A DNA stretch of 64,000 nucleotides, taken from NCBI RefSeq assembly GCF_000174435.1, contig NZ_ACJN02000003.1, positions 1,008,263-1,072,262 of the forward strand, read 5' to 3'. Below the pieces are notes generated by a model. That model saw only the letters and a program-made list of their open reading frames with translations, was not told the origin of the DNA and did not search any database. The position numbers and the translations under genes were made by a program. This DNA is from Desulfonatronospira thiodismutans ASO3-1. Its GTDB lineage: Bacteria > Desulfobacterota > Desulfovibrionia > Desulfovibrionales > Desulfonatronovibrionaceae. Positions 1 to 64,000 of the stretch are shown piece by piece; the stretch's first letter is position 1, and the number at the start of each line of letters is the position of its first letter.

Positions 1-315
1 GGCAAGAAACTCTGCATGACAGGCTCCACTCTTAACCGTGCGCGGCGAAGCCGCCCATGTGCAGCCCACGGCTGCCAGTGCCAAAAAATCTTCTTAGGCA
101 CGGGAAGCCTACAGGCTTCACACCCGACTAAAATACGCTTTGCTGTCCTGCGGAATTTTAGCGGGCAGGCAGGTGCTCCGCACACACGGTTTTGAAGAAT
201 AAAGAGCCCAGACAGCATGTCAGGCAAGAAACTCTGCATGACAGGCACCACTCTTAACCGTGCGCGGCGAAGCCGCCCGTGTGCAGCCCACGGCTGCCAG
301 TGCCAAAAAATCTTC
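1..315. repeat. 93-bp direct repeat pair (1-93 and 223-315)
   Basis: The 93 bases at 1-93 recur at 223-315 with only two mismatches that I can find (positions 34 and 56 of the unit). The spacer at 94-222 belongs to the same element: read on the minus strand, the block from about 200 down to 1 resembles 58795-58975 on the plus strand, in the same order of sub-blocks. No gene is visible in 1-368. A dispersed intergenic repeat of unknown nature is the best description. Confidence 0.8.
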
Positions 316-392
316 ATCTTCCCCATGCCCCATGCTACTCTCCCTCAATCCCTCAATACCTCAATTCCTCAATTTATACCCCCAAAATCCAC
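316..392. repeat. Low-complexity CCCCATG / CCTCAATT repeat tract
   Basis: This C-rich strand carries two CCCCATG units followed by a run of CCTCAAT-type units of 7 to 8 bases. The same two-part composition occurs at 2165-2247, 54034-54205 and 60637-60886. It overlaps the 3' end of the nitrilase-family gene. It is not coding in any frame I can support. Confidence 0.7.
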
Positions 393-1154
393 AAGAAAAA
401 AATCAGACCTGCGGCTGTCGAAGCCCCTGCGGTCCGTGAGGATCACTTCCGCCTGCAGCCCGGATTTCTTCAGCCCCACTTCCTTGCTCAGGCTGAATAC
501 GGTTTTGCCCCAGGAGGTAATCAGGCATGAATGTCCGGCCAGGTCCCCCAGTTCGGAAGCCCCTGTACCGTTGCACCCCAGAACGTAACACTGGTTCTCG
601 ATGGCCCTGGCCTTTAAAAGGGCCTGCCAGTGCTCCACCCTGGCCATGGGCCACTGAGACGTGAGTATAAAAAGATCCGGCTCGAATTCGTGCTGGTACA
701 GAAAAAGCTCAGGATAGCGCAGATCATGGCAGATACCGAAACCAATTTTTATGCCTTTCCATTCAAAGCACTGCGGTGCATGCCGCCCCGGTTCAAAGTG
801 CATATTCTCCTTGCCCGGCTTAAACAGGTGCAGTTTCTGGTATGGCGAACACTTTTCCCCGTCCGGAGTGAAAAGCTCAAAGGCGTTGTATATCCTTCCA
901 TCCTTTTCCTCCCAGAAGCTCCCGGCCAGGACATTCTCCGTTCTGGATGCGAACTCGCTCATTATCTGCCTGACCTCCAGATTCATCTCCAGGCAGCGGT
1001 CCCTTTGCAAATAATCAAATCCGCCCATGAACAGTTCAGGAAACACCCAGAGACAGGGACCCTGCTGCCTTTCAATCAGGTCCAGCCAGGGCAGGATATC
1101 ATTTACCCGGCGCATCACCCGGGTCTGGCAAACTCCGACAGCTACTGCCTCCAT
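369..1154 (-). CDS. Carbon-nitrogen hydrolase (nitrilase superfamily, omega-amidase-like)
   Basis: This 261-residue protein covers a full nitrilase-superfamily domain. The Glu-Lys-Cys triad is visible as E40 (FPELF), K107 (PYQKLHLF) and C142 (GFGICHDLRYPE). Such enzymes hydrolyse amide C-N bonds in the cytosol; the length and the CHDLRYPE signature fit the omega-amidase/YafV branch, which deaminates alpha-ketoglutaramate or ketosuccinamate, but the substrate cannot be fixed from sequence. The ATG start directly follows the TAA stop of thiM, so the two genes are probably co-transcribed. The C-terminal end runs into the low-complexity tract, which may have altered the last residues. Confidence 0.85.
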   Translation of the reverse strand: MEAVAVGVCQTRVMRRVNDILPWLDLIERQQGPCLWVFPELFMGGFDYLQRDRCLEMNLEVRQIMSEFASRTENVLAGSFWEEKDGRIYNAFELFTPDGEKCSPYQKLHLFKPGKENMHFEPGRHAPQCFEWKGIKIGFGICHDLRYPELFLYQHEFEPDLFILTSQWPMARVEHWQALLKARAIENQCYVLGCNGTGASELGDLAGHSCLITSWGKTVFSLSKEVGLKKSGLQAEVILTDRRGFDSRRSDFFLVDFGGIN

Positions 1155-1964
1155 TTATACCTCTTCCTTGATGTGCATGCCTTGCAGCATCTCTTTATCC
1201 ATTGCATACAAAATATCCAGAAATCCTGTCTGCAGGCTTCCCGGACCACTGGCTTCCTGGACGGCCCTTTCCCCGGCCAGGCCCATGACCGCCATGCCCA
1301 TAGCCGCAGCCTGCAAAAAATCCTTTTCCACGGCAGAAAATGCCGCCACCAGACAGGTGCTGCAGCATCCCATCCCGGTAACCCTGGTCATCATGGGGTG
1401 GCCGTTATTGACTGTCAGGACCTTATCCCTGGAAACCACCAGGTCCTTCTCCCCGCTGACGCAGACTACGCATTCATAACGACTGGAAAGTTCCCTGGCC
1501 GCTTCCAGGGCCAGGGCAGATCCATGCAGGCTGTCCACCCCCCTGGGCTTGTCCCCGGAGCCCCCCAGGGCCATGATCTCCGAGGCATTGCCCCGCAGAA
1601 TACTTACCCAGCCCTTTTTCAAAAACTCCATGGGAGCATCCACACGCAGCTTGCTGGCCCCGGCCCCCACAGGATCCAGCACCACCGGGACACCCAGCTT
1701 TACCGCCCTGGATGCACCCAGGCGCATGGCCTGGACCTGGTTCATACATGGCGTGCCCATGTTTAAAACCAGTGCAGAACCAAGAGATGTCAGCTCCTCC
1801 ACTTCGTGCTCCGACCTGGTCATGGCCGGGGATGCCCCCAGGGCCAGAAGCGCATTGGCCGTAATACTGGTCACCACTATATTAGTCAGGTTGAGCACCA
1901 GTGGCCTTTTCTCCCTGATTTCCTCCAGCCTTTCCCAGACCTTTTCAGATGTAATCATTTCCAT
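1155..1964 (-). CDS. thiM: Hydroxyethylthiazole kinase
   Basis: The 269-residue protein matches ThiM over its full length. It phosphorylates 4-methyl-5-(2-hydroxyethyl)thiazole with ATP, a salvage step of thiamine synthesis in the cytosol. Visible family features are the N-terminal LTNIVVTSITANALLALGASP block, the NMGTP segment, the DPVGAGAS segment, the GNASEI segment and the MTRVTGMGC loop that includes the catalytic cysteine region. ThiL is encoded nearby at 4229-5182 on the same strand but is separated by an opposite gene. I looked for a TPP riboswitch upstream and did not see its conserved core. Confidence 0.93.
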   Translation of the reverse strand: MEMITSEKVWERLEEIREKRPLVLNLTNIVVTSITANALLALGASPAMTRSEHEVEELTSLGSALVLNMGTPCMNQVQAMRLGASRAVKLGVPVVLDPVGAGASKLRVDAPMEFLKKGWVSILRGNASEIMALGGSGDKPRGVDSLHGSALALEAARELSSRYECVVCVSGEKDLVVSRDKVLTVNNGHPMMTRVTGMGCCSTCLVAAFSAVEKDFLQAAAMGMAVMGLAGERAVQEASGPGSLQTGFLDILYAMDKEMLQGMHIKEEV

Positions 1965-2164
1965 TCCCCCAGACTTTCCCTAGTTCTTGCCCAGCCCTCT
2001 CTCCTCTTTTATCTCCCGCTCGCTCACCCCAACTTGACCTTACTCTCTCTTCCCCATGTTCACCCCGTGAAACATTTATCCTGTGTAAATGTACAGCAGT
2101 ACGAGCGTCAGCGGATTTCACCGGGAGTCCAAAGGACTCCCTGTCGTAGACAGGGGTTTCACCG

Positions 2165-2238
2165 GGGCCCCATGCTCCCTGCCCCATGCCCCATGCTCTA
2201 TGCTCTATGCCCCATTCCCCGAATCCCCCAATTCCCCA
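2165..2238. repeat. Low-complexity CCCCATG / CCCAATT repeat tract
   Basis: The tract has several CCCCATG and CTCTATG heptamers, followed by CCCCGAAT and CCCCCAATT units. It fills the intergenic space upstream of thiM (which reads leftwards) and touches the 3' end of the cbiX-like gene. The rest of 1965-2164 shows no gene. Confidence 0.7.
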
Positions 2239-2610
2239 TTACATACTCAACCTCCTCGCCCTATCGACTACGATACTCTTCATAAGGGGTTCGTGCTCCA
2301 GGGAGCTCAATACTTCAAAACTGACCCGTGGAAACTTTTCACCTATCAACCGCACACGTTCCGGGATATCCTTTTCCACGTGGCTGCCGTCCAGAAGAAA
2401 GTAGGGAAAAACCACTATCTTTTCAATTCCCTCCCGGCAGAGCTTCTGCACCACATCTTCCAGACCCGGATCCGCCAGGGAAAAAAAGGCACCGAAAATG
2501 TTCTTCTCTCCGCTCTCCTGACCCGCTTTCTCCACCATCTCCAGAAATGCCTGGTTGGCCCTGAAGTTGCGGCTGCCGTGAGCCAGTACAATAAGCGCCT
2601 GTGCCGACAT
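2239..2610 (-). CDS. cbiX: CbiX-like sirohydrochlorin chelatase, short form
   Basis: This 123-residue protein has the fold signature of small CbiX/SirB chelatases, which insert Co2+ or Fe2+ into sirohydrochlorin for cobalamin or siroheme. The metal-binding histidine is H11 in LIVLAHGSRN, and the second half carries the VVFPYFLLDGSHVEKDIP motif with a second histidine. Its length is that of a single-domain CbiX-S, which works as a homodimer. Sulfate reducers need siroheme for sulfite reductase, which fits the inferred lifestyle. The gene stands alone. CobN-type or ferrochelatase roles are unlikely at this length. Confidence 0.85.
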   Translation of the reverse strand: MSAQALIVLAHGSRNFRANQAFLEMVEKAGQESGEKNIFGAFFSLADPGLEDVVQKLCREGIEKIVVFPYFLLDGSHVEKDIPERVRLIGEKFPRVSFEVLSSLEHEPLMKSIVVDRARRLSM

Positions 2611-2835
2611 CTATCAACCTCCTGGTTATCCGAACAGAAAAAACCGCAAACTCCTGCTTGCCATTTCACCTCAAAAATGTAAATCTGTGCCCATTAAAAA
2701 TATTTGTTGAATCCTTACAGCTTTTAGCATATTCTAAGAGCTAAAGGGGCCAGCTGATATTTTTATCGTATTTTTCTGCAATATTCTGCTAACTCTTGAG
2801 AAAAATTTAACAATAAACCCCCAAGGAGGACATCT
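2611..2835 (+). promoter_or_regulatory. Leader region of the selenoprotein gene, with strong ribosome binding site
   Basis: The AT-rich gap holds no ORF. AAGGAGG at 2823-2829 lies a good distance before ATG 2836 and fixes that start. A TTGAGA at about 2795 could be part of a promoter, but I cannot assign a convincing -10. Confidence 0.4.
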
Positions 2836-4161
2836 ATGGCAGATGCAGCTCTAAAATTGGGAGCAGAGCCCAAAGAAACCTTTCTGGACAAGGTTAGAGA
2901 CCTGTTGCCTGAACAGGGGCACTTAAACCTTTGTCTAACATGTGGAGCCTGCTCTTCCGGCTGCCCGGCCACCGGGCTGGAAGGAATGGATCCCAGGAAG
3001 TTCCTGCGCATGGCAGCCCTGGGCATGGATGAAGAAGTAACCTCCACCCCCTGGGTCTGGATGTGCACCATGTGCACCAGGTGTGTTCATGCATGTCCCA
3101 TGCAGATCAATATCCCCCAGCTTGTTTTCCAGGCCCGCAAAACCTGGCCCGAGGAAAAAAAGCCAAGGGGAATCGTGCAATCCTGTAAAGCGGCCATGAT
3201 CGACGATGCCACCAGTTCCATGGGAGCAACCTCAGAAGATTTCGTCGAGGCCGTGGAAGAAACCCTGGAGCAGGTCCGCAGTCAGCAGCGCGGATACAAG
3301 GACCTGCAGGTCACTTTTGACCGTAAGGGGGCCAAGTATTTTCTCAACCAGAACTCCCGCGAGCCCATGACAGAACCCGACGAAATGGTTCCCTTATGGA
3401 AAATCATGCACGAGGCAGGGGCAGACTGGACTTATGGCCGAGCCGGCTGGGCCGCGGAAAACTACTGTATGTTCGCAGCCAACGATGCTGAGTGGGAAAA
3501 AATTGTTCGCATAAAGGCCGAGGCCGTAGACGCCCTGGGCTGTGAATACTGGCTCAACACGGAGTGAGGGCATGAACTCTACGCAGTCCGGTTCGGACTG
3601 GAAAAGTTCAACATTCCTCACAAATTCAAAATCGAATCCATAATCCGGCTCTATGCCGACTGGGTCAGGGAAGGCAGGATCAAGCTTTCCTCGGACTGGA
3701 ACAAGGACCTCAAGATCAAGTTCACAGTACAGGACCCCTGCAACATGGTGCGCAAAACCTTCGGCGACTCCATTGCCGATGATATGCGTTACGTGCTCAA
3801 GGCCTGCGTGGGCGAAGAAAACTTCGTGGACACCTGGCCCAACAAATCCAACAACTTCTGCTGCGGCGGAGGCGGTGGATTCCTTCAAGCTGGTCTGAAG
3901 TCAGCCCGTCAGAGCTACGGCAAGGTCAAACACGACCAGATCATGGAAACCGGGGCTAAATATGTGATTACACCATGTCACAACTGCCACTCCCAGGTAC
4001 ACGACCTCTCCCACCACTTTGAAGGAGGCTACGAATGTGTTCACCTGTGGACAGTCATGGCCCTGTCCATGGGCATCCTCGGTCCTGATGAAAGGGCTTA
4101 CCTGGATGCCAGCCTGAGCGAATGCGGCATAAACGAATGTTCTCTGCCGCCAGACGAATAA
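2836..4161 (+). CDS. Selenocysteine-containing Fe-S oxidoreductase (HdrD/TmcB/DsrK-like, CCG domains)
   Basis: Read through an in-frame TGA at 3565-3567, this is one 441-residue protein. Two 4Fe-4S motifs come first (C33, C36, C39, C43 and C77, C80, C83, C87). They are followed by CCG-type cluster-binding segments: Sec244 in the motif ELNTE-U-GHE style position where relatives have ECGH, then C302, CC at 342-343 and CxxC at 381/384. Family members pass electrons between membrane carriers or soluble donors and thiol/disulfide or quinone partners in the cytosol. No membrane segment is visible and no Hdr or Dsr partner gene is adjacent. A bSECIS-like hairpin follows the TGA. The downstream part has no start with a ribosome binding site before codon 304, so a stop would leave an incomplete protein. 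Exact physiological partner unknown. Confidence 0.85.
3565..3600 (+). promoter_or_regulatory. Selenocysteine TGA codon with bSECIS hairpin
   Basis: The TGA is at 3565-3567. A hairpin follows: CAGTCC at 3584-3589 pairs perfectly with GGACTG at 3595-3600, with a further G-C pair and a small apical loop containing GUU. The loop begins about 23 bases after the TGA, within the spacing known for bacterial SECIS elements, and a G is among the first loop bases. Confidence 0.85.
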
Positions 4162-4199
4162 TATGCGCTGCACCTGATTATTTCGCAGCAATTAAATCA

Positions 4200-4236
4200 G
4201 TAACGGCCTGTGCGAACTGTGCAGGCCGTTACTTTT
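4200..4236 (+). terminator. Rho-independent terminator of the selenoprotein gene
   Basis: An 11-bp perfect stem (4200-4210 with 4222-4232) is followed by TTTT. It overlaps the last codons of the convergent thiL gene. Confidence 0.8.
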
Positions 4237-5182
4237 CAAAATGATCAAAGCCCTTGAGGCCAAGCTCCCTGTCCTGCAGGAATATACCCGGCTTATCCGT
4301 AACTGTTCCCAGCCTTCTGCAGTCCAGAATCTTTTTTTTGACCGTATCCCACCCCTTACGTGTACACGCTCCCAGCAGGGCGTAATCCTCCCCTCCCTTG
4401 AGCGCCGTGGCCAGAGGATCAAGGCCTCTGTCCCGGCAGAAAAATGCAACCTCAGGATGAACCCTGAAATCCGAACAAATCTCCACCCCGGTTCCCCGCC
4501 TGCAGAACCTGGGCAGGTCCCGGGCCAGGCCGTCGGAGACGTCCATAAGACCCTTGACCTCCTCTATCCCGGCCAATACCTGCCCCTCGCGCACCAGGGG
4601 CCTGGGTCTCAGGTGTTGAGCCACGCATTCCGGATACCTGTCCAGTCCGGGATCGTTTTCCTCCAGCAGACTGAGCCCGCATGCCGCCAGGCCTGCCTTG
4701 CCCACGACAAAAAGTACGTCCCCGGGCTCTGCTTTACCTCTTAGCATCTGTCTGGCAGGGCTTTTTCCCCAGATGCACACGGCAAGACCCAGGGATTTGC
4801 CGAAGCTCAAGTCCCCTCCGGTGAGGGCCAGCTTGAACTTTGCCCCCAGCTCAGCCATTGAAGACAGCATGCTTCTGCAGAATTCCTCGTCCAGGTATAC
4901 CGGCCAGATGAGATTGAGGTTGAAGCCCAGGGGCCTGGCCCCGCCCGCCGCCAGGTCGCTTAAGTTCACCGCCAGGGCCTTGTGCCCGATGTCTTCCGGG
5001 GTGAAATACCTGGTTCTGAAGTGTACGTCCTCCAGGAAGAGATCACTGCTCATGCACAGGCTTGCAGGACACTTGAGAACTGCACAGTCGTCACCCCTGC
5101 CCACCACCATGTGCGGATGCTCCCTGGGGAAAAGGCTGTTGACTATTTCCAGAAAATGATCTTCGGATTTAAGCATAAGCAA
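4229..5182 (-). CDS. thiL: Thiamine-monophosphate kinase
   Basis: The 317-residue protein matches ThiL, which phosphorylates thiamine monophosphate to the active thiamine diphosphate using ATP. The N-terminal VVGRGDDCAVL metal/ATP-binding segment, the SDLAAGGARPLG block, the TGGDLSFG motif and the C-terminal LKGGEDYALLGAC motif are all present, typical of the AIR synthase/SelD/ThiL fold. It is not SelD, because it lacks the N-terminal Cys/Sec loop. It converges on the selenoprotein gene and shares the terminator hairpin region with it. Confidence 0.93.
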   Translation of the reverse strand: MLMLKSEDHFLEIVNSLFPREHPHMVVGRGDDCAVLKCPASLCMSSDLFLEDVHFRTRYFTPEDIGHKALAVNLSDLAAGGARPLGFNLNLIWPVYLDEEFCRSMLSSMAELGAKFKLALTGGDLSFGKSLGLAVCIWGKSPARQMLRGKAEPGDVLFVVGKAGLAACGLSLLEENDPGLDRYPECVAQHLRPRPLVREGQVLAGIEEVKGLMDVSDGLARDLPRFCRRGTGVEICSDFRVHPEVAFFCRDRGLDPLATALKGGEDYALLGACTRKGWDTVKKKILDCRRLGTVTDKPGIFLQDRELGLKGFDHFEK

Positions 5183-5299
5183 TGGTTGGTTTATGGATTA
5201 TTTGGATTATTCGTAACTATTGAGCACCTGCGGACGAAAAGCCAGGGGCCGAATTTCCGGACCACTAAAGGTCATAATCATTAAGGTGAACAGTTACGA

Positions 5300-7441
5300 T
5301 TATTCTTCAAAATTCAGGTAGTCACCGCTTATGGTCTTGAGCCCCACCCCGGGGAAATTGACCTTGTACTTGTTGGGCGGCAGGGCCTGGACCACCTTGC
5401 CCCGGCCGAAGACCTTGTGCCGGCAGTACCCCCCGGCCGGCACAGCTGACGTCTGACTGCGCCTGCTGGACCGGGGGCTTACCTCCCCCGGCAGCGGCCC
5501 ATCACCTTGCGGATTCTTTTTTTCCCCGGAGAAAATTCCGGCCTGCTCTTTCACCTTGCTGTACAAAGACGTATCGATTTCCCGCACAAAGGGACTGGGC
5601 CAGACCCGCTGGTTGAAGCCGGTGCTTCGCTGGTAGATGCTCTGAGGCACAAAAAGTCCTAAGTAATCCCTGGCCCGGGTGCAGGCCACGTATAAAAGCC
5701 TTTGCTCCTCGTCCATGTCATCCGGGTCCTGCATGGCCCGCCTGGAGGGGAAGCGCTCCTCCACCAGGTCGATTAAAAGCACCGCAGACCATTCCAGCCC
5801 TTTGGCCGAATGAATTGTGGACAGTACCAGGGCGTCTTCCCTGGCCTGCATCCCCACCGGGTCGGAATTTTCCAGGACCATGTCCGCCAGAAAGGCTTCC
5901 AGATGATTGTAGGCAGAGGTTATCTGCTCCAGCTGCTCCAGACCGCTTAGCCGCCTGGGCAGGTCCTCCATGTGCTTTTCCTCCAGGAAGGGTCGATAAA
6001 AATCCAGCACCTCCGTCAAAAAACTGGAAGGACTGGCCGGCAGGTTCTTCTGCCTGCGCAGAAGCTCCATGAGTCCGGCGAACTGCTCGTTTTTGGTCTC
6101 GAACTTTTTCAGCTCCGAACCATCCCCTGAGGTCAAAGAGGTGCAGTAGGCCTGGTACAGGCGCTGGGCGGTCTTGGGACCCACCCCCTTCAAAAGCCCC
6201 AGCCCCCTCTTCCAGGCCAGAATCTCCGGAGGGTCCTGGACCATGCGCATCAGGGACAAGACATCCTTGATGTGCGCCGCCTCAGAAAATTTCATGCCCC
6301 CGAATTTCTGGTAGCCGATGGAAGCCTTGTTCAGCTCCACCTCCAGGGGATAGGCATGGTACGCCGCCCGGAAAAGAACAGCTATATCGTGCAGGGGGTA
6401 TCTGCTGCTGAGCTCCTCCACCCGGGAAAGAACAGCCCCGGCCTGGGCCATGTCGCTTGACGGGGTGATGAGCTCCGGCCTGGCCCCGTCGGTACGTGTG
6501 GAAAAGAGATTTTTTTCGTATTTCTGGCCCATGCTGGACAGAATGCAGTTGGTGAGACTGAGCACCGGCTGGGTGGAGCGGTAGTTCTGCTCCAGCTTGA
6601 TCACCCTGGCCCCGGGAAAGGTGCCCGGAAAATCCAGGATATTGCCCACGTCCGCCCCGCGGAAGCCGTAGATGGACTGGGCGTCGTCCCCCACAACCAT
6701 TATATTGCCCTGATCCGAGGCGATGAGCCTGGCCAGCCTGGCCTGGACCAGGTTGGTGTCCTGGTACTCGTCCACCATGACGTAGCCGTACACACTGCGC
6801 ACGTATTCCAGGACCTCTGGATTGTCCGTGAGGAGCCTTTCCAGGAAAAAAAGCAGGTCATCAAAATCCAGCAGGGCCTGCTTCTGTTTCTCCAGTAAAT
6901 AGGCTTCTTCCAGCTTTTTGAAGTCTTCCAGATAGTCGTGCAGATGGGCTGCCTCGGATTCGATAATGCTTTGCAGGGATACTTCCTTGTTGCGGGCCTT
7001 GCTTAGATAAGAAAGGATTGTGCGGTTGCGGGGAAAGGATTTGTCCCCCTGTCCTACTTTCAGCTCATTGCGCACGCCCTTGAAAAGCTCCTCAGCGTCA
7101 GCGGCATCCATCACCGAGAACCCCTGGGGAAATCCCAGGGCCGGGGCGAACTTCTTCAGGATCATATAGCTGAACCCGTGAAAAGTCCCCCCGCTGACCA
7201 TGCCCATCTCCCGGTTCAAAAGCTCTCCGGCGCGCCGCAGCATCTGGGAGGCGGCCTTGCGGGTGAAGGTTAGAAGCAGGATGCTCTCGGGAGGCACTCC
7301 CTGCTCAACAAGATATGCCAGGCGGTAAACAATGGTCCGGGTCTTGCCGCTGCCGGCACCGGCAATAACCAGCACCGGACCCCGGGTAGTGGTCACCGCC
7401 TCCAGCTGCGCCGGGTTCAGACTTTTTTCATAATCTATCAT
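5300..7441 (-). CDS. UvrD/PcrA/Rep-family ATP-dependent DNA helicase
   Basis: This 713-residue protein is a superfamily 1A 3'-5' DNA helicase acting in DNA repair and replication restart. The Q-motif (LNPAQLEAV) and Walker A (GAGSGKT) lie in the first 35 residues, Walker B/DEYQDTN near residue 225, GDDAQSIYGFRGA near 250, QNYRST near 285 and the VSTIHSAKGLEW-type motif V in the C-terminal half. The last 70 residues form a PcrA/UvrD-like tail ending in a beta-rich segment (GRGKVVQALPPNKYKVNFPG), which in UvrD/PcrA is an RNA-polymerase contact domain. The length is near the usual 700-750. Whether it is the main UvrD or a paralogue cannot be judged here. Confidence 0.92.
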   Translation of the reverse strand: MIDYEKSLNPAQLEAVTTTRGPVLVIAGAGSGKTRTIVYRLAYLVEQGVPPESILLLTFTRKAASQMLRRAGELLNREMGMVSGGTFHGFSYMILKKFAPALGFPQGFSVMDAADAEELFKGVRNELKVGQGDKSFPRNRTILSYLSKARNKEVSLQSIIESEAAHLHDYLEDFKKLEEAYLLEKQKQALLDFDDLLFFLERLLTDNPEVLEYVRSVYGYVMVDEYQDTNLVQARLARLIASDQGNIMVVGDDAQSIYGFRGADVGNILDFPGTFPGARVIKLEQNYRSTQPVLSLTNCILSSMGQKYEKNLFSTRTDGARPELITPSSDMAQAGAVLSRVEELSSRYPLHDIAVLFRAAYHAYPLEVELNKASIGYQKFGGMKFSEAAHIKDVLSLMRMVQDPPEILAWKRGLGLLKGVGPKTAQRLYQAYCTSLTSGDGSELKKFETKNEQFAGLMELLRRQKNLPASPSSFLTEVLDFYRPFLEEKHMEDLPRRLSGLEQLEQITSAYNHLEAFLADMVLENSDPVGMQAREDALVLSTIHSAKGLEWSAVLLIDLVEERFPSRRAMQDPDDMDEEQRLLYVACTRARDYLGLFVPQSIYQRSTGFNQRVWPSPFVREIDTSLYSKVKEQAGIFSGEKKNPQGDGPLPGEVSPRSSRRSQTSAVPAGGYCRHKVFGRGKVVQALPPNKYKVNFPGVGLKTISGDYLNFEE

Positions 7442-7754
7442 GGCTTACATTACATTTGAAATTTAGAGTAGATTGTCTTTATTCCCAGAGAACTGAAACT
7501 TGCGGGTACTGATGAATGAGAGGATCTTTTGAAACCAGAACAAGAGATTCGCATAAGGATTGAGCAATCAATAGACGGTCGAAAGGATCCTTGTGCAGCG
7601 GATCCAATCCTTGCAATGCCCAAGTATGTTCAAGGGTGATGTTCAACATTTCAATGAAATTCTTCTTTACCTGCGTCTGAACGATGTCCTTCCATTGGTC
7701 TTTTAGACTTAGCACAAATTTCAAACCAACATGTTGGTAACTTTATCTGACAAC

Positions 7755-7905
7755 GTATCTGTTTAGCGCTTTGCATGTGGCATGGGGACTGGCTCTTCCG
7801 GGACCCACTTGTCCCAAAAAATGAGATGTTTTAAGCACAAAATGATGCTCAAGTGGGTCCCGGAGTGCCTGTCCCCTGCTTTCCTTAAAAGCGCTAAACA
7901 GATAC
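7755..7905. mobile_element. 151-bp MITE with 18-bp terminal inverted repeats and 8-bp target duplication
   Basis: The element begins with GTATCTGTTTAGCGCTTT (7755-7772) and ends with its exact reverse complement (7888-7905). It is flanked by the direct repeat CTGACAAC (7747-7754 and 7906-7913), a target-site duplication. Inside, a second perfect inverted repeat of 14 bp pairs CCGGGACCCACTTG with its complement. It encodes no protein. A shortened relative lies at 58064-58131. Confidence 0.88.
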
Positions 7906-7951
7906 CTGACAACCTGCCCCGCTGGATAGGATTACGTGCACGGCGTAAACT

Positions 7952-7973
7952 CCCCTCCTTAGCCAAGGAGGGG
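7952..7973. repeat. REP-like palindrome
   Basis: CCCCTCCTT (7952-7960) and AAGGAGGGG (7965-7973) form a perfect 9-bp stem with loop AGCC. It sits within the remains of the PIN toxin gene, so it is another insertion. Confidence 0.6.
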
Positions 7974-8027
7974 CCGGGGGTGGTTGTATGAGATCCCTTC
8001 CTTTTCTGATGGTGCCCCGTAGAATCT

Positions 8028-8264
8028 TCATGCCTCAAACGCTCTGATAATATCGTCAGGTAAAGGCTCATCAAAGTTTTCCCGCATCTTGATGCTGCCT
8101 TTGGATAATCCGGGCACCCTTTTTTGCCTTGACTGATCAAAAGGGACCATTCGCACCAATGGCCTGCCTTTTTTGGCAATTATCACTTCTTCACCCTGCA
8201 AAACTTTCTGAATAAGGCGGGAAAGGTGTGTCTTGGCCTCATGTACATTGATCGTATCCATAAC
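8028..8264 (-). CDS. Phd/YefM-type antitoxin
   Basis: The 78-residue protein begins MDTINVHEAKTHLSRLIQ and continues with GEEVIIAKKGRPLVRMVP, the standard DNA-binding and dimerisation part of Phd/YefM antitoxins; the C-terminal part should bind and neutralise the toxin. ATG 8264 was chosen over an upstream ATG because AGGAG precedes it at the right distance and the Phd fold starts there. Its stop overlaps the start of the PIN toxin relic (ATGA), a typical toxin-antitoxin arrangement. With the toxin broken it is an orphan antitoxin. Confidence 0.88.
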   Translation of the reverse strand, partial: VMDTINVHEAKTHLSRLIQKVLQGEEVIIAKKGRPLVRMVPFDQSRQKRVPGLSKGSIKMRENFDEPLPDDIIRAFEA

Positions 8265-8305
8265 ATAACTCCTATAGTGACATAGAAAATAAGCCATCCA
8301 CCTGG

Positions 8306-9631
8306 TCAAGTCAACAAAAGCCGCAATACATCACGCACCCGGCCCGGAGAATATCCATGGGAGTCATAGAAAAATACATCATCCCTGCAATGTGTTCCTG
8401 TCCGGCCAAAATGACCGAAAACCTCCCTGCGGTCAAACTTGGCCTTCAAATCAAAACCGGCCCCGGGCACGCACAGGATATCCGGGGGCATGCCCGCACC
8501 GCCGGGGTATATCTCGTCAGCAGTATACACATGATCCATGACCTTTCGGCCCTGGTATTCAAGCGCCTGCAGGCACTCTCTGACCTGCCTGATCACCTCT
8601 GCCCGCTCCACCTGATCCACCCTGCCCCGGGCAAACCTGCCCCGGTCATGGATATAAATCCTTCCCGGATCCAGGGCAAAGGCCCGGCTCTCGGGATGCA
8701 TACACCCGGGGTCCAGCTCGTCGCCGGGAGGGCGGGACAGGCTTAAAAAACCTTCCGCCATTAACAGGGCATTTACATCCACCTCGGTGATAAGCCCGGC
8801 AAAACCATGATCAGCCACACACATAAGCCTCTTGGGGCCTGGCAGATCCTCAAACCTGGACAAAACTTCCCCTGCGGCCCGGTCCAGGGATTTCATAAGA
8901 CCCATACAGTCGCTGTGCAGACTGTGCTTTTCATCCTCCAGGGCATGGAATAGAAAATGCCCCAGGCGGTCCAGCTCGGTAAAGACGATTATAAAAAGAT
9001 CCCAGGCCTGATCCGGCCAGAAAAGATCCAGGGCCATGAGTCTGGAGCTGATGGTCAGGTGCAGTTCTTCAATGAGCCTGTCTGGTCTGTCCAGGCCAAG
9101 GGTGGTATCAGCCTCCAGCCTGTAGCCTTTCTGGCTGAGTATTGGATAAAGCGCCCCGGGGTACACAGCCCTTTCCAGGCTTGGAGCCACAAACCCGGAA
9201 ACGAGCATGCCCTTTAGCTCCGGAGCCGGGTATGTACAGGGCAGGTTGATTATCCTGCATGTCTGACCGGCCCTGGCCAGGTAATCCCATACGGTATCCG
9301 TTCTTACACAACTAAAGTCGGTCAGCCCCATTTGATAGCTCTGGGGATCAATATGGGTAAACCCGTAAACACCGTGTTCTTCAGGTCCCCTGGCGGTAAA
9401 AAAAGAGGCCCAGTTCACCGGGGAGACTTCCGGCAGTTCCGAGGTGATGCCCATACAGCTGCCCGAATCCAGCAGCTCTTTCATGTTTGTCCATACTCCT
9501 TTTCGGCAAAGGCTCCCGGCAAGACCAAGGGAGAGCCCGTCCAGGCCCAGTATTACCGTCTTGCGGTCCAACCCCCTTTCCAGCCCGGCATTTACCCCCC
9601 GGCCCAGCAAATGATATCTTGACGATTGCAT
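8306..9631 (-). CDS. Alkaline phosphatase superfamily protein (type I phosphodiesterase/nucleotide pyrophosphatase-like)
   Basis: The 441-residue protein belongs to the alkaline phosphatase superfamily. The metal-binding residues are seen as ILGLDGLS near residue 30, VSPVNWASFFTA near 70 (Ser/Thr nucleophile region), FTELDRLGH near 215 and CVADHGF near 270. Members cleave phosphodiesters or pyrophosphates, or act on AMP-like and glycan substrates; the substrate here is unknown. No signal peptide is obvious, so a cytosolic place is likely. The first 20 residues are poorly conserved in character and the true start could lie slightly downstream. It ends 60 bases from tRNA-Leu, on the opposite strand. 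Confidence 0.82.
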   Translation of the reverse strand: MQSSRYHLLGRGVNAGLERGLDRKTVILGLDGLSLGLAGSLCRKGVWTNMKELLDSGSCMGITSELPEVSPVNWASFFTARGPEEHGVYGFTHIDPQSYQMGLTDFSCVRTDTVWDYLARAGQTCRIINLPCTYPAPELKGMLVSGFVAPSLERAVYPGALYPILSQKGYRLEADTTLGLDRPDRLIEELHLTISSRLMALDLFWPDQAWDLFIIVFTELDRLGHFLFHALEDEKHSLHSDCMGLMKSLDRAAGEVLSRFEDLPGPKRLMCVADHGFAGLITEVDVNALLMAEGFLSLSRPPGDELDPGCMHPESRAFALDPGRIYIHDRGRFARGRVDQVERAEVIRQVRECLQALEYQGRKVMDHVYTADEIYPGGAGMPPDILCVPGAGFDLKAKFDRREVFGHFGRTGTHCRDDVFFYDSHGYSPGRVRDVLRLLLT

Positions 9632-9690
9632 CAGGGCAGGATAAATGATTTATCTACAGCAATCAATGCAGGCCTTCCCCCAAACCCCGC

Positions 9691-9779
9691 GCCCGGGTGG
9701 CGGAATCTGGTAGACGCCAGGGACTTAAAATCCCTTGGAGCTTTGCTCCGTGCCGGTTCGAGTCCGGCCCCGGGCACCA
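9691..9779 (+). tRNA. tRNA-Leu (anticodon UAA), with encoded CCA
   Basis: The acceptor stem GCCCGGG pairs with CCCGGGC, and the TTCGAGTCC T-loop, a long variable arm (TTGGAGCTTTGCTCCG) and anticodon loop CTTAAAA give tRNA-Leu(UAA). The 3' CCA is encoded. Its last 24 bases are the island's attachment site, and integration left the tRNA intact. Confidence 0.95.
9756..9779 (+). other. attL (24-bp core at the 3' end of tRNA-Leu)
   Basis: The sequence GTTCGAGTCC...GGGCACCA at 9756-9779 is repeated exactly at 44945-44968. Divergence begins at once on both sides, which marks a site-specific recombination core. The integrase gene starts 221 bases inside. Confidence 0.92.
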
Positions 9780-9999
9780 TCATCCAATCCAGCACTGTCC
9801 AGCGACAAAAAACAACCCTCATAAAAGCCCGTACACACTCGGTTTTTAGTGCATACTTGTCCAGCTTTATCCGTTGACATCCAATAAATCCTGCGGGTAT
9901 AATAACGGGTATAAGCACTCAATCGAAGTTTTTTCCTGAAAAAATACCCGCAAATACAATTTAACATGCTGAAATCATTTAACATAAAAGAGGTTTCAG

Positions 10000-11205
10000 A
10001 TGAGTTTGACTGACGTTCAGGTTAAAGGACTCAAACCCGGCAGCACTAAATACAGGGTTAAAGATAAAGACGGCATGTATTTAGAGGTCACTCCTGCAGG
10101 CGGAAAACTCTGGCGCTTTAAATACAGGTTTAACGGGAAAAACAAGCTGCTAGCTCTTGGAAAATACCCTGATGTCAGCCTGGCCAAAGCCCGGGAAAAA
10201 CTCAGCATAGCCAGGCAACAGATAGCTGAAGGAAAAGACCCGGCCTACATCAAAAAAATTGAGAAAGCTGAGAAAGAAAATACTTTCAAGGCTATTACCG
10301 ACGAGTGGTGGAGAGCCAAGAAATCAACCTGGACGCCTGGACATGCTGAAAAAGTTTACAGACGGCTTGAAATCGACGTGCTACCTTATCTTAAAGACCG
10401 CCCAATAAAAGAAATCACCGCACGAGAAATCCTTGAAGTATTAAAAAAGGCTGAGGCCAGAGGAGTAACTGACACTGCCTACCGGCTGGCTCAAATGTGC
10501 TCGAACATCTTCATATTTGCACTGGCAAGCGGACGTGCTGAACATAACCCTGCAGCAGATATTTCCAAGGCTTTGACCGCACACCCCAAAACAAACAGGC
10601 CTGCCATCACTGAGCCGGACGAGATAAAAGAACTGTTGTTGGCCATAGACGGGTTTACAGGCTCATACACCGTGCTTTGTGCCCTCAAAATAGCCATCCT
10701 GGTCTTTGTCCGGCCCGGCGAACTCCGTCAAGCCAGTTGGGCAGAAATCAATTTTGATGAAGCGCTATGGTATGTACCGTCCCAGCGAATGAAAATGAAA
10801 AGAGAGCACCTGGTCCCCCTATCAGGGCAAGCTGTAAAGATTTTGAAAGACATACACCCTCTTACCGGAGCCGGCCATTACGTCTTCCCCTCCATAAGAA
10901 CCAATTCCAGACCCATGAGCGAAAACACCCTCAATGCTGCTCTCAGGAGACTGGGCTATCCCCAGGAGAAATTATGCGCACACGGCTTCAGAACAATGGC
11001 CAGCACCAGGCTGCATGAAATGGGCTGGCCTTCTGATATCATCGAGTTTCAGCTTGCCCATGTGGATCAAAATAAAATCCGAGGGATATACAACCGAGCC
11101 GAATATCTTGATCAGAGGACAAAAATGATGCAGGCTTGGGCTGATTATCTTGACGACCTGAAGACTGGCAAGACTGCGAAAAAGTTCAATAATACAAACA
11201 GTTAA
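10000..11205 (+). CDS. int: Tyrosine site-specific integrase (P4-type, DUF4102 N-terminus)
   Basis: The 401-residue protein starts with the DUF4102 arm-binding domain (LTDVQVKGLKPG...GMYLEVTPAGGKLWRFKYR) and ends with the phage integrase catalytic domain. Catalytic residues are R238 (FVRPGEL), H328 and R331 (HGFRTMAST), H354 (LAHVD) and the nucleophile Y364 (GIYNRAEYL). It should insert and excise the island at the tRNA-Leu 3' end. It begins 221 bp inside attL, the usual place. AGAGG precedes the ATG. All catalytic residues are intact, so the enzyme is probably active. Confidence 0.95.
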   Translation: MSLTDVQVKGLKPGSTKYRVKDKDGMYLEVTPAGGKLWRFKYRFNGKNKLLALGKYPDVSLAKAREKLSIARQQIAEGKDPAYIKKIEKAEKENTFKAITDEWWRAKKSTWTPGHAEKVYRRLEIDVLPYLKDRPIKEITAREILEVLKKAEARGVTDTAYRLAQMCSNIFIFALASGRAEHNPAADISKALTAHPKTNRPAITEPDEIKELLLAIDGFTGSYTVLCALKIAILVFVRPGELRQASWAEINFDEALWYVPSQRMKMKREHLVPLSGQAVKILKDIHPLTGAGHYVFPSIRTNSRPMSENTLNAALRRLGYPQEKLCAHGFRTMASTRLHEMGWPSDIIEFQLAHVDQNKIRGIYNRAEYLDQRTKMMQAWADYLDDLKTGKTAKKFNNTNS

Positions 11206-11223
11206 TCTTTGACAGGGTGATTT

Positions 11224-12525
11224 ATGCCACAGTCTCCAAGTAAGAATTTGTTCCCCCTTCTAAACCTGGATATGGTGCAGGAGTTTGCAGAAAAAATCTT
11301 AAGCCACTTCCCCTATTTGCACGCTACCAAAGTAACCCTGTACAAAAACACACCCAGGTTGGCTGCCTTTTTGCCAAGATACAAAACAACATATATCCTG
11401 GTCATTGAAGTCCTGGATCTGGATCGTTACACGCAGCAATATGAGGAGTTAAAAGAATACTTAAAGCCACCATTTAACCAGAAACTTTTTTCGCTGACTG
11501 GAGATGCGCTTGCAGGTACATACTTCAACCCTCCACCACCAGAATACAATCATTGGGATGAATGGGATTTTCACCTTGTCACTGTAAATTGGAAAAACAT
11601 CCCGAGCGATTACATAACAGTATCAAAGCACTTTGTTACTCACGCGCAGCAGAGTGAATCTACAGCAATCTTTAGCAACGATAAAGCTATAAGCTTGAAT
11701 GACAAAATCACGGTCAACAGGAAGTTGCAAGTCCTGTGTAGCAGGATCGAATATTTTTCAAATAGAATTGAGCAGCATGATAAAATAGAAGACCAATATA
11801 TTCTGACAAAGTTAAGAGAAAAGTTTCAACACACTTTCCATGATTTTATACAAAAAAGTACGGACTTGTGTATAAATATCAACAAGAATGTACTACCTGG
11901 AGATCAAACAAAAATTACCATGGACGATGATTTTTTTGATGCATCATTTATAGACAATGGAAATCACTTCATTGTAACATATAACCAAATTACAAATACA
12001 TACACTAAAAAAAGAGGATTTATATATTTAAGATATATACTTCAAAATAAAGGGAATGAAGTAAGCCATAAAGAGATTTTACATGAATTAAACCCCACAC
12101 CTCTAACTGAGATAAACAATATAAATAGCGAAGACAATGTTGAAATTAGAAATGAGATTGACGAGTCAGTAGGTTCTACCCCTGACGAAAAGGCATTCGA
12201 AGATTACAAAGAACGATATTTAGAAATGGAAGAAGAAATCGAAGATGCAAGAAGAAATAAAAATTATGTCTTGCTTGAAGAGCTAATGAAAGAAAAAGAG
12301 TTCTATGATTCAGAATTTAAAAATCTTTACTATACAAAAAAATATGGCCATATCAACAAAACAGAAAAAAAGATAGTCAACACTGTTGGAAAAAGACTGA
12401 ATGAAGCAATACAAACAATTTTAACAGATAATCAGGAACTTGGAGACCATCTAAAAAAAAACATAACTCCACATGGCCACATAAAATACAGGCCCTCCCC
12501 GGACCTGCACTGGAAATTCGAATAA
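11224..12525 (+). CDS. Uncharacterised protein with C-terminal winged-helix/coiled-coil regulator-like region
   Basis: This 433-residue protein has no assigned function. Its last 150 residues recall a module seen at the end of many bacterial regulatory or TPR proteins: a winged-helix-like segment (KRGFIYLRYILQNKGNEVSHKEIL), an acidic coiled coil (DYKERYLEMEEEIEDARR) and a helical tail ending in a GHIKYRPSP-like segment. The N-terminal half is unlike anything I recognise. It follows the integrase by 18 bases and is more AT-rich than the integrase in its second half. Cargo or regulation of the integrase are both possible. Confidence 0.7.
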   Translation: MPQSPSKNLFPLLNLDMVQEFAEKILSHFPYLHATKVTLYKNTPRLAAFLPRYKTTYILVIEVLDLDRYTQQYEELKEYLKPPFNQKLFSLTGDALAGTYFNPPPPEYNHWDEWDFHLVTVNWKNIPSDYITVSKHFVTHAQQSESTAIFSNDKAISLNDKITVNRKLQVLCSRIEYFSNRIEQHDKIEDQYILTKLREKFQHTFHDFIQKSTDLCININKNVLPGDQTKITMDDDFFDASFIDNGNHFIVTYNQITNTYTKKRGFIYLRYILQNKGNEVSHKEILHELNPTPLTEINNINSEDNVEIRNEIDESVGSTPDEKAFEDYKERYLEMEEEIEDARRNKNYVLLEELMKEKEFYDSEFKNLYYTKKYGHINKTEKKIVNTVGKRLNEAIQTILTDNQELGDHLKKNITPHGHIKYRPSPDLHWKFE

Positions 12526-12550
12526 AAACCTTTCTGCCACAATATACTGC

Positions 12551-13400
12551 ATCGAGTATGGTGAGGTGGGTTGATCATACTCACCTCACCCCTCTCACAG
12601 AACCGCACTTACGGATCTTATATAAGGCTTTTTTTCATGCGTTTGTTCCGACAGTGAAACAAAAATGACGCCTCCTTGCTGCTCATTTCAACAACAAGGA
12701 AATGCCCAGTCCTGCTGATCCCTCCTCCACACCATATCTGGCTATGCCAGGCTCTTCATTCTGGCCAGAATCTTTTTAGCTCCCAGGCAGTACCTACCTC
12801 TTCAAGTCTGCCTTACTCCAGTGAACGGACTTATCTGTCAAAATCCCTGTTACGATCATCCGGCAGAAAGAGTCCCTCCTGCCAGCGGCTTCGTGTTCCA
12901 TATACAGCACAGTATATTTACTGAATCACTTCACACACACTTCCCCCTCGCAGCCTCCGGCGCTTTTAACTTCTCCGAAGACCCATACGAGCCAGGTATG
13001 AAGTCATCCCGATTTTTTCCCTCCAGTCTGTTACCAGTTTTCCTCGGCCGGACTTCATCACTGCTATGGAATCATTTGCCACCTGCACCGCTTAAGACCC
13101 GCCTTGGGTCTCCCTTTGTACGGATCTTACCCTCTCAGGACGATACAGGGCTTCTCCGGTCCATTGTCCGGACCCCTGTGAGGTTTATCGACCCCAATCA
13201 CACACAGGTCTCACCGAATATCCGGATTTATAACATTTTAAAAGATCACCCGCCTGCCCTGCCGCATCAGGTTCACTTACGCTCCGGCCACTTCACATCC
13301 TATCGCTTCCTTCAGACCTTCTGTTACCAGCAAGCCCTTGCGGGTCGGATTGTCTTCCCTTCGGTCGGGGCGACCCTAGCTTCTTTCAGCTGGGCTTTGT
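12551..13400 (-). mobile_element. Probable RT-less group II intron relic
   Basis: No protein-coding gene is convincing in this 850-bp stretch; its plus-strand ORFs look like non-coding shadows. Read on the minus strand it has the signature of a bacterial group II intron 3' end: a degenerate domain V (AGCC...GTGCGGTTCTGTGAGAGG at about 12596-12636), then a domain VI-like hairpin (12561-12592, stem GGTGAGGTG / CACCTCACC) and the terminal ACTCGAT at 12551-12557. The 850-base size fits an intron that lost its reverse transcriptase ORF. A clear GTGYG 5' end is not visible, so the 5' limit is approximate and the element is probably inactive. Confidence 0.55.
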
Positions 13401-13408
13401 GACAAAAA

Positions 13409-13425
13409 GTGTCACTAAGGTGACA
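13409..13425. promoter_or_regulatory. Possible operator palindrome upstream of the island regulators
   Basis: GTGTCACTAAGGTGACA has TGTCAC and GTGACA-type half sites (GTCAC...GTGAC) around a short spacer, 60 bases before the Cro-like gene. A second GTGACA occurs nearby at 13399-13404. Confidence 0.35.
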
Positions 13426-13485
13426 GTAAAAATCACCTCTATATCTTTAGAAGACAAAAAAAGAAAAACAAAAAGAGGTGAAGTT

Positions 13486-13710
13486 ATGTTGAATCCAAAA
13501 TTTATCAATGAACTTAAGGAATCCGGCGTGCCTCTGCACAGACTCGCATGGGAGTCAGGACTGACCCCGAGCCAAGTGTACCGTATTACATGCGGAATAG
13601 AGAGGCCGGAACCTGGGTGCCGGAAGGTAGAAGCCCTTTGCAGACATCTCAAGATGGACCCTGAAGAGGCATTTGTCACCAACCGCCAGGAGGGTCACCG
13701 TGATGGATAA
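13486..13710 (+). CDS. Small Cro/CI-type helix-turn-helix regulator
   Basis: The 74-residue protein contains a helix-turn-helix of the XRE/Cro type: VPLHRLAWESGLTPSQVYRITCG, followed by CRKVEALCRHLKMDPEEAF, a typical helix 4-5. ATG 13486 was chosen because AGAGGTGA lies upstream at good distance; a longer reading from 13399 lacks a ribosome binding site and enters the intron relic. It overlaps the AlpA-like gene by 8 bases. It probably controls excision or replication genes of the island. The palindrome GTGTCACTAAGGTGACA just upstream (13409-13425) could be its operator. Confidence 0.78.
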   Translation: MLNPKFINELKESGVPLHRLAWESGLTPSQVYRITCGIERPEPGCRKVEALCRHLKMDPEEAFVTNRQEGHRDG

Positions 13711-13891
13711 TCAAACTGAAAAACTATTACGCTTAAGAGATGTCTTGGACAGGATTCCGGTCAGCAAGTCGACCTGGTGGGATGGAGTAAAAAAGGGACG
13801 TTTCCCCAAGCCCATCAAGCTCGGTCCAAGGACGACCTGCTGGAAGGAATCAGATATCGACGACTTGATTAATAAAGGATGGCAGATATGA
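13703..13891 (+). CDS. AlpA/excisionase-type DNA-binding protein
   Basis: The 62-residue protein matches the AlpA/MerR-like HTH family: LLRLRDVLDRIPVSKSTWWDGVKKGRFPKPIKLGPRTTCWKESDIDDLI. In P4-like satellites and PICIs this small protein activates or controls integrase and excision. ATG 13703 has AGGAGG upstream and overlaps the previous gene. An earlier ATG at 13673 is inside the Cro-like gene without a ribosome binding site. The position next to the primase gene is that expected for satellites. Confidence 0.85.
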   Translation: MDNQTEKLLRLRDVLDRIPVSKSTWWDGVKKGRFPKPIKLGPRTTCWKESDIDDLINKGWQI

Positions 13892-14021
13892 AGTACTGCA
13901 TAAATAAAATCACCGTACTGCAAGGGTGTCAAGTATATTTCCTGCAAACTGGCCTAGTTATAAAAAACTGGCTTTACAACCCTGCCGGCATGACCGCCGT
14001 AGTATTAGCAGGAGGTTTCAT

Positions 14022-16486
14022 ATGTTAAATTTAGCACACCTCCCTGACGTTTCAGGTATGGAACAGGATATGATGTCTGCGGCTCTAGTTTATGCAGAGA
14101 CTGGCTTTCCGGTCTTCCCCTGCAGGAATAAGAAACCCATCACTGATCATGGTCACAAAGACGCCACCACGGATGAGGCCATTATAAGAAAGTGGTGGAC
14201 CCGCAACCCCGATGCGCAAATAGGAACGCCCACTGGACCTGCCAGCGGGGTCTGGGCGTTGGATGAAGATTTGCCGGATGGTCCTGATACCCTGGAGCAG
14301 CTAATAGATACCTACGGTCCTCTGCCGCCTACAAGAACACAGCAAACAGGCAGTGGTGGCAAGCAGTTCCTTTTTTCTTGGAATGGATGCCAAGTACGCA
14401 ACAGCACCAGCAAGATCGGACCGGATATAGATGTACGCGGGGACGGTGGATACATCATTCTACCGCCATCCGGGCACCCCTCTGGGGGTGTATATCAGTG
14501 GATCAACGAGCTAAGCCCGGCGGCTGCCCCGGACTGGTTATCTGAATTAGCCCTCAATCCAAGGAGGCCAAAAACCGCTCTCCAGGATACTAACGCTGCA
14601 ACATTCCAGGGTACAGCCTATGGTCGTGCTGCTCTGGAAAGAGAAGTGGAAAGAGTGTCAACTGCTTCAGAGGGTACGCGCAACGATACGCTGAACAAGG
14701 CCGCTTTTGCCTTAGGCCAGCTTGTAGCCGGTAATGGACTTTCAGAAAATGATGTCCTGACTGCTCTGTCAAATGCGGCTCTCGAAAACGGCCTTGAGCA
14801 CAGAGAGGTTGAAAAGACTATTCAAAGTGGCATTGAGGCAGGGAAACAGAACCCCAGAAGCATATCCAATGACGGATATGACAGAGGCAACAACCTACCG
14901 TCATCCAGGGAGTCCAGCACTGGTGCACTTCGTGACGGTAATGACGGTAATGACGGTATCACTGAGGATAGAACTACCCTTACCCTTCCCCCGCCTCCTC
15001 TGGATGTCTTTTATTATGACATCAGAAAGGCCATGGAGAACATAGCTGAGACCAAAAAGCCCCCTATCGAAGTATGCGTATCCGGCATCCTGGCTCTTGC
15101 CTCAGGTCTGGTAGGTAGATCCCGTGGAATAACCATCAAGGCCGGCTGGTCTGAAAGAGGCAATCTCTATATTGGCCTTGTGGGGAGATCCAGCTGTGGC
15201 AAATCCCCAGCCATCAATTCCATCTTCAAGCCAATCTATGAGAAGGAGAAGCGGTACCAGGAGCAGTATCAACGTGAGATGGAAGCTTATGAGCTTGCAC
15301 TCCAGGAATGGAGAAGCAGAAAAAAGGATGCTCCTCCTGAGCCCAAGCCTGAGCCCCCTGTCAGGATAGACTTGGTCCTTGATGACTGGACCATAGAAGC
15401 TGCAGCGGACAGCTTGTCGGCAAACCCAAGAGGTGTACTTCTATACCGGGACGAACTTGCAGGCATGCTCATGGACCTTGAAAATACTCAGGAGAAAAGG
15501 GTGCCACGAAAACCAGGCTTATGACTGCTTATGATGGCAGCAAGCCGTGGAAAATTAGCAGAGCAACCTCGGACCGCAGCAACTTCATCCCAGAACCGTG
15601 TGTCAGCCTTTATGGAGGAATTCAGCCAGCCATCGCCAAAGACCTGTTTAACAATAAAGACATCGACAGCGGCTTCCTTGGCCGGTTTATGTTCATTCAG
15701 GCTATCCAGAGGGTGCCGGCAACTTTTTCAGAAGAAGAAGAATCTATGGCCACCCAGGAAACTCTTAAGAAGCTTGTAAATGGGCTGGACTCCTTTAGCT
15801 TCCATGAAACTACTCAATACATTCAGGTCAGTGCTGAAGCCAAGCAGACGTTCATAAGCTGGCATGACAAGCTGGCTTACGAAGCATGGTTCGCTGAAAA
15901 CGATGGAGAGGGCAGTCTGCTGAACAAGATAAGAGCACAAGGATTAAGAGTATGCTTGATCCTGCACTGCATTGATGCAGTTATGAACGAGCAAGACGAA
16001 ATGATGAAGATCAGCAATGATACCATGGTTAAGGCCTTGAAGCTGATGGACTGGATAAGAACACACACCCAGGCTACATGGAAGATGCTGATGGATAAAG
16101 CAGCAACTCCTTCAGGGCAGGACGTACGTGTTGCACAGGCCATTTTTGCCCTGGAAGGGGAGATTACAAACTCCTGGCTGCCTACTGGCCGTATAACCGA
16201 ATTGGTCAATGACGGATTAGACCACAGGTACCATTTAACTGCGGAACAGGTGGGAAGAGCATGCAAAGGGTTGCAGCTTGAAAACAAAGCCAAGTCTCAT
16301 GCCAGGGGCTTTATAATCACCCCAGAGGACATCAAGAGGCTTAGCTCCTTTGTTCCTGAAAAAGAACCGTCATATCTGTCATATGTGTCAGAACCTAGTA
16401 TTGACGGGGCTTATGAGTATGACACTTCGGAGAGTGCACCGTCATACCCGTCATGCCATGAAGATGATGAGGGGGTGCCGATCTGA
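14022..16486 (+). pseudogene. Prim-Pol/DUF3987 replication protein, split by a -1 frameshift
   Basis: Frame 1 (14022-15524) holds an N-terminal bifunctional primase/polymerase domain: YAETGFPVFPCRNKKPI, the catalytic LDED, and DVRGDGGYIILPPSGH. It goes on into a DUF3987 domain with P-loop GRSSCGKS near residue 395 and the conserved DELAG. After DLENTQE (about 15494) the reading must shift by -1 to give KGATKTRLMTAYDGSKPW and the rest of DUF3987 to 16486. Joined, about 820 residues make a complete family member, probably the island's replication initiator/primase. The shift lies at GGAGAAAAGGG. It may be a mutation, a sequencing error or, less likely, programmed slippage. ATG 14022 has AGGAGG upstream. 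Confidence 0.82.
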
Positions 16487-17112
16487 TGTTGCCCGATGGA
16501 GTTACTACCAGGTTTGTACAAGGCCAGCTCAGGCTTTTTGGTCTCAATGAACTGCACCCGAAGACCAAAAACGAGGTCGTAGAATGGGCCAGGAAGAACC
16601 GCCAAGAATTACAGCAGGCCCGCTTTAATGAACTCCTTCATTTAACAGGGGCTCATATAAGCCGGCGTTCTGGAAAAATAACCCTGGTCTTCGATCCTCC
16701 CCTTGCCGGTCCTGACCATGATCAGAAAAGATGGCAACTGGCAGGGGAGCTTGAAGAGATGTTCAGGAAAATGCCTGAGCTGGCCATTTCTAAATCCACC
16801 AGGTCTGACCCAGCTGCACCCCATAAAGAGGTGAAAAAGAAGATCACCCCAGAGATGATGAGGTCTCAAAAAGCATCCCGGCCATGGATCTTGCCCAGAC
16901 TGCCCGAGCTTAAGACTTATGGATGGACCCCGCGTATGCTTTTCCGGGTGGGGCGTTTCAAATATCCTCTCGGAAATTGGGGTCCAGCATGGTGTGATAA
17001 CTGGGTCCGCCCGGACGTGAAGGTCAAAATTGACCCAGACGGTGCAATCCGCTGGAGCTGGACTGAAAAAACCGGCAGGACAGTGACTCAGGCCAAGAGG
17101 CCGTATATATGA
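16486..17112 (+). CDS. Uncharacterised island protein
   Basis: The 208-residue basic protein is not one I recognise. It has an N-terminal helical segment (LHPKTKNEVVEWARKNRQELQQARF), a short beta-rich part and a C-terminal Trp-rich region (GNWGPAWCDNWVRPDVKVKIDPDGAIRWSW). The start overlaps the stop of the DUF3987 frame by one base, which implies translational coupling and a role in the same replication module. It has no membrane segment or signal peptide. Confidence 0.65.
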   Translation: MLPDGVTTRFVQGQLRLFGLNELHPKTKNEVVEWARKNRQELQQARFNELLHLTGAHISRRSGKITLVFDPPLAGPDHDQKRWQLAGELEEMFRKMPELAISKSTRSDPAAPHKEVKKKITPEMMRSQKASRPWILPRLPELKTYGWTPRMLFRVGRFKYPLGNWGPAWCDNWVRPDVKVKIDPDGAIRWSWTEKTGRTVTQAKRPYI

Positions 17113-17141
17113 ACCAGAAATATCGTTATAAGGAGAAAAAA

Positions 17142-17402
17142 ATGAAAGATTACATCAACCTTGCCCAGCTAAAACGCAGAGGCTGGACAATCAAGCTGAT
17201 TGCAGACTTCAAGCCCGAGCACGATTCTGAAGCAGATAACCCCATCAATCCGGCCTGGGCACCTCAGAAGCTGTATGATTTGGACAAGATTAAGGCGATT
17301 GAGGCCACTCCGGAGTTTCAGGGCCGAAAGAAGTGGGCCAACTGGTTTCAGGGCCACATGAAGGAACTGGCCCGGCAGCGCAAGGAAGCTCGGTCTACCT
17401 GA
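17142..17402 (+). CDS. Small uncharacterised island protein
   Basis: The 86-residue protein reads MKDYINLAQLKRRGWTIKLI and then a Pro/Trp-containing part, ending in a basic tail. AAGGAG upstream of ATG 17142 supports this start over ATG 17109. The opening segment, with LKRRGWT and the later KLYDLDKIKAIEATPEF, resembles phage small proteins of the kind that bind a short DNA site, but I cannot name the family. It is the last gene of the rightward replication cluster, and a terminator follows. Confidence 0.6.
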   Translation: MKDYINLAQLKRRGWTIKLIADFKPEHDSEADNPINPAWAPQKLYDLDKIKAIEATPEFQGRKKWANWFQGHMKELARQRKEARST

Positions 17403-17411
17403 GCATCCATA

Positions 17412-17445
17412 AAAGGGGAGGGCTTTTAATCAGGCCTTCCCCTTT
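17412..17445. terminator. Convergent terminator hairpin
   Basis: AAAGGGGAGGGC pairs with GGCCTTCCCCTTT with one mismatch; T-runs or A-runs lie on both sides. It separates the rightward gene 17142-17402 from the leftward terminase-like gene. Confidence 0.65.
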
Positions 17446-17873
17446 AACATCCTTTCCTGCCAGTTCTCATTAAATTTTTCCCAGCCAATCACGGCCACGC
17501 CGCAACCAGCGTTCCCCGGCTCCTCCGCCTTGACTGACACCTTCTCCCTCCAATCATGATTCACCCGCAGATCAAACATCAACCCCCTCAATCGCCCAGG
17601 CTCCAGCTCCCCGTCCACCAGGGCTTGAGCTTTACAGGCTTCAATCTTCATCAAGGCCCTGCGTATCGCTTTGGAAAAATGTGCATGGGCCTTGGATGCA
17701 GTGGCGTAGTATTTCAACGCTGATGGATCAGTAAAGCCGAGGTGCAAGCACAGTCCACTCACTGTAGGAATTTCTTCCCACTCATGGCATGCATCAAAAT
17801 AGGAATTTATTCTCTCCTGCATTTGGGGTGCATTGCTATACAGCCTGGGCCTGCCTGGTTTTCTTCTGCGCAT
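17430..17873 (-). CDS. Small terminase-like protein (P22 gp3-like), copy 1
   Basis: The 147-residue protein begins with the basic RRRKPGRPRLY segment and continues with the pattern of phage small terminase/DNA-packaging proteins: IPTVSGLCLHLGFTDPSAL, then FSKAIRRALMKIEACKAQAL, and FDLRVNHDWREK. In phages TerS recognises the pac/cos site and guides the large terminase. No TerL is present on the island. Phage satellites carry such an orphan TerS to redirect a helper's packaging motor; that role is inferred here. It is on the strand opposite to its neighbours. A second, distant homologue is at 25458-25997. Confidence 0.75.
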   Translation of the reverse strand: MRRRKPGRPRLYSNAPQMQERINSYFDACHEWEEIPTVSGLCLHLGFTDPSALKYYATASKAHAHFSKAIRRALMKIEACKAQALVDGELEPGRLRGLMFDLRVNHDWREKVSVKAEEPGNAGCGVAVIGWEKFNENWQERMLKGKA

Positions 17874-18160
17874 AATATATCACCACCCTGTATGTTACTA
17901 AATCCAAAAAGACGCACACTGATTGTGCACTGCATCAAGATATATTGGCAGTTGTTTACAAAATTGTCAAATTGCAGTGGAAAAAGATGAATATGGGGAA
18001 GCCTAAAGGCGATGGCCTTGGAAGGGTCAGGTACTGTGCCTGACCCGGAGCGTGAACCCTGAGGGAAGGCGGTAGTCTTCAAAAATCAGGGGGCTGGACT
18101 ACTTCAGAAATATAGACCCATGCTTGCTCCTTGATGGATTCCGTCTACAATGAAACCTTT
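17874..18160. other. Intergenic region with one short palindrome
   Basis: No gene is visible. GGGTCAGG (18024-18031) and CCTGACCC (18039-18046) form an 8-bp hairpin with loop TACTGTG, of the kind left by small transposable elements. The rest is AT-rich near the terminase start. Confidence 0.5.
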
Positions 18161-18808
18161 TCAGTAACCCGGAATGTCCGTGCCCAATATTTCCCGGTAG
18201 AAGAACCTCACGTCCTCACCGGCCCGGTCGCTGGCAGCGTATTTTGCCGCGAACCTGGCCAGTGGCGACTTGACCGTTTCCAGGTAATGTCGGTCATTCA
18301 TAGCCAAAACCATAGGAACCACCTCCCCGAACTCGGGATGGTGGAAATTGTCCTTGTAGCTCCGATAACCCAATCTGGAGTAGAATTTAAACAACGGCTC
18401 GTTGACGTTGATGAAGTCGAAGTAGATCCCGTTTTCCAACCCATAAGCATACAAATACTGGATTAGTCGGTTCATGATTGTGCCTCCGCGGTATTTTGGG
18501 TCCACCATGAACTTGGTGGTGGAGGACAACCGCTTCGGGTAGTACGGGTTGAACATGCGCACGTCATACTCGTTCTCGAACTCGATATCCCCATGGCGTT
18601 TCAGGTTCACTCGCACCGTGCCCACCACGGTGCCGTTATCCACCGCATAGATCAGCGTGCCCGTATCATCCAGCCAGTCGGTGATCATTCTCTTATCGTG
18701 GTCCGCGTGAGCCGGCCTGTTCATCTCCTCTATGTATACCTTGTACCTAAACCTGAAGATCCGCTCCTTTTCAGAGTCGGTCCGCGCAATCCTGATCTCG
18801 CATCCCAT
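18161..18808 (-). CDS. GNAT-fold N-acyltransferase, FeeM/acyl-homoserine-lactone-synthase-like
   Basis: The 215-residue protein has the pattern of the FeeM and LuxI-like acyltransferase group: an N-terminal FRFRYKVYIEEMNRP segment, then DTGTLIYAVDNGTVVGTVRVN, STTKFMVDPKYRGG and YFDFINVNEPLFKFYSRLGYR, where acyl-ACP or acyl-CoA binds. Such enzymes link fatty acyl chains to an amine, for example an amino acid. AAGGGGGG precedes the ATG. The next gene upstream, 45 bases away on the same strand, is a methyltransferase, so the pair may make or modify a lipid-like product. It is cargo rather than a mobility gene. The exact substrate is unknown. Confidence 0.75.
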   Translation of the reverse strand: MGCEIRIARTDSEKERIFRFRYKVYIEEMNRPAHADHDKRMITDWLDDTGTLIYAVDNGTVVGTVRVNLKRHGDIEFENEYDVRMFNPYYPKRLSSTTKFMVDPKYRGGTIMNRLIQYLYAYGLENGIYFDFINVNEPLFKFYSRLGYRSYKDNFHHPEFGEVVPMVLAMNDRHYLETVKSPLARFAAKYAASDRAGEDVRFFYREILGTDIPGY

Positions 18809-18852
18809 ACGCCCCCCTTCATTGAGAGACAGACATCCACATCGGTCAGAGG

Positions 18853-19608
18853 CTATTTCTTAGCCACCACAAAATCGTCGTCGCCCAAGTATAGATCATC
18901 CCTGGCCTCCAGAATGGTGAATCCAACGGACTCTATCTTCTTGCAGAATTCATCCAGCGTATGGAGCATGTTCTCTGGCCTGGTCCGTTCCAGGCGGGAG
19001 CATTTGACGTTGAACCTGATGGCATTCAGTGTCCGCAGGAAAAGGTACGCGGTTCCAAGAAAGCCGATCTCCCGCCTTGCGGTCTGCAATATTTCCCAAC
19101 CATGACGTTTCTGGTTTAATTTTCTACCGATGTCAGCGATAACCAGATACCCACCTTGCTTGAGTTGGTCATAAGCCGACTGAATGGCCAACCCCTTATG
19201 GGCGTTGTCCGTCAAGCGCAGGACATGAATCATGGCAATGGCGTCGAAATGGTTGTCAGGAAAAGACTTTTTTTCCACATCACCCTGGATCACCTGGATA
19301 TTGCGGAATTCTTTAGCTTCCTGTTCAAGCATGCATACAAACGAGGCATTGAAGTCCACTGCCTGGATCGTTGACTTGGGAAACGCCCCGGCCAGCATCC
19401 GGGTCAGGCTGCCTGTCCCGGCCCCGAAATCACCGATGCGATGCTCTCCGTCCGGCGCAAGCCGTCTGGTAATCGCCCCTAAGGCCTGCTGCAGGACCTC
19501 ATGATAACTAGGCTTGTAACGCAACAGGTTCTCGTATTGCCGGGCATACCTTGAAAAATCAGCTTGGCTGATGACTGTTTTGGTCATGTCTTTGTGCTTT
19601 TTCTCCAT
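18853..19608 (-). CDS. Class I SAM-dependent methyltransferase
   Basis: About 251 residues form a Rossmann-type methyltransferase. Motif I is IGDFGAGTGSLTRMLAGAFP near residue 60, the acidic residue of motif II follows in IQAVDFNASFV, and motif IV/post-I is FDAIAMIHVLR near 130 with GGYLVIADIG after it. The N-terminal part (YARQYENLLRYKPSYHEVL) matches small-molecule methyltransferases. The start is uncertain: TTG 19614, ATG 19608 and ATG 19587 are all possible, and none has a strong ribosome binding site. It lies immediately upstream of the acyltransferase on the same strand. Lipid or quinone-like substrates are possible but not shown. Confidence 0.82.
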   Translation of the reverse strand: MEKKHKDMTKTVISQADFSRYARQYENLLRYKPSYHEVLQQALGAITRRLAPDGEHRIGDFGAGTGSLTRMLAGAFPKSTIQAVDFNASFVCMLEQEAKEFRNIQVIQGDVEKKSFPDNHFDAIAMIHVLRLTDNAHKGLAIQSAYDQLKQGGYLVIADIGRKLNQKRHGWEILQTARREIGFLGTAYLFLRTLNAIRFNVKCSRLERTRPENMLHTLDEFCKKIESVGFTILEARDDLYLGDDDFVVAKK

Positions 19609-19628
19609 ACTCAAAGACGATCAATGGT

Positions 19629-19658
19629 GCGACTGCAAAAAGTCATTTTTGCAGTCGC
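19629..19658. repeat. Perfect 13-bp palindrome with GTCA loop
   Basis: GCGACTGCAAAAA and TTTTTGCAGTCGC surround GTCA. The core TGCAAAAAGTCATTTTTGCA recurs exactly at 47788-47807 in the chromosome, and a variant occurs at about 51391-51412. Confidence 0.8.
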
Positions 19659-20005
19659 AAGTTTGTAGACTAACTGTTTATCCTCATGCCCCTCTGCCTT
19701 ATTTCCCCTTTTTATGTCCACCCCTCTTATCATATTAAAATAACGATATTTTTTCACACCAAAACCTATATTATTGCTACTTTAGTATAAACTAAAGTAA
19801 GCAAATTTTTCCAAAAAAATAATATATATTCGAAATAATTGATGATTTTCTGACAGATTCGGTTTTTCCTGTGAGCTGGAAATTATGCCCATGTGTTGGG
19901 GGAGTTGACCTCAATTATAAAGGAAACGGGACTCCTTCTACCCATCATTCGGGGTACCACCCGGGGGTTCAAGTATCGTAAACACTCAACCATAGGAGGT
20001 ACGGC
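19659..20005. promoter_or_regulatory. AT-rich intergenic region with operator-like palindrome
   Basis: No gene is present. TACTTTAGT (19778-19786) and ACTAAAGTA (19791-19799) form a perfect 9-bp inverted repeat around ATAA, a likely regulator site. It lies between the leftward methyltransferase operon and the rightward small-gene operon and so could control either. A good ribosome binding site, AGGAGG, precedes the next gene. Confidence 0.5.
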
Positions 20006-20218
20006 ATGGCTACTACTACTTGTCCTGAGTGCGGTAGGGTCAACGACGTCGCAAGCCTGGTCGAATTCAATGAGTACGTTGAAGGTCAGGCTGTTGCAGC
20101 TCTCTGTAGTTGCGGGGAACTGCACGACCTGTCTCCGGAAATGGAGACAGAGTACTGGATGCAGCGACTGCTGGACGCACAGATGGAATGGAGCCGGGAG
20201 GCTCACCATCCCTTCTAA
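20006..20218 (+). CDS. Small zinc-ribbon-like protein
   Basis: The 70-residue protein starts MATTTCPECGRVND and has a second pair in ALCSCGELH, so C6/C9 and C34/C36 could bind one zinc ion. The remainder is acidic and helical. AGGAGG before the ATG gives a clear start. It is the first of the run of small, strongly initiated genes that continues to 28335. The function is unknown; it looks like a phage or plasmid accessory protein. Confidence 0.7.
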   Translation: MATTTCPECGRVNDVASLVEFNEYVEGQAVAALCSCGELHDLSPEMETEYWMQRLLDAQMEWSREAHHPF

Positions 20219-20307
20219 ACTAAGCCCTCCCTCCAGCCATAAGCTCAGGTTTGTGGCTGGAGATGAGCGCTTATGCTCAGACAATCTTTAACTTATGGAG
20301 GTGTAGC

Positions 20308-20583
20308 ATGGTCTATTTCATTGCAAAGCTGGACACAGTCGGCCCAGGCCTGCTCCAGGCCAAGAGCGCTGGAGCTATCAGCGAACTTCCTTTTGCATCC
20401 CGCAAAGACGCAAGGAGGGCAGCCATAGCCTACGCTGGCGAGGAGGCCCTGGCCAATGGATCTCTGGTTATCCTGGAGCAGGAAGGTGAGGGCGGTGTAA
20501 GCGTCTGGGAGGCCTTTGAAGACGGGCCGGGTGAAGAAGATGGTCCGTGGGCCGAAGGCTGGGAAGATCGCTGCTCAGTTTAA
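20308..20583 (+). CDS. Small acidic island protein, unknown
   Basis: The 91-residue product begins MVYFIAKLDTVGPGLLQAKSAG and ends in a very acidic tail (EDGPGEEDGPWAEGWED). ATG 20308 follows GGAGG; a longer reading from 20251 has no ribosome binding site. A 9-bp hairpin (20231-20239 with 20254-20262) lies in front. I do not recognise the family. Confidence 0.65.
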   Translation: MVYFIAKLDTVGPGLLQAKSAGAISELPFASRKDARRAAIAYAGEEALANGSLVILEQEGEGGVSVWEAFEDGPGEEDGPWAEGWEDRCSV

Positions 20584-20645
20584 TACCGGCACGGCTTCCA
20601 ATATCGAAGCCGGCTGATTATCACGTAAACCCAAAGGAGGTCACT

Positions 20646-20852
20646 ATGCCCAAGGATTTCGCCAAGGTTGTTGAGCTTTACCAGCCCCAGGAAAAGGATC
20701 TGCGGGCTAAGCAGGACTGCCAGGAGCAACCTTCCGACAACCCCTATGTGGATCAGAGTCAATTGCCTCTGGCCATACGCTGCCCCCAGCTGGGCAGGCT
20801 TATTACCAGCAAGGACAAAGATCCAGGAGGTGGCCCGCAAGAGTGCTGCTGA
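20646..20852 (+). CDS. Small island protein, unknown
   Basis: The 68-residue protein (MPKDFAKVVELYQPQEKDL...) is hydrophilic and ends in ECC. AAAGGAGG stands just before the ATG. The hairpin CGGCTTC/GAAGCCG (20592-20612) and a CACGTAA segment precede it, as in the neighbouring units. No family is recognised. Confidence 0.6.
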   Translation: MPKDFAKVVELYQPQEKDLRAKQDCQEQPSDNPYVDQSQLPLAIRCPQLGRLITSKDKDPGGGPQECC

Positions 20853-20888
20853 TTTTTAACCTTTAAGCTTGGAAGTTATCGAGTGTAG

Positions 20889-20922
20889 CCGCTGTCAGCA
20901 TGGTGCTGGAAGCGGTTTTTTT
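20889..20922 (+). terminator. Hairpin plus T7 between small genes
   Basis: CCGCT and CAGCA pair with TGCTG and AGCGG as two stacked stems, followed by seven T. The motif TTACGTCTAA follows. Confidence 0.7.
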
Positions 20923-20967
20923 ACGTCTAATGCCCGGCACCGGGCAAAACAAAATGGAGGTTTTACC

Positions 20968-21432
20968 ATGAGGCAAGTCAATCTTGAAGGCGTAACCAAT
21001 GCACCCGCTGAACACGAGTATGTACCAGGCTACGTCCGCGGTGATGGCAAGTGGATTGATACTCGCTACACCCTGCACCTAACCCCTGAAAATGGCAATG
21101 GGTCTAATGGTGGCAACGGCAACGGTAACGGCAATGGTCGCCCAAGGAAAATCCGGATTAACTTCTGGGCCGGTGAAGCTCTCAAGGCCAAGCGGGCATT
21201 CATGGACGATCCGCACACCGCTGAGATCAAAATTGTTGGCGGCGAACTTGCTGAATACGATTGCAGGTACACCGGGCGGACCAGGTTTTCCGTAAACATC
21301 AATATCCGGGAGCAGGTCAAGATCATCAAGCGTGAGCCCTGGGTAGACGATGGTTTTGGCTTTGAAGGCGTCCTGAATAAGCTGCAGAGGCAGCACGAAG
21401 ACCAGCGGGACTTCGGTGAGCCCTTCATCTAA
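20968..21432 (+). CDS. Uncharacterised protein with Gly-Asn linker
   Basis: The 154-residue protein has an N-terminal part (MRQVNLEGVTNAPAEHEYV), a low-complexity linker rich in Gly and Asn around residues 38-52, and a compact C-terminal part beginning RKIRINFWAGEALKAKRAFMDDP. The start at ATG 20968 is set by TGGAGG. The linker suggests two separately folded parts. I cannot name a family; single-strand DNA-binding proteins have such linkers, but the order of parts does not match them. Confidence 0.6.
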   Translation: MRQVNLEGVTNAPAEHEYVPGYVRGDGKWIDTRYTLHLTPENGNGSNGGNGNGNGNGRPRKIRINFWAGEALKAKRAFMDDPHTAEIKIVGGELAEYDCRYTGRTRFSVNINIREQVKIIKREPWVDDGFGFEGVLNKLQRQHEDQRDFGEPFI

Positions 21433-21472
21433 AAATTTAACCTAAAAACCTACTAACAAGGTCAACTTTGTA

Positions 21473-21515
21473 AGGCCGGGCACAGCTGCACTCAAGCACT
21501 GTCCCGGCCTTTTTA
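21473..21515 (+). terminator. Hairpin plus T-run between small genes
   Basis: AGGCCGGG pairs with CCCGGCCT, with an inner ACAG/CTGT stem, followed by TTTTT and the ACGTTCAAC motif. Confidence 0.75.
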
Positions 21516-21544
21516 CGTTCAACACCATAAAAGGAGGTTTCCCC

Positions 21545-21706
21545 ATGAACAGAGTGTCTCTTGAATTCAATCGCAGTTTTTACCGCAGGCCCAAAAATGG
21601 ATACCCCCTGCCCAGCCCGGGTGCCATAAACACCATGGCTCCCAGGGTTGTTGTCCGTACCAAGGGCAGCAAAACTACCCGTCCCGCTCAGAACCAGGCC
21701 CAATAA
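21545..21706 (+). CDS. 53-residue basic peptide
   Basis: The sequence encodes MNRVSLEFNRSFYRRPKNG, a Pro-rich middle and a basic tail ending KTTRPAQNQAQ. It is shorter than most gene-finding limits, but AAAGGAGG lies nine bases before the ATG, and the same hairpin/T-run/ACGT unit precedes it as in its neighbours. The unit spacing supports it as a real gene. Function unknown; the basic character suggests nucleic-acid binding. Confidence 0.65.
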   Translation: MNRVSLEFNRSFYRRPKNGYPLPSPGAINTMAPRVVVRTKGSKTTRPAQNQAQ

Positions 21707-21716
21707 CCGGCGCATG

Positions 21717-21750
21717 ATCCCAAGGCTGAACACAAGTCTTCGGGATTTAT
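21717..21750 (+). terminator. Hairpin between small genes
   Basis: ATCCC pairs with GGGAT with a partly paired interior, followed by TTATTACGTCAAAAC, then AAAGGAGG of the next gene. Confidence 0.5.
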
Positions 21751-21774
21751 TACGTCAAAACAAAAGGAGGTTTC

Positions 21775-22008
21775 ATGAAAATGTATGGCAGGGATGTTTC
21801 AGACCTTAGTGTTCACGAAATCAACAAACTGTTTCGCCAGTATGACGAGTCACACAAGTGGCCTGTCTGCAACCAGTTCAACGCCACAGACAGGGCCATC
21901 GGGCGTCTCAGGCGCAATATCCTGCCTCACGTCGGACCCACCGGCGGTATCGAGTACGCCTACATGCTGGATGAGGAAATAAGTCAGATTGTCAATACCA
22001 TCATCTAA
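21775..22008 (+). CDS. Small island protein, unknown
   Basis: The 77-residue protein reads MKMYGRDVSDLSVHEINKLFRQYDESHKW and ends with an acidic helix. AAAGGAGG precedes the ATG. The composition suggests a soluble helical protein. I do not recognise a family. Confidence 0.62.
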   Translation: MKMYGRDVSDLSVHEINKLFRQYDESHKWPVCNQFNATDRAIGRLRRNILPHVGPTGGIEYAYMLDEEISQIVNTII

Positions 22009-22038
22009 CCCAGTAATCTCAAAACAGGAGGTAAGATC

Positions 22039-22749
22039 ATGAAGGCACATTTCGTTTCAGAACAAGAAGTCCGTGCAGTTCCCGAAGTCCAGGGCACCGA
22101 CACCTGGAATCCTGTCCATCACAGCCTGGTAATCGATGCTGTGGAACATGCAGTATCCGAGGCAGGCCTGGGTATCCAGAGTAAGTGCTTCGAGCTCACC
22201 ACTGGAGGAGGTAACCTGTTTGCCTCATACCGTCTGGATCAGGGTCGGGACGGAGTAAACTGGCAGATAGGATTTCGAAACTCAATTGCTAAGCGCTTTG
22301 CCGTAGGCATAACCGCCGGGACATATACAATGGTCTGCTCTAACCTGGTCTTTGCCGGTGACTTCGTCGAATTCCGGAAGCACACCAAGGGCCTGGACAC
22401 AGACGAGCTCTTTGCCATGTCCGGCAGGGCCATAGAGACCACAGTCCACCGCCTGGAAAGTCTGGAGGCATGGCAGTTAGACCTGAAGAACATCCCTCTG
22501 TCCCAGCGCCATATGCGCATTTTGAGCTTCGAGGCCATGCGCAAGCAAGCCTTCCCAGCCAGCAGGTTCCACCGGTTCCTGGAGGCCTACAAAGAGGAAG
22601 TCGCCCTCAACGGCCTGACTCTGTATTCATTTTATCACAGCATCACCAGAACCATCCGGGATCAGTCCCTGAGCCGGATATCCACCCGCTCAGAAGTCCT
22701 TAATCAGCTCGTACAGGATTACCAGCACTGGCTGTCCAGAAATAGCTAA
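22039..22749 (+). CDS. DUF932 family phage/plasmid protein
   Basis: The 236-residue protein matches the DUF932 family, found on phages, plasmids and integrative elements. Seen features are the N-terminal VPEVQGTDTWNPVHHSLVIDAVEHAV, a central NWQIGFRNSIAKRFAVGITAGTYTMVCSNLVF block, and a helical C-terminal half. Its biochemical role is unknown. The neighbours (J-domain, RadC, Gp157) are the ones DUF932 genes often have on mobile elements. AGGAGG is present before the ATG. Confidence 0.85.
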   Translation: MKAHFVSEQEVRAVPEVQGTDTWNPVHHSLVIDAVEHAVSEAGLGIQSKCFELTTGGGNLFASYRLDQGRDGVNWQIGFRNSIAKRFAVGITAGTYTMVCSNLVFAGDFVEFRKHTKGLDTDELFAMSGRAIETTVHRLESLEAWQLDLKNIPLSQRHMRILSFEAMRKQAFPASRFHRFLEAYKEEVALNGLTLYSFYHSITRTIRDQSLSRISTRSEVLNQLVQDYQHWLSRNS

Positions 22750-22761
22750 CCCTTCCCTTTT

Positions 22762-22785
22762 CCCGGTCATAACCCGGGCTTTTTT
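22762..22785 (+). terminator. Hairpin plus T6
   Basis: CCCGG pairs with CCGGG around a 7-base loop, followed by C and six T. Confidence 0.72.
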
Positions 22786-22819
22786 ATGTCCAAATTCCAT
22801 ACCTATAGAGGAGGTTTTT

Positions 22820-23134
22820 ATGGCGTTACTGATCACCACCCAGCCCTATGCCCAGCAGGAAATCATCAGGGGGATCACCAGGGTTATCTGCGAGCACAGC
22901 CCCAATTCCAGGCGTAAGTTCCAGGAGAAGCTGCACAACCTTGCAGCGCTGCCCAGTACAGACGTGGTCATTACCGGCTACACCGAGGGGTTCTCCCATC
23001 CTGAGTTCACTCTGGCCTGGTACAGGCAAAACGGCAACCCGGACCTGCATCCTTTGGAGAGGCAGGAGGGTCCTTTCATGGTCGGAGTGATGGTCTTTCA
23101 TGACTTCGAGGACTGCTGGTGCACGCACACATAA
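22820..23134 (+). CDS. Uncharacterised island protein
   Basis: The 104-residue protein (MALLITTQPYAQQEIIRGITRVICEHSPNS...) has a helical N-terminal half and a C-terminal part with W, H and C residues (VMVFHDFEDCWCTHT). GAGGAGG precedes the ATG. The hairpins on both sides mark it as one unit of the series. No family is recognised. Confidence 0.6.
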   Translation: MALLITTQPYAQQEIIRGITRVICEHSPNSRRKFQEKLHNLAALPSTDVVITGYTEGFSHPEFTLAWYRQNGNPDLHPLERQEGPFMVGVMVFHDFEDCWCTHT

Positions 23135-23146
23135 AACCAGGTTCAA

Positions 23147-23177
23147 GGGCCGGGGCGAAAATGTCCCGGCCCTTTTT
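23147..23177 (+). terminator. Hairpin plus T5
   Basis: GGGCCGGG pairs perfectly with CCCGGCCC around a 10-base loop, followed by TTTTT and GCGTTTAAAC. Confidence 0.8.
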
Positions 23178-23207
23178 GCGTTTAAACACCAACAAAGGAG
23201 GTACAAG

Positions 23208-23711
23208 ATGAATACTCAGGAAGCGCTGCAGGTTCTAAAGCCCGATGCAGCCACTCTGGAGGCACTGAAGCAGGCCTACCGTGCAGCAGCCCGCAAGTAT
23301 CACCCGGACATCAATCCCCACGGCGAAGAGCTCATGAAGCTCGTCAACGCTGCCTATGACCTGCTTGTATCCAGTCTTGGAGAGTGGGCCATACATGAAA
23401 ACGCAGCAGAAGATCCGGGTGAGATGTCCCTGGACGAAGAGATGTCCGGCATCCTCAGCAAGATCGGTCACTTTCCGGAACTTCTGTTCGAGATCTGCGG
23501 CACCTGGCTCTGGGTCACCGGCAATACTTACTTACACCGCCAGGCACTCAAAGACGCAGGGCTCTTTTTCGCACCCAAAAAGAGGGCCTGGTTTTGGAGG
23601 CCCCCTGAATCCAAAACCAGCAGCAGAGGACAGTGGGACCTGGACAAGATCAGAACTGTACACGGCTCCCGTCCCATCAAAAACCAGTCCCTTCAGGGAC
23701 TAAATGCCTAA
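23208..23711 (+). CDS. J-domain protein
   Basis: The 167-residue protein has an N-terminal DnaJ domain with the HPD motif at residues 32-34 (YHPDINPHGEE), preceded by LKQAYRAAARK and followed by LVNAAYDLL. The C-terminal 90 residues are unlike known DnaJ parts and end in a Trp-rich segment (KKRAWFWRPPES). J-domains stimulate the ATPase of DnaK; on mobile elements they probably recruit host chaperone to a replication or assembly protein. ATG 23208 has AAAGGAGG; a longer reading has none. A hairpin AGTCCC/GGGACT spans its stop. Confidence 0.85.
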   Translation: MNTQEALQVLKPDAATLEALKQAYRAAARKYHPDINPHGEELMKLVNAAYDLLVSSLGEWAIHENAAEDPGEMSLDEEMSGILSKIGHFPELLFEICGTWLWVTGNTYLHRQALKDAGLFFAPKKRAWFWRPPESKTSSRGQWDLDKIRTVHGSRPIKNQSLQGLNA

Positions 23712-23730
23712 CTACAAGGAGGTATGCGGC

Positions 23731-24168
23731 ATGATGCTTTTATCTCTGCAATGGGCAAACCCTTATACCCAGCCGCCTGCAGGCCAGGACTGGGTCCTCT
23801 ACTGGAGCGTGGCAAGCAAAACCGGCCTGGGTGTAGGTGAAGAACTGATCCAGAAGGCCAAGGCTGAGGGCTATGATGTTTCCGGTTACCGCCTGACATT
23901 TACTCCCAAAGCCTTCACCCAGTTCAAACCTCTAAAGCCCGAATCTCTGGCTTCCATGCGCTACAAACGCCTGCGGACCAAGCTCAAGAAAAAGATCTCC
24001 ATGCCAGGGTTCGTAGAGGAGATTCTGGATTGGAAAAAGGATTATTACGACCTGGAGACCTGCCGCAAGCAGTACGAGCGCAAAGTGCAGATCAACAAGG
24101 AACTGGAGCAGGACCTTGCCGAGAAGTATCCACCCCACAAATACGTGGAGATACAAGGAGGCGAGTAG
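23731..24168 (+). CDS. Uncharacterised island protein
   Basis: The 145-residue protein (MMLLSLQWANPYTQPPAGQDWVLYW...) has a basic C-terminal half of alternating charge (KRLRTKLKKKISM, DYYDLETCRKQYERKVQINKELEQDL) that is probably helical. ATG 23731 was preferred because AAGGAGG lies upstream; the earlier ATG 23704 overlaps the J-domain gene. No catalytic motif is seen. Confidence 0.6.
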   Translation: MMLLSLQWANPYTQPPAGQDWVLYWSVASKTGLGVGEELIQKAKAEGYDVSGYRLTFTPKAFTQFKPLKPESLASMRYKRLRTKLKKKISMPGFVEEILDWKKDYYDLETCRKQYERKVQINKELEQDLAEKYPPHKYVEIQGGE

Positions 24169-24237
24169 TGCAAAAGGTATCCTGGTCTGGATAGCCAGTT
24201 GGTGAGCTCAAAACAGAGGTTCGTAGCATAGTTTAAC

Positions 24238-24259
24238 GCCCCGGCGGTCATGCCGGGGC
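24238..24259 (+). repeat. 8-bp GC hairpin in intergenic unit
   Basis: GCCCCGGC pairs with GCCGGGGC around GGTCAT. No T-run follows; the next ribosome binding site AGAGGTGA begins 11 bases later. Confidence 0.6.
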
Positions 24260-24279
24260 AAAACCACCCAGAGGTGAAG

Positions 24280-24519
24280 ATGAAATTCTCAGACGTTGTA
24301 ACAGAATCTGGACAGTACAAGGTCACTGTAACTGGTCCAGACCACAGAGGCTTTATCCGGTTTGTGAATTCTAAAGACCAGGTGATGTCCTGGATGGTCA
24401 GGACTGACGGCCGAGTGTGGAAGGGCTTTACACTTCACCCGACCACCACTGGAATCAAAAAGGGTTCGAAAGCCTTTGTAGCTGACTGGTGTTTGGACTG
24501 GGCAGCAAATGGCTTCTAA
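24280..24519 (+). CDS. Small island protein, unknown
   Basis: The 79-residue protein (MKFSDVVTESGQYKVTVTGPDHRGFIRF...) looks mostly beta-stranded and has Trp residues spaced along it. ATG 24280 is preceded by GAGGTGA. I do not recognise a family. Confidence 0.58.
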   Translation: MKFSDVVTESGQYKVTVTGPDHRGFIRFVNSKDQVMSWMVRTDGRVWKGFTLHPTTTGIKKGSKAFVADWCLDWAANGF

Positions 24520-24567
24520 ACATCCCTGCGTCCTTCGGGGCAGGGTAAAATATTAAGGAGGTAGAGT

Positions 24568-24777
24568 ATGTACAGAAGCAGAGAGCAAGCCAGACGTACA
24601 GAATGTCCATTTGCAAAAAATGGGTTCCTGGCAGCTCCACCTGAAGTTGAGTTTGGTCCAGAAGCCAAGATGTGTTCAGCAGAAGACTGCATGATGTGGC
24701 GGGAAACAAGAGAGTTTGAAGGCAGAAACATTCACCCGGTAGGCTGGTGCGGCCTTGCCGGAGAACCAAGGGGGTAA
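24568..24777 (+). CDS. Small Cys-containing island protein
   Basis: The 69-residue protein has four cysteines (TECPF, KMCSAEDCMMW, GWCGL) that could bind zinc or an Fe-S cluster. AAGGAGG precedes the ATG, and CCCTGC/GCAGGG (24524-24545) forms a hairpin in front. The stop is two bases before the next start, so the two are probably coupled. Function unknown. Confidence 0.62.
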   Translation: MYRSREQARRTECPFAKNGFLAAPPEVEFGPEAKMCSAEDCMMWRETREFEGRNIHPVGWCGLAGEPRG

Positions 24778-24779
24778 TT

Positions 24780-24983
24780 ATGTCAAAGACCTGCAGGAAC
24801 TGCCTGAACAACCAGGAATTCTCTGACGTAATGGTCAATGGCGTCCTGCTCAGGGACCCGCAGTACTGCCAGAGGGCGGACGAGATGCTGCCCAGGTTCG
24901 GCAATGCGGTAGTCCCGGTGCTGGATGACCGGGATGTGGATGTGTCTACAGACTGCCCATATTGGGAAGATGCGGACGAATGA
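24780..24983 (+). CDS. Small Cys-containing island protein
   Basis: The 67-residue protein (MSKTCRNCLNNQEF...) has CxxC at residues 5/8 and later single cysteines (YCQRAD, DCPYW), a likely zinc site. GGGGGT precedes the ATG, which lies next to the stop of the previous gene. Together the two form a cysteine-rich pair of unknown role. Confidence 0.62.
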   Translation: MSKTCRNCLNNQEFSDVMVNGVLLRDPQYCQRADEMLPRFGNAVVPVLDDRDVDVSTDCPYWEDADE

Positions 24984-25064
24984 GGGTATTCGCAGGTTTT
25001 TCAGTTATTTTCTGGTACAGAATTGCACCAGAAAATCCAAAATGAATGATTAAAGGAGGTGAAT

Positions 25065-25253
25065 ATGCCCAGTTCCAGAGCCAAATACAATGCCTACAAC
25101 AAACTACTTGTGGATATCATGAAAAGTGAGCTTCCTCTTGAAACCAAAAGAGAGATCACCCACGCCATGTCCCAGGAAAACATCCTGAACGGCACAGCAA
25201 AGGGCAAACAACTGTTCAAACAGGCCAAGAAGGCCAATAAGCAAAGGAGGTAA
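25065..25253 (+). CDS. Small basic island protein
   Basis: The 62-residue protein is highly basic and helical (MPSSRAKYNAYNKLLVDIMKS...KQLFKQAKKANKQRR). AAAGGAGGTGA precedes ATG 25065. DNA or RNA binding is suggested only by charge. The next gene follows after 3 bases. Confidence 0.6.
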   Translation: MPSSRAKYNAYNKLLVDIMKSELPLETKREITHAMSQENILNGTAKGKQLFKQAKKANKQRR

Positions 25254-25256
25254 ATC

Positions 25257-25457
25257 GTGGGGTACACACCTGAATTATCCAAAAACCACAGCCGTATATT
25301 ACGGCGCATTGCCTGGGCCGCAGGCGCACCTATGACTACAACCCTGGAAGCAATTTTCGACTGGCTTCCCTCAAAGATGGACGAGGAAAAGGTCTGTTCC
25401 AGCTGCAGGGACAAAGAGTTTTGTAATCAATGCCCATTCAATAAGCCGGACCAGTAG
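25257..25457 (+). CDS. Small island protein with Cys-rich C-terminus, GTG start
   Basis: The 66-residue protein starts with GTG after AAAGGAGG. The N-terminal half is helical (SKNHSRILRRIAWAAGAPM); the C-terminal half has CSSC and FCNQC, a likely zinc-binding knuckle. It ends base to base against the convergent terminase-like gene. Function unknown. Confidence 0.6.
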   Translation: MGYTPELSKNHSRILRRIAWAAGAPMTTTLEAIFDWLPSKMDEEKVCSSCRDKEFCNQCPFNKPDQ

Positions 25458-25997
25458 CTACCCCTCACCTCCAACCCTTAGCTCATGAACGCTCTTCCTG
25501 TTGGCCATGACCTGCTTATACATCTCCTGCCACTGATCCATTGTGACGGAGCCCGGATTAGCAGGCAGGACCACGGCGACTTTATTACCTACAGAGTTGT
25601 CAGGGCTGGTGACTTCCAGGCCCTGCTTATCAACCCAGGCGAAGTTGGCTTTCAGGTCAAATATCTGAGCTTGAGTATTCTTCTCATCATCCAGGAGCTG
25701 TGTGGCCCTCTGGGCTTGTATCCGCAACCTGGCTACCTGCAAGGCCCTGCGGACTTCTGGGTCCTTGAACAGAGCGACTGTCTCTTTTGATTCAGAGCTC
25801 TTGCCTACCTGCTCCCCCCACAGCAGCTGTTTGTCGATTACCCCGAGATAATACTGCAGACCGGCCAAGGTATAGGACATGCCTTGATCGTCGCAGCTGT
25901 CAAAGTAGGCTTCGATGGCCCGCAGCAGCTCATCCACGTTGGAGATCCGACCCTGATGCTGGGGCGGTACAGGAGGAGAAGTCTTTTCGTTTTTCAT
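25458..25997 (-). CDS. Small terminase-like protein, copy 2
   Basis: The 179-residue protein shows the same pattern as phage small terminases: DELLRAIEAYFDSC, YTLAGLQYYLGVIDKQ, VRRALQVARLRIQAQRATQLL and FDLKANFAWVDKQ. It is only distantly related to the copy at 17430-17873. ATG 25997 was chosen because GGAG lies upstream and the family pattern begins there; an upstream start at 26051 adds an unlikely Cys-rich leader. Two different TerS-like genes on one island, both opposite to the main operon, are unusual. Packaging-site recognition is inferred. Confidence 0.7.
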   Translation of the reverse strand: MKNEKTSPPVPPQHQGRISNVDELLRAIEAYFDSCDDQGMSYTLAGLQYYLGVIDKQLLWGEQVGKSSESKETVALFKDPEVRRALQVARLRIQAQRATQLLDDEKNTQAQIFDLKANFAWVDKQGLEVTSPDNSVGNKVAVVLPANPGSVTMDQWQEMYKQVMANRKSVHELRVGGEG

Positions 25998-26060
25998 GGC
26001 TTTGCTCCATAAGTTTGCAACCATTCTATAGTAACAATTAAAACAATGCAAGTGCGGTCA

Positions 26061-26097
26061 CAGGCCCGTCTCGATCATGAGGCGGACCTGTTTGTTT
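26061..26097 (+). terminator. Imperfect hairpin with short T-run
   Basis: CAGG-CCGTCTC pairs with GAGGCGG-CCTG, with one wobble and a bulge, and is followed by TTTGTTT. Confidence 0.5.
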
Positions 26098-26121
26098 CCA
26101 CATTCAACTAAGGAGGTCTTT

Positions 26122-26559
26122 ATGAAGGAAAGAGAAAAGGCAAAAACATTGCTGGATCAGCTTTATGCAATGGAGTCCAGCCCCGACTATGTCCTGTCCA
26201 GTCCTGAAGCCGCTGTGATCCAGCTACTGCCCTTTCGCAAAAAGAAGACGGAGAATTTTGTCGTCCTGTTCGTAGACAACAAAAACAGGATGATCTGCAA
26301 AAAAGTGGTGGCAAAAGGCACTGTTGATCAGATCCCGGTGTTTCCAAGGGAAATCATCAGGCATGCAATCTTGAAACAAGCTTCCGGCATCATCCTCGGA
26401 CATAATCATCCCGGTGGGGCCTCTGAACCGTCCAAACAGGACCGTGAATTGACCAGCAAAATCAAACGCATTGCTATGGAGTTGGGAATCCGGGTGCTTG
26501 ACCATATCATCATCTGTGACTCCGGTCATTTCAGCTTCCAGGAGAATGGATACCTGTAG
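26122..26559 (+). CDS. RadC-family JAMM/MPN+ domain protein
   Basis: The 145-residue protein is the catalytic half of RadC. The JAMM metal site is seen as H94 and H96 in GHNHPGG and D107 in SKQDREL. It lacks the N-terminal helix-hairpin-helix part of chromosomal RadC, as is normal for mobile-element versions. Such proteins occur with DUF932 and recombination genes on plasmids, and are sometimes called anti-restriction or repair factors, but no reaction is established. AAGGAGG precedes ATG 26122. Confidence 0.88.
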   Translation: MKEREKAKTLLDQLYAMESSPDYVLSSPEAAVIQLLPFRKKKTENFVVLFVDNKNRMICKKVVAKGTVDQIPVFPREIIRHAILKQASGIILGHNHPGGASEPSKQDRELTSKIKRIAMELGIRVLDHIIICDSGHFSFQENGYL

Positions 26560-26590
26560 CTCCCCCTTATCAACCATAACAGCGTTTAGT

Positions 26591-26623
26591 GCCCGGTCAG
26601 CATCGTGTTGGCCGGGCTTTTTT
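26591..26623 (+). terminator. Hairpin plus T6
   Basis: GCCCGG pairs with CCGGGC, with further internal pairs, followed by six T and GTTCAAC. Confidence 0.78.
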
Positions 26624-26654
26624 GTTCAACCAGAAACCACAGGAGGATTTTGCA

Positions 26655-27146
26655 ATGACTACATTAGCAGACATCGAAATGGAAATCGCCAACATCCTGG
26701 CAACGGCAGAGGAGTTGTCCGAGGACCAGCAGGAGGTGGCCCTGGAGTACTTGGATGAGCTGGCCATAGCCGAGTACGAAAAGATTGATGCTGTGGGTTA
26801 TGCAGTTCGTAAACGCCAGTCTGAGATCCAATTCCTGAAAGACGAGGAAGTCAGGCTCCGGAACAAACGCCAGGCCATGGAGAAAAGACTCTCTGATTTT
26901 AAGGCCTACCTGGTGGAACTCTTCCAGCGTGAGGAGATCCACAAGATCAAGGGAGTCAGCACAACAGCCTACCTGCGCCGCAGCAGCTCAGTGGAGGTGA
27001 CCGACATCTCTCAGCTGCCCTCTGATTACGTGGAGACCAGGATCGATTTTGTCCCCAGGAAGTCTCAGATCCGGGACGCCCTCAAACAGGGCCAGGAAAT
27101 CCCCGGAGCCAGGATGCAGGAGAAGCAGTCCCTGGTCCTGAGCTGA
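26655..27146 (+). CDS. Siphovirus Gp157-family protein
   Basis: The 163-residue protein matches Gp157: an N-terminal acidic segment (MEIANILATAEELSED), a long coiled coil (RKRQSEIQFLKDEEVRLRNKRQAMEKRLSDFKAYLVELFQ) and a C-terminal beta part with KIKGVSTTAYLRRSSSVEVTD and LPSDYVE. Family members lie next to phage recombinases and are thought to help DNA recombination or phage resistance in streptococci. Here it directly precedes a RecA-like ATPase. ATG 26655 has AGGAGG upstream. Confidence 0.88.
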   Translation: MTTLADIEMEIANILATAEELSEDQQEVALEYLDELAIAEYEKIDAVGYAVRKRQSEIQFLKDEEVRLRNKRQAMEKRLSDFKAYLVELFQREEIHKIKGVSTTAYLRRSSSVEVTDISQLPSDYVETRIDFVPRKSQIRDALKQGQEIPGARMQEKQSLVLS

Positions 27147-27174
27147 CCACAACCCTAAACCCCAAGCGGTCATG

Positions 27175-27210
27175 CAGCCCGTCATTCATCGTGAGTGGCG
27201 GGCTGTTTTT
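27175..27210 (+). terminator. Hairpin plus T5
   Basis: CAGCCCG pairs with CGGGCTG around an 17-base partly paired loop, followed by TTTTT. Confidence 0.72.
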
Positions 27211-27246
27211 GTTTCTAAAAACCTACTTTCAAAGGAGGAAATCAGT

Positions 27247-28335
27247 ATGTTCAAGAAAGCAGAAAGAAGGCAGTCAAAGTTAAGGTTCGGCATTGTCGGT
27301 CCCAGTGGATCTGGAAAGACTTACAGCGCTCTGTTGATAGCCCAGGGTCTTGGTGGCAGTGTTGCCCTGCTGGATACGGAACGTGGCTCAGGCTCTCTGT
27401 ATGCCGACCTGTGCGAATACGATGTAGCTGAACTGACCCCGCCTTTTAGTCCGGAGCGCTACACCCAGGCCATCAAGGAGGCTGAAAGGACCGGTTATGA
27501 AGTGCTCATAATCGACTCCCTTTCCCATGCCTGGTCCGGTGAAGGCGGCATCTTGGAGTTTGTGGACAGGGCCTCGCAGGCGCAGAAGAACAATTTTGCC
27601 GCCTGGAGGGAGGCCTCTCCCAAGCACAACGCCTTGGTGGACTCCATCCTGGGTGCCAACCTGCACGTCATTATAACCATGCGCAGCAAAACCGCCTGGG
27701 ACGTAGTCAAGGACGAGCGTACCGGAAAGACCCGCCCAGTCAAAATTGGCCTGGCACCTGTGCAGCGTGACGGCCTGGAATACGAATTCACCTGCGTACT
27801 TGAACTCTCTGTGGATGGGCATATTGCAACGGCCTCAAAGGATCGCACCGGCCTCTTTGATGGTCAGTATTTTCTGCCCAGCAAAGACACCGGCCAGATT
27901 CTCAAAGAATGGCTACAAGGTGGCCGCCCGGACAATGGGAACAAGGAGAATAAGCCTGCTGAGCCTAAGATAGACAGTGAAGTTGAGGCTGAGCCGGTAG
28001 CGGACCCTGCCCCTGCATCCAGGAAGAAAAGCCAGGATGTGTTTACCAAGAAAAAGCAGAGGCAGGAGGACAGGCCCCCGCAGCCGCTTACCCCGGAAGA
28101 TAATGGAGTAACTGTCGCAAGTCTTGTAAACACGATGCGAGAGCTTGGTCTTTCAGACAAGCTTGATCTCTATGAGGCGTACCTTCTGGGCAAGTACGGC
28201 AATGATCTGCGCAAACTGACCAAGGACCAGGTAAATGAGCAGTACCACAATCTGTGCCGCTGCAAGCGCGACCAGGAGCTCTTCCAGAGATTCGTCACCT
28301 ACCTGGACGGTTTGAGCAAGAAACAGGCTGCATAG
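27247..28335 (+). CDS. Phage-type RecA-like ATPase (Sak4-like AAA)
   Basis: The 362-residue protein has Walker A GPSGSGKT at residues 18-25 and Walker B VLIIDSLSHAW around D90, with LLDTERGS between, the layout of RecA/RadB-like phage ATPases. Residues 245-300 are a charged, Pro-rich linker, and the last 75 residues form a separate helical domain. Related phage proteins promote single-strand annealing or strand exchange with an SSB partner. With Gp157 and RadC it forms a recombination module. ATG 27247 has AAGGAGG upstream. Assignment to Sak4 itself is tentative. Confidence 0.82.
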   Translation: MFKKAERRQSKLRFGIVGPSGSGKTYSALLIAQGLGGSVALLDTERGSGSLYADLCEYDVAELTPPFSPERYTQAIKEAERTGYEVLIIDSLSHAWSGEGGILEFVDRASQAQKNNFAAWREASPKHNALVDSILGANLHVIITMRSKTAWDVVKDERTGKTRPVKIGLAPVQRDGLEYEFTCVLELSVDGHIATASKDRTGLFDGQYFLPSKDTGQILKEWLQGGRPDNGNKENKPAEPKIDSEVEAEPVADPAPASRKKSQDVFTKKKQRQEDRPPQPLTPEDNGVTVASLVNTMRELGLSDKLDLYEAYLLGKYGNDLRKLTKDQVNEQYHNLCRCKRDQELFQRFVTYLDGLSKKQAA

Positions 28336-28348
28336 CAAGTTAAAGACA

Positions 28349-28388
28349 CCAGGAAGGCCCCGCTATCCAGGGTCTTCCTGGTAATTTC
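28349..28388 (+). terminator. Terminator-like hairpin at the end of the small-gene operon
   Basis: CCAGGAAGGCCC pairs with GGGTCTTCCTGG, a 12-bp stem with one wobble; only a weak T stretch follows. Confidence 0.6.
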
Positions 28389-28595
28389 ACAGTAATCTGG
28401 TCAATTATTTACAGCTTTATAAAAAAATATCCTGAAAATTCGATATTTATTAAGAAATATCCACCATTTGAGCAGATTTTGCATTGAAATCGAAAGCGAA
28501 CACTGCTATTTTTTCCAGCACTTAAAATAATTCAATTATTTCAGTATCTTTTTAATTCACTAGGCAAAAGGCTGAGTTTAACTAAGGTCTGTGGA
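28389..28595. other. AT-rich gap without genes
   Basis: I see no ORF, hairpin or repeat of note in this stretch; it separates the small-gene operon from an IS relic. Confidence 0.5.
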
Positions 28596-28599
28596 CGTT

Positions 28600-28800
28600 C
28601 CTAATGGTCGAAGGTGTCGGGCTTGCAAATAATCAGGCCGAAAGGCTGCTTCGCAGAGGTGTGATTTGGTGAAACGCAGCCAGAGTACAGAGAGCGAAGC
28701 CGATGATCGCTGGGAAAAAACCTGAGCCTGACCCTGACTTGCCGCCTGCAAAAAAAGCTTTTCTATCCAGCACTCGTAGAAGCCATAGGCGTCTACTTTC
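28600..28800 (+). pseudogene. IS66-like transposase C-terminal relic
   Basis: Translated with frameshifts, the segment gives GLANNQAERLLRRGVIW, then KRSQSTESEADDRW and LTCRLQKKLF, the recognisable end of an IS66-type DDE transposase (conserved NNxAER and glutamate region). Several stops and shifts break it. No terminal inverted repeats are visible. It is an old relic between the small-gene operon and the DUF2628 genes. Confidence 0.6.
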
Positions 28801-28906
28801 ATGGCCAAGAGTCTGACTTGTGCTGGATCAAAAAAATCACATTTTAGACCAAACTGGAGCACCCCCTAAATGGTTACATCTTTATGTCTGACTGGTGCTG
28901 ACCCTC

Positions 28907-30742
28907 ATGAAAAGCTTTGATGTATATCACAGTTCTGCCAAGGGGCTTAGGCTTATAAAATCCGGTTTTTCCTGGCCGGCTTTTTTTCTGAACTTTATCT
29001 GGCTGTTTTACGCAGGTCTCTGGGATTTTGCCATTGCATTTCTGTGCTGGATACTGTTTGGGGCTTATCTTCTCGTTGCTGTAGAACCAGTGCAGGAAAA
29101 CATATACTTGCTTGCATCATTATGCGGAGTTTATTTTATAATTATACTCTTGCCCGGACTTTATGGCAACAGGTGGCTTAAAAACAAGCTGGTCCTGGAT
29201 AGATTTGAACTGGTGCAGGCTATCCAGGCCAAAAGCCGAAAAGATGCTTATTCCCGTCTTCAGTCTCTAAACCCTGATCTTTATGCCAGGCATCAACTGT
29301 TTAGATATGCGCAGCAGGAAAATGATGATACAGATTCTCCAAGAATAGGTCGATCAATTACTGTGCACAGGGTAAGTAGTGGTTTTTCCCATCGTAGAAA
29401 AATTCTTGTTGGGTTCAGTATCCTGTTGAGCTTGACTCTATCCTGGACCATAGTCCAGCATGAAAGTTCTACACAAAAAAACCCTGTTGCAGATGAGTCT
29501 CTAAAAGAAAAACCACTCAGCCAAGAGGAAGCAGATCATGTCCATCAGCCTGAAAACAAAGAATATTCAGCTGAAAAAATAACGTCTTTATCCAAGGAGG
29601 CTAAACAACTCCAGGATGAGGACCTTCAAATGGACTCAGAAGTTTTTTCCAAAGAAATGGATACTGCCCATACTGATTCAGATTCTGCTCAGAAGATAGC
29701 TGAGCAGTGCAGAAAGGAAAGTCATGTCGGTCAATGGGAAGAAGCTGTAGAACTCTGCAGGCAGTCTGTCAGTGAAAATCCCCAGGATGCCGGATCATGG
29801 GAGCAACTTGGCCGGTCATACATGCATACGGACCAGCCTGGAGAAGCCGCAAAGGCCTTTGAAAAGGCCGGAAACATAGATGCCAGTAAGGGTCTGGATG
29901 GTTTTGAGCTCTTGGCGGAAAAAGAGCCGGACAAAGCCCAGGCCTGGGTCGGTATGGGCCGGGCATATATGGAGATGGATGACACAGACCAGGCCCTGCA
30001 GGCTTTTGACAAGGCTGCTGCACTGGACCCGGAAAAGGGTAGAGAGGGACTGGAGAAGGTTGTGCAGGAAAAACCGGAAAATGCCCGGGCCTGGAAAGGC
30101 CTGGGTAGATCATATCTGGAAACAGAGCAACCCGAACAGGCGGTTCTGGCCTTTGAAAAAGCATCCCAGTCGGACATGCAGCTGGGCATGGCAGAGTTGC
30201 AGGCTGTGGTGCGCAAATATCCGAACAATGCCTCGGCCCTTAAAAAGCTGGGCAGCATTTACCGAAAAGCAGGCCGGACGGAAATGGCCGTGGACCACCT
30301 GGAAGATGCTGTGAATAAAAATTCTGGTTCAGCCAGTGCATGGTTTGAACTTGGCAAAGCCCTCCATGAGCTTAGTCAGGCAACTAGCACGGACAGCCAT
30401 AGTGGGCCACAGGTAGTTACCTTTTATCACGAACTCCTTGATGTATGGCAGGTTTTTGAAGGTTTTAGGGTATGTTCTTTGCATTTGGAGGCCATGCAGG
30501 CCTATCAACATGCCGTGCTGCTGCACCCTGGATATGCAATAGCCTGGAGAGAGCTGGGGTCATTTTTTCTTCAGCAAGGAGGCTGGACCAAGCCGGCTGT
30601 TTTCTACCTAAAAAATGCTGTGAAGGCTAACCCCATGGATGTAGACGCCTGGGAAGCACTGAACGTGGCCTATAGGGCATCTGGGCAAAAGAGCAGGGCT
30701 TCTTATGCACTCCATCGGGCAGGCCACCTGTCTTCCCAGTAG
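28907..30742 (+). CDS. DUF2628 membrane protein with TPR repeats
   Basis: The 611-residue protein has an N-terminal DUF2628-like region: [20 protein letters not shown], then two hydrophobic segments (residues ~38-60 and 67-88) and the GNRWLKNKL motif. Another hydrophobic segment lies near residues 158-176. The rest, from about 265, is a chain of TPR repeats (for example AWVGMGRAYMEMDDTDQALQAFDKAAALDP) that should face one side of the membrane as a binding scaffold. ATG 28907 aligns with the start of the paralogue at 30974; GTG 28895 is an alternative. The first half is unlike phage proteins. Its role is unknown. Confidence 0.75.
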   Translation: MKSFDVYHSSAKGLRLIKSGFSWPAFFLNFIWLFYAGLWDFAIAFLCWILFGAYLLVAVEPVQENIYLLASLCGVYFIIILLPGLYGNRWLKNKLVLDRFELVQAIQAKSRKDAYSRLQSLNPDLYARHQLFRYAQQENDDTDSPRIGRSITVHRVSSGFSHRRKILVGFSILLSLTLSWTIVQHESSTQKNPVADESLKEKPLSQEEADHVHQPENKEYSAEKITSLSKEAKQLQDEDLQMDSEVFSKEMDTAHTDSDSAQKIAEQCRKESHVGQWEEAVELCRQSVSENPQDAGSWEQLGRSYMHTDQPGEAAKAFEKAGNIDASKGLDGFELLAEKEPDKAQAWVGMGRAYMEMDDTDQALQAFDKAAALDPEKGREGLEKVVQEKPENARAWKGLGRSYLETEQPEQAVLAFEKASQSDMQLGMAELQAVVRKYPNNASALKKLGSIYRKAGRTEMAVDHLEDAVNKNSGSASAWFELGKALHELSQATSTDSHSGPQVVTFYHELLDVWQVFEGFRVCSLHLEAMQAYQHAVLLHPGYAIAWRELGSFFLQQGGWTKPAVFYLKNAVKANPMDVDAWEALNVAYRASGQKSRASYALHRAGHLSSQ

Positions 30743-30973
30743 AGAAACGCTGGCATTGATTGTTTTTTAAGTTCATGTCCAGGTAGAGGTCGATTAATTT
30801 TAAGAGCTAGCCTGGAAACCAGTCTGGCTTCCTTTGATAAAGTAAGGTATGTTGATTTAAGCGCTTATCATCAAGCTTTATAAGGTGATTATGCAGTGAT
30901 ACCAACAGTTATCATAGGCCGACCTCAAATAATGCAGTCATTTACACAGTTAACACGCTAGGAAACATGCTAA
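30743..30973. other. Intergenic gap without recognised features
   Basis: The gap has no ORF and no clear promoter or terminator; it separates two DUF2628 genes on the same strand. Confidence 0.4.
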
Positions 30974-31477
30974 ATGAGAACATTTAAGATTTTCAAGCAC
31001 CCCACACAAGGCTACGAGGCAGTCAAGGTCGGTTTCTCCTGGCCGGCTTTTTTCTTCGATATGATATGGATGCTGGTTAAAAAACTCTGGATAGTTGCAG
31101 GCATCTGGTTCTGTCTCTACATTGCATTTGCAATCATTGACTCCGTTACACAAGGTCCATTTGGGCTTTTTGTTCTCATTGTAATTTGGTTATCCATGTG
31201 GCTAATACCAGGGTTCAAGGGTAACGAGTGGAGAGAATCTAATCTTTCTGGGCGAGGATATGAGCATATTGATACTGTCCAGGCTGGCAATCCTGATTCA
31301 GCAATTGCTCAGGTTACAAAAAAGCAGGAGCAATCTTCTGAAAAAGGCCAGCAAGCCAAAAATGCTGCCTCAAAAGCCGAGCCCAAGCCTGAACCTTTTG
31401 CGGGCTTTCAAGATATCCCGGACCCCTCCAGAAATGATCAAAAGCCAAAACTTCAGCTTCCCAAAGGTAGAGGATAG
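30974..31477 (+). CDS. DUF2628 membrane protein
   Basis: The 167-residue protein opens [39 protein letters not shown], closely like the start of the TPR protein at 28907. Two further hydrophobic segments follow, then the GNEWRESNL motif and a cytosolic Gln/Lys/Pro-rich tail. The family is of unknown function and sits in the inner membrane. It ends two bases before the J-domain/pentapeptide gene, so the pair is an operon. The same N-terminal module next to a J-domain or TPR protein suggests a shared membrane anchor role. Confidence 0.78.
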
Positions 31478-31479
31478 GC

Positions 31480-32820
31480 ATGAGCAGAACTCTATACGAT
31501 ATCCTTGAAGTTTCTAAGACGGCACCGCCTGAGGTCATAAAAAGCGCATACCGTTCACTAGCTGCTATTTATCATCCTGACAGTGGACAATCACCTGATG
31601 AGGATAAATTCAAAAGAATTGTCAGAGCCTATGAGGTTCTGTCAGATCCCGAAAAAAGATCAGAGTATGATGCCAGAATCCTACACGAAGAAGAGGAAAA
31701 GTTTCTAGGGTTCGCTACTGATGATGAATCACTGGCTCCCAAGACCGTAAAGAGGGTTGATGGCACTGACACCTGGTGCACAATTGATGAACATATTCGC
31801 AGGAAAGGAGCTGAGCTTGCCGAGGCTGACCTTAACGGACTGAAACTAAGAGATTTATCACTAAAAAAAGCTCAACTGATAGGTGCAGATTTAAGTAACT
31901 CAGATATAAAAAATGTGGACTTAAGCGAGGCAAATCTAACAGGACTTACATGTAAAAACAGCATATTTGAAAATGTAGATTTCACTGAAACAAAAATGGA
32001 CCATGCGTATTTCGAACAATGCATATTTAAGAAATGTAAATTTTCAGGAATACCAACCGTAGAATCGCCAATTAAACATGCTTCCTTTATATCATCAGAT
32101 ATTAGCAATCATAATTTTTATCACTTATCATTCAACAATGTAGATTTTTCAAATAGTATTTTAGAAAGTTCTTCATTTGGAATCACAGAAGACAATTTAC
32201 GATCAGAAGATCATACAATTATTAATTGCAAAATGATAAATGTAAATTTAAGGATGGCAGAATTTGGATCAAACATTACTAATGTTGACTTTAGTAATTC
32301 AAATCTAAATAACATTTTTTGCTCATCTATCAAATTAGTAAAATGTAATTTTAGTAATACTAATCTTGCAAATTCAAAATTTAAAGAATCTATCATAAAA
32401 AATCCAATTTCTTTTGAAAACTCTGTTCTATATAATGCTGATTTAAGTTCTTCTGGAATTATTAATTCAGATTTTTCATCATGCAATCTAATTAATACAA
32501 GATTTCATGAAGCATATTTGATTGATGTTATATTTCCTGTTGACTATAAATTACCTGATTCAGCAATATCAAGAAAATCATCTCAAGAAAAAGGAGGCTG
32601 TTATATTGCGACGATAATTTATGGAGATTATAATGATTTACAGGTATTTATTTTAAGACAATTTAGGGATCGCTATCTTAAAAAAACAACTATGGGAACA
32701 TATTTAATAAAAATATACTATAATACAGCACCATTGTTGATAAAATATGTTGGCCATTGCAAACTTTTTCAAGTTATTGTTAAATTTGTACTTGATCGTT
32801 TAGTAAAAAAAATCTCATAA
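31480..32820 (+). CDS. J-domain and pentapeptide-repeat protein with CYIAT-type C-terminal box
   Basis: The 446-residue protein has an N-terminal J-domain ([24 protein letters not shown] at 32-34), a central stretch of pentapeptide repeats of the A(D/N)LxX kind (about residues 110-350, as in [20 protein letters not shown]), and a C-terminal box starting [27 protein letters not shown]. That box is found at the end of many otherwise different bacterial proteins and probably contacts membrane or chaperone partners. The right two-thirds is much more AT-rich than its neighbours, a sign of transfer. It is co-transcribed with the DUF2628 gene. Chaperone recruitment to a membrane assembly is an inference. 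Confidence 0.82.
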
Positions 32821-32913
32821 TTACTTATTTTACTTCGACGATATGTGGAGTCAATACGTAGGTGCGGTGAAAAGAGATGCAGATAAACACAGTAAACTTT
32901 CAGGATAACATTT

Positions 32914-33198
32914 ATGCGCACCCTCTTCGACCCGCTTAAGTTCTTACAGTCCCTGCGCCTGGCCGTAGAACTCGATTCCAAAGGGCAGATATTAGTCCAT
33001 GGTATGCGCTTCCTGGAACCCCATAAGGCGAAGCAGGCCCGCAACGCCCTGAAGATCTATGACAAGCTCCTGCGTATGCAGCTGGATGCTCCCAGCAAGC
33101 ATATGAGGCCCTCTGTCAGGAAGCTGCTGGCCCTGGGGAAGGTGGAGATAAGGGAGGGGCAGTATGTCTTACCAGAGAGCCATGGACTGCATCTATAA
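32914..33198 (+). CDS. Small uncharacterised protein
   Basis: The 94-residue basic protein (MRTLFDPLKFLQSLRLAVELDSKGQILVHGMRFLEPHKAKQARN...) is mostly helical with a short beta part at the end. Only a weak ribosome binding site (AGGA) lies upstream. It returns to the GC content of the island after the AT-rich pentapeptide gene. It could belong with the next two genes, which follow at short distances. Family unknown. Confidence 0.55.
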   Translation: MRTLFDPLKFLQSLRLAVELDSKGQILVHGMRFLEPHKAKQARNALKIYDKLLRMQLDAPSKHMRPSVRKLLALGKVEIREGQYVLPESHGLHL

Positions 33199-33222
33199 CA
33201 TGTCAGGTTCAGGAGATCAGGT

Positions 33223-33582
33223 ATGGGCTCACAAGTAATTGCCGCCTGTAAATGCGGTGCTAATGCCATTATACTGATTGGCGGCGGTATGCTTAATTTT
33301 ATGGAGACATGTTATTTCCCCTGTATGTGTAAGGGCTGCCACGAAGTCGTCCAGGTAAATCTGCTTGCCAAGGAGACAAGATGCCCCGAGTGCCGGGCGC
33401 GTAATCCAATTCCTTACGATGACCCTGGACTACAGGGAACCCCGGGGCACCACCATGTGGTAGAATGGCGCATGACTGATCAACTTGACAGAGATCTTGT
33501 TCTCACTGATGGCAAGTACATGTGCCCCAAGTGCGGCAAGATGTCCCTTGAATTTCGCGACAGCGGCCTGTGCTGGGATTAA
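33223..33582 (+). CDS. Zinc-ribbon protein, two Cys4 sites
   Basis: The 119-residue protein has three pairs of cysteines near the N-terminus (CKCGA, CMCKGCHEVV, RCPECRARN) and a last pair in YMCPKCGKMSLEF. It therefore probably binds two zinc ions. The arrangement recalls rubredoxin-like or transcription-factor-type zinc ribbons but matches none that I can name. It stands 18 bases before the possible nuclease gene, on the same strand, and may work with it. Confidence 0.68.
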   Translation: MGSQVIAACKCGANAIILIGGGMLNFMETCYFPCMCKGCHEVVQVNLLAKETRCPECRARNPIPYDDPGLQGTPGHHHVVEWRMTDQLDRDLVLTDGKYMCPKCGKMSLEFRDSGLCWD

Positions 33583-33600
33583 ACCAGGAGAAAACCTGCC

Positions 33601-34269
33601 TTGACCAGAATTTACATCCCCGCCACAAGTGCAGAGCAATGGGCTCAGTTCCTGGCTGAGCCCGCCAGACAGTGGCGTAAAGGCTATTCAGCCCGCACTC
33701 TCGCCTATTCCTGGCAAGATGCTGATGGCTTCCCAGATGAGGTTGGAGCAGTTCTCGGGTTAAAATTCCCTGCAGCGGAGATTTTGCTTGCTTTTCCGGA
33801 GCACCAGGTTCCACTGCCTGGTGGCTCTCGTCCTTCACAAAATGATATCTGGGTCCTTGCCCGTTCACAAGGGAAGCTCATTTCCATTGCTGTAGAGGGC
33901 AAGGTTTCCGAGTCATTTGGCCCCACGATACAGGAATGGCAGGCCCAGTCCAACCCGGGCAAGACAGCTCGCCTTGAGTTTCTGCAAAGGCTGCTTGAAC
34001 TGGACGCAGTCCCCCTCTCCATCCGCTATCAGCTTTTGCACCGCACAGCATCGGCACTCATTGAGGCCCAGAGATTCAACGCACAGCATGCCCTCATGCT
34101 GGTTCACTCCTTCAGCCAGTCCCATGAAGGCTTCCAGGACTATGCGGCTTTTGCCGAACTCATGGGCGGCAGGGCAAGCAAAGAAATCTTAAACTCAGCA
34201 GGCTCCCTTTCAGGTACGCTTCTTCATATAGCCTGGGTGCAGGGCAACCCCGCCAGCCTTAGCAAATAA
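33601..34269 (+). CDS. DUF6946-like protein, possible PD-(D/E)xK nuclease, TTG start
   Basis: The 222-residue protein has IYIPATSAEQWAQFLAEPARQWRKGYSARTLAYSWQDADGFP at the start, an LLAFPEHQVPLPGG segment, and then LISIAVEGKVSESFGPT, where E-x-K after a beta-strand is the second half of a PD-(D/E)xK nuclease site. A preceding aspartate (NDIWVLAR) could complete it. The start is a TTG with AGGAG upstream. It lies immediately before the CRISPR array but on the opposite strand to the cas genes, so a functional link is uncertain. Restriction-like defence is an inference. Confidence 0.6.
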   Translation: MTRIYIPATSAEQWAQFLAEPARQWRKGYSARTLAYSWQDADGFPDEVGAVLGLKFPAAEILLAFPEHQVPLPGGSRPSQNDIWVLARSQGKLISIAVEGKVSESFGPTIQEWQAQSNPGKTARLEFLQRLLELDAVPLSIRYQLLHRTASALIEAQRFNAQHALMLVHSFSQSHEGFQDYAAFAELMGGRASKEILNSAGSLSGTLLHIAWVQGNPASLSK

Positions 34270-34341
34270 AGGGGCCAGGGATTAGCCTCCAACCGGGGTT
34301 AGTAGTGTTCAGGTAATCAGTCTGAAAACTATGCCTGACTT

Positions 34342-36027
34342 CAATCAATGGAGCCACATTTTTCAATGTGGATGAGACCTCAAGACCAAGGAATCGGCCA
34401 CAATGACCTTCAAGCTTCAATGGAGCCACATTTAACAATGTGGATGAGACTTCTGCCTCACCTGCTGCGAGAGCTTTGAGGCGGTGCTTCAATGGAGCCA
34501 CATTTTTTAATGTGGATGAGACTGGGAGGACTACGGCGAAGCGGTTGTCGATATAATGCTTCAATGGAGCCACATTTTTCAACGTGGATGAGACTCGCCG
34601 CCGCCCTCATATTCACCAGTGCCAGGGTTGCTTCAATGGAGCCACATTTTTCAATGTGGATGAGACGTGCCCGGTGCCAGAATTGAAACCAAGCAAACCG
34701 TGCTTCAATGGAGCCACATTTTTTAATGTGGATGAGACTTGTCCGTATACTCACGGAGGTACACGGCACGGTAGCTTCAATGGAGCCACATTTTATAATG
34801 TGGCTGAGACCAGCTTTTCACGCTTGAAATCCTTGCAGTTGAGCCAGCTTCAATGGAGCCACATTTTTCAATGTGGTTGAGACTAAAGCGCATATTCCAG
34901 TGATACATGGCCTGAATCCTTCAATAGAGCCACATTTTTAAATGTGGATGAGACTAAATGCTGACACCATCCGGGACATGCTGGACGGGCTTCAATGGGG
35001 CCACATTTTTTAATGTGGATGAGACACCACCCACGCAAAGTCGTGTTCTTCGGAACCACGCTTCAATGGAGCCACATTTTTCAATGTGGATGAGACGATA
35101 GATTTCAGCTTCATCATCTGTTTGTAATGTGCTTCAATGGAGCCACATTTTTTAATGTGGATGAGACGAGATTGACGGTGAAGCCCTGCCCTATAACCAC
35201 CAGCTTCAATGGAGCCACATTTTTTAATGTGGATGAGACCAGAGCGCCCTGGGCATTTTCATCGTTGCTGGTGTGCTTCAATGGAGCCACATTTTTTAAT
35301 GTGGATGAGACCAATTCGGTCTCCACCGGAGTCAGATACCCATGCGGGCTTCAATGGAGCCACATTTTTTAATGTGGATGAGACCGTTATTTTCGTTGCC
35401 GGATTGATCGTAAACTGTAGCTTCAATGGAGCCACATTTTTTAATGTGGATGAGACCTTTGCGATAGGCGATCATGTGGTGGTGCGTTTTGCTTCAATGG
35501 AGCCACATTTTTTAATGTGGATGAGACGCCGGGTCTGGGCTCCCACTTATAGCCCATATGCTTCAATGGAGCCACATTTTTTAATGTGGATGAGACGTAT
35601 GGGAATACGAGATGACGAGTGCGTGATAATTGCTTCAATGGAGCCACATTTTTTAATGTGGATGAGACTTGCCCTGTGGGTCGCCCTGAGCTACCTGTGC
35701 GACGCTTCAATGGAGCCACATTTTTTAATGTGGATGAGACTGTGCCCATACGCTGTTTGCCACCCGCAATGGGGCGCTTCAATGGAGCCACATTTTTTAA
35801 TGTGGATGAGACGCTGCCCAAAACAAAGGTCGTCTGCCCCACCTGCAGCTTCAATGGAGCCACATTTTTTAATGTGGATGAGACCAAGGGGAAAGCGGTG
35901 GGTGATGTGTGAGCACATGCTTCAATGGAGCCACATTTTTTAATGTGGATGAGACATGGGGATTTTTGGCGTGCAGTAGTCCAGACAAATGCTTCAATGG
36001 AGCCACATTTTTTAATGTGGATGAGAC
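34342..36027 (-). CRISPR. CRISPR array, 24 repeats of 37 bp, 23 spacers of 32-36 bp
   Basis: The plus-strand repeat begins GCTTCAATGGAGCCACATTT and ends TTTAATGTGGATGAGAC, with CCACATT/AATGTGG as a 7-bp palindrome. Starts are at 34342, 34414, 34486, 34558, 34630, 34702, 34774, 34847, 34918, 34989, 35060, 35131, 35203, 35275, 35348, 35420, 35491, 35560, 35632, 35703, 35776, 35848, 35919 and 35991. Repeats at the left end carry mutations (the first lacks its first bases; others have TTTTTC, AACGTGG, GGCTGAG, GGTTGAG), while those from 35131 on are identical. So the leader is at the right and transcription runs on the minus strand, where the repeat ends ATTGAAGC, a usual crRNA 5' handle. I saw no spacer match inside this window, but did not align systematically. 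Confidence 0.97.
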
Positions 36028-36197
36028 TGTCTTCATGAAAAACCCCGTCATTTGGGGTGTTACGAGCCCTGCTACGCGAACCCCTTTCAAAACCTGAGAT
36101 ATTTAATTGTCAAAGAGCTAATGTTTCTTATAACTACCTGATTTTATTGCTGCGCGAACGTACCTATGATTTCCAACTGCTTGGGGTTCGCACCAGG
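36028..36197 (-). promoter_or_regulatory. CRISPR leader
   Basis: This AT-rich gap lies between csb2 and the conserved end of the array. On the minus strand TTGACA at 36108-36113 could be a -35 element. A terminator-like hairpin, ACCCC/GGGGT with loop AAATGAC followed by TTTT, occupies about 36038-36058, only 10 to 11 bases before the first repeat in the direction of transcription. Confidence 0.6.
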
Positions 36198-37634
36198 CTA
36201 TTCTACAGGTTGAAAAAGCCCCAAGCCGAAATGGCACCTTGCACCTAAAGCAAATGGCCCAGGCACAGCTGTGTTGAAGTGTATTATACATCCGTGTCCT
36301 CTGAATGGCCTCTCATCCCTCTTGCCCCTTGCAAATTCCATCCAGCGCAGAGGTTTTGGACCGGTGATTGTCCATTGTATCCAGTTTACAGAAGCAGGTT
36401 CAGGCAAACCATGGTACTCACATTCAAGTAATATCTCCTGTGTAAGCCAGTCTAAATAACTCCCACGTCCCTTGCGGTGATGCCTGGTTGTCACAAAAGG
36501 AGTTGCGCTGACCCAGGTTCTGGACAACTTAAAATTTGGCTGTTCCCTCATAGAAGACAAAATCAGGCTGGCATCTGGCTTGCCGTTGGACTGCCATATT
36601 GATCTCAATCTATCCAGGGCCATCAACTCGGATGAGTCAAACGGCTCTCTTGCTGTGATGACAAGACTGTCAATCCGTCCGTCATGATCCTCATCCAGAG
36701 GAAGAAAAAAAGCATGTCCATGACCTTCCAGTGGTGAACCATCAGCACTTTTTCCGCTGAATTTGCTGGAGACAAGCCCGGGATCGTCGCCCTGGATTTT
36801 ACGGTGAATACCCATAAGCTTCAGGCGGATTCTTTCAGCGAAATGTATGGATTCCTGGACCATGGGACGTACCCTGGAGTGAATCTCGTATTTAAACAGG
36901 CGGTATTCACGTCGTGACTCAAATCCTGCTCTTGAGGGGATGGTTCTGTTTAACCGGGATTTTTTGCGGGAGTAATCGATCCATTCAAGTGCCGGAGGAT
37001 GTGCCCAGCCCTGGTTTAGAAGATCCCTTGTGGAAAGGCAGATGGCTTCAAACCAGCTTAAATCACTGCTTACAGGGAGACTCTCATATTCACTTCTGGG
37101 CAGAACGCAGGCTATCTTTTCATCCTCGTATACAGAACTCTGACCTGCTGAATCACTTGGCAAACAGTCCCAGCTAAATGATGGAACATTGTCTCTTATA
37201 TTTACCTTCACCCAGGATTCGGATCTTCCCAGGTAGTTCAGCTCTTCAAGAAGAGTGCCCAGGTCAACCAGATGCTGCTCCTGCATAGAATTTTCGAATG
37301 CCATGTAAAGAGAGTCACCCTTATCCAGTGCGACAAAGGAGTCGAAAATCAACTGTTTTTTGGTGACGTCCTTTTCATTGCTGCTCTGGTAAGTTCTAAT
37401 GTGGGCAGTGGTGGCCTGGGGCAAAAGGTAAAAGGGCTTTCCTGATAATCCTTGCAGCACAGACTCAATCCTGGCCTGCTCCCAGTCGGGAAAACGTCTT
37501 TTCTGGATATCAATCAGTGCTCTTGCTAATCTGTAAGGGGAGGGAGGCCATTCCGCTTCACCTTCATTGACGTTTCTCCCCCAAGGATTGGCATGATATC
37601 GGCCTGCGGGAAAAGTAAACTCTAAAGCCAGCAT
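36198..37634 (-). CDS. csb2: CRISPR-associated Csb2 (Cas5-Cas6 fusion of type I-G)
   Basis: The 478-residue protein matches Csb2/GSU0054. It begins MLALEFTFPAGRYHANPWGRNVNEGEAEWPPSPYRLARAL, the Cas5-like RAMP part that binds the crRNA 5' end. The C-terminal part (VSATPFVTTRHHRKGRG, then WTITGPKPLRW and GFGLF-like GHFGLGLF) is the Cas6-like repeat endonuclease region with likely catalytic histidines in RHHRKG. It is the last cas gene of the leftward operon, 15 bases after csb1, and lies next to the leader. Length is normal. Confidence 0.92.
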   Translation of the reverse strand: MLALEFTFPAGRYHANPWGRNVNEGEAEWPPSPYRLARALIDIQKRRFPDWEQARIESVLQGLSGKPFYLLPQATTAHIRTYQSSNEKDVTKKQLIFDSFVALDKGDSLYMAFENSMQEQHLVDLGTLLEELNYLGRSESWVKVNIRDNVPSFSWDCLPSDSAGQSSVYEDEKIACVLPRSEYESLPVSSDLSWFEAICLSTRDLLNQGWAHPPALEWIDYSRKKSRLNRTIPSRAGFESRREYRLFKYEIHSRVRPMVQESIHFAERIRLKLMGIHRKIQGDDPGLVSSKFSGKSADGSPLEGHGHAFFLPLDEDHDGRIDSLVITAREPFDSSELMALDRLRSIWQSNGKPDASLILSSMREQPNFKLSRTWVSATPFVTTRHHRKGRGSYLDWLTQEILLECEYHGLPEPASVNWIQWTITGPKPLRWMEFARGKRDERPFRGHGCIIHFNTAVPGPFALGARCHFGLGLFQPVE

Positions 37635-37649
37635 AAGTCTTTTCCCTGC

Positions 37650-38624
37650 TTATGAAGTCTTGAGAACAGTCTCAGTGTTGATCTGGGTCACAGGTGGCTG
37701 TGCAAACAGCTCTTTATCCTTGCACTCCGTTATTTGATTCTGAACCGATTTCTTTAGCTCTGCCGAACCTGGAACTGTAAAGCCTTCTGGTTCCTTTACC
37801 ATTAAAGCGTTTCCATCTTTTAGTTCGAGGTCGCAGGCTGTTCGCAGCCGCAGGCCTCCTTCCAGAAAGCTGCGGATTTTATACAAACCCAGGCCAATCA
37901 GTAAATTTTCCGCCTCATCTCCCAGTTCGTAGGATCTTATCATTCCCAGATCAAAGTTAAAAAATGCCTTTATATTTGAGGCAGTATACTCCACTCGTTG
38001 ATATGGGACATTGCCATAAACATCCTTGTCGTGTTCAGCAGCCCGGATCTTGCCGGTGGGGTCAATGGGGTTGTTCTTCACACCACCGTATACAACTTCC
38101 TTGGCATCGATGGCCTCTATAAAGGAAGATACAGCCCTGGGCATCTTGACTCTCCCGTCCTCCAGGTTTGCCAGGAAAACACCATGCAGGATGGAGTTGA
38201 CATCATACTTGAAAATAGTTCTTGCGATTTTTCTCCAGTCAAGAGGTTTGCCCTTCTCGTAATCCGCCTCCTGCTTGAAAGCCTGCTGGAAATCCTTGTC
38301 AGTGATGATAAATGGAGAGTTAAGACGATGAGCCTCCATCAGGGAATTGGTCTTTGCATCCGTTGCACCCTCAAGGCTTACTCTGACATAAGGCAGACCG
38401 TCAAAGTCTTTGATCAGCTCGCTGTCAGGCCCTATTACAGTGCTCTCCAGCCTGTTTGCCATTGACTGGGGGGACTCAAGGACTATCTTCCTGGTTCCAT
38501 CTGGCAACAGATAGGTCCCTGCACCAATATCAGGGAAACCCGTAGGTTGAAAACGATCCCCCTGGACAGGCTCAAGGTCTGCCTCCAGCAAAAGCCTTTT
38601 GGCATTTTTTAACACTTCAAACAT
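37650..38624 (-). CDS. csb1: CRISPR-associated Csb1 (Cas7 of type I-G)
   Basis: The 324-residue protein matches Csb1/GSU0053, the Cas7 backbone subunit that polymerises along the crRNA. Visible family segments are RLLLEADLEPVQGDRFQPTGFPDIGAG, LESPQSMANRLES, AHRLNSPFI and the glycine-rich GLRLRTACDLEL near the C-terminus. It follows csx17 by 12 bases and precedes csb2 by 15, in one operon. Length is usual for the family. No truncation is seen. Confidence 0.93.
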   Translation of the reverse strand: MFEVLKNAKRLLLEADLEPVQGDRFQPTGFPDIGAGTYLLPDGTRKIVLESPQSMANRLESTVIGPDSELIKDFDGLPYVRVSLEGATDAKTNSLMEAHRLNSPFIITDKDFQQAFKQEADYEKGKPLDWRKIARTIFKYDVNSILHGVFLANLEDGRVKMPRAVSSFIEAIDAKEVVYGGVKNNPIDPTGKIRAAEHDKDVYGNVPYQRVEYTASNIKAFFNFDLGMIRSYELGDEAENLLIGLGLYKIRSFLEGGLRLRTACDLELKDGNALMVKEPEGFTVPGSAELKKSVQNQITECKDKELFAQPPVTQINTETVLKTS

Positions 38625-38636
38625 AAGACTCTCCTG

Positions 38637-40976
38637 TTATTCGGTTGGCATTTGGAGTACCATCTCTTCAAGAAGATTCTGGTTTTTTATCGGTACGATA
38701 AGGCTTGCAAGCAGTCTTGCAGGACTAAGGGGCTCATTGTAGCGGACAGGGAATGGACGTAGGTCTGAAATCTTTAGCCGCTGAACAGCCTTTGCGCACG
38801 CTTCTTCCACCCTCCCGGCATTCAATAGGCTGGACACGCTTCTTTCTCTTCTTATCTTGACGCCCCTGACATCACCAGGAACGTGGAGCAGCTTGAGCAA
38901 ACACCAGGTCCTGGATATTATTGACCTGGCAACTGGGTACTTCCAGGCTTTTTGTATCTTGATCAGGCCGGACTTTTTCCAGTCAATCAGTGTAACCCCC
39001 CACAACAGTTCTTCCATCTTGGCATCATCAGTCTCCTCATGCAAAAAAGGCATAAGATCATAGGGACTCACTGCTATAAGTCCTTGAAAAGGCATGGATG
39101 CAGCCTGTTTCCTCTCTGCATCCATCAGTCGGTAGCTTAAAAGATTGCCTATCCGTTCTGAGAAATCACTGCCGAACCAATGCTGGTCAGAGCTAAATTC
39201 AGCCCACTGCCAGGGGGTTCTGGCTGATACGCCTGCCATGTTGCTTCTAATGGGACCCAGTCTATCAGTGCCCTGGATTGATGCAATTGCAGCAGCTATG
39301 CGTATTTCCGGGCTGCCGTCGTCTGCCTGGAACACCCATCTGGGAGACAAACCATATAAAGGCTGTTGCAGCTTCGGGTCTTTATTTCTATCTCTTAGCG
39401 CCAGCAACTTTTCAAGCCTTCCAATTGATCTGATCAATTTGAGATAATTCAGGCTGTCAGGCTGAAGGGTACAGTTGAACAGATCCTCATCAATCTGTTG
39501 CCGGGCCTGGAGGTATGATGCAGGAGCCTTTTTGAAACTCAGCATAAATTGATCAACCCTGGACAAAACAGGATCAAGCTCGGAAAAAATCTCCAACTGG
39601 GGTTTGAAGCGAACTGGAATTTTCCCTGCAGGCAAAGCTATTTTATTGTCCCCTCTTCTTTTGAGGAAACCGTAGCGTTCAAAAGCGGATATCCCCCTGT
39701 CCACTCCCAGTGTGCCTACAGCTCTGGAAAACTCCAGTCCTGTCCCGGCTTGTCTGCGGCCTACTGAAGACCTGCCTTCCGAGAAGAGGTGCCTGACTTC
39801 AGTAAAGGATGCAAACTGCCCCCATAAGGGCAGCCAGATTTCTGTTTCCCCACCCTCTGGTTCGGTGTATTCGCTGGAAGTAAATCCCACAGGAGAGAAG
39901 TGTACAGTGAAAGGCCCGGTCAGCCTGGAACCCGCATTTCCACCCTGTCTTCTGACAACTGAGCTTGCCAGCACCAGGGTGCCCTCAAGAGTGAGTACAT
40001 AGTCCCAGGGGTTGGCCTTGAAGTCCTTTGCCTCCACCCCCATACCCTGGTTATAGCCGCCTGCTCTTCCTGGATCGAACTGCCCGGCCTTAACCTTGGG
40101 AAGCCCTTTGACAGGCTGGTTCCACAGGCTTGCTGCAAGATAGTCCTTTGCTGTTGAGCCATTGCCATCAAGTAGCAGGCTGGAGATGATCCTCATAAAA
40201 TTGTTTCCGAATTCCAACCTGCCATCATTGCCGTATGTTCCCAGGATACGGTGGGGCGTACGGGAACCGTCAGCATGAATTGCACAAAGGGCATCCAGCC
40301 AGGGCAGGCAGTTGTCCGGCAACCTGCTTCTGCATATTGGAACGATAATGTCTTTAGTTTTCTGCCGGACATGATCGTTATATTTGGTGCGCGCCTTTTT
40401 TATGCTGTTCCAGAGACACCTGTACAGGCCAGGCTCCTGGGATGAAAGGGCCTCTATCCTCTCCAGGGCAAGAAGCAGAGGGTCCTCGCTGGTCTTGTTC
40501 TTGACACTTTCAGCTTCTTTTAAAACAGCATCTTTGAGCTTTACGAGATCCTGCTGCTTTTTACCGGGGCTGGAATTTTTAATCATCGTTTCCAATACAT
40601 CCAGCAATTCTTGTCCCGTGTTCATTTGCTCTGCCCATTCAGGCCAGTTGAACACTGAAGTAATAGCCTGCTTGTACCCTGCAAAACGTGGATCATTTGT
40701 CTGCAGAATGCTGTCGATACCCTGCCTTGAATCACCTGGATAGAATCCGCTTCCTCCGTTCCAGGGGGTGATGATCGGAGTTGGTACATATTCGTTGCAG
40801 AAAAAGGAAAGGATGTCATCCGGTGCCAGGGTAGTCCTGATTTTGAACGTCCCTTGATCCCAGCATCCCAAGGCTTCATGATCCTTCTGTTCGGAGATAA
40901 GCCTGAATACCGCCAGGGCTTTTAAATACCCGGACAGTGGTCGAGTGGTGCACCCCGGCAACTTGAATTCATTCAT
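38637..40976 (-). CDS. csx17: CRISPR-associated Csx17 (large subunit, Cas8-like, type I-G)
   Basis: The 779-residue protein matches Csx17, the large Cascade subunit of type I-G that should recognise the PAM and recruit Cas3. The N-terminal LPGCTTRPLSGYLKALAVFRLISEQ is the typical opening. Further signatures are TPWNGGSGFY near residue 55, NPWDYVLTLEGTLVLASSVVRRQG near 325, and FPLWGQ/VRHLFSEGRSSVGRRQA near 395. It overlaps cas3 by 8 bases. No nuclease motif is apparent. Confidence 0.92.
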   Translation of the reverse strand: MNEFKLPGCTTRPLSGYLKALAVFRLISEQKDHEALGCWDQGTFKIRTTLAPDDILSFFCNEYVPTPIITPWNGGSGFYPGDSRQGIDSILQTNDPRFAGYKQAITSVFNWPEWAEQMNTGQELLDVLETMIKNSSPGKKQQDLVKLKDAVLKEAESVKNKTSEDPLLLALERIEALSSQEPGLYRCLWNSIKKARTKYNDHVRQKTKDIIVPICRSRLPDNCLPWLDALCAIHADGSRTPHRILGTYGNDGRLEFGNNFMRIISSLLLDGNGSTAKDYLAASLWNQPVKGLPKVKAGQFDPGRAGGYNQGMGVEAKDFKANPWDYVLTLEGTLVLASSVVRRQGGNAGSRLTGPFTVHFSPVGFTSSEYTEPEGGETEIWLPLWGQFASFTEVRHLFSEGRSSVGRRQAGTGLEFSRAVGTLGVDRGISAFERYGFLKRRGDNKIALPAGKIPVRFKPQLEIFSELDPVLSRVDQFMLSFKKAPASYLQARQQIDEDLFNCTLQPDSLNYLKLIRSIGRLEKLLALRDRNKDPKLQQPLYGLSPRWVFQADDGSPEIRIAAAIASIQGTDRLGPIRSNMAGVSARTPWQWAEFSSDQHWFGSDFSERIGNLLSYRLMDAERKQAASMPFQGLIAVSPYDLMPFLHEETDDAKMEELLWGVTLIDWKKSGLIKIQKAWKYPVARSIISRTWCLLKLLHVPGDVRGVKIRRERSVSSLLNAGRVEEACAKAVQRLKISDLRPFPVRYNEPLSPARLLASLIVPIKNQNLLEEMVLQMPTE

Positions 40977-43314
40977 TCTTCGATCCCTGGTTCATGCTTG
41001 CTCTCCAGTCAGCTATTCGGAGCAAGGCTTCAAGATAAGCTAACCGGAACGGACCAAGATGCGGGTCATCCCTTAGCTTTATCATTCTTTCCAGCCAACT
41101 GGAGCCACTTTTGCCGTGTCCCAGTTCCATTACTGACAGATCCAGGATGGTTTCAGGCATGACAACCCCATTGCCCAGATCCGCTTCAGGTAAGACGTCC
41201 CCGTCCCATACTCCCCTTGCGTGCCGTACATCCTGATCAGGTCTGGTCTCTGTGGGCAGAGATCTGATTGAAAGCCTTACCTTGCCGTGATGGGCTGCTA
41301 CCAGGTATACAGCCAGATCGGGCAGGTTGTTTTGCATCATGGCTAATCCTGATGCCAGTTCATGCCTGAAGCCCTTTCTGGAATAGCTTACCGAACTGCT
41401 GGATGTTTTACCCCATAGCTGGTTATATGGTGGAGGTTCGGCGTATCTGGTAACCCCTTCCTGAAAAATTTTATGAGCTTTGCCGCAGTCATGCCACTGA
41501 GCGGCAAGTATAAGGGCTTCCTTCATTTTTACATCAGACAGGTTTAATACCTCAATGAGATCCTTAAGCTCAGCAACGACAGCTTCAGTGTGATCGGACA
41601 GGGACTGCCATGTGGATATGGTAATAAAATCGTCATCGTACCCTTCTGAAACTTTATCAGGCTTTGACAGAACTTCTGGAAGATCTTTTTTATCTCCTGT
41701 CCAGCCAAGGGTTGAAGAATAGCCGCCATCTTTGACGTCGAGAAAAAGTACAGCACCTGGAAAAAGCTCCGCATTCCTCCAGACTCTGACCCAGTTCTTT
41801 TCCAGATGATCCCAGCGCCATTTGCGCAGGTCTGAGGCACTGGCAATGGAGCCAATGGATACACTGCAAAGCTCTTCTCTTGCAGGGGGAGGCTCGTCGG
41901 GCTTGGGACCGTTTTCATCCAGGAGTCTCCAGAAAACCTGTAAAGACTGCTCATCAGAGTCTCTGATAAACCTGGACGCATCTATATCCATGCCTGCAAG
42001 GTCTGGAGTAGTATCAAAAAGATCCACCAGGTCTTTTTTTCTGATAACCTGAAGGTACTGAGGGTTCTCTTCCAGGCCCGGAAGACTGCCTGGCTGAGCG
42101 TCCTTAAGTTTTTCAAGGATCTGCCTGGACCTTGCGAGCTCTTCTGCTTCATACGGGGCACAAGCGCCTTTTTTGTCCAAGTCAATGTCCACCCAGAAAA
42201 TCCGGGCATCCTGTTCCAGGCCATCTCTGTTGCATCGCCCGAAGCGCTGGATAAGCGAGGCCCATGGTCCAAGCTCAGTGATTAGAACGGATGCGCTGAC
42301 ATCGACACCTGCCTCGATTGCCTGGGTGCAGACGCAGATGGTTCCTTCTCCGCCAGGAGTTTTCAAAAGCTCATCCATAGCTTTTTTTCTGTCCCCCGGA
42401 CGAAAACGGGAATGGATCAAAACAAGATCAGCACTTGGTTTTTTCTTCTGGAGCTCATTGAACAGGGCCTGAGCACGTTTTACGGTATTGGTCACCACCA
42501 GAGTTCTTGTGCCGGGATGATGCTCCTTTAAAGTCAGGTCAACCAGTTTCCTAAGGTCTGTGGACTGGCAGGGTGCTTTTTGTATGGGTTTTGATGCTGA
42601 TATCCTTTGCTTTACAGCCGGTTGCTTTTTGTCCTCGTCAGTCAATGATAATGTTTCAAGGGAGTCGAGAGCAGAAGAAAAATCCACCGTATCAAGCCAG
42701 TCTTTTTTGAGTGTAGCACTCATCCAGATGGATCGTACCGGATATGCGGTTTTGAAAAAGTCTCTGAATGCCTGCAGCTGGGCAGTTGTTGCCAGGGCAT
42801 CACCCATAAGCTGGACCTCGTCCATTACCCAGAGGCAGTCATTATTCATAAGTCCGAAATGAACAGGCCAGCGGTAGCGGCTCATGGAGTAGCCTCTGTT
42901 TAGAGCCCTGGACAGCAGCTGATCCTGGGTGCCTATCAAGATCTGATCATGTTCTGGAAACATATCCCAGCTGCTATCCAGATCACCGCCCATCAGGACA
43001 TGAACAGTGGGCTCTTTTCCGGCATCATACACTCCATGCTCCTTGAGGCTGGTTATCCATTGCCGGGCATTTTGGGCGGTCTGCTCAACAAGGACCCGCA
43101 TTGGCAGGCAATACACCAGTCTTCTGGGAGTTCTCTCATCTGAGTGGAATCTTTTGAAGAGCCAGGCAAGTACTACAGAAGCTGTCTTTCCAAGCCCCGT
43201 GGGTATCCCAAGAAGATCAGGCCAGTCCCGACCTGAAAGGCTGACCTGGTAAGGGTAGGGATCTAAAGCTTCCCCTATTGCCCGTTTAAAAAAACTATCA
43301 AATCCGGTATACAT
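40969..43314 (-). CDS. cas3: CRISPR-associated Cas3 helicase-nuclease (type I-G form)
   Basis: The 781-residue protein has the SF2 helicase first and the HD nuclease last, the order of the type I-G Cas3. Walker A is GIPTGLGKTASVV (K43), motif II is DEVQ at 165-168, and motif VI lies at QRFGRCNRDG near residue 370. The HD domain has AAQWHDCGKAHKIFQ near 610 and LVAAHHGKVR further on. After Cascade opens target DNA it degrades the displaced strand. It is the first gene of the operon. All key motifs are intact. Confidence 0.95.
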   Translation of the reverse strand: MYTGFDSFFKRAIGEALDPYPYQVSLSGRDWPDLLGIPTGLGKTASVVLAWLFKRFHSDERTPRRLVYCLPMRVLVEQTAQNARQWITSLKEHGVYDAGKEPTVHVLMGGDLDSSWDMFPEHDQILIGTQDQLLSRALNRGYSMSRYRWPVHFGLMNNDCLWVMDEVQLMGDALATTAQLQAFRDFFKTAYPVRSIWMSATLKKDWLDTVDFSSALDSLETLSLTDEDKKQPAVKQRISASKPIQKAPCQSTDLRKLVDLTLKEHHPGTRTLVVTNTVKRAQALFNELQKKKPSADLVLIHSRFRPGDRKKAMDELLKTPGGEGTICVCTQAIEAGVDVSASVLITELGPWASLIQRFGRCNRDGLEQDARIFWVDIDLDKKGACAPYEAEELARSRQILEKLKDAQPGSLPGLEENPQYLQVIRKKDLVDLFDTTPDLAGMDIDASRFIRDSDEQSLQVFWRLLDENGPKPDEPPPAREELCSVSIGSIASASDLRKWRWDHLEKNWVRVWRNAELFPGAVLFLDVKDGGYSSTLGWTGDKKDLPEVLSKPDKVSEGYDDDFITISTWQSLSDHTEAVVAELKDLIEVLNLSDVKMKEALILAAQWHDCGKAHKIFQEGVTRYAEPPPYNQLWGKTSSSSVSYSRKGFRHELASGLAMMQNNLPDLAVYLVAAHHGKVRLSIRSLPTETRPDQDVRHARGVWDGDVLPEADLGNGVVMPETILDLSVMELGHGKSGSSWLERMIKLRDDPHLGPFRLAYLEALLRIADWRASMNQGSKNE

Positions 43315-43965
43315 GCTGTTACAAAATCACCATTTTGAGTTACTGATTTATTCCGCATGCCTGTGGCAAGAAGCAATAATTTTGAGTATAGACGGGCTCG
43401 GTAGGACCTCATTGTGAATCATATTGGAATAAGAAACTTCATCCCAGGTTAGAGCTTTTGTCTGGGGGATCATCGCCTTTTTCAGCCATTACAGCCTCCT
43501 GGATATGCTTGATGGTAGGAAGTGAACCCCGAATAAAAGATTTTTGGTAAGTTTTCAATAGGAATATAGTGGAGATTTTGAACGAATTACCGGTGGGCCA
43601 TCAAGATATCCAGCAGGAACGAACAAACTTAAAGTGCCCATTAAAGGCCACAGGAGCCCCGTAGAGGCCCTTCCAAGCCAAAACCCGGGTAAGAGGGTAC
43701 GGGTCAAATGAAATACGGCCTTATTCGGCCTTGTATGGCTTTGGGCATGCTGCTGAGATCAGTGTAGATTTTTCGGTGGAGTATGGTGTGGGCACAGTCA
43801 GGGGGTGAAAGATCCATCAAGGCAGAGATTCGAAAGGTGCAGTGTTGTACGAGGTGGACTCTCTGGTCTTGGAAATCAATGCTTGAATTAAACAGTCATT
43901 GGTTGTACATGACTCAGCATCAGCACCAAGAAAAAAATCTGTGACCATAACAGATGGGGATACTT
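43315..43965. other. Intergenic region between cas3 and the PspC gene
   Basis: No certain gene lies here. A 41-codon ORF on the minus strand (43348-43473; MIPQTKALTWDEVSYSNMI...) is possible but has no strong support. The operon promoter of cas3 should be in the right part. I found no repeat of the CRISPR array here. Confidence 0.4.
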
Positions 43966-44460
43966 ATGGCAGAGCAGATACATAGCAAGAATGGGCTTTA
44001 TCGTTACCAAACGAAAAAGGTACTTGGCGGCGTTCTGGCGGGGCTTGCTGACAAATGGGATCTCAATTTGACAGGGGTGCGCCTAGTTGTGCTGGGGATT
44101 TTATTGGTTGTCAGCTTCTGGAAGTCCTTCGTCGCTCTCTTTATGGGAAGCATTGAGTTAGCAGTATTTTATGCATTTATAACTCCAGGGCTTGCTCTGT
44201 TTATATCGGTTTTAGTTTATATTATACTCTGGATTATTTTACCTGTCCGTGGAGAGGAAAAACCCTTAAATAGCCAAAATGACAATTCTCCTGAAAGCTT
44301 AGCTGCAAAACGAATTAAGGACGCATACGCACAAGGCGACTATGCTTTGGCCCTACATCATGCTCAATTATTTATTCGAGAACATCCAGACAATCATAAG
44401 GTTCAGGATTTTCAGTCAATAGCTGAGGAACTTCTCAAAAAAATTAAAAACTACCCTTAA
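43966..44460 (+). CDS. PspC-domain membrane protein
   Basis: The 164-residue protein has an N-terminal PspC domain (NGLYRYQTKKVLGGVLAGLADKWDLNLTGVRLVVLGILLV) and two or three hydrophobic segments up to about residue 90. A cytosolic TPR-like tail follows (AKRIKDAYAQGDYALALHHAQLFIREHPDN). PspC proteins sit in the inner membrane and sense or signal stress. ATG 43966 has GGGGA upstream; ATG 43954 is the alternative. It is the last clear gene of the island, 485 bases before attR. A link to the DUF2628 membrane proteins is possible. Confidence 0.78.
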   Translation: MAEQIHSKNGLYRYQTKKVLGGVLAGLADKWDLNLTGVRLVVLGILLVVSFWKSFVALFMGSIELAVFYAFITPGLALFISVLVYIILWIILPVRGEEKPLNSQNDNSPESLAAKRIKDAYAQGDYALALHHAQLFIREHPDNHKVQDFQSIAEELLKKIKNYP

Positions 44461-44944
44461 AACCTTCACTACGGGTAGAGCGCTTTTATAATTGCAGATA
44501 TGCGCTTCACTGAGTCTGTGCTATCGTCCGGGAACCTTCAAGGGTAGAATAACCAGAAGATGTAGCAGAAGCTACTCTGAACAGGTCGAAAATGGATTGA
44601 GGGCCTGACTCAAAACCTTGACTGAGTAAGTGCTTATTATTTTCCAGTTAACATAGAATTCATCTTAAGGTTTTGAAGAGACTGTTTCTAGATAAGGTTC
44701 GGGGCAAATGCAATACAGCTTGCACGGTTTTGGATATGTTGCCGATATAGTTGAGTATACTTTAATTACAGCACTTAAAATATACGGCAAAACCTCAGAA
44801 ATTAAACAAGGTCACCTGCCCACCTCGTATCTTAACAACACTACCACACTACCTTTTCAAGCAAAAAAGAATGCGGGTACAATTGCGGGTACTTCAGTCA
44901 AGCTAATAAAAATTATACAATTATAGCGGCACCTTAAGCTTGCA
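44461..44944. other. Right end of the island, without clear genes
   Basis: A 72-codon ORF at 44708-44926 has no ribosome binding site and unusual composition, so I do not call it. Two GCGGGTAC copies at about 44874 and 44886 resemble TGCGGGTAT/ACGGGTAT near 9893-9912 inside attL and may be integrase arm or Xis sites. Confidence 0.4.
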
Positions 44945-44968
44945 GTTCGAGTCCGGCCCCGGGCACCA
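44945..44968 (+). other. attR (24-bp copy of the tRNA-Leu 3' end)
   Basis: This is an exact copy of 9756-9779 without the rest of a tRNA gene, so it is the distal recombination site. The chromosome continues with AGAAAATCAAGGG. Confidence 0.92.
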
Positions 44969-45051
44969 AGAAAATCAAGGGTTTCCATGCAAGATTTTTG
45001 TTCAGCCCTTCTATCTAGAAAAGCCGTGTACTCACTACCCCTTCTACATCT

Positions 45052-45141
45052 GTAACCATTCAGGGGATGCCTCAAACGGCCCGGGGACAGTCCCCAGGCT
45101 TGGTGCCAGCAATCAATACCGAGGAACCCCTGAATGGTTAC
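45052..45141. repeat. 90-bp element with perfect 15-bp inverted ends
   Basis: GTAACCATTCAGGGG (45052-45066) and its exact complement CCCCTGAATGGTTAC (45127-45141) enclose 60 bases that include GGGGACAGTCCCC, itself a small palindrome. It may be a MITE or a structured RNA. No target duplication is clear. Confidence 0.6.
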
Positions 45142-45290
45142 TTGAGGATTTGTGCAAAAGAGGTCAGGGTGCCAAGGCAATCGAAATAAAAGACCACCTG
45201 GAACAAAGCTCCCAAGTGGCCTGATAAAGGAGAGGGGGGTGTCCTGGCCGCCTATATGGGACATCGTAAATATCAGTACACCAGAGCCGG

Positions 45291-45323
45291 CAAAAAAAGA
45301 CCCCGGACATGTAATGCCCGGGC
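45291..45323 (-). terminator. Rho-independent terminator of acs
   Basis: On the minus strand CCCGG-GCATTACATGT-CCGGG forms a hairpin followed by GTC and seven T, 50 bases after the acs stop. Confidence 0.75.
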
Positions 45324-45374
45324 AGCTGCGGGATGAAACTGATTTTTCCGTCACGCGTCACATGACGACGAAAT

Positions 45375-47402
45375 TCAGCCCTGGACCTGCTGCCGGATCT
45401 CCTCGACTATTTCCGGGTTGGCCAGAGTACTTACATCCCCGATATCCCGGCGATTGGAGATGGAGGCCAGAACCCTGCGCATTATTTTGCCGGAGCGGGT
45501 CTTGGGCATGTCCGGGACTATATATACATGTGCAGGCCTGGCTATTTTGCCCAGCACATCGGCCACAGTGGATATGAGCTTTTTCTCCAGCTCATGGCTG
45601 GGATCAATTCCCGGTTTCAGGGAAACATACAGATCCGGCACCATGCCCTTGATTTCATCAGGCATGGCCACAACAGCCGCCTCTGCCACACCCTCGGCAG
45701 ACAGGGCCGCGGACTCGATTTCCTTGGTCCCCAGTCTGTGCCCGGAAACATTGATAACATCGTCTATCCTGCCCAGAATGCGGACATAACCGTCGGATTC
45801 CAGCACTGCCGCATCCCCGGCCATGTATGGCCAGTCCCTCCAGTCCTTGCTCTGGGGGTCCCTGTTGTATTTGCCGTAATAACTCTTGATATAGCGCTCC
45901 CTGTCTTTCCAGATGCTCTGGAAGGCTCCAGGCCAGGGGTTGCGGATACACAGATTGCCCGCCTTGCCCTCTCCAGGCTTTAGTTCGTTGCCCTCGTCGT
46001 CATAAACCACAGGATGAATCCCCGGCAGCCCCGGACCTGCGCTGCCCGGCTTCATGGGATCTATTGCCGGCATGGTGCTGCAGAGAAAACCTCCGGTCTC
46101 GGTCTGCCACCAGGTGTCCACAATGACTGCCCTGCCCTTGCCCACCACTTCATAGTACCAGCGCCAGACATCCGGCTCAATGGGTTCACCCACTGAGGTC
46201 ATGTGCTTGAAATGATAATTGTACCTGGCCGGCTCGTCTCCGCCCACCTTGCGCAGGGCCCTGACAGCAGTTGGAGAAGTATGGAAAATATTCACGTCCA
46301 GTTCCTGTGCGATCCTCCAGCAACGGCCGGCATCCGGATAGGTGGGAACTCCTTCGTAGATGACCGTGCTCGCTCCCAGGGACAACGGCCCATAAACAAT
46401 GAAAGAATGGCCGGTAATCCAGCCGATATCAGCCATGCACCAGTAAACATCCTCGGGATGGATATCCTGCACGTACTTGGACATCCAGGTTACATAGGAC
46501 AGATACCCCCCGATGCTGTGCTGGCAGCCCTTGGGCCTGCCCGTGGATCCGCTGGTATACATGAGAAACAGAATGTCTTCTGCAGGCATGGATACTGGTT
46601 GGATGGTAGCGTTTTTGTTCTGCTTGACGAGCTCGTCCAGAAAATAATCCCTGTTTTCCACCATGGGTTCAGCTGATGAATATCTGCCAGGAAAGCGGCG
46701 CCAGACAAGCACCCTGCTTACTTTCTGGCCGGCGCTTTCGGCTGCCTGTACCGCTTGATCTGCATTGGCCTTGTGATTCAGGAGCCTGCCGCCTCTATAG
46801 TAGGCGTCCATGGTGATCAGAATGTCGCTTTCGGAATCCCACATCCTGTCTCCGCAGGCCTTTCCGCTGAATCCGGCAAAGACCTGGCAGTGGATGATCC
46901 CCAGGCGCGCGCAGGCCAGCATGGTAACCGGCAGTTCCGGAGTCATGGGCAGGTACAGGGTGACCCTGTCCCCGGCCTTCAAGCCGCAGAACTCCTGAAG
47001 AACCGCCGCGGTTTCGTTTACCCGGCGATAGAGCTCCTGGTAGGTCATGTGCTCTATGGGCTCGTCTTCCAGTTCGGGCACAAAATGAATGGCTGTCTTG
47101 TTCTTGTGCTTTTGCAGATGCCGGTCCACGCAATTATACGAGGCATTGAGCCTGCCGCCTGCAAACCATTTCCAGAAGGGAGCGTCACTGGTATCCAGAG
47201 TGGTATGCCAGTACCGGTCCCAGTGCAAGAGCTCTGCAAATTCCTTGTAACACTCAGGAAACTTGTCCAGACTGAAGCGCTGATATATTTCTGGATCAGT
47301 GCAGTTGGCCTGACCAATAAATTCCGGACCGGGGTAATAATATTGCTCTTCTTGCCAATGTACTGCGTAGTGGGTGCTGCTCCCATGTTCCTGCTTAGAC
47401 AT
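45375..47402 (-). CDS. acs: Acetyl-CoA synthetase (AMP-forming)
   Basis: The 675-residue enzyme makes acetyl-CoA from acetate, ATP and CoA via acetyl-AMP. The N-terminal WDRYWHTTLDTSDAPFWKWFAGGRLNASYNCVDRHL and the P-loop YTSGSTGRPKGCQHS (near residue 280) are clear, as are the DTWWQTETGG motif and the C-terminal PKTRSGKIMRR with the catalytic lysine that Pat enzymes acetylate. ATG 47402 has AAGGAG upstream; the GTG at 47408 is less likely. The gene is divergent from pat, its probable regulator. Confidence 0.96.
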   Translation of the reverse strand: MSKQEHGSSTHYAVHWQEEQYYYPGPEFIGQANCTDPEIYQRFSLDKFPECYKEFAELLHWDRYWHTTLDTSDAPFWKWFAGGRLNASYNCVDRHLQKHKNKTAIHFVPELEDEPIEHMTYQELYRRVNETAAVLQEFCGLKAGDRVTLYLPMTPELPVTMLACARLGIIHCQVFAGFSGKACGDRMWDSESDILITMDAYYRGGRLLNHKANADQAVQAAESAGQKVSRVLVWRRFPGRYSSAEPMVENRDYFLDELVKQNKNATIQPVSMPAEDILFLMYTSGSTGRPKGCQHSIGGYLSYVTWMSKYVQDIHPEDVYWCMADIGWITGHSFIVYGPLSLGASTVIYEGVPTYPDAGRCWRIAQELDVNIFHTSPTAVRALRKVGGDEPARYNYHFKHMTSVGEPIEPDVWRWYYEVVGKGRAVIVDTWWQTETGGFLCSTMPAIDPMKPGSAGPGLPGIHPVVYDDEGNELKPGEGKAGNLCIRNPWPGAFQSIWKDRERYIKSYYGKYNRDPQSKDWRDWPYMAGDAAVLESDGYVRILGRIDDVINVSGHRLGTKEIESAALSAEGVAEAAVVAMPDEIKGMVPDLYVSLKPGIDPSHELEKKLISTVADVLGKIARPAHVYIVPDMPKTRSGKIMRRVLASISNRRDIGDVSTLANPEIVEEIRQQVQG

Positions 47403-47959
47403 ATGCACTCCTTTCTAATAAAAAATTTTCAAATTATTTGAAAAACAAGTACAGGGAGATCCGGTCCCTGCATCACACTGGAATAGACTAAGCTGTTACT
47501 AATATGCCGAAATAAAAACATAAAATTAAAAACAGACAATACCGGAAAATATTTGGAAGAGACTTATAATCAGCTTATGGCAAAGCTTGTTGCTGATGTC
47601 AATATTTTTTCTAAAAAACAACACCTTTTTAAACGAAAGCTCATAAAAATTAATTGTAAACTTTTCAAAAAGAGCTTATAATTTTGTAGCTATCCACTAC
47701 CTGCTAAAACTGGACATAACCATCTATTTGCAGATGCATTTAATAGAAAACATGCACTTGCTTATGGGTTATCTCTTATGATGTAATTGCAAAAAGTCAT
47801 TTTTGCATTCACAGGAGTCAGGAGACAGGTGACAGGAACCAGTAAAATCAAAGAGTTACGGAATTGGTTTGTTCCTGAATTCTTCATTTCCTGACTTTTT
47901 GCAGGTGCATCTTTATACAGGTAAAAGATGTTTCAAATCAATATACCAGGGGGAATGGG
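47403..47959. promoter_or_regulatory. Divergent acs/pat intergenic region
   Basis: The 557-bp AT-rich region holds no gene. It contains the palindrome TGCAAAAAGTCATTTTTGCA (47788-47807), identical to the core at 19633-19654, and a half copy GACTTTTTGCAGGTGCATCTT at about 47893. GGGGGAATGGG is close to the pat start. Promoters of both genes should be here. Confidence 0.5.
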
Positions 47960-50665
47960 ATGAGTCTCAAGCAACTGGATTCCCTTTTTCGGCCCAAATC
48001 AGTCGCGGTCATCGGCGCCTCCAACAGGCCCGGGAGCATTGGCTCCGTTGTGATGCATAATATGCTCAGGGGTGGATTGCCCGGCCCCATCCTTCCGGTG
48101 AATCCCAGGTACGATGCAGTAGCAGGCATACTGGCCTACCCTGGTGTGCGGGAGTTGCCTCTGGTGCCGGATCTGGCCCTGGTCTGCACCCCTCCGGACA
48201 CTGTACCCGGGCTTATGCAGGAACTGGGGATTAAAGGCACAAGAACAGTACTGATCATGAGCAGAGACTTAAACAAGCAACTGGACGAATCCGGGCAGAC
48301 CCTGCAGCAAAGAGTGCTTAAAACCGCCAAGGAGCACTCAATGCGCATACTGGGCCCTGACTGCCTGGGAATAATTGTCCCCCGGTCAGGCCTCAATGCC
48401 AGCTTCGGACATACTGATATAGCCCAGGGCAAAATAGCTTTTGTGTCTCAGTCAGACGCTCTGGGCATTGCTGTTCTGGATTGGGCCGGGTCCAAGGGCA
48501 TAGGATTTTCCCACTTCATATCCCTGGGAGACTGCCTGGACATAGATTTCGGGGATATCATCGATTATCTTAAAGGTGATCCGCACTCCACATCCATTTT
48601 GTTGTACATGGAAAGCGTAAGCAATGCCCGCAAGTTTATTTCCGCAGCCCGTTCCGCTTCCAGGAACAAGCCTTTGGTGGTGATCAAAGGCGATAAATTC
48701 AATATCTCTGCAGTAAGGGATGCATCATACATAGACAGCCCGGTCAGTACGGACGATATATACGATGGAGTATTTCGAAGGGCGGGTATGTTAAGGGTTT
48801 TTGATCTGGCGGAACTATTTGATGCAGTGGAGGCCATGGCCAGATACAAGCCTTTGCGCGGGGACAGACTGGCCATATTAAGCAACGGCGGCGGACCAGC
48901 CATGATGGCCAGGGATGTTTTGAAAACCCGGGGCGGCAGCCTGGCTGAACTCTCGGAGCAGACCAGACAACAGTTGCAGCATGGTTTGCAGGCCGAATTA
49001 TCCCATCAGGAACCTGTCCGCATCATTGACCATGCTTCCAGCGAGACATATTCCCGGGCTCTGGAAATTCTGATCCAGGATCAAAACGTGGATGCCATCA
49101 TGGTTATTCATGTGCCCACCGCTTTTGCCAGCAGCCAGGACATAGCAGGTGCTGTCATCAACAGCCTGGGCAGAACCAGAAAAAATGTGATCACTGTCTG
49201 GCTGGGGGAAAAGGATGCGGCTCAGGCCAGGAGGATGTTTGCCCTGGCCGGCATACCCACTTACGAGACTCCGGACCAGGCTGCCAGGCTCTTCATGGAC
49301 ATGGTTCGCTATCGCCGCAACCAGGAATTGCTCATGGAAACTCCGGACTCAGTGCCCAGCGACTTCAGCCCAGATCCCATGGCGGCCAGGGCCATCATCA
49401 AAAACGCCCTGGATGAAAACAGAAGTTTTTTAAGTGCGCCAGAAACAAATGAAGTCCTGTCCATTTATACTATTCCAGTAGTGCCCACCAGACAGGCAGC
49501 CGATGCCCAGGAAGCCTCCCTGATTTCCAGGGAACTGGGATTTCCTCTGGCCTTGAAAATTTCTTCCCCGGACATTCAGGACAAAAAACATTCTGGTGCG
49601 CTGGCTCTGGACCTGGAATCTTCCGGGGACGTTTTGAAAGCAGCTGCAGCCATGCAGGCCAGGCTTGCTGCCGGCTACCCGCAAGCAAGTCTGGAAGGCT
49701 TTATCGTGCAGAAAATGGTCCATCGACCCACAGCCCACGAACTTACTGCAGGCGTTACCCAGGACCCTGATTTCGGCCCTGTGCTTTATTTTGGCCAGGG
49801 CGATACTGCAGGCAGAATTTACAAGGATCTGGCAGCCGGCTTGCCGCCTTTGAATATGACCCTGGCCCGGGAAATCATTCAGAACACCAGAATCTCCAGC
49901 CTGCTGGAAGACAGCAAAAACAGACCAGCAATCGACATGCAGGCCCTTCGATTGATCCTGGTTCAGCTCTCGCAGTTGGTAATTGATTTGCCGGAAATTC
50001 AGGAGGTGAATCTAAAAACCATACTGGCGGATGCCGGCGGAGCAGTGGTACTGGATGCCCGGATCAGTATCGCATCTACCGCATCAGCCGGTGAAGAAAG
50101 GCTCTCCATCAGACCCTATCCAAAATACCTGGAAGAACATGCTGAGCTTCCCTCTGGGCTCCGGCTCCTGCTCAGGCCCATTCGTCCCGAAGATGAGCGC
50201 AGCCATCAGGATTTTGTGGAGAAGCTGTCAGCAGAGGATCTGAGGATGCGTTTTATGGGGTTTGTGCATGAGTTTTCCCATTCCCAGCTGGCCCAGTTGA
50301 CCCAGATAGACTATGACCGGGAAATGGCCTTTATTGCCGGCGCCATCGAGGATGGAGCCTGGAAGGAGACACTGGGGGTGGTGCGCTGTTTTTTCGATCC
50401 GGACAACACCAATGCGGAATTCGCCATTGTGGTCCGCAGCGACTTAAAGTCCAGGGGCCTGGGGACCCTGCTCATGGACAAGATGATCAGGTACTGCAGG
50501 CAAAGGGGGCTGAAGGAGCTGACTGCCTTTGCCCTGCGCGAAAATACCGGAATGCACGCTTTGGCCAAAAAATTCGGATTCAGGATGGAATCCGACCCAG
50601 AGGACCCGGAAATAACCATACTGAAGCTGGAAATGACCCCCCGCATTATTCATCCTCCAGTCTAA
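47960..50665 (+). CDS. Pat-type protein acetyltransferase (ADP-forming acyl-CoA synthetase/GNAT fusion)
   Basis: The 901-residue protein has a CoA-binding domain first (FRPKSVAVIGASNRPGSIGSVV), then succinyl-CoA-ligase-like domains, an ATP-grasp domain from about residue 480 to 710 (FPLALKISSPDIQDKKHSGALALDL), and a C-terminal GNAT domain from about 735 (LRPIRPEDERSHQDFVEKLS; ...GLGTLLMDKMIRYC). This is the order of Pat/PatZ, which acetylates and inactivates acetyl-CoA synthetase. Its position back to back with acs supports that role. ATG 47960 has GGGGGAATGGG upstream. Confidence 0.9.
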   Translation: MSLKQLDSLFRPKSVAVIGASNRPGSIGSVVMHNMLRGGLPGPILPVNPRYDAVAGILAYPGVRELPLVPDLALVCTPPDTVPGLMQELGIKGTRTVLIMSRDLNKQLDESGQTLQQRVLKTAKEHSMRILGPDCLGIIVPRSGLNASFGHTDIAQGKIAFVSQSDALGIAVLDWAGSKGIGFSHFISLGDCLDIDFGDIIDYLKGDPHSTSILLYMESVSNARKFISAARSASRNKPLVVIKGDKFNISAVRDASYIDSPVSTDDIYDGVFRRAGMLRVFDLAELFDAVEAMARYKPLRGDRLAILSNGGGPAMMARDVLKTRGGSLAELSEQTRQQLQHGLQAELSHQEPVRIIDHASSETYSRALEILIQDQNVDAIMVIHVPTAFASSQDIAGAVINSLGRTRKNVITVWLGEKDAAQARRMFALAGIPTYETPDQAARLFMDMVRYRRNQELLMETPDSVPSDFSPDPMAARAIIKNALDENRSFLSAPETNEVLSIYTIPVVPTRQAADAQEASLISRELGFPLALKISSPDIQDKKHSGALALDLESSGDVLKAAAAMQARLAAGYPQASLEGFIVQKMVHRPTAHELTAGVTQDPDFGPVLYFGQGDTAGRIYKDLAAGLPPLNMTLAREIIQNTRISSLLEDSKNRPAIDMQALRLILVQLSQLVIDLPEIQEVNLKTILADAGGAVVLDARISIASTASAGEERLSIRPYPKYLEEHAELPSGLRLLLRPIRPEDERSHQDFVEKLSAEDLRMRFMGFVHEFSHSQLAQLTQIDYDREMAFIAGAIEDGAWKETLGVVRCFFDPDNTNAEFAIVVRSDLKSRGLGTLLMDKMIRYCRQRGLKELTAFALRENTGMHALAKKFGFRMESDPEDPEITILKLEMTPRIIHPPV

Positions 50666-50686
50666 GATTTTGTTTTTCAACCAGTT

Positions 50687-51350
50687 TCAAAGACTGAGTC
50701 CGATGCAAACCATCAGGCCCTGCAGGAAAAAGGCGTTGATCGCATAGCACCTCCCACCGGAAAGCCGCCTGAAGGCTTTGGAGTCATGGACTTTGAACTT
50801 CAGGAAAATGGACAATCCATTCATGCCTGCCCCATGGGACAGGCCTGTCTTGAAAACAAAATCAATCAAAAAAACCAAAAGACGGCTTCATACTTTGACC
50901 CCGAACAATGTCGAGCATGCCCGCATTCCAAGGACTGTCCAATAAAAATCACCAAGCGCAAGGCAAAGGTGGAATGGCAATGGAGCAAACCTCGCGTTGG
51001 AAGCCAGAAGACATGCCTTTCAAGAAGATCAGAAACTAATCAATCTTTTCAAACAAAGGGCCGGAGGTGAAGCCGGCTTTTCCCAGCTCAAGGTTCATCA
51101 TGGCCTGAGAAGATTGCGATGCCTGGGATCCGTGAAATCAAAGTTTAAAATTATCATGGCGGTCACGGCCTTAAACATCAAAAGAACTTTCAACTGGATG
51201 AAGGGCGGCAGTAGTGGGCCCAGAACTCGAAAAAATAAAGATTTTGAACCGGATACAGGCATACTTTTGTTTTTTATATGGCTTTTCTGTTCATATCTTC
51301 GCAAAACTTTGATCGCCTCGGGCCTGCGCCCGAAAATTTTCAGCTGATCA
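50687..51350 (+). pseudogene. IS1182-like transposase relic
   Basis: Two reading frames together give the C-terminal half of a DDE transposase: a cysteine-rich part (CPMGQACLENK, DPEQCRACPHSKDCPIK) and then, after a frameshift, LINLFKQRAGGEAGFSQLKVHHGLRRLRCLG and a helix with KIIMAVTALNIKRTF. This arrangement is found in IS1182-type transposases. The catalytic N-terminal half is missing and at least one frameshift is present near 51000. It lies just after pat, probably an old insertion. Confidence 0.72.
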
Positions 51351-51390
51351 TCGAAAAAATCGTAACACGAATTGTTGACCGTTAATCTTG

Positions 51391-51418
51391 ATCTGGCAAA
51401 AAAGCGACTTTTTGCAGA
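51391..51418. repeat. Variant of the GTCA-loop palindrome
   Basis: CTGGCAAAAAAGCGACTTTTTGCAG is an imperfect palindrome of the same kind as 19629-19658 and 47788-47807, with loop GCGAC. It lies beside the transposase relic. Confidence 0.45.
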
Positions 51419-51616
51419 CGCATCTTCATCATATTCAATTTGCATATTTTTGAGTACCAGTCAATTGAGGGCATAAGTTGCCACAGTTCTTGGGGCCTTG
51501 GGGAATTTATGGCCGTGATTTTGAGGGACGGATTAACTCGGACATTACGCAGTACAAATAGCCCTCAGGGCGTGACCGTGGACTGCCCCCGGGCCGATTA
51601 CGACACCCGCTGAAGA

Positions 51617-53284
51617 TTATCCATCGCTTGTATCCGGCAGAAGCAGGGCAACCCTGGTCCCCTTGCCTTCCATGGAATCAATTTCGATTTCGCCGCCGTG
51701 ATCCTGGACAATCCTGTGCACTATGGCCAGCCCCAGCCCGCTGCCCTTTTCCCGGGCGGAAAAAAATGGCTCCAGAGCCTTTTCCCGGGTGGCGGCGTCC
51801 ATACCGCAACCCCGGTCCTGTACCTCAATGCGTACCCGGTCCTTTTCCCGGGTGGCCCTAAGACTTATCTCCCCGCCCTGCCTGGAAGCCTGCAGGCTGT
51901 TCAGCACCAGGTTCAAAACCGCCTGCTTGATAAGATCCCTGTCAGCCTTTACTTCTACTTCACCCGGCTCAAGAATTAGCTGAACACTTCCGGATCTCAG
52001 GTCCATTTCCAGTAGCGTCCGAACCTCCTGAAAAAGATCTGCCAGGTTCAACTCTACCCTTTGCAGGGACCTGGGCCGGGCCAGGTACATAAGATCATTT
52101 ATCACCCGGTTCAGGCGGTCCGCCTCGGACACCATGGTCCGGGCATACTCGGATGCAGGTTCCTCTCCGGAAAATTTCTGCTGAAAATACTGGGCAAAGC
52201 CCTTAAGCGAGCTCAAGGGATTGCGTATCTCGTGAGCCAGCCCGGCTGCAAACCGCCCCACCGCGGCCAGACGCCTGGAATGCTCCAGACTGCTTTCCAG
52301 TTCGCGCATACGGGTCCTGTCCCGGAGCAGAACCAGAAAATCCTCTTCCTCCCCAATGGGCAGTATCAGCACCTCTATGCTCCTGTTCCCCATCTCCAGC
52401 TCATGCCAGCCTGATCTTTGCTCCAGGTCGATTTCCAGGGGCAGGACCTCGCTCAGGCTGCTGCCTACAATATTTCTATTCTGGTCCAGAAGTTCCTGGG
52501 CGGCTGGATTAGCTGCGGTGATCTCCATCCGGGAATTTACGCTTATAAGTCCGTCCGGCATGTTGTCCAACAGCCTGGAATGAAAGCTGCTCAGGCGTAC
52601 AAACTGTCTGCCCTGCTCCTTTTTTCGCACATACCCCCAGGCCAGCAGTCCAATTATGAACAAAGCAGTAAAGGTAAAAACGGCCTGAACTGATATGGTT
52701 CTTTTGTATCCGCTGTAGGCCTCCAGGTGCCCGGACATATCCAAGGCGATAAAAAGGCTCCCATAACCATTGCCCGGATCATTTTCCTGAAGCATCCGGC
52801 CTCTCATATGCCCCATTCGCCTGGAGGGAAAGCCCTGAACAAAAACCTGCTGTCCGTCAAGCACCAGTTCAGCATTCCATACCTCCCTGGATGCCTTCTC
52901 AAGCATCTCCGGCCCGGGCCTGAAATCCACCGGCAGGATATCGCGGCTGGCATAAAATTCCTCCCCTTCCGGTCCATAAAGGCCCAGAAAAACCACATCC
53001 CCGTCCTGCATCAGTTCTTTTAAAAGATCCTCTGCAGCGGGAATAAAGTCCTGTTCGTCGGCCCACCTCCGGCCGCCCATCCCGCGCATTGCTCCCCGGT
53101 ACAGATTGGCCTCTATACCGCGACCGATGGACTGGGCACTCAGGGCCATGTGCTCCCGGACCTGTTCCTGCTGCTGGCGCAGGTTCTGCCAGGTAAGAAA
53201 AAACAGCCCAGCACCGAGCAAAACAAAAATAAGCCCGAAAACCAGGGCTGTGCTGACCTCTTTGCGGTCCAGACGTATATCCAC
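51617..53284 (-). CDS. Membrane-bound sensor histidine kinase
   Basis: The 555-residue protein has two membrane segments (about 13-33 and 198-218) around a periplasmic sensor part, then a PAS domain (about 232-330), a HisKA domain with the phosphorylated H351 (GLAHEIRNPLSSLKGF), and a HATPase domain with NLVLNSLQAS, DRGCGMD and EKGSGLGLAIVHRIV. It resembles ZraS/AtoS-like kinases that activate NtrC-type regulators. No response regulator lies beside it, so its partner is elsewhere. The Met/Gly/Arg-rich stretch GAMRGMGGRRW in the sensor part is of note. Confidence 0.9.
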   Translation of the reverse strand: MDIRLDRKEVSTALVFGLIFVLLGAGLFFLTWQNLRQQQEQVREHMALSAQSIGRGIEANLYRGAMRGMGGRRWADEQDFIPAAEDLLKELMQDGDVVFLGLYGPEGEEFYASRDILPVDFRPGPEMLEKASREVWNAELVLDGQQVFVQGFPSRRMGHMRGRMLQENDPGNGYGSLFIALDMSGHLEAYSGYKRTISVQAVFTFTALFIIGLLAWGYVRKKEQGRQFVRLSSFHSRLLDNMPDGLISVNSRMEITAANPAAQELLDQNRNIVGSSLSEVLPLEIDLEQRSGWHELEMGNRSIEVLILPIGEEEDFLVLLRDRTRMRELESSLEHSRRLAAVGRFAAGLAHEIRNPLSSLKGFAQYFQQKFSGEEPASEYARTMVSEADRLNRVINDLMYLARPRSLQRVELNLADLFQEVRTLLEMDLRSGSVQLILEPGEVEVKADRDLIKQAVLNLVLNSLQASRQGGEISLRATREKDRVRIEVQDRGCGMDAATREKALEPFFSAREKGSGLGLAIVHRIVQDHGGEIEIDSMEGKGTRVALLLPDTSDG

Positions 53285-53403
53285 TATGTACTCCGGAATA
53301 AAAACTGGGATAGGGGAGACTGATCACCTAAGCCGGGCAGGATTTTAGAATACATTCCCGGACATGTAAATCAAGGCAGGCAAAAGAGCACAGCAAATTT
53401 ACT

Positions 53404-53955
53404 TTACAGCTGGGACTCCTGCACAATCTTCAGGATGGATTCAACACCAGGTCTGTCTGCGGGTGTTTTGCCGATGTAATGCAGGCGGACGGTTCCGCCG
53501 GGATCAATGAGTACGTCTCCGCCCCGCTGGGATACGTCCCCGGTGGACTTTCTGGGCAATCTGCCCCGCAGGGCCTCCTTGAGGTAAAGCCACAGGGTTG
53601 CCGGCCCTATGAGCTCGCGGATACCGGCACTGAGCATTCCATAACCATGGTAAAGGGCACGGTCCTCGTCCACAAGAAGCGGCCACTTGAGGCCTGTGTC
53701 CTCCACATAGGCCCTGGCCATAAACCCGGCTTCAAAGGTGACCACCGCTGTCTTGACCCCGAGATCATCAAGGAACTGTTCCTTCTCCTGCAACTGCTGG
53801 AGATGCTTCTGGCAGGCCAGTCAGGCCAGGTGGCGATGAAACACCAGAAGCACCCAGCTCCCCAGATATTCCTGCATACTGTGCTGCCGGCCCTGGCTGT
53901 CTTTAAGAGTAAAATCCAGAGCCGGCTTTCCAGTTAGATCCCTGGAACCTGTCAT
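53404..53955 (-). CDS. Selenocysteine-containing AhpC/TSA-family thioredoxin-fold protein
   Basis: Read through an in-frame TGA at 53821-53823, this is a 183-residue AhpC/TSA-type protein. The active site is Sec45-L-A-Cys48, a U-x-x-C motif just after VLLVFHRHLA, where relatives have C-x-x-C. The rest (AVVTFEAGF, WPLLVDEDRALYHGYGM, VLIDPGGTVRLHYIG) matches peroxiredoxin-like proteins. Such proteins reduce peroxides or disulfides in the cytosol. A bSECIS-like hairpin follows the TGA. Stopping at the TGA would leave 44 residues, and the ORF below it begins only at a poor TTG, after the motif. ATG 53955 has no strong ribosome binding site. Confidence 0.85.
53784..53823 (-). promoter_or_regulatory. 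Selenocysteine TGA codon with bSECIS hairpin (second)
   Basis: On the minus strand, 17 bases after the TGA, TCTCC-A-GC pairs with GC-A-GGAGA around the loop AGTT (53784-53803). The loop starts 25 bases after the TGA and contains GUU, like the first SECIS at 3565-3600. Confidence 0.78.
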
Positions 53956-54033
53956 AATATTTTTCTTATCCCCTGTTCAGCCAGTTGCATCTAAAGTTTC
54001 CTGAACATCTACTGATCTCTGCTCTCTGATTTA

Positions 54034-54205
54034 GAATCCCCGAATCCCTCAATCCTTCAATCCCAGAATCCCTAAATCCCCCCTTTCTTCTCCACGCCCC
54101 ACGCCCTCTTCCCCATGCCCCATGCCCCATGCCCTATGCCCCAATTCCCCAATTCCCCAATCCCCCAATCCCTTAATCCCCAAATTCCAGAATCCAGAAT
54201 CCTAC
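54034..54205. repeat. Low-complexity CCCCATG / CCCCAATT repeat tract
   Basis: Runs of CCCTAAAT, CCTCAAT and CCCCAATT units surround a central block of CCCCATG heptamers (about 54110-54142). The tract stretches over 170 bases and ends inside the last codons of the octaheme gene. Same family as 316-392, 2165-2238 and 60637-60886. Confidence 0.8.
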
Positions 54206-56862
54206 CGATTCCTGGTCCCGGACAGCATATTGGGATGGTGGGCTTCGTAGTCCATCTCCATGGTATGGCACACCGAACAGTTGTTATTGGCTCCGATGGC
54301 GTAGGGTTCGCCCTGATACTGCAGCGGCTGCACATTGTCCCTGTCCTGGCCGAACTTGTTTTCAGCCGGATATTCAGCATGGGTGGCCCCGTGGCAGGAC
54401 TGGCACATAAGCCCCATATAATCCGTGCGCATGCGGTACAGCTCGTCAACCTCCTCGTTCCAGACATTAAAGGCCGATACCTGGTCACTTTCAGGCTGCT
54501 GAAAATCCTGGTGACAGGTCAGGCAGTCCGGCTGCTGCTCCCAGGGGATCCTGGGGTTTATCTCTTCGGTGGAATCCACCAGCCTTGGCTCAATAAGGCT
54601 CATATGCCGCGAGGCTTGCTTGGTCTTGCCGGCTTCGTACTCGCCTTTTAAAAGGGTCAGGGCATGATCCTCCAGGGTACCGTGACAGGAGGTGCAGTCC
54701 AGATCCACCCTGGTGGCGTGCACCCCGCGTTTGCAGTCCGTGTAGAGATCCGGGTCGCTTGGATGGCATGCATTGCAGGCCTCCGCCCCTTCCCGGTCCG
54801 AGAGGTAATGAACGTGAAATCCATGCAGGGCCGCGGGCAGGTTTAAAATATCCGGATCCCCGGGTGCGTTTAAAAGCGGATCAGCGTGACAGCTCTGGCA
54901 GAGTACCGGTTCTCCGGCTTCAGCCCTGGGCATGAGACTGGTATCATGTCTTCTGTCGTGGTTTTTTAATACGTCCGAGGCGGTCTCTGCGGCAATGCCC
55001 ATTTTGCCGTCTACTCTCCAATCTCCGCCATGACAGTTGTTGCAGCCCATTTCCGCGGATACCGGAGCCACCACCTTGGTCTCGGCCAGCAGCTCCCCGC
55101 TGTCCTTGTCCCTGGCCTCTATGTAAAAGAATGGATACGGGTTTATGCTCCCGTCGTCGCTGTATGGCACCACTGGTATGCCGTCAGCCACAAAGGTCCA
55201 CAGATCCTCGTTGAGGGTCATCTCCCCCTGCATGCCCAGGCCCTTGGCGCTTATATTCTCGGGCAGTTCCCTGCCGGCCAGAGACTGAGAGTTGTCCCAG
55301 TAGCTCACGTGGTTTGCCGGGTTCTCAAAGCCCTCCTCCGGACGGAAAGTAAGCTCCACCCCTTGAGTGACAATCTCGGGCATAAAATCCCGGCGCACCA
55401 GCTGGGCGAAGATGGTGTTGCCCGGGGGCAGCATGGACCAGTAGTCGTCGCAGTCGGTAATACATTTAAGCCCCAGGGTATTCCAGGCCATGAGGACGTA
55501 TTCGTCCTCATCGGGATCAAAAGGCGGGATGTCAAAGTCAAACTCGGGGACATCCACGGTTCTTGGCTTTTCCGGCTCTTTTCCCTGGATCTCCTGGACA
55601 ATGAAGGCCGCCAGGGCCTGGCGCTCCTCCCGGGTACCCATGAATCTGGGCATATAGTCATATACATGGCCCATGCCGTCCAGCATGGAGTCCATGCCGA
55701 ACTGGCCGAATTTCTCAGTCACCGGGATGATATCGTTCATGAACCCGCCCCGGGAATGACAGGCTGAGCACTGGATATTGTACAGATCGCGCCCGGCTTC
55801 TAACTTGTTCTCGCTTGTGACCTGGTCATGCTCGGTCCACCTGGCCATCTTGAGCATGCCCTTTTCGTTTATTTCCTGCTCCATTTCCACCGGGATGGAA
55901 CTGGAATACATGTGCTCATAAATGACGTGGGGGCGTCTTCCGGCCTCGCGGATCCACTCGAAGCTGCCCATATACAGAAGGCCGATCATGAGAAATATGA
56001 TAGTTATCGGCCTCTTGATGCTGCCTGGCATGCGGATGGAGATAATCAGCCCGCCGATGACGATAACCACCGAGAGCCAGATAAAGGCCTGGAAAAAAGG
56101 CACAATCTCCGGGGAGCGGCCCAGGATCATGGCCTGTGCCCCCTCGGGAACAGACTGCAGGTACCAGTAGCCGCTGATGAGCATGAATACAAAGGGTGCC
56201 AGCAGCCATTTGGCGCAGTAGCGGATCATCTGCTCGCGCAGGTCCGCATCCCTGATCCAGGATGCGGTGACAAAACCGTAAAGACCGGCCAGCATAAGCG
56301 CAATAAATGTCCTGAAGAACAGGGCCGGCCAGAAAGTGGGATTGAAGAATGCGTGCCAGACATTACCTGTTTCCAGCCACTGCCCCGGAGAAAGCATGAA
56401 GGCAATAATCCCGTTTATAACAAAAAGAGACAGCCAGGCGAATATAAAGTACAGCCAGCCCATGAGCAGGTGTTTTCTGCGCTCCATGGAGCCGAATGTA
56501 TAATAGTAGACGAATATGGCGATAATCTCGGCCATGAAAAAGACCCATTCAATGGCCCAGAAATAGACAAAGGTATGTATGAGCATGGACGTGGCCCCCG
56601 GGCTTACCAGAGAAATGGCGAACCAGATGCCTACACCGGTTACCGCTCCGAAGACCAGGGTCAAGAGCATGAAAAACTTGGCGTGCTTCTTGGTATATTC
56701 CAGGATGCCGGGATTGTTTTCCCGGTAACCCTTCATTTCCGTGAGAACCAGAAACAGCCCGCCGCCGATGGCGAAATGGGCCACAAACACGTGCACAATG
56801 GCGATAGTTGCAATCCAGAACCCTCCGCTGAAGGTAAACAGTTCCCACACCGGATAATTCAT
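54202..56862 (-). CDS. Cytochrome bd-like membrane subunit fused to an eight-haem c-type cytochrome
   Basis: The 886-residue protein has about eight membrane helices in the first 320 residues, like the CydA subunit of cytochrome bd (FSGGFWIATIAIVHVFVAHFAIGGG). A large extracytoplasmic part follows with eight CxxCH motifs: CSACH, CNNCH, CQSCH, CNACH, CTSCH, CLTCH, CQSCH and CSVCH. Each should bind haem c. The cytochrome bd superfamily has c-haem-bearing branches whose reaction differs from quinol:oxygen reduction. The electron route, quinol pool to periplasm or the reverse, is inferred. It directly follows its partner gene (TAA-ATG junction). An unusually large multihaem fusion. Confidence 0.85.
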   Translation of the reverse strand: MNYPVWELFTFSGGFWIATIAIVHVFVAHFAIGGGLFLVLTEMKGYRENNPGILEYTKKHAKFFMLLTLVFGAVTGVGIWFAISLVSPGATSMLIHTFVYFWAIEWVFFMAEIIAIFVYYYTFGSMERRKHLLMGWLYFIFAWLSLFVINGIIAFMLSPGQWLETGNVWHAFFNPTFWPALFFRTFIALMLAGLYGFVTASWIRDADLREQMIRYCAKWLLAPFVFMLISGYWYLQSVPEGAQAMILGRSPEIVPFFQAFIWLSVVIVIGGLIISIRMPGSIKRPITIIFLMIGLLYMGSFEWIREAGRRPHVIYEHMYSSSIPVEMEQEINEKGMLKMARWTEHDQVTSENKLEAGRDLYNIQCSACHSRGGFMNDIIPVTEKFGQFGMDSMLDGMGHVYDYMPRFMGTREERQALAAFIVQEIQGKEPEKPRTVDVPEFDFDIPPFDPDEDEYVLMAWNTLGLKCITDCDDYWSMLPPGNTIFAQLVRRDFMPEIVTQGVELTFRPEEGFENPANHVSYWDNSQSLAGRELPENISAKGLGMQGEMTLNEDLWTFVADGIPVVPYSDDGSINPYPFFYIEARDKDSGELLAETKVVAPVSAEMGCNNCHGGDWRVDGKMGIAAETASDVLKNHDRRHDTSLMPRAEAGEPVLCQSCHADPLLNAPGDPDILNLPAALHGFHVHYLSDREGAEACNACHPSDPDLYTDCKRGVHATRVDLDCTSCHGTLEDHALTLLKGEYEAGKTKQASRHMSLIEPRLVDSTEEINPRIPWEQQPDCLTCHQDFQQPESDQVSAFNVWNEEVDELYRMRTDYMGLMCQSCHGATHAEYPAENKFGQDRDNVQPLQYQGEPYAIGANNNCSVCHTMEMDYEAHHPNMLSGTRNR

Positions 56863-57921
56863 TTAGGCCTCCCTTTTGGCCTCGAAAGCCAGCTTGAGCA
56901 TGTAAAAGACCACTGCCAGCCCCAGAACCAGGAATACGATGAAAAAGTAAAGCGGCGAATACTGAGGAACCACCTCAAGGTCCCGGGGATGAAAATACGG
57001 GGCCAGGTAAGCCTGTCTGACCAGGTCGCGCACAAGGACCATGAACACCACCGTGCCCAAAAGTGCTGCAGTGGTGGGCCAGAGCATTTCCTTGAATCCA
57101 AAAAAAAGGCTGAAGCCCGCCCCGGCCAGGGCTACCAGAAATATCGCCGTATGCAGGGCGCTGCCGCCCATGAACAAAAGCATAATGTCCGTGGGCAGGG
57201 AGATTAGAAACCAGACACCCACAGCCACCTGCACCAGGGTGGCGTAGGAAAACCAGCTGAGTCCCTCCCGGATATACTCCGTGGCCCTGGGATCCTTTTT
57301 AAACCTCCAGATGATGGCTGTGGCCAGACCGCCCACGGCAATGGAGGCCAGCACGAAATGCAGGTACCTGGGGATAAGGGTTGGATCTCCAAGGTTGAGC
57401 ATGGTCCCGGAGCGGTTTTCAAAATAACCCGTCCACTTCTCGGGATTGAGCATAAGGGTCATGTTGTTGGTGAACAAAAAGGCGATGATCAGGCCGAAGA
57501 TCACTGTCACCGCCAGGAACAAGAGCTTGAGCCGGGACAGGGAATCGTACTTGAAATCATAGATGTAGGCACTGTAGTAGAATATCAGGAGCAGGGCTAT
57601 CACCGGCAGCCAGTACATGCCCATGAGTACGGAGCTTGTGTAGATGAACTGGGAGTAGAGCACCTGCAGAAAAAGAAAAGGGGCCACCCCGAAATTGATG
57701 GTAAAGGCAATGGTATAGGGAAGCTTAAGGGAGATGTCCTTGCATACTGGACAGTGCTTGTCCCCGCTTTTGATATGCTTGACTAAGGCCATAATACCCA
57801 TGCCCAGCATGGAATTCATTAAAAGCAGGTGCATGATGAAGGTGAGAAGCAGAAAAAAATAAAACCAGCCCCATTCGGTGGGAATGGTGTCCGACACGGG
57901 GATCAGGGCGGATGGATCCAT
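56863..57921 (-). CDS. Multi-spanning membrane partner of the bd-like/octahaem cytochrome
   Basis: The 352-residue protein has some nine hydrophobic helices and few soluble residues. It begins MDPSALIPVSDTIPTEWGWFYFFLLLTFIMHLLLMN and carries a CPVCK pair near residue 57. Conserved histidines in the helices (MHLLLMN, PRYLHFVLAS, HTAIFL) could bind haem b. Length and layout are like a CydA- or CydB-like second subunit. It is co-transcribed with the octahaem protein, whose ATG follows its stop. No signal peptide is needed. The exact family is not certain. Confidence 0.78.
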   Translation of the reverse strand: MDPSALIPVSDTIPTEWGWFYFFLLLTFIMHLLLMNSMLGMGIMALVKHIKSGDKHCPVCKDISLKLPYTIAFTINFGVAPFLFLQVLYSQFIYTSSVLMGMYWLPVIALLLIFYYSAYIYDFKYDSLSRLKLLFLAVTVIFGLIIAFLFTNNMTLMLNPEKWTGYFENRSGTMLNLGDPTLIPRYLHFVLASIAVGGLATAIIWRFKKDPRATEYIREGLSWFSYATLVQVAVGVWFLISLPTDIMLLFMGGSALHTAIFLVALAGAGFSLFFGFKEMLWPTTAALLGTVVFMVLVRDLVRQAYLAPYFHPRDLEVVPQYSPLYFFIVFLVLGLAVVFYMLKLAFEAKREA

Positions 57922-58063
57922 AATGCTCCCTCGATATTATTTGTGTTGAAGGAAAAAATGGCTTGCTCTGCTTTGCAGGTCCAGGTATATTGATTGTATC
58001 AAGCTGAAAAGCGCAATTATTAATACACAGGCCTTGTCCTTTGTGCAACTTTTTTTTCAGATC

Positions 58064-58131
58064 AAATCTGTTGAGCGATCAGGATGTGGCATGGGGACTG
58101 ACTCTCTTAGAACTTCTGTATAAACAGATAC
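58064..58131. mobile_element. Shortened relative of the 151-bp MITE
   Basis: ATCTGTTGAGCG and then ATGTGGCATGGGGACTG match the left end of the MITE at 7755-7905, and AAACAGATAC matches its right end. The centre is missing. It lies 56 bases before the PilZ gene, so it may contribute to its promoter. Confidence 0.65.
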
Positions 58132-58186
58132 TTGAGTACAATATACACATCTATAATCCTTCCACTCTATGCAGGAGGAAAAATAA

Positions 58187-58588
58187 ATGCCTGACCAGGA
58201 TATGCGCAAACGAAGCCGCGTCGAACTTCAGCTTTCGGTGAGTATCCAGCAAAATGACGTGCATGGCTTATTAAAGACCAGCAACCTGAGCCTCAAGGGT
58301 CTTCTGGCTGATTACCATCCGGATTTCACCGTCAATGAACCCTGTGAGCTGGTTATACATCTAAGCTCCGGCCTGGAGATCGGCATAACCGGGATAGTAG
58401 TCTACTCCAGTCCGGAGCGGGGCACTGCCGTGGATTTCGTCCAGATGGACGAGGAAAGCTTTTACCACCTGCTGAACGTGGTCCGCCTGTATTCCACTGA
58501 CCCGGACCAGGTGGAAAGGGAACTGCTCACTCCGGCCTTTGACAGTTCCACCCTGGAGCAGCTCAAAAACAGCTACCGCGGGCATTAG
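58187..58588 (+). CDS. PilZ-domain protein
   Basis: The 133-residue protein consists mainly of one PilZ domain, which binds cyclic di-GMP. The RxxxR motif is MRKRSRVEL at the N-terminus and the second motif is NLSLKG near residue 30, matching the (D/N)xSxxG pattern. It probably acts as an adaptor for motility or envelope processes. AGGAGG lies upstream of the ATG. It stands alone between the cytochrome operon and the alaC-hom group. Confidence 0.85.
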   Translation: MPDQDMRKRSRVELQLSVSIQQNDVHGLLKTSNLSLKGLLADYHPDFTVNEPCELVIHLSSGLEIGITGIVVYSSPERGTAVDFVQMDEESFYHLLNVVRLYSTDPDQVERELLTPAFDSSTLEQLKNSYRGH

Positions 58589-58794
58589 TCCAGCCCTGCA
58601 CAACCCCGCACGACTGCGGCTGGACCCGGCAAACCAGGGGCCTGGTTCAACCTGTCTTCTTCAATACCAGGATCAACACAGGCCGCGGCCTTCACTGCAT
58701 AGAAGGCGTATCCACCCGTGGACACAGTAACCCTTCAGAGAGCAGGAAGCATGCAAAGCATCCTGAGTGACAGGCAGGAAAACCCTTCCAGAAC

Positions 58795-58975
58795 TCTTTA
58801 CTCTTCAAAACAGTGTGTGCGGAGCACCCGCGTGAAGCTGAAGGCTTCCCGTGCTGGAGAAGATTTTTTTGGCACGGTCAACTTCGTTGCTCATCCCAGT
58901 GAAACCAGCTACACTGAAACTACGTTTGTTTCACGGGACAAGCGGGCGGCTTTGCCGCTCACGGTTGCGGAGTAA
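58795..58975 (+). repeat. Dispersed repeat related to 1-210
   Basis: The blocks CTTCAAAACAGTGTGTGCGG, then GTGAAG...GGCTTCCCGTGC..GAGAAGATTTTTTTGGCA, then GGGCGGCTTTGCCGC-CACGGTT occur here in the same order as on the minus strand of 1-210, with different spacing. The ORF reading 58718-58975 across it is not convincing as a gene. Confidence 0.65.
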
Positions 58976-58989
58976 CGCCCTGTACAGGG

Positions 58990-59433
58990 TCAGCCTCTGG
59001 CCTCCGTCGGCCTGTCCATGCACATCTCCTTGAGCCATGCAGGAACACGTACCGGACGTCCATTGGACCCCATGCACACGTGTTCAGTGCGCCCCAGGGT
59101 GTGCACCCGGTCCTGGTCAGGGCCGAGCACCTCGTATTTAAATGAAAAAGAGGCCTTGCCCCAGTCACAGATGGCTGCCCGGATATATATCAACTCGTCG
59201 AACCTGCAGGGATGCAGGTACTTGCACCAGGCCTCGGTCACCGGCATATACACACCCCTGGCCTCGATCTCGGTGTATCCTATGCCCCGTTCCCGGATAT
59301 ATGTACTGCGGGCCTTTTCAAACCAGTGCAGGTAATTGGAGTAGTAGACCACACCCATGGCATCTGTCTCGCCGTAGGAGACCCGGTGGGGATGCCTGGT
59401 TTCAGGGGAGGGAAAGTCAGTGACGGGCTTCAC
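58990..59433 (-). CDS. Acyl-CoA thioesterase (YbgC/4-hydroxybenzoyl-CoA thioesterase family)
   Basis: The 147-residue protein matches the hot-dog-fold YbgC family: HRVSYGETDAMGVVYYSNYLHWFEKARSTYIRERG, with the catalytic aspartate in ETDAMG and the tyrosine-rich helix. It hydrolyses short acyl-CoA or acyl-ACP thioesters. Its ATG overlaps the stop of the ApgM gene by four bases, so it is the last gene of the hom cluster. Substrate not determined. Confidence 0.88.
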   Translation of the reverse strand: MKPVTDFPSPETRHPHRVSYGETDAMGVVYYSNYLHWFEKARSTYIRERGIGYTEIEARGVYMPVTEAWCKYLHPCRFDELIYIRAAICDWGKASFSFKYEVLGPDQDRVHTLGRTEHVCMGSNGRPVRVPAWLKEMCMDRPTEARG

Positions 59434-60626
59434 GCATCACCTTTTCTGTTCAGGGCGAAAGGCAGCAGATCGTGGCCATGCTCCAGAAAAATCCCGGTGC
59501 TGCGTGCTTCTTTCTCGCTGAATGTTTCCGGCCCGGAGGCCTGCTGCCGGCTGTCGTAGACCAGGAAAGGCACAGGATCCCGGGCATGGGTGCGGATCTT
59601 GATGGGAGTCAGGTGATCGCAGCAGGTGATTATTATCACGTCCTCGCCCCTTAAATGCTCCAGCAGAGGCCATACTATCTGCTGGTCAAAACGCGAAATG
59701 GCCTCCACCTTGTCCCGGATACTTCCCATGTGTCCGCATTCATCAGGAGCCTCCAGGTGGACAAAGACGAAATCTCCTGTTTCCAGAAAGGTTTTGGCGG
59801 CATGGAGCTTGCCCTGATAGTTGGTATCCAGAAGTCCGGTGGCCCCGGGTACGTCCACCACTCTCATGCCGGCTGCCCGGCCCAGTCCCTTGACCAGGTC
59901 CACTGCGGATATGACCGCACCTTCCAGAAAATACCTGTGCTTGAATGCAGGAAGCCTTAGAGGCCCGCCCTGCCCCCATGGCCAGATGGCCCGGGCACTG
60001 GTGTCATTGCCCCCTTCCTGCAGAATTTCTGCCGCCCGGCGCACCAGGTCCCAAAGAGCCGGGTAGCCCTGGTATTTTTCCAAATCCCCGGCCAGGCTCT
60101 GATCCAGGAGGTCGTGCGGCGGGGTTATGTCCAGACCGGCCGCCCTGCCCGGCAGACCCTTTTTCTGCACCAGGATATGTCTGTACTGCACTCCGGCATG
60201 GAAGGAAAACTCGGAGCTCCCCAGTTCTTTCTGCAGGCCGTGCATAAGTTCTGCTCCCTCCCGGGAGCCTATGTGCCCTGCCGCATAATCCAGCATGGTG
60301 CCGGACTGTGAAAAATCGCTTACATTCACCAGGTTGCAGCGCCAGACCAGGTCGTCCTCCGCAGTCTCCAGGCCCATGGCCACGGCCTCTATGGGACCTC
60401 TGCCCGTGTGATACCGCCCGGGTTCATAACCCAGAAGAGTCATATTGGCTATGTCCGAACCAGGGGGCATATTTTCCGGGATTGTCTGGCAGAGCCCCAC
60501 TCTGGAGATGGGGGCCAGAAAATCCATACCCGGAGTATCTGCTTCCTCCAGGGGAGTTTTCCCACCCAGCTCGTCCAGGGGCCAGTCCCCCATACCGTCG
60601 CCCACCAGCAGCAAAACCTTGGTCAT
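59430..60626 (-). CDS. ApgM-type cofactor-independent phosphoglycerate mutase / putative homoserine kinase
   Basis: The 398-residue protein matches the archaeal-type ApgM family of the alkaline phosphatase superfamily: VLLLVGDGMGDWP near the start, GSDIANMTLLGYEP, GRGPIEAVAMG and the C-terminal CCDHLTPIKIRTHARDPVPFLVYD. Proteins of this family are annotated both as phosphoglycerate mutases and as homoserine kinases. Its place just downstream of homoserine dehydrogenase favours the second for threonine synthesis, with ThrB apparently absent here. The length is normal. The choice of function is an inference from context. Confidence 0.85.
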   Translation of the reverse strand: MTKVLLLVGDGMGDWPLDELGGKTPLEEADTPGMDFLAPISRVGLCQTIPENMPPGSDIANMTLLGYEPGRYHTGRGPIEAVAMGLETAEDDLVWRCNLVNVSDFSQSGTMLDYAAGHIGSREGAELMHGLQKELGSSEFSFHAGVQYRHILVQKKGLPGRAAGLDITPPHDLLDQSLAGDLEKYQGYPALWDLVRRAAEILQEGGNDTSARAIWPWGQGGPLRLPAFKHRYFLEGAVISAVDLVKGLGRAAGMRVVDVPGATGLLDTNYQGKLHAAKTFLETGDFVFVHLEAPDECGHMGSIRDKVEAISRFDQQIVWPLLEHLRGEDVIIITCCDHLTPIKIRTHARDPVPFLVYDSRQQASGPETFSEKEARSTGIFLEHGHDLLPFALNRKGDA

Positions 60627-60636
60627 GATCCATCCA

Positions 60637-60886
60637 GATTATTGATTATGGGATTAGGGGATTAGGGGATTAGGGGATTGAGGGATTAAGGTATTGAGGA
60701 ATTGAGGAATTGTCATTTCTTCCCCATGCCCTATGCCCCATGCGCCATGCCCCATGCCCCATGCCTTAAATCCCCAATCCCCAAATTCCCAAATCCCCCA
60801 ATTCCTAAATTCCTAAATCCCCCAATTCCTAAATTCCTAAATCCCCCAATTCCTAAATTCCTAAATCCCTAAATTCCGAACCCCAT
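60637..60886. repeat. Low-complexity tract with G-rich arm, CCCCATG centre and C-rich arm
   Basis: The left arm has GGGATTAGGGGATTAGGGG-type units (G-runs at 60650-60684), then GGAATTG units. The centre has about six CCCCATG-like heptamers (60720-60770). The right arm has CCCCAATTCCTAAATT units to 60886. The arms are partly complementary and could form a long imperfect hairpin. It separates hom from apgM and has no gene. Confidence 0.85.
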
Positions 60887-62185
60887 CTACCCCAGTATCC
60901 TGTAATGCACAGCCGGGGCGATGGTAAAATCAAACCTGTCGATTTCCCCCAGGGCCTTGTGCACGGCTTCGGCCTGGGCCTTGTGGGTCAAGAATACAAT
61001 GGGCACCCCGCCTCCCTGGGGCTGGGACTCCCGCTGCACCACCTGGGCGATGCTGATGTTGTGCTCACTCATGACCCCGGCCACAGCCGCCAGCACCCCG
61101 GGCTTGTCCTGGGCGGTAAAACGAAAATAATGCCTGCTTACGGCCAGCTCCGGCCTGATGACCTCTGCCCTGGGCAGCACCTTTTCCAGAAACCCGGTAT
61201 TGTTGGGAACGGCATTGTCCCGGGCCAGGGCCAGGATATCCGCAAGCACCGCACTGCCTGTGGGCAGATCGCCCGCTCCCTGGCCGTATAGCATCACCTG
61301 GCCTACGGCGTTGCCGTCTATCAGTATGGAATTATATGGGCCTTCCACCTTGGCCAGGATGTGGTCATTGGGCAGAAGGGCCGGAAAGACCCCGGCCTGC
61401 AGGTGGCCGGACTTTTCGCGCACCTGGGCGATGAGCTTCAGGGTGCAGCCGAATTCAGCGGCCATGGCGATATCCATGGAGCTGGCCCCGGATATGCCCT
61501 GTACCGGCAGGATATTCAAAGGATAATCCACGCCGTAGGCCAGACGGATGAGCAGCACCAGCTTGTGCGCCGCGTCCAGGCCGTCGATATCCAGGGATGG
61601 GTCCGCCTCGGCATACCCCAGATCCTTGGCCGCCTGCAGCGCGGTTTCAAAATCCTGTCCTTTCCTGGTCATCTCGCTCAGGATAAAGTTGGCTGTGCCG
61701 TTTAAAATCCCGGTCAAAGACCGGATGCGGTCTCCGGAAAGGCTTTCTTTCAGGGTCTGCACTATGGGTATTCCCCCGGCCACGCTTGCTTCGTAATATA
61801 GACCCACTCCCTGCTCCTGGGCCAGGGCGAAGAGCTCATTGCCCTTTTCCGCCAGAAGAGCCTTGTTGGCGGTGACCACGTGCTTTTTTTCCTTCAGGGC
61901 GCTTTTAATCAGGCTGTGGGCTGTTTCCAGGCCGCCCATGAGCTCCACCACCATGTCCACTTGCGGGTCATGCACCAGATCCTGGGGATCGGTCACTATT
62001 GCAGTCTCGGGACCGGGGATCACGGAACGCTTTTTGCCGGGGTCCCGAACCAGGACCTTCTGAATCTTCAGTTCCTTGCCCAGCCTTCTATTTATCCAGT
62101 CGCTGTTTTCCTGGATTATTCTGGCCAGGCCCGTTCCCACGGTTCCAAAGCCGGCCAGACCCAGGTTGATAACCTTTTTCTTCAC
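60887..62185 (-). CDS. hom: Homoserine dehydrogenase
   Basis: The 432-residue enzyme reduces aspartate semialdehyde to homoserine with NAD(P)H. It begins with the Rossmann loop NLGLAGFGTVGTGLARII. The catalytic domain has LMGGLETAHSLI, ANKALLAEKGNEL, YYEASVAGGIPIV and GILNGTANFILSEM. An ACT regulatory domain follows (KPGVLAAVAGVMSEHNISIAQVVQRE), which suggests feedback by threonine or another amino acid. It lies between alaC and the ApgM gene on the same strand. Confidence 0.95.
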   Translation of the reverse strand: MKKKVINLGLAGFGTVGTGLARIIQENSDWINRRLGKELKIQKVLVRDPGKKRSVIPGPETAIVTDPQDLVHDPQVDMVVELMGGLETAHSLIKSALKEKKHVVTANKALLAEKGNELFALAQEQGVGLYYEASVAGGIPIVQTLKESLSGDRIRSLTGILNGTANFILSEMTRKGQDFETALQAAKDLGYAEADPSLDIDGLDAAHKLVLLIRLAYGVDYPLNILPVQGISGASSMDIAMAAEFGCTLKLIAQVREKSGHLQAGVFPALLPNDHILAKVEGPYNSILIDGNAVGQVMLYGQGAGDLPTGSAVLADILALARDNAVPNNTGFLEKVLPRAEVIRPELAVSRHYFRFTAQDKPGVLAAVAGVMSEHNISIAQVVQRESQPQGGGVPIVFLTHKAQAEAVHKALGEIDRFDFTIAPAVHYRILG

Positions 62186-62215
62186 TTACTCCCTCCAGAA
62201 ACTGATGCTTGATTT

Positions 62216-63385
62216 TTAGCCCAGGACCTTCTTGACCCCGCGCAGGGCCTGATTGATGCGGTGCCTGTTCTCCACCAGGGCGAACCGCACATGGTCATCC
62301 CCGTAATGGCCGAAACCCAGTCCAGGGGACACGGCCATCTTGCCTTCCTGTAAAAGCAGCTTGGAAAACTCAACAGAACCCATTTTCCGAAATTCCTCTG
62401 GAATCTTGGCCCAGACGAACATGGTGGCCTTAGGCTTTTCCACCTTCCAGCCGATGCGGTTTAAGCCCTCCACCAGAGCGTCCCTGCGGTCCTTGTAGAT
62501 GTTCACGATGTCCTGCACGCAATCCTGGGGACCGTTCAAGGCAATTATGGATGCAATCTGGATGGGCTGAAAAATGCCGTAGTCCAGGTAGCTCTTGATG
62601 CGGGTCAAAGCGTGCACCATGTCCTTGTTGCCGCAGCAGAAGCCCATACGCCACCCCGGCATGGAATAACTCTTGGACATGGAGAAAAACTCCACACCCA
62701 CATCCCTGGCCCCGGGGATCTCCAGCATGCTGGGCGGGGTGTAGCCCTCAAAACTCAGATCAGCATAAGCCAGGTCGTGAATGACCCGGATATTGTGCTC
62801 CCTGGCGAAATCCACGATCTTCTGGAAAAAATCCCGGTCAACCACAGCCGTGGTGGGATTGTGGGGGTAACAGATGATGAGCAGCTTGGGCATGGGCCAG
62901 GTCTGCCTGGTGGCGGTGAGCAGGTCCTCGAAAAAGTCCCGGTCCAGACCGATGGGCACCCTGCGCACGTCTGCACCGGCTATGATGGCTGAATATGGAT
63001 GAATGGGGTATGTGGGGTCCTGGGAAAAGACCACGTCTCCGGGACTGAGCATGGCCAGGGCCAGGTGGGAAAGGCCTTCCTTGGCCCCCATGGTGGCGAT
63101 GGCCTCGGTCTCGGGGTCCAGGTCCACGTCATAGCGCCTTTTATACCAGTCGCAGATGGCCTTGCGCAGATTGGGAATACCCTTGGATGCGGAATACCTG
63201 TGATTGACCCCCTTGGAGGCGGCCTCCACCAGCTTGTCCACTATATGCTGGGGCGTGGCCAGATCGGGATTGCCCATGCCCAGGTCCACAATATCTTCAC
63301 CCTGACGGCGAAGCTGCATCTTCAGGTCATTGACGATGGCAAAAACATAAGGGGGGAGCCTGTTAATACGAGCAAATTCAGCCAT
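62216..63385 (-). CDS. alaC: PLP-dependent aminotransferase class I/II (AlaC-like)
   Basis: The 389-residue enzyme matches AlaC/YfdZ-type aminotransferases, which make alanine from pyruvate with glutamate as donor. The signatures [44 protein letters not shown], and the PLP lysine in [15 protein letters not shown] are all present, as is the C-terminal ALVENRHRI arginine. It is the first gene of the alaC-hom cluster. Function in methionine or lysine branches is possible. Confidence 0.9.
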
Positions 63386-63572
63386 TCAAAACTCCTGCAA
63401 CGTAAATTGGTTGGATAAACTTAAACACACGAAACATCCGCCGCCGCGGGCACAAATAATTATTGTAATGGGCGTACTTGTCAAATGTCAAATATTTAGG
63501 TTGACGCTTGCAGCTACTTTGGTTATTTTTTCCAAATAACGCAAGGCATGGATCAAATCCAGGTCAGCAACA

Positions 63573-63665
63573 GGAGAGGTGGCCGAGTCGGCTGAAGGCG
63601 CTCGCCTGCTAAGCGAGTAAGGGCTTAACCGTCCTTCGAGGGTTCAAATCCCTCCCTCTCCGCCA
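63573..63665 (+). tRNA. tRNA-Ser (anticodon GCU), with encoded CCA
   Basis: GGAGAGG and CCTCTCC form the acceptor stem, the anticodon loop is CTGCTAA (GCT), and the long variable arm and GGTTCAAATCC T-arm are clear. The 3' CCA is encoded. Confidence 0.96.
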
Positions 63666-63673
63666 CAGTCAAC

Positions 63674-63705
63674 AACTCCCAGGCTTCAAGGCCTGGGAGT
63701 TTTTT
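63674..63705 (+). terminator. Terminator after tRNA-Ser
   Basis: AACTCCCAGGC pairs with GCCTGGGAGTT in an 11-bp stem with loop TTCAAG, then TTTTT. Confidence 0.85.
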
Positions 63706-63767
63706 ATGCCCCGCTTCTTCAACCGGGAGCACAGATTTTATCCCTGCATCCCTGAAGGCACCCTGCT

Positions 63768-64000
63768 TTGGACATCAAGAACATCTTTCTGGACCGGGAC
63801 GGGACCATCATCGAGGACAGGCACTATCTGTCCAGCCCGGATCAAATCGTCTTTCTGCCCGGGGTTGTGCAGACCCTGCAGGCCATGCAGGCCGCAGGCT
63901 GCAGCCTGTTTCTGGTCACCAACCAGAGCGGCATCGGCCGCGGCTACTTTTCCATGGCCGACTACCAGCTTGTTCACCAGGCCCTGCTTGAGATGCTTGC
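63768..64000 (+). CDS. gmhB: D-glycero-D-manno-heptose 1,7-bisphosphate phosphatase (5' part, cut by window end)
   Basis: The partial protein begins, from a TTG, with DIKNIFLDRDGTIIEDRHYLSSPDQIVFLPGV and goes on to LVTNQSGIGRGYFS. This is the HAD-family pattern of GmhB, with DxD at residues 9 and 11 and the Thr/Ser motif after it. It removes the 7-phosphate from heptose bisphosphate in the ADP-heptose pathway to lipopolysaccharide. The start is TTG 63768; a stop lies 15 bases before it in the same frame. The rest is outside the window. Confidence 0.88.
   Translation, partial: MDIKNIFLDRDGTIIEDRHYLSSPDQIVFLPGVVQTLQAMQAAGCSLFLVTNQSGIGRGYFSMADYQLVHQALLEML

What the first reader, a model, noticed from the sequence alone, without database searches (positions are those of the whole stretch)
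34342..43314. Interference-only type I-G CRISPR-Cas on the mobile island
The order cas3 (helicase first, HD last), csx17, csb1, csb2 and a 24-repeat array is type I-G (former I-U). Cas4-Cas1 fusion and Cas2, usual in this subtype, are absent from the 44-kb interval around it. Yet repeats at the leader end are identical while distal ones decay, which indicates past polarised acquisition. So adaptation must have worked in trans or the adaptation genes were lost recently.
Basis: partly seen in the sequence, partly recalled or inferred. Interest (0 to 1): 0.75.

Follow-up and report, generated by a model that had tools for sequence, protein, structure and literature searches.

The report
Mobile I-G CRISPR with borrowed leader
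A mobile island in a sulfate-reducer-group bacterium carries a DNA-cutting CRISPR system (type I-G) without the genes that record new invaders, and the DNA switch next to its memory bank looks like that of a different system in the same cell (type I-C), so it probably borrows that system's recorder.

Summary
Confirmed: a complete type I-G effector operon (cas3g-cas8g-cas7g-csb2, 36198-43314, minus strand) with a 24-repeat array (34342-36027) and no cas1/cas2. It is cargo of a 35-kb tRNA-Leu island (exact 24-bp att repeats at 9756 and 44945). A sister island in the same genome carries a type I restriction system in the corresponding place. The whole genome has Cas1 only in other subtypes; no Cas4-Cas1 fusion was found. 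This is not a recent loss or broken assembly: the nearest relatives, in several host lineages and islands, also lack adaptation genes.

New: the leader is of type I-C kind. Leaders of I-G systems with Cas4-Cas1 carry GCGCTCGC half-sites; I-C leaders carry GGTTCGCG. All five arrays of the window's own clade carry or closely approach the I-C half-site, and none of the 13 cas1-less arrays checked matches the I-G leader model. Eight of these arrays have shorter spacers (about 35 nt) than 22 native I-G arrays (36-39), near I-C (34). Best reading: this mobile I-G lineage lost its own adaptation genes and is extended in trans by hosts' type I-C Cas4-Cas1-Cas2. Acquisition itself was not shown, no protospacer was found, and only 4 of about 14 hosts hold I-C today.

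The parts
9756..9779 (+). attL: 3' end of tRNA-Leu(TAA), GTTCGAGTCCGGCCCCGGGCACCA
   Evidence: tRNA
10000..11205 (+). tyrosine integrase of the island
   Evidence: Pfam Arm-DNA-bind_3, Phage_int_M, Phage_integrase
13926..28335 (.). island backbone: primase-helicase (Prim-Pol/DUF3987) in two ORFs, two small-terminase-like genes (17430-17873 and 25458-26051, minus strand), DnaJ-like, RadC, Gp157/Gam-like, AAA_24 (Sak4-like); no capsid, tail or conjugation gene found among the ORFs scanned
34342..36027 (-). CRISPR array, 24 repeats of 37 nt (sense GTCTCATCCACATTAAAAAATGTGGCTCCATTGAAGC), 23 spacers of 32-36 nt; leader end at 36027, oldest end at 34342
36028..36197 (-). leader, I-C type (I-C leader HMM 37.0 bits; no match to the Cas4-Cas1 I-G leader HMM)
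36153..36192 (-). leader motif M1: inverted half-sites TGCGAACC ... CGTTCGCG (sites at -165 and -133, one mismatch each)
36075..36082 (-). leader motif M2: GGTTCGCG, exact, at -55 from the first repeat (most frequent place in I-C leaders)
36198..37634 (-). csb2 (Cas5-Cas6 fusion of type I-G), 478 aa
   Evidence: TIGR02165, PADLOC Cas56g
37650..38624 (-). csb1/cas7g, 324 aa
   Evidence: PF09617, TIGR02570
38637..40976 (-). csx17/cas8g1, 779 aa
   Evidence: TIGR04113, 724 bits
40969..43314 (-). cas3g helicase-HD, 781 aa
   Evidence: TIGR02621, Cas3_HD
44945..44968 (+). attR: exact 24-bp copy of the tRNA-Leu 3' end

Best explanation
This is a mobile, interference-only type I-G system, exchangeable defence cargo of a family of tRNA-targeting, satellite-like islands. 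SHOWN: effector, array, att sites, absence of cas1/cas2 here and in the nearest relatives, replacement of the cargo by a type I restriction system on a sister island, and a leader of I-C type. INFERRED: crRNAs are processed by Csb2 and guide Cas8g/Cas7g/Cas3g to cut rival DNA, as in characterised I-G systems. INFERRED and the main proposal: the lineage lost its Cas4-Cas1/Cas2 and its array is now extended in trans by the type I-C Cas4-Cas1-Cas2 of whatever host the island enters, because its leader carries the I-C half-sites (GCGAACC...GGTTCGC, then GGTTCGCG at -55) in place of the I-G ones (GCGAGCGC...GCGCTCGC). In a host without I-C, such as G022, the array would be a fixed memory. I-C acquisition uses a GAA/TTC motif (PMC6519985) that lies within the TTN PAM reported for I-G interference (PMC9638904), so spacers chosen by I-C would be usable.
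For: Leaders: models built from 31 I-C leaders (those of the hosts G000, G062, G066 and G172 left out) and from 19 Cas4-Cas1 I-G leaders. The window scores 37.0, L024 43.1, L028 36.3, L029 14.0 and L030 14.6 bits on the I-C model and nothing on the I-G model; 6000 random windows reach at most 7.9 on the I-C model. The Cas4-Cas1 leaders behave the other way: all 19 match the I-G model and none scores above 6.6 on the I-C model, and four native I-G leaders fetched later score 22-34 on I-G. M2 lies at -55 in window, L024, L028 and L030, as in 23 of 35 I-C leaders. The host's own III and I-F leaders lack the motifs. L031, the nearest I-G with Cas4-Cas1, has an I-G-type leader, so the change goes with the loss. 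In L024 the leader-array unit is inverted relative to the operon, and the motifs stay with the array. Spacer length: means of 8 arrays 33.7-35.25 against 35.9-38.7 for 22 native I-G arrays, no overlap, p = 3e-7; I-C in this order averages 34.2. The host holds a complete I-C locus with a 40-repeat array (TIGR03640, 500 bits). Island cargo swap.
Against: No acquisition was observed and no protospacer was found, so the PAM is untested. I-C Cas1 is present in only 4 of about 14 hosts of this lineage, near the order's background (84 of 348 genomes), so co-occurrence gives no support. I-C repeats are 32 nt and these are 37 nt; a repeat ruler would have to tolerate that (PMC8092290 raises the same difficulty for VI-B/II-C). 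Leaders of the second cas1-less group (Mailhella type) match the I-C model only weakly (2.9-18.9 bits; several within reach of random windows). The leader switch is one or two evolutionary events, so the clade members and the arrays in the spacer test are not independent. Spacers average 0.6 nt longer than I-C spacers.
Confidence: 0.62

Rival explanations
1. Fossil memory: spacers were taken up by a native I-G Cas4-Cas1/Cas2 before that module was lost, or in hosts that have one, and the array has been frozen since.
For: I-G systems with Cas4-Cas1 occur in the same order (L025, L026, L101); G022 has no Cas1 at all in a 99% complete genome.
Against: The leader lacks the I-G half-sites present in native leaders; spacers are shorter than in any native array; 13 leader-end repeats are identical, and L024 holds two near-identical spacers, as from repeated uptake.
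Confidence: 0.15
2. The shared leader motif is a binding site of a transcription regulator or nucleoid protein common to these hosts, not a signal for the integrase.
For: The half-sites are palindromic and far from the repeat; IHF-like host factors are known in I-E/I-F leaders (background cited in PMC10504553).
Against: Native I-G leaders of the same order and phylum, and of other phyla, show the same layout with a different half-site, so the sequence follows the adaptation module and not the host; the host's III and I-F leaders lack it.
Confidence: 0.13
3. Acquisition in trans by another Cas1 in the cell (I-F, III or I-E).
For: G000 also holds I-F-like and type III-like Cas1; G061 has an I-F-like Cas1; four gut relatives have an I-E-like Cas1.
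Against: The own I-F leader shows neither motif and its spacers are all 32 nt; the III cas1 region carries a transposase insertion; the III leader scores at most 3.4 on the I-C model.
Confidence: 0.07
4. Cas4-Cas1/Cas2 exist but were missed (assembly gap, or elsewhere in the genome).
For: The genome is 97.7% complete; several relatives are fragmented MAGs.
Against: G022 (2 contigs, 99%) has none; no Cas4-Cas1-like match in about 14 host genomes of the lineage, while the same search finds the fusions in other I-G genomes (G068, G070, G071).
Confidence: 0.03

Closest known systems
Type I-G CRISPR-Cas (former I-U) with Cas4-Cas1 fusion and Cas2
   Same: Effector genes, order, helicase-HD Cas3, Csb2, repeat ending CATTGAAGC with 12 nt after the stem.
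   Different: No Cas4-Cas1/Cas2; array next to the effector genes in three arrangements across the lineage; I-C-type leader; spacers about 2 nt shorter.
Type I-C CRISPR-Cas of Desulfovibrionales
   Same: Leader half-sites and their spacing; spacer length near 34-35.
   Different: Effector and repeat (32 nt) unrelated to those here.
Type VI-B array extended by II-C Cas1 in Flavobacterium columnare (PMC8092290)
   Same: Locus without cas1/cas2 served in trans by another type, shown there by cas1 deletion.
   Different: There the leaders share only poly-A/T regions; here a specific half-site appears to have been exchanged, and the locus is mobile.
Provirus-encoded I-B without cas1/2/4 in haloarchaea (PMC12596717); plasmid CRISPR-Cas without adaptation (PMC9071438)
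   Same: Interference-only system on a mobile element, presumed to use host adaptation.
   Different: There donor and user are the same subtype with near-identical repeats (I-B), or unspecified; here donor and user differ in subtype.

Membership tests
Type I-G CRISPR-Cas | Csx17/Cas8g, Csb1/Cas7g and Csb2 (Cas5-Cas6) above curated cut-offs | tested here: met
   TIGR04113, TIGR02570, TIGR02165
Type I-G CRISPR-Cas | Cas3 with C-terminal HD | tested here: met
   TIGR02621, PF18019 at 586-717
Type I-G CRISPR-Cas | Cas4-Cas1 fusion and Cas2 (usual, not needed for the effector assignment) | tested here: not met
   Absent from island and genome; the Cas1 matches found belong to other loci
Type I-G CRISPR-Cas | Leader of the Cas4-Cas1 I-G type | tested here: not met
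   No match to the I-G leader model
Array served by type I-C adaptation | I-C-type leader motifs at I-C positions | tested here: met
Array served by type I-C adaptation | I-C Cas4-Cas1-Cas2 in the same cell | tested here: met
   For G000; only 4 of about 14 hosts of the lineage
Array served by type I-C adaptation | Spacers from TTC-flanked protospacers | tested here: inconclusive
   No protospacer found
Array served by type I-C adaptation | Loss of acquisition on deletion of I-C cas1 | not testable with these tools
   Needs an experiment
Phage satellite | tRNA att sites, integrase, primase, small terminase, no capsid genes | tested here: met
   both small-terminase matches are modest, and not every island ORF was scanned
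Phage satellite | Packaging by a helper phage | not testable with these tools
   Needs an experiment

The most novel reading that the evidence does not exclude
A mobile CRISPR lineage has re-keyed its leader from the I-G to the I-C integrase signal, so that any host with the common I-C adaptation module writes new spacers into the island's own array: piracy of another subtype's memory-writing machinery by a selfish element.
Probability: 0.5. Interest if true: 0.82.

Novelty: new variant of a known kind. Interest (0 to 1): 0.68.

Why it matters
How interference-only CRISPR systems on mobile elements gain spacers is mostly assumed ('in trans') and rarely tied to a specific donor. Here the donor can be named from sequence, and the proposed recognition signal is a short half-site that can be exchanged experimentally. 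It also gives paired, subtype-specific leader signals (I-C GGTTCGCG, I-G GCGCTCGC at about -55) that may help to assign orphan arrays to an adaptation module.

Tried and rejected
Repeat length as a marker: dropped, because native I-G arrays of the same phylum also have 37-nt repeats. Enrichment of I-C among hosts: not seen. Protospacers: whole-array searches of phages, plasmids and 348 genomes of the order gave no credible target; the best ungapped match (sp19, 29 of 35) lies in mutS of a congener (gene named from its sequence by eye) and is taken as chance. Six seed patterns in viral contigs gave nothing. Csx17 in viral contigs gave no relative. No structure prediction was run, since every effector protein had a strong family match.

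Full report
1. The thing itself. The four genes on the minus strand at 36198-43314 are a complete type I-G effector, followed by a 24-repeat array at 34342-36027. Read in the operon sense the repeat is GTCTCATCCACATTAAAAAATGTGGCTCCATTGAAGC. The leader is 36028-36197, between csb2 and the array. The 13 repeats at the leader end are identical; the 11 distal ones carry up to 4 changes.

2. The island. tRNA-Leu ends at 9779, and its last 24 bases recur exactly at 44945-44968; an integrase starts at 10000. The island is therefore 35.2 kb, not 44 kb. Its backbone has a primase-helicase, two small-terminase-like genes, Gp157/Gam-like and Sak4-like AAA proteins, but no capsid, tail or conjugation gene was found among the ORFs scanned: it resembles a phage satellite, which is inference.

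3. Cargo exchange. A second island of the same backbone (81-94% DNA identity in blocks, up to 97% in protein) lies in the same genome at tRNA-Pro (C1, about 1093373-1134289, 49-bp att repeats). In the position corresponding to the I-G module it carries HsdM, HsdS, a GmrSD-like protein and HsdR, a type I restriction system. In another family of the order, G022 has a related island (integrase 48% identical, AAA 52%) at tRNA-Ser with the I-G genes at 61-75% identity (a 15-bp att repeat).

4. No adaptation genes, and not recently lost. G000 has four Cas1 matches: one I-C (TIGR03640, 500 bits), two at a type III-like locus and one at an I-F-like locus (the last two typed by size, order and repeat only). 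The nearest relatives L024, L028, L029 and L030 and the Mailhella-type group (L033, L034, L036, L094-L096, L099) show no cas1/cas2 beside the operon; most other complete I-G loci do. L028-L030, L033 and L034 are contigs that end close to the operon on one side or both. The Cas8g tree places window, L024, L028, L029 and L030 together (SH-aLRT 96), with L031, which has Cas4-Cas1, as sister (98), and the Mailhella-type group next (80). So there were one or two old losses. Across their host genomes no Cas4-Cas1 fusion was found; in G022, G063, G250, G646 and G623 no Cas1 at all was detected, of which only G022 is near-closed.

5. The leader. Thirty-five distinct I-C leaders, nearly all from this order, share GCGAACC(C/T)..AAGC..CCGG.AGGTTCGCG at about -175 to -135 and GGTTCGCG at -55. 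Leaders of I-G systems with Cas4-Cas1, from several phyla, have the same layout with GCGAGCGC..GCGCTCGC and GCGCTCGC at -54 to -58. The window leader has the I-C half-sites (one mismatch at -165 and at -133, exact at -55). Profile scores separate the groups: on the I-C model the window clade scores 14-43 bits and on the I-G model nothing; native I-G leaders score 6.5-86 on their own model and at most 6.6 on I-C; 6000 random windows reach 7.9. The 19 native leaders were the training set of their model, but four fetched afterwards score 22-34. The Mailhella-type leaders have GGTTCTCG and score 2.9-18.9 on I-C and nothing on I-G; in G066 the I-C leader and the I-G leader both carry GAGAACCTGAAAT. 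In L024 the array with its leader is inverted relative to the genes, which shows that the motifs belong to the array and not to the end of csb2.

6. Spacer length. Eight cas1-less arrays average 33.7-35.25 nt; 22 native I-G arrays average 35.9-38.7, without overlap (p = 3e-7; arrays are related, so the p-value overstates). I-C arrays of the order average 34.2. Repeat length does not discriminate.

7. Mechanism. The proposal is that type I-C Cas4-Cas1-Cas2 recognises the island leader and writes spacers into it. It fits the leader, the spacer length, the host's complete I-C locus and the PAMs from the literature (I-C GAA/TTC, PMC6519985; I-G TTN, PMC9638904). Against it stand the different repeat lengths, the lack of any enrichment of I-C among hosts, and the absence of direct evidence of acquisition. 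Trans use of another type's Cas1 has been shown for VI-B/II-C (PMC8092290) and inferred widely (PMC8482600, PMC9071438, PMC12596717); I found no report of an I-G array served by I-C in the papers searched, which is not proof of absence.

8. Host. One relative contig (146713 bp) is the same in a named Candidatus Mailhella genome (L036) and in G247, 'same order' as the window's genome; Mailhella is Desulfovibrionaceae, so the host belongs to that order. This is inference.

Noticed in passing
window 13926-16486: The primase-helicase (Prim-Pol plus DUF3987) is split over two overlapping ORFs, with DUF3987 interrupted between them; the corresponding place in the G022 island holds a single 878-aa ORF. 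The island's replication gene may be broken or naturally split.
   Followed up: partly
L016:12651-17126 (G000 C2, about 722650-727125): A type III-like locus has two Cas1-like ORFs separated by two minus-strand ORFs that look like an IS21-type transposase pair.
   Followed up: no
L136-L138 (G000 C1 1093373-1134289): Sister island at tRNA-Pro with type I restriction-modification plus a GmrSD/Schlafen-AlbA protein as cargo; a third copy of the 49-bp att sequence lies 4 kb further on, which may mark a tandem element.
   Followed up: partly
L139-L140 (G000 C5, about 35 kb): Further relatives of the island backbone (RadC, Gp157, AAA_24 at 43-82%) with another integrase, so the genome holds at least three such islands or remnants.
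   Followed up: no
L024:14956-15496: Two spacers of the G022 array (first and fifth from the leader) differ by only 2 bases over their shared length, as if the same site of related invaders had been taken up twice.
   Followed up: partly
window 35168-35202 (spacer 12) and L097/L033 spacer 2: Spacers of two distant cas1-less I-G arrays align at 24 of 35 positions (shared run GAAGCCCTGC on one strand), possibly aimed at a related gene.
   Followed up: no
L214-L215 (G448): Two I-G-like effector sets in tandem (csb2, csb1, csx17, cas3 twice), one strongly divergent; L039 has a similar tandem.
   Followed up: no
window 2167-2220, 54034-54188 and 60644-60877: Arrays of short repeats of 7, 8, 16, 21 and 24 nt outside the island.
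   Followed up: no

Follow-up and report, generated by a model that had tools for sequence, protein, structure and literature searches.

The 64-kb window analyzed here (the whole 64,000-nucleotide stretch from Desulfonatronospira thiodismutans ASO3-1) almost certainly encodes a selenocysteine (Sec)-containing SelL-related, peroxiredoxin-like redox protein of 183 amino acids. In this soda-lake type sulfur bacterium, one UGA "stop" codon is predicted to be decoded as selenocysteine in a small redox protein. The initial annotation had proposed such a reading of the in-frame TGA at 53821-53823, and the reading frame, the motif, conservation, hairpin covariation, and the Sec machinery of the genome all agree with it. 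The features concerned are the following:

53404..53955, minus strand: SelL-related redox selenoprotein gene, 183 amino acids, motif U45-L-A-C48 (translation, NF040769, AhpC-TSA, conservation)
53821..53823, minus strand: in-frame UGA (Sec45), shared by all 12 subfamily loci in this alignment column; the CxxC sister clade has Cys there
53785..53802, minus strand: bacterial-type SECIS hairpin, seven-pair stem with AGUU apical loop (covariation; invariant TTG Leu codon)
51617..53284, minus strand: PAS-HisKA-HATPase sensor kinase, directly downstream of the selenoprotein gene (Pfam)
54202..56862, minus strand: cytochrome bd-subunit-I-like protein fused to a multihaem c-type cytochrome, the upstream gene (positional neighbour only)
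2827-4158, plus strand: HmcF/TmcB/DsrK-like Fe-S oxidoreductase, a separate gene of 444 amino acids with UGA 3565..3567 and the motif NTEUGHE

On the minus strand, the frame opens with an ATG at 53955 and closes with TAA 53406-53404, and TGA 53823-53821 is its sole interruption. Reading this TGA as Sec yields 183 residues (...FHRHLA-U-LAC-QKHL...), among which Cys48 is the single cysteine. Without readthrough (table 11), the remaining ORF comprises 129 amino acids from TTG 53793, a codon that overlaps the hairpin loop and the 3' arm of its stem; the standard ORF had indeed been annotated as beginning at a TTG. The extension adds 54 residues to this ORF and not 55 as initially counted, while the ATG and the 44 residues preceding U were given correctly. 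A scan of the window scored each in-frame TGA preceded by at least 15 codons and followed by at least 10 for coding character on both sides, and TGA 53823-53821 ranked first.

The UGA is found at the same column in all 12 subfamily loci, which share 51 to 92% identity with the window protein, retain the UxxC motif, and without exception read U-L-[PA]-C. Beyond the genome analyzed here, three Desulfonatronospira genomes contain the gene with the same UGA, as do seven genomes from other families in the phylum and one Myxococcota-labelled record. The gene was not found in two other Desulfonatronospira genomes, and the match in a third was weak and partial; it may be dispensable, or it may have been missed in incomplete assemblies. 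A search of plasmids returned no relative. Close relatives without the upstream 44 residues, which the initial annotation had named as a finding that would speak against it, were not encountered: every close relative found carries the upstream half together with the UGA. Thus, conservation of the upstream half excludes the TTG start. Within the genus, comparison with L019 gave dN/dS values of 0.064/0.38 before the UGA and 0.036/0.29 after it, and comparison with L018 gave 0.155/0.85 and 0.162/1.25, respectively. Both sides of the in-frame UGA are conserved as coding sequence and are under purifying selection, and because dN is well below dS on either side, a dead gene is excluded. These data bear directly on the possibility that the TGA is a true stop, marking a pseudogene or a disrupted frame from which only the short protein starting at TTG 53793 is made. 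Although standard-code ORF calling yields exactly the 129-amino acid ORF and the hairpin energy is unremarkable, this explanation is highly improbable: different genera and probably phyla all have this TGA, selection acts on both of its sides, the short product would be devoid of the active site, and the genome contains Sec machinery.

The selenoprotein reading is further supported by a CxxC sister clade. In the proposed alignment with C-x-x-C and U-x-x-C relatives, the motifs were in register, and the U45 column is occupied by Cys in this clade, which has support of 99/99 (L057, L060, L064, and L066-L069). A more distant UPFC clade of five loci (L022-L026), from another family of the same order and encoding about 150 amino acids, also carries a UGA; it shares the GC-AGUU-GC core of the hairpin, with compensatory changes in the stem. 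A separate UxxA/S clade (L021, L058, L059, L061-L063, and L070) reads R-H-F-G-U-[MIV]-F-[AS]. Here Ala or Ser stands in for the resolving Cys whereas Sec is retained, which suggests a 1-Sec mechanism.

The hairpin begins 18 bases after the UGA, and its arms span 53802-53796 and 53791-53785. Its AGUU loop (53795-53792) starts exactly 25 nt downstream of the UGA, where it had originally been placed. The stem contains one A-A mismatch in this species, which is absent from most relatives. The folding energy of the single sequence was not better than that of shuffles (z -0.5 to -0.7), and therefore energy alone lends no support to the hairpin as first annotated. The case for the predicted element comes instead from comparative data. 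In a gap-free alignment of sixteen distinct sequences, 92% of the cells of the seven-pair stem around [AG]GUU were paired versus 72.5% in shuffles, and two-sided changes affected 18 cells versus 6.4. The stem covariation score was 0.417 as compared to 0.106 in shuffles, none of the 500 shuffles scored as high, and slid versions of the stem reached at most 0.167, all these covariation figures being inflated by the relatedness of the sequences. Four of the seven pairs showed changes on both sides, as exemplified by columns 25-36 (A-U, C-G, U-G, G-C, G-U, and U-A). In all 17 genes, Leu at the loop is encoded by TTG, a codon that these genes mostly use for only a minority of their Leu residues. 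An Rfam scan at gathering level returned two tRNAs and no SECIS family. The AGUU loop 25 nt after the UGA and the compensatory changes around it mark a SECIS element, whose geometry fits the bacterial form described as a small apical loop with a G close behind the UGA (PMC1088965). A covariance model of the hairpin (R1) also matched position 14758 on the plus strand (E 1.5e-4); this was taken to be a chance match, as the TGA is out of frame within a long ORF and the apical portion of the stem-loop is lacking.

The genome (4.1 Mb in 5 contigs) contains selA, selB, selC, and selD, with tRNA-Sec detected at 81 bits, SelB at 377 bits, SelA at 606 bits, and SelD at 397 bits, the gene of the last having a single in-frame TGA. 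Lack of Sec machinery had been named as a finding that would overturn the annotation, and the proposed active selenocysteine system is supported by tRNA-Sec, SelA, SelB, and the UGA-containing SelD. In carrying an in-frame TGA, the SelD gene (L072, G000:C2:173669-174595) resembles those of other selenophosphate synthetases that contain Sec. Which residue is inserted does not follow from an open frame by itself, and Cys stands at the UGA position in the sister clade, so one may ask whether suppression or a variant code places another amino acid there, either Trp or Cys. We regard this as very hard to credit in view of the complete Sec system and of the covarying SECIS-like hairpin after the UGA, which suppression would not need.

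Besides the SelL-related gene, the window holds the Fe-S oxidoreductase gene with UGA 3565, directly after which lies a hairpin with a folding-energy z of -2.2. The motif NTEUGHE agrees with the UGH "Fe-S oxidoreductase-like" selenoprotein family listed in a review (PMC13188914), and this gene is a plausible selenoprotein as well. The covariance model R1 gave no match at the UGA 3565 site, and by this model the two hairpins of the window are not recognisably related. Thus, the original view that the window contains two Sec genes with similar SECIS loops holds as to the genes, while the argument from loop similarity is weak.

As to the family of the 183-residue protein, residues 10-177 matched positions 1-172 of the 173-position NF040769 model ("SelL-related redox protein") at 169.4 bits, above the curated cut-off of 120 bits. 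The match spans the whole length of the model, with the Sec/Cys column and the R-x-x-x-[U/C]-x-x-C motif in register, and U45-L-A-C48 aligns with the CxxC and UxxC members. The window protein reads A-U-L-A-C in place of the commoner G-U-L-P-C and otherwise shows no difference of substance. The model is named after eukaryotic selenoprotein L (SelL), a Prx-like protein whose redox motif contains Sec. Eukaryotic SelL carries UxxU, in contrast to the UxxC of the window protein, and has its SECIS in the 3' UTR, whereas bacterial genes have it within the coding sequence. A search of the literature for bacterial SelL homologues yielded nothing specific. "Prx-like thiol:disulfide oxidoreductase" selenoproteins have been reported from several Deltaproteobacteria (PMC1794560), and UxxC and UxxU forms are listed in a 2026 review (PMC13188914). 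The window protein resembles these deltaproteobacterial UxxC proteins, as they are described, in its AhpC/TSA fold, its motif, and its host; the family in the literature is broad.

The top Pfam family was AhpC-TSA (67 bits). An AlphaFold2 model built with seven sequences (pLDDT 82.5) has a peroxiredoxin fold according to Foldseek, with Bcp4 and AhpC peroxiredoxins as top matches (TMq about 0.7). In this model, helix 46-57 begins directly after residue 45, which is thereby predicted to lie at the N terminus of the active-site helix, the classical nucleophile position. The Thr/Ser found three residues before the peroxidatic residue of classical peroxiredoxins (PxxxTxxC/TxxU) is absent; His42 takes this place, and the FHRHLA stretch before U45 contains no Thr or Ser at all. 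Of the initial description as an AhpC/TSA-like protein with U-x-x-C at the peroxiredoxin active-site place, the motif, fold, and place are thus retained, but the protein is not a classical AhpC/TSA peroxiredoxin because it lacks this Thr/Ser. It belongs to the SelL-related/Prx-like UxxC group. The best match by sequence in the PDB was human prostamide/prostaglandin F synthase (PRXL2B; PDB 9us9/9usa; E 6.7e-6), with ResA also among the best. PRXL2B has a similar fold, and its paired cysteines are residues 44 and 47 (title of 9usa); it is an animal enzyme with Cys in both positions of the pair, and a shared substrate is unlikely.

The protein, with its Sec-Cys pair, likely acts as a thiol/selenol oxidoreductase or a peroxidase. 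Sec insertion in vivo, the substrate, the reductant, and the catalytic cycle are what we infer from homology only, as follows. Ribosomes would start at ATG 53955, and the SelB-GTP-Sec-tRNA complex would bind the hairpin with its AGUU loop 25 nt downstream and insert Sec at UGA 53823. The product would adopt the fold of thioredoxins and peroxiredoxins and place Sec45 at the N terminus of the active-site helix, where this residue would act as the nucleophile, most likely attacking a peroxide or a disulfide substrate. Oxidized Sec45 would then form a selenenylsulfide with the resolving Cys48, with thioredoxin or a different thiol donor serving as its reductant. Within Sec decoding, a thiol:disulfide oxidoreductase (disulfide reductase/isomerase-like) and not a peroxidase has, in our estimate, somewhat less than an even chance. 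Sec-Prx has been listed with TxxU and Prx-like proteins with UxxC (PMC1088965), and the UxxC motif, in place of the TxxU/TxxC of true peroxiredoxins, speaks for an oxidoreductase, as do ResA and prostamide synthase among the best PDB sequence matches. Against it stand Pfam AhpC-TSA as the top family and peroxiredoxins as the best fold matches, although fold alone is not decisive. The fold favours a peroxiredoxin, whereas UxxC and the missing Thr/Ser favour thiol:disulfide exchange.

The sensor kinase also follows the gene in the Desulfonatronospira loci L048 and L074. In other genera the neighbours differ, and inspection of the neighbourhoods revealed no conserved partner. As a PAS-type membrane sensor kinase immediately follows the gene in the genus, the Sec-Cys protein could serve as a peroxide/redox sensor or switch for the two-component system of this kinase and not as a bulk antioxidant, a role we consider improbable. 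L074 has a second, response-regulator-like gene at the place corresponding to window 50786-51347; this plus-strand segment, downstream of the sensor kinase, holds what we take by resemblance to be transposase-like fragments. A response-regulator-like partner may once have stood in the window and since been lost or displaced. Upstream, a stretch of about 250 bp that contains short degenerate repeats separates the selenoprotein gene from the cytochrome gene; at 54007-54202 it holds clustered degenerate tandem repeats of 7, 8, 16, and 21 bp (CCCCAATC, CCATGCC, and similar).

Together, these data correct the annotation of a gene that standard gene calling would cut short at the UGA, with loss of the active site, and add a covariation-supported SECIS element to a catalogued family. 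The selenoprotein is a genuine yet ordinary member of that family, with no hint of a new mechanism. It is a further redox selenoprotein from the Deltaproteobacteria, a group in which many such proteins were known before.
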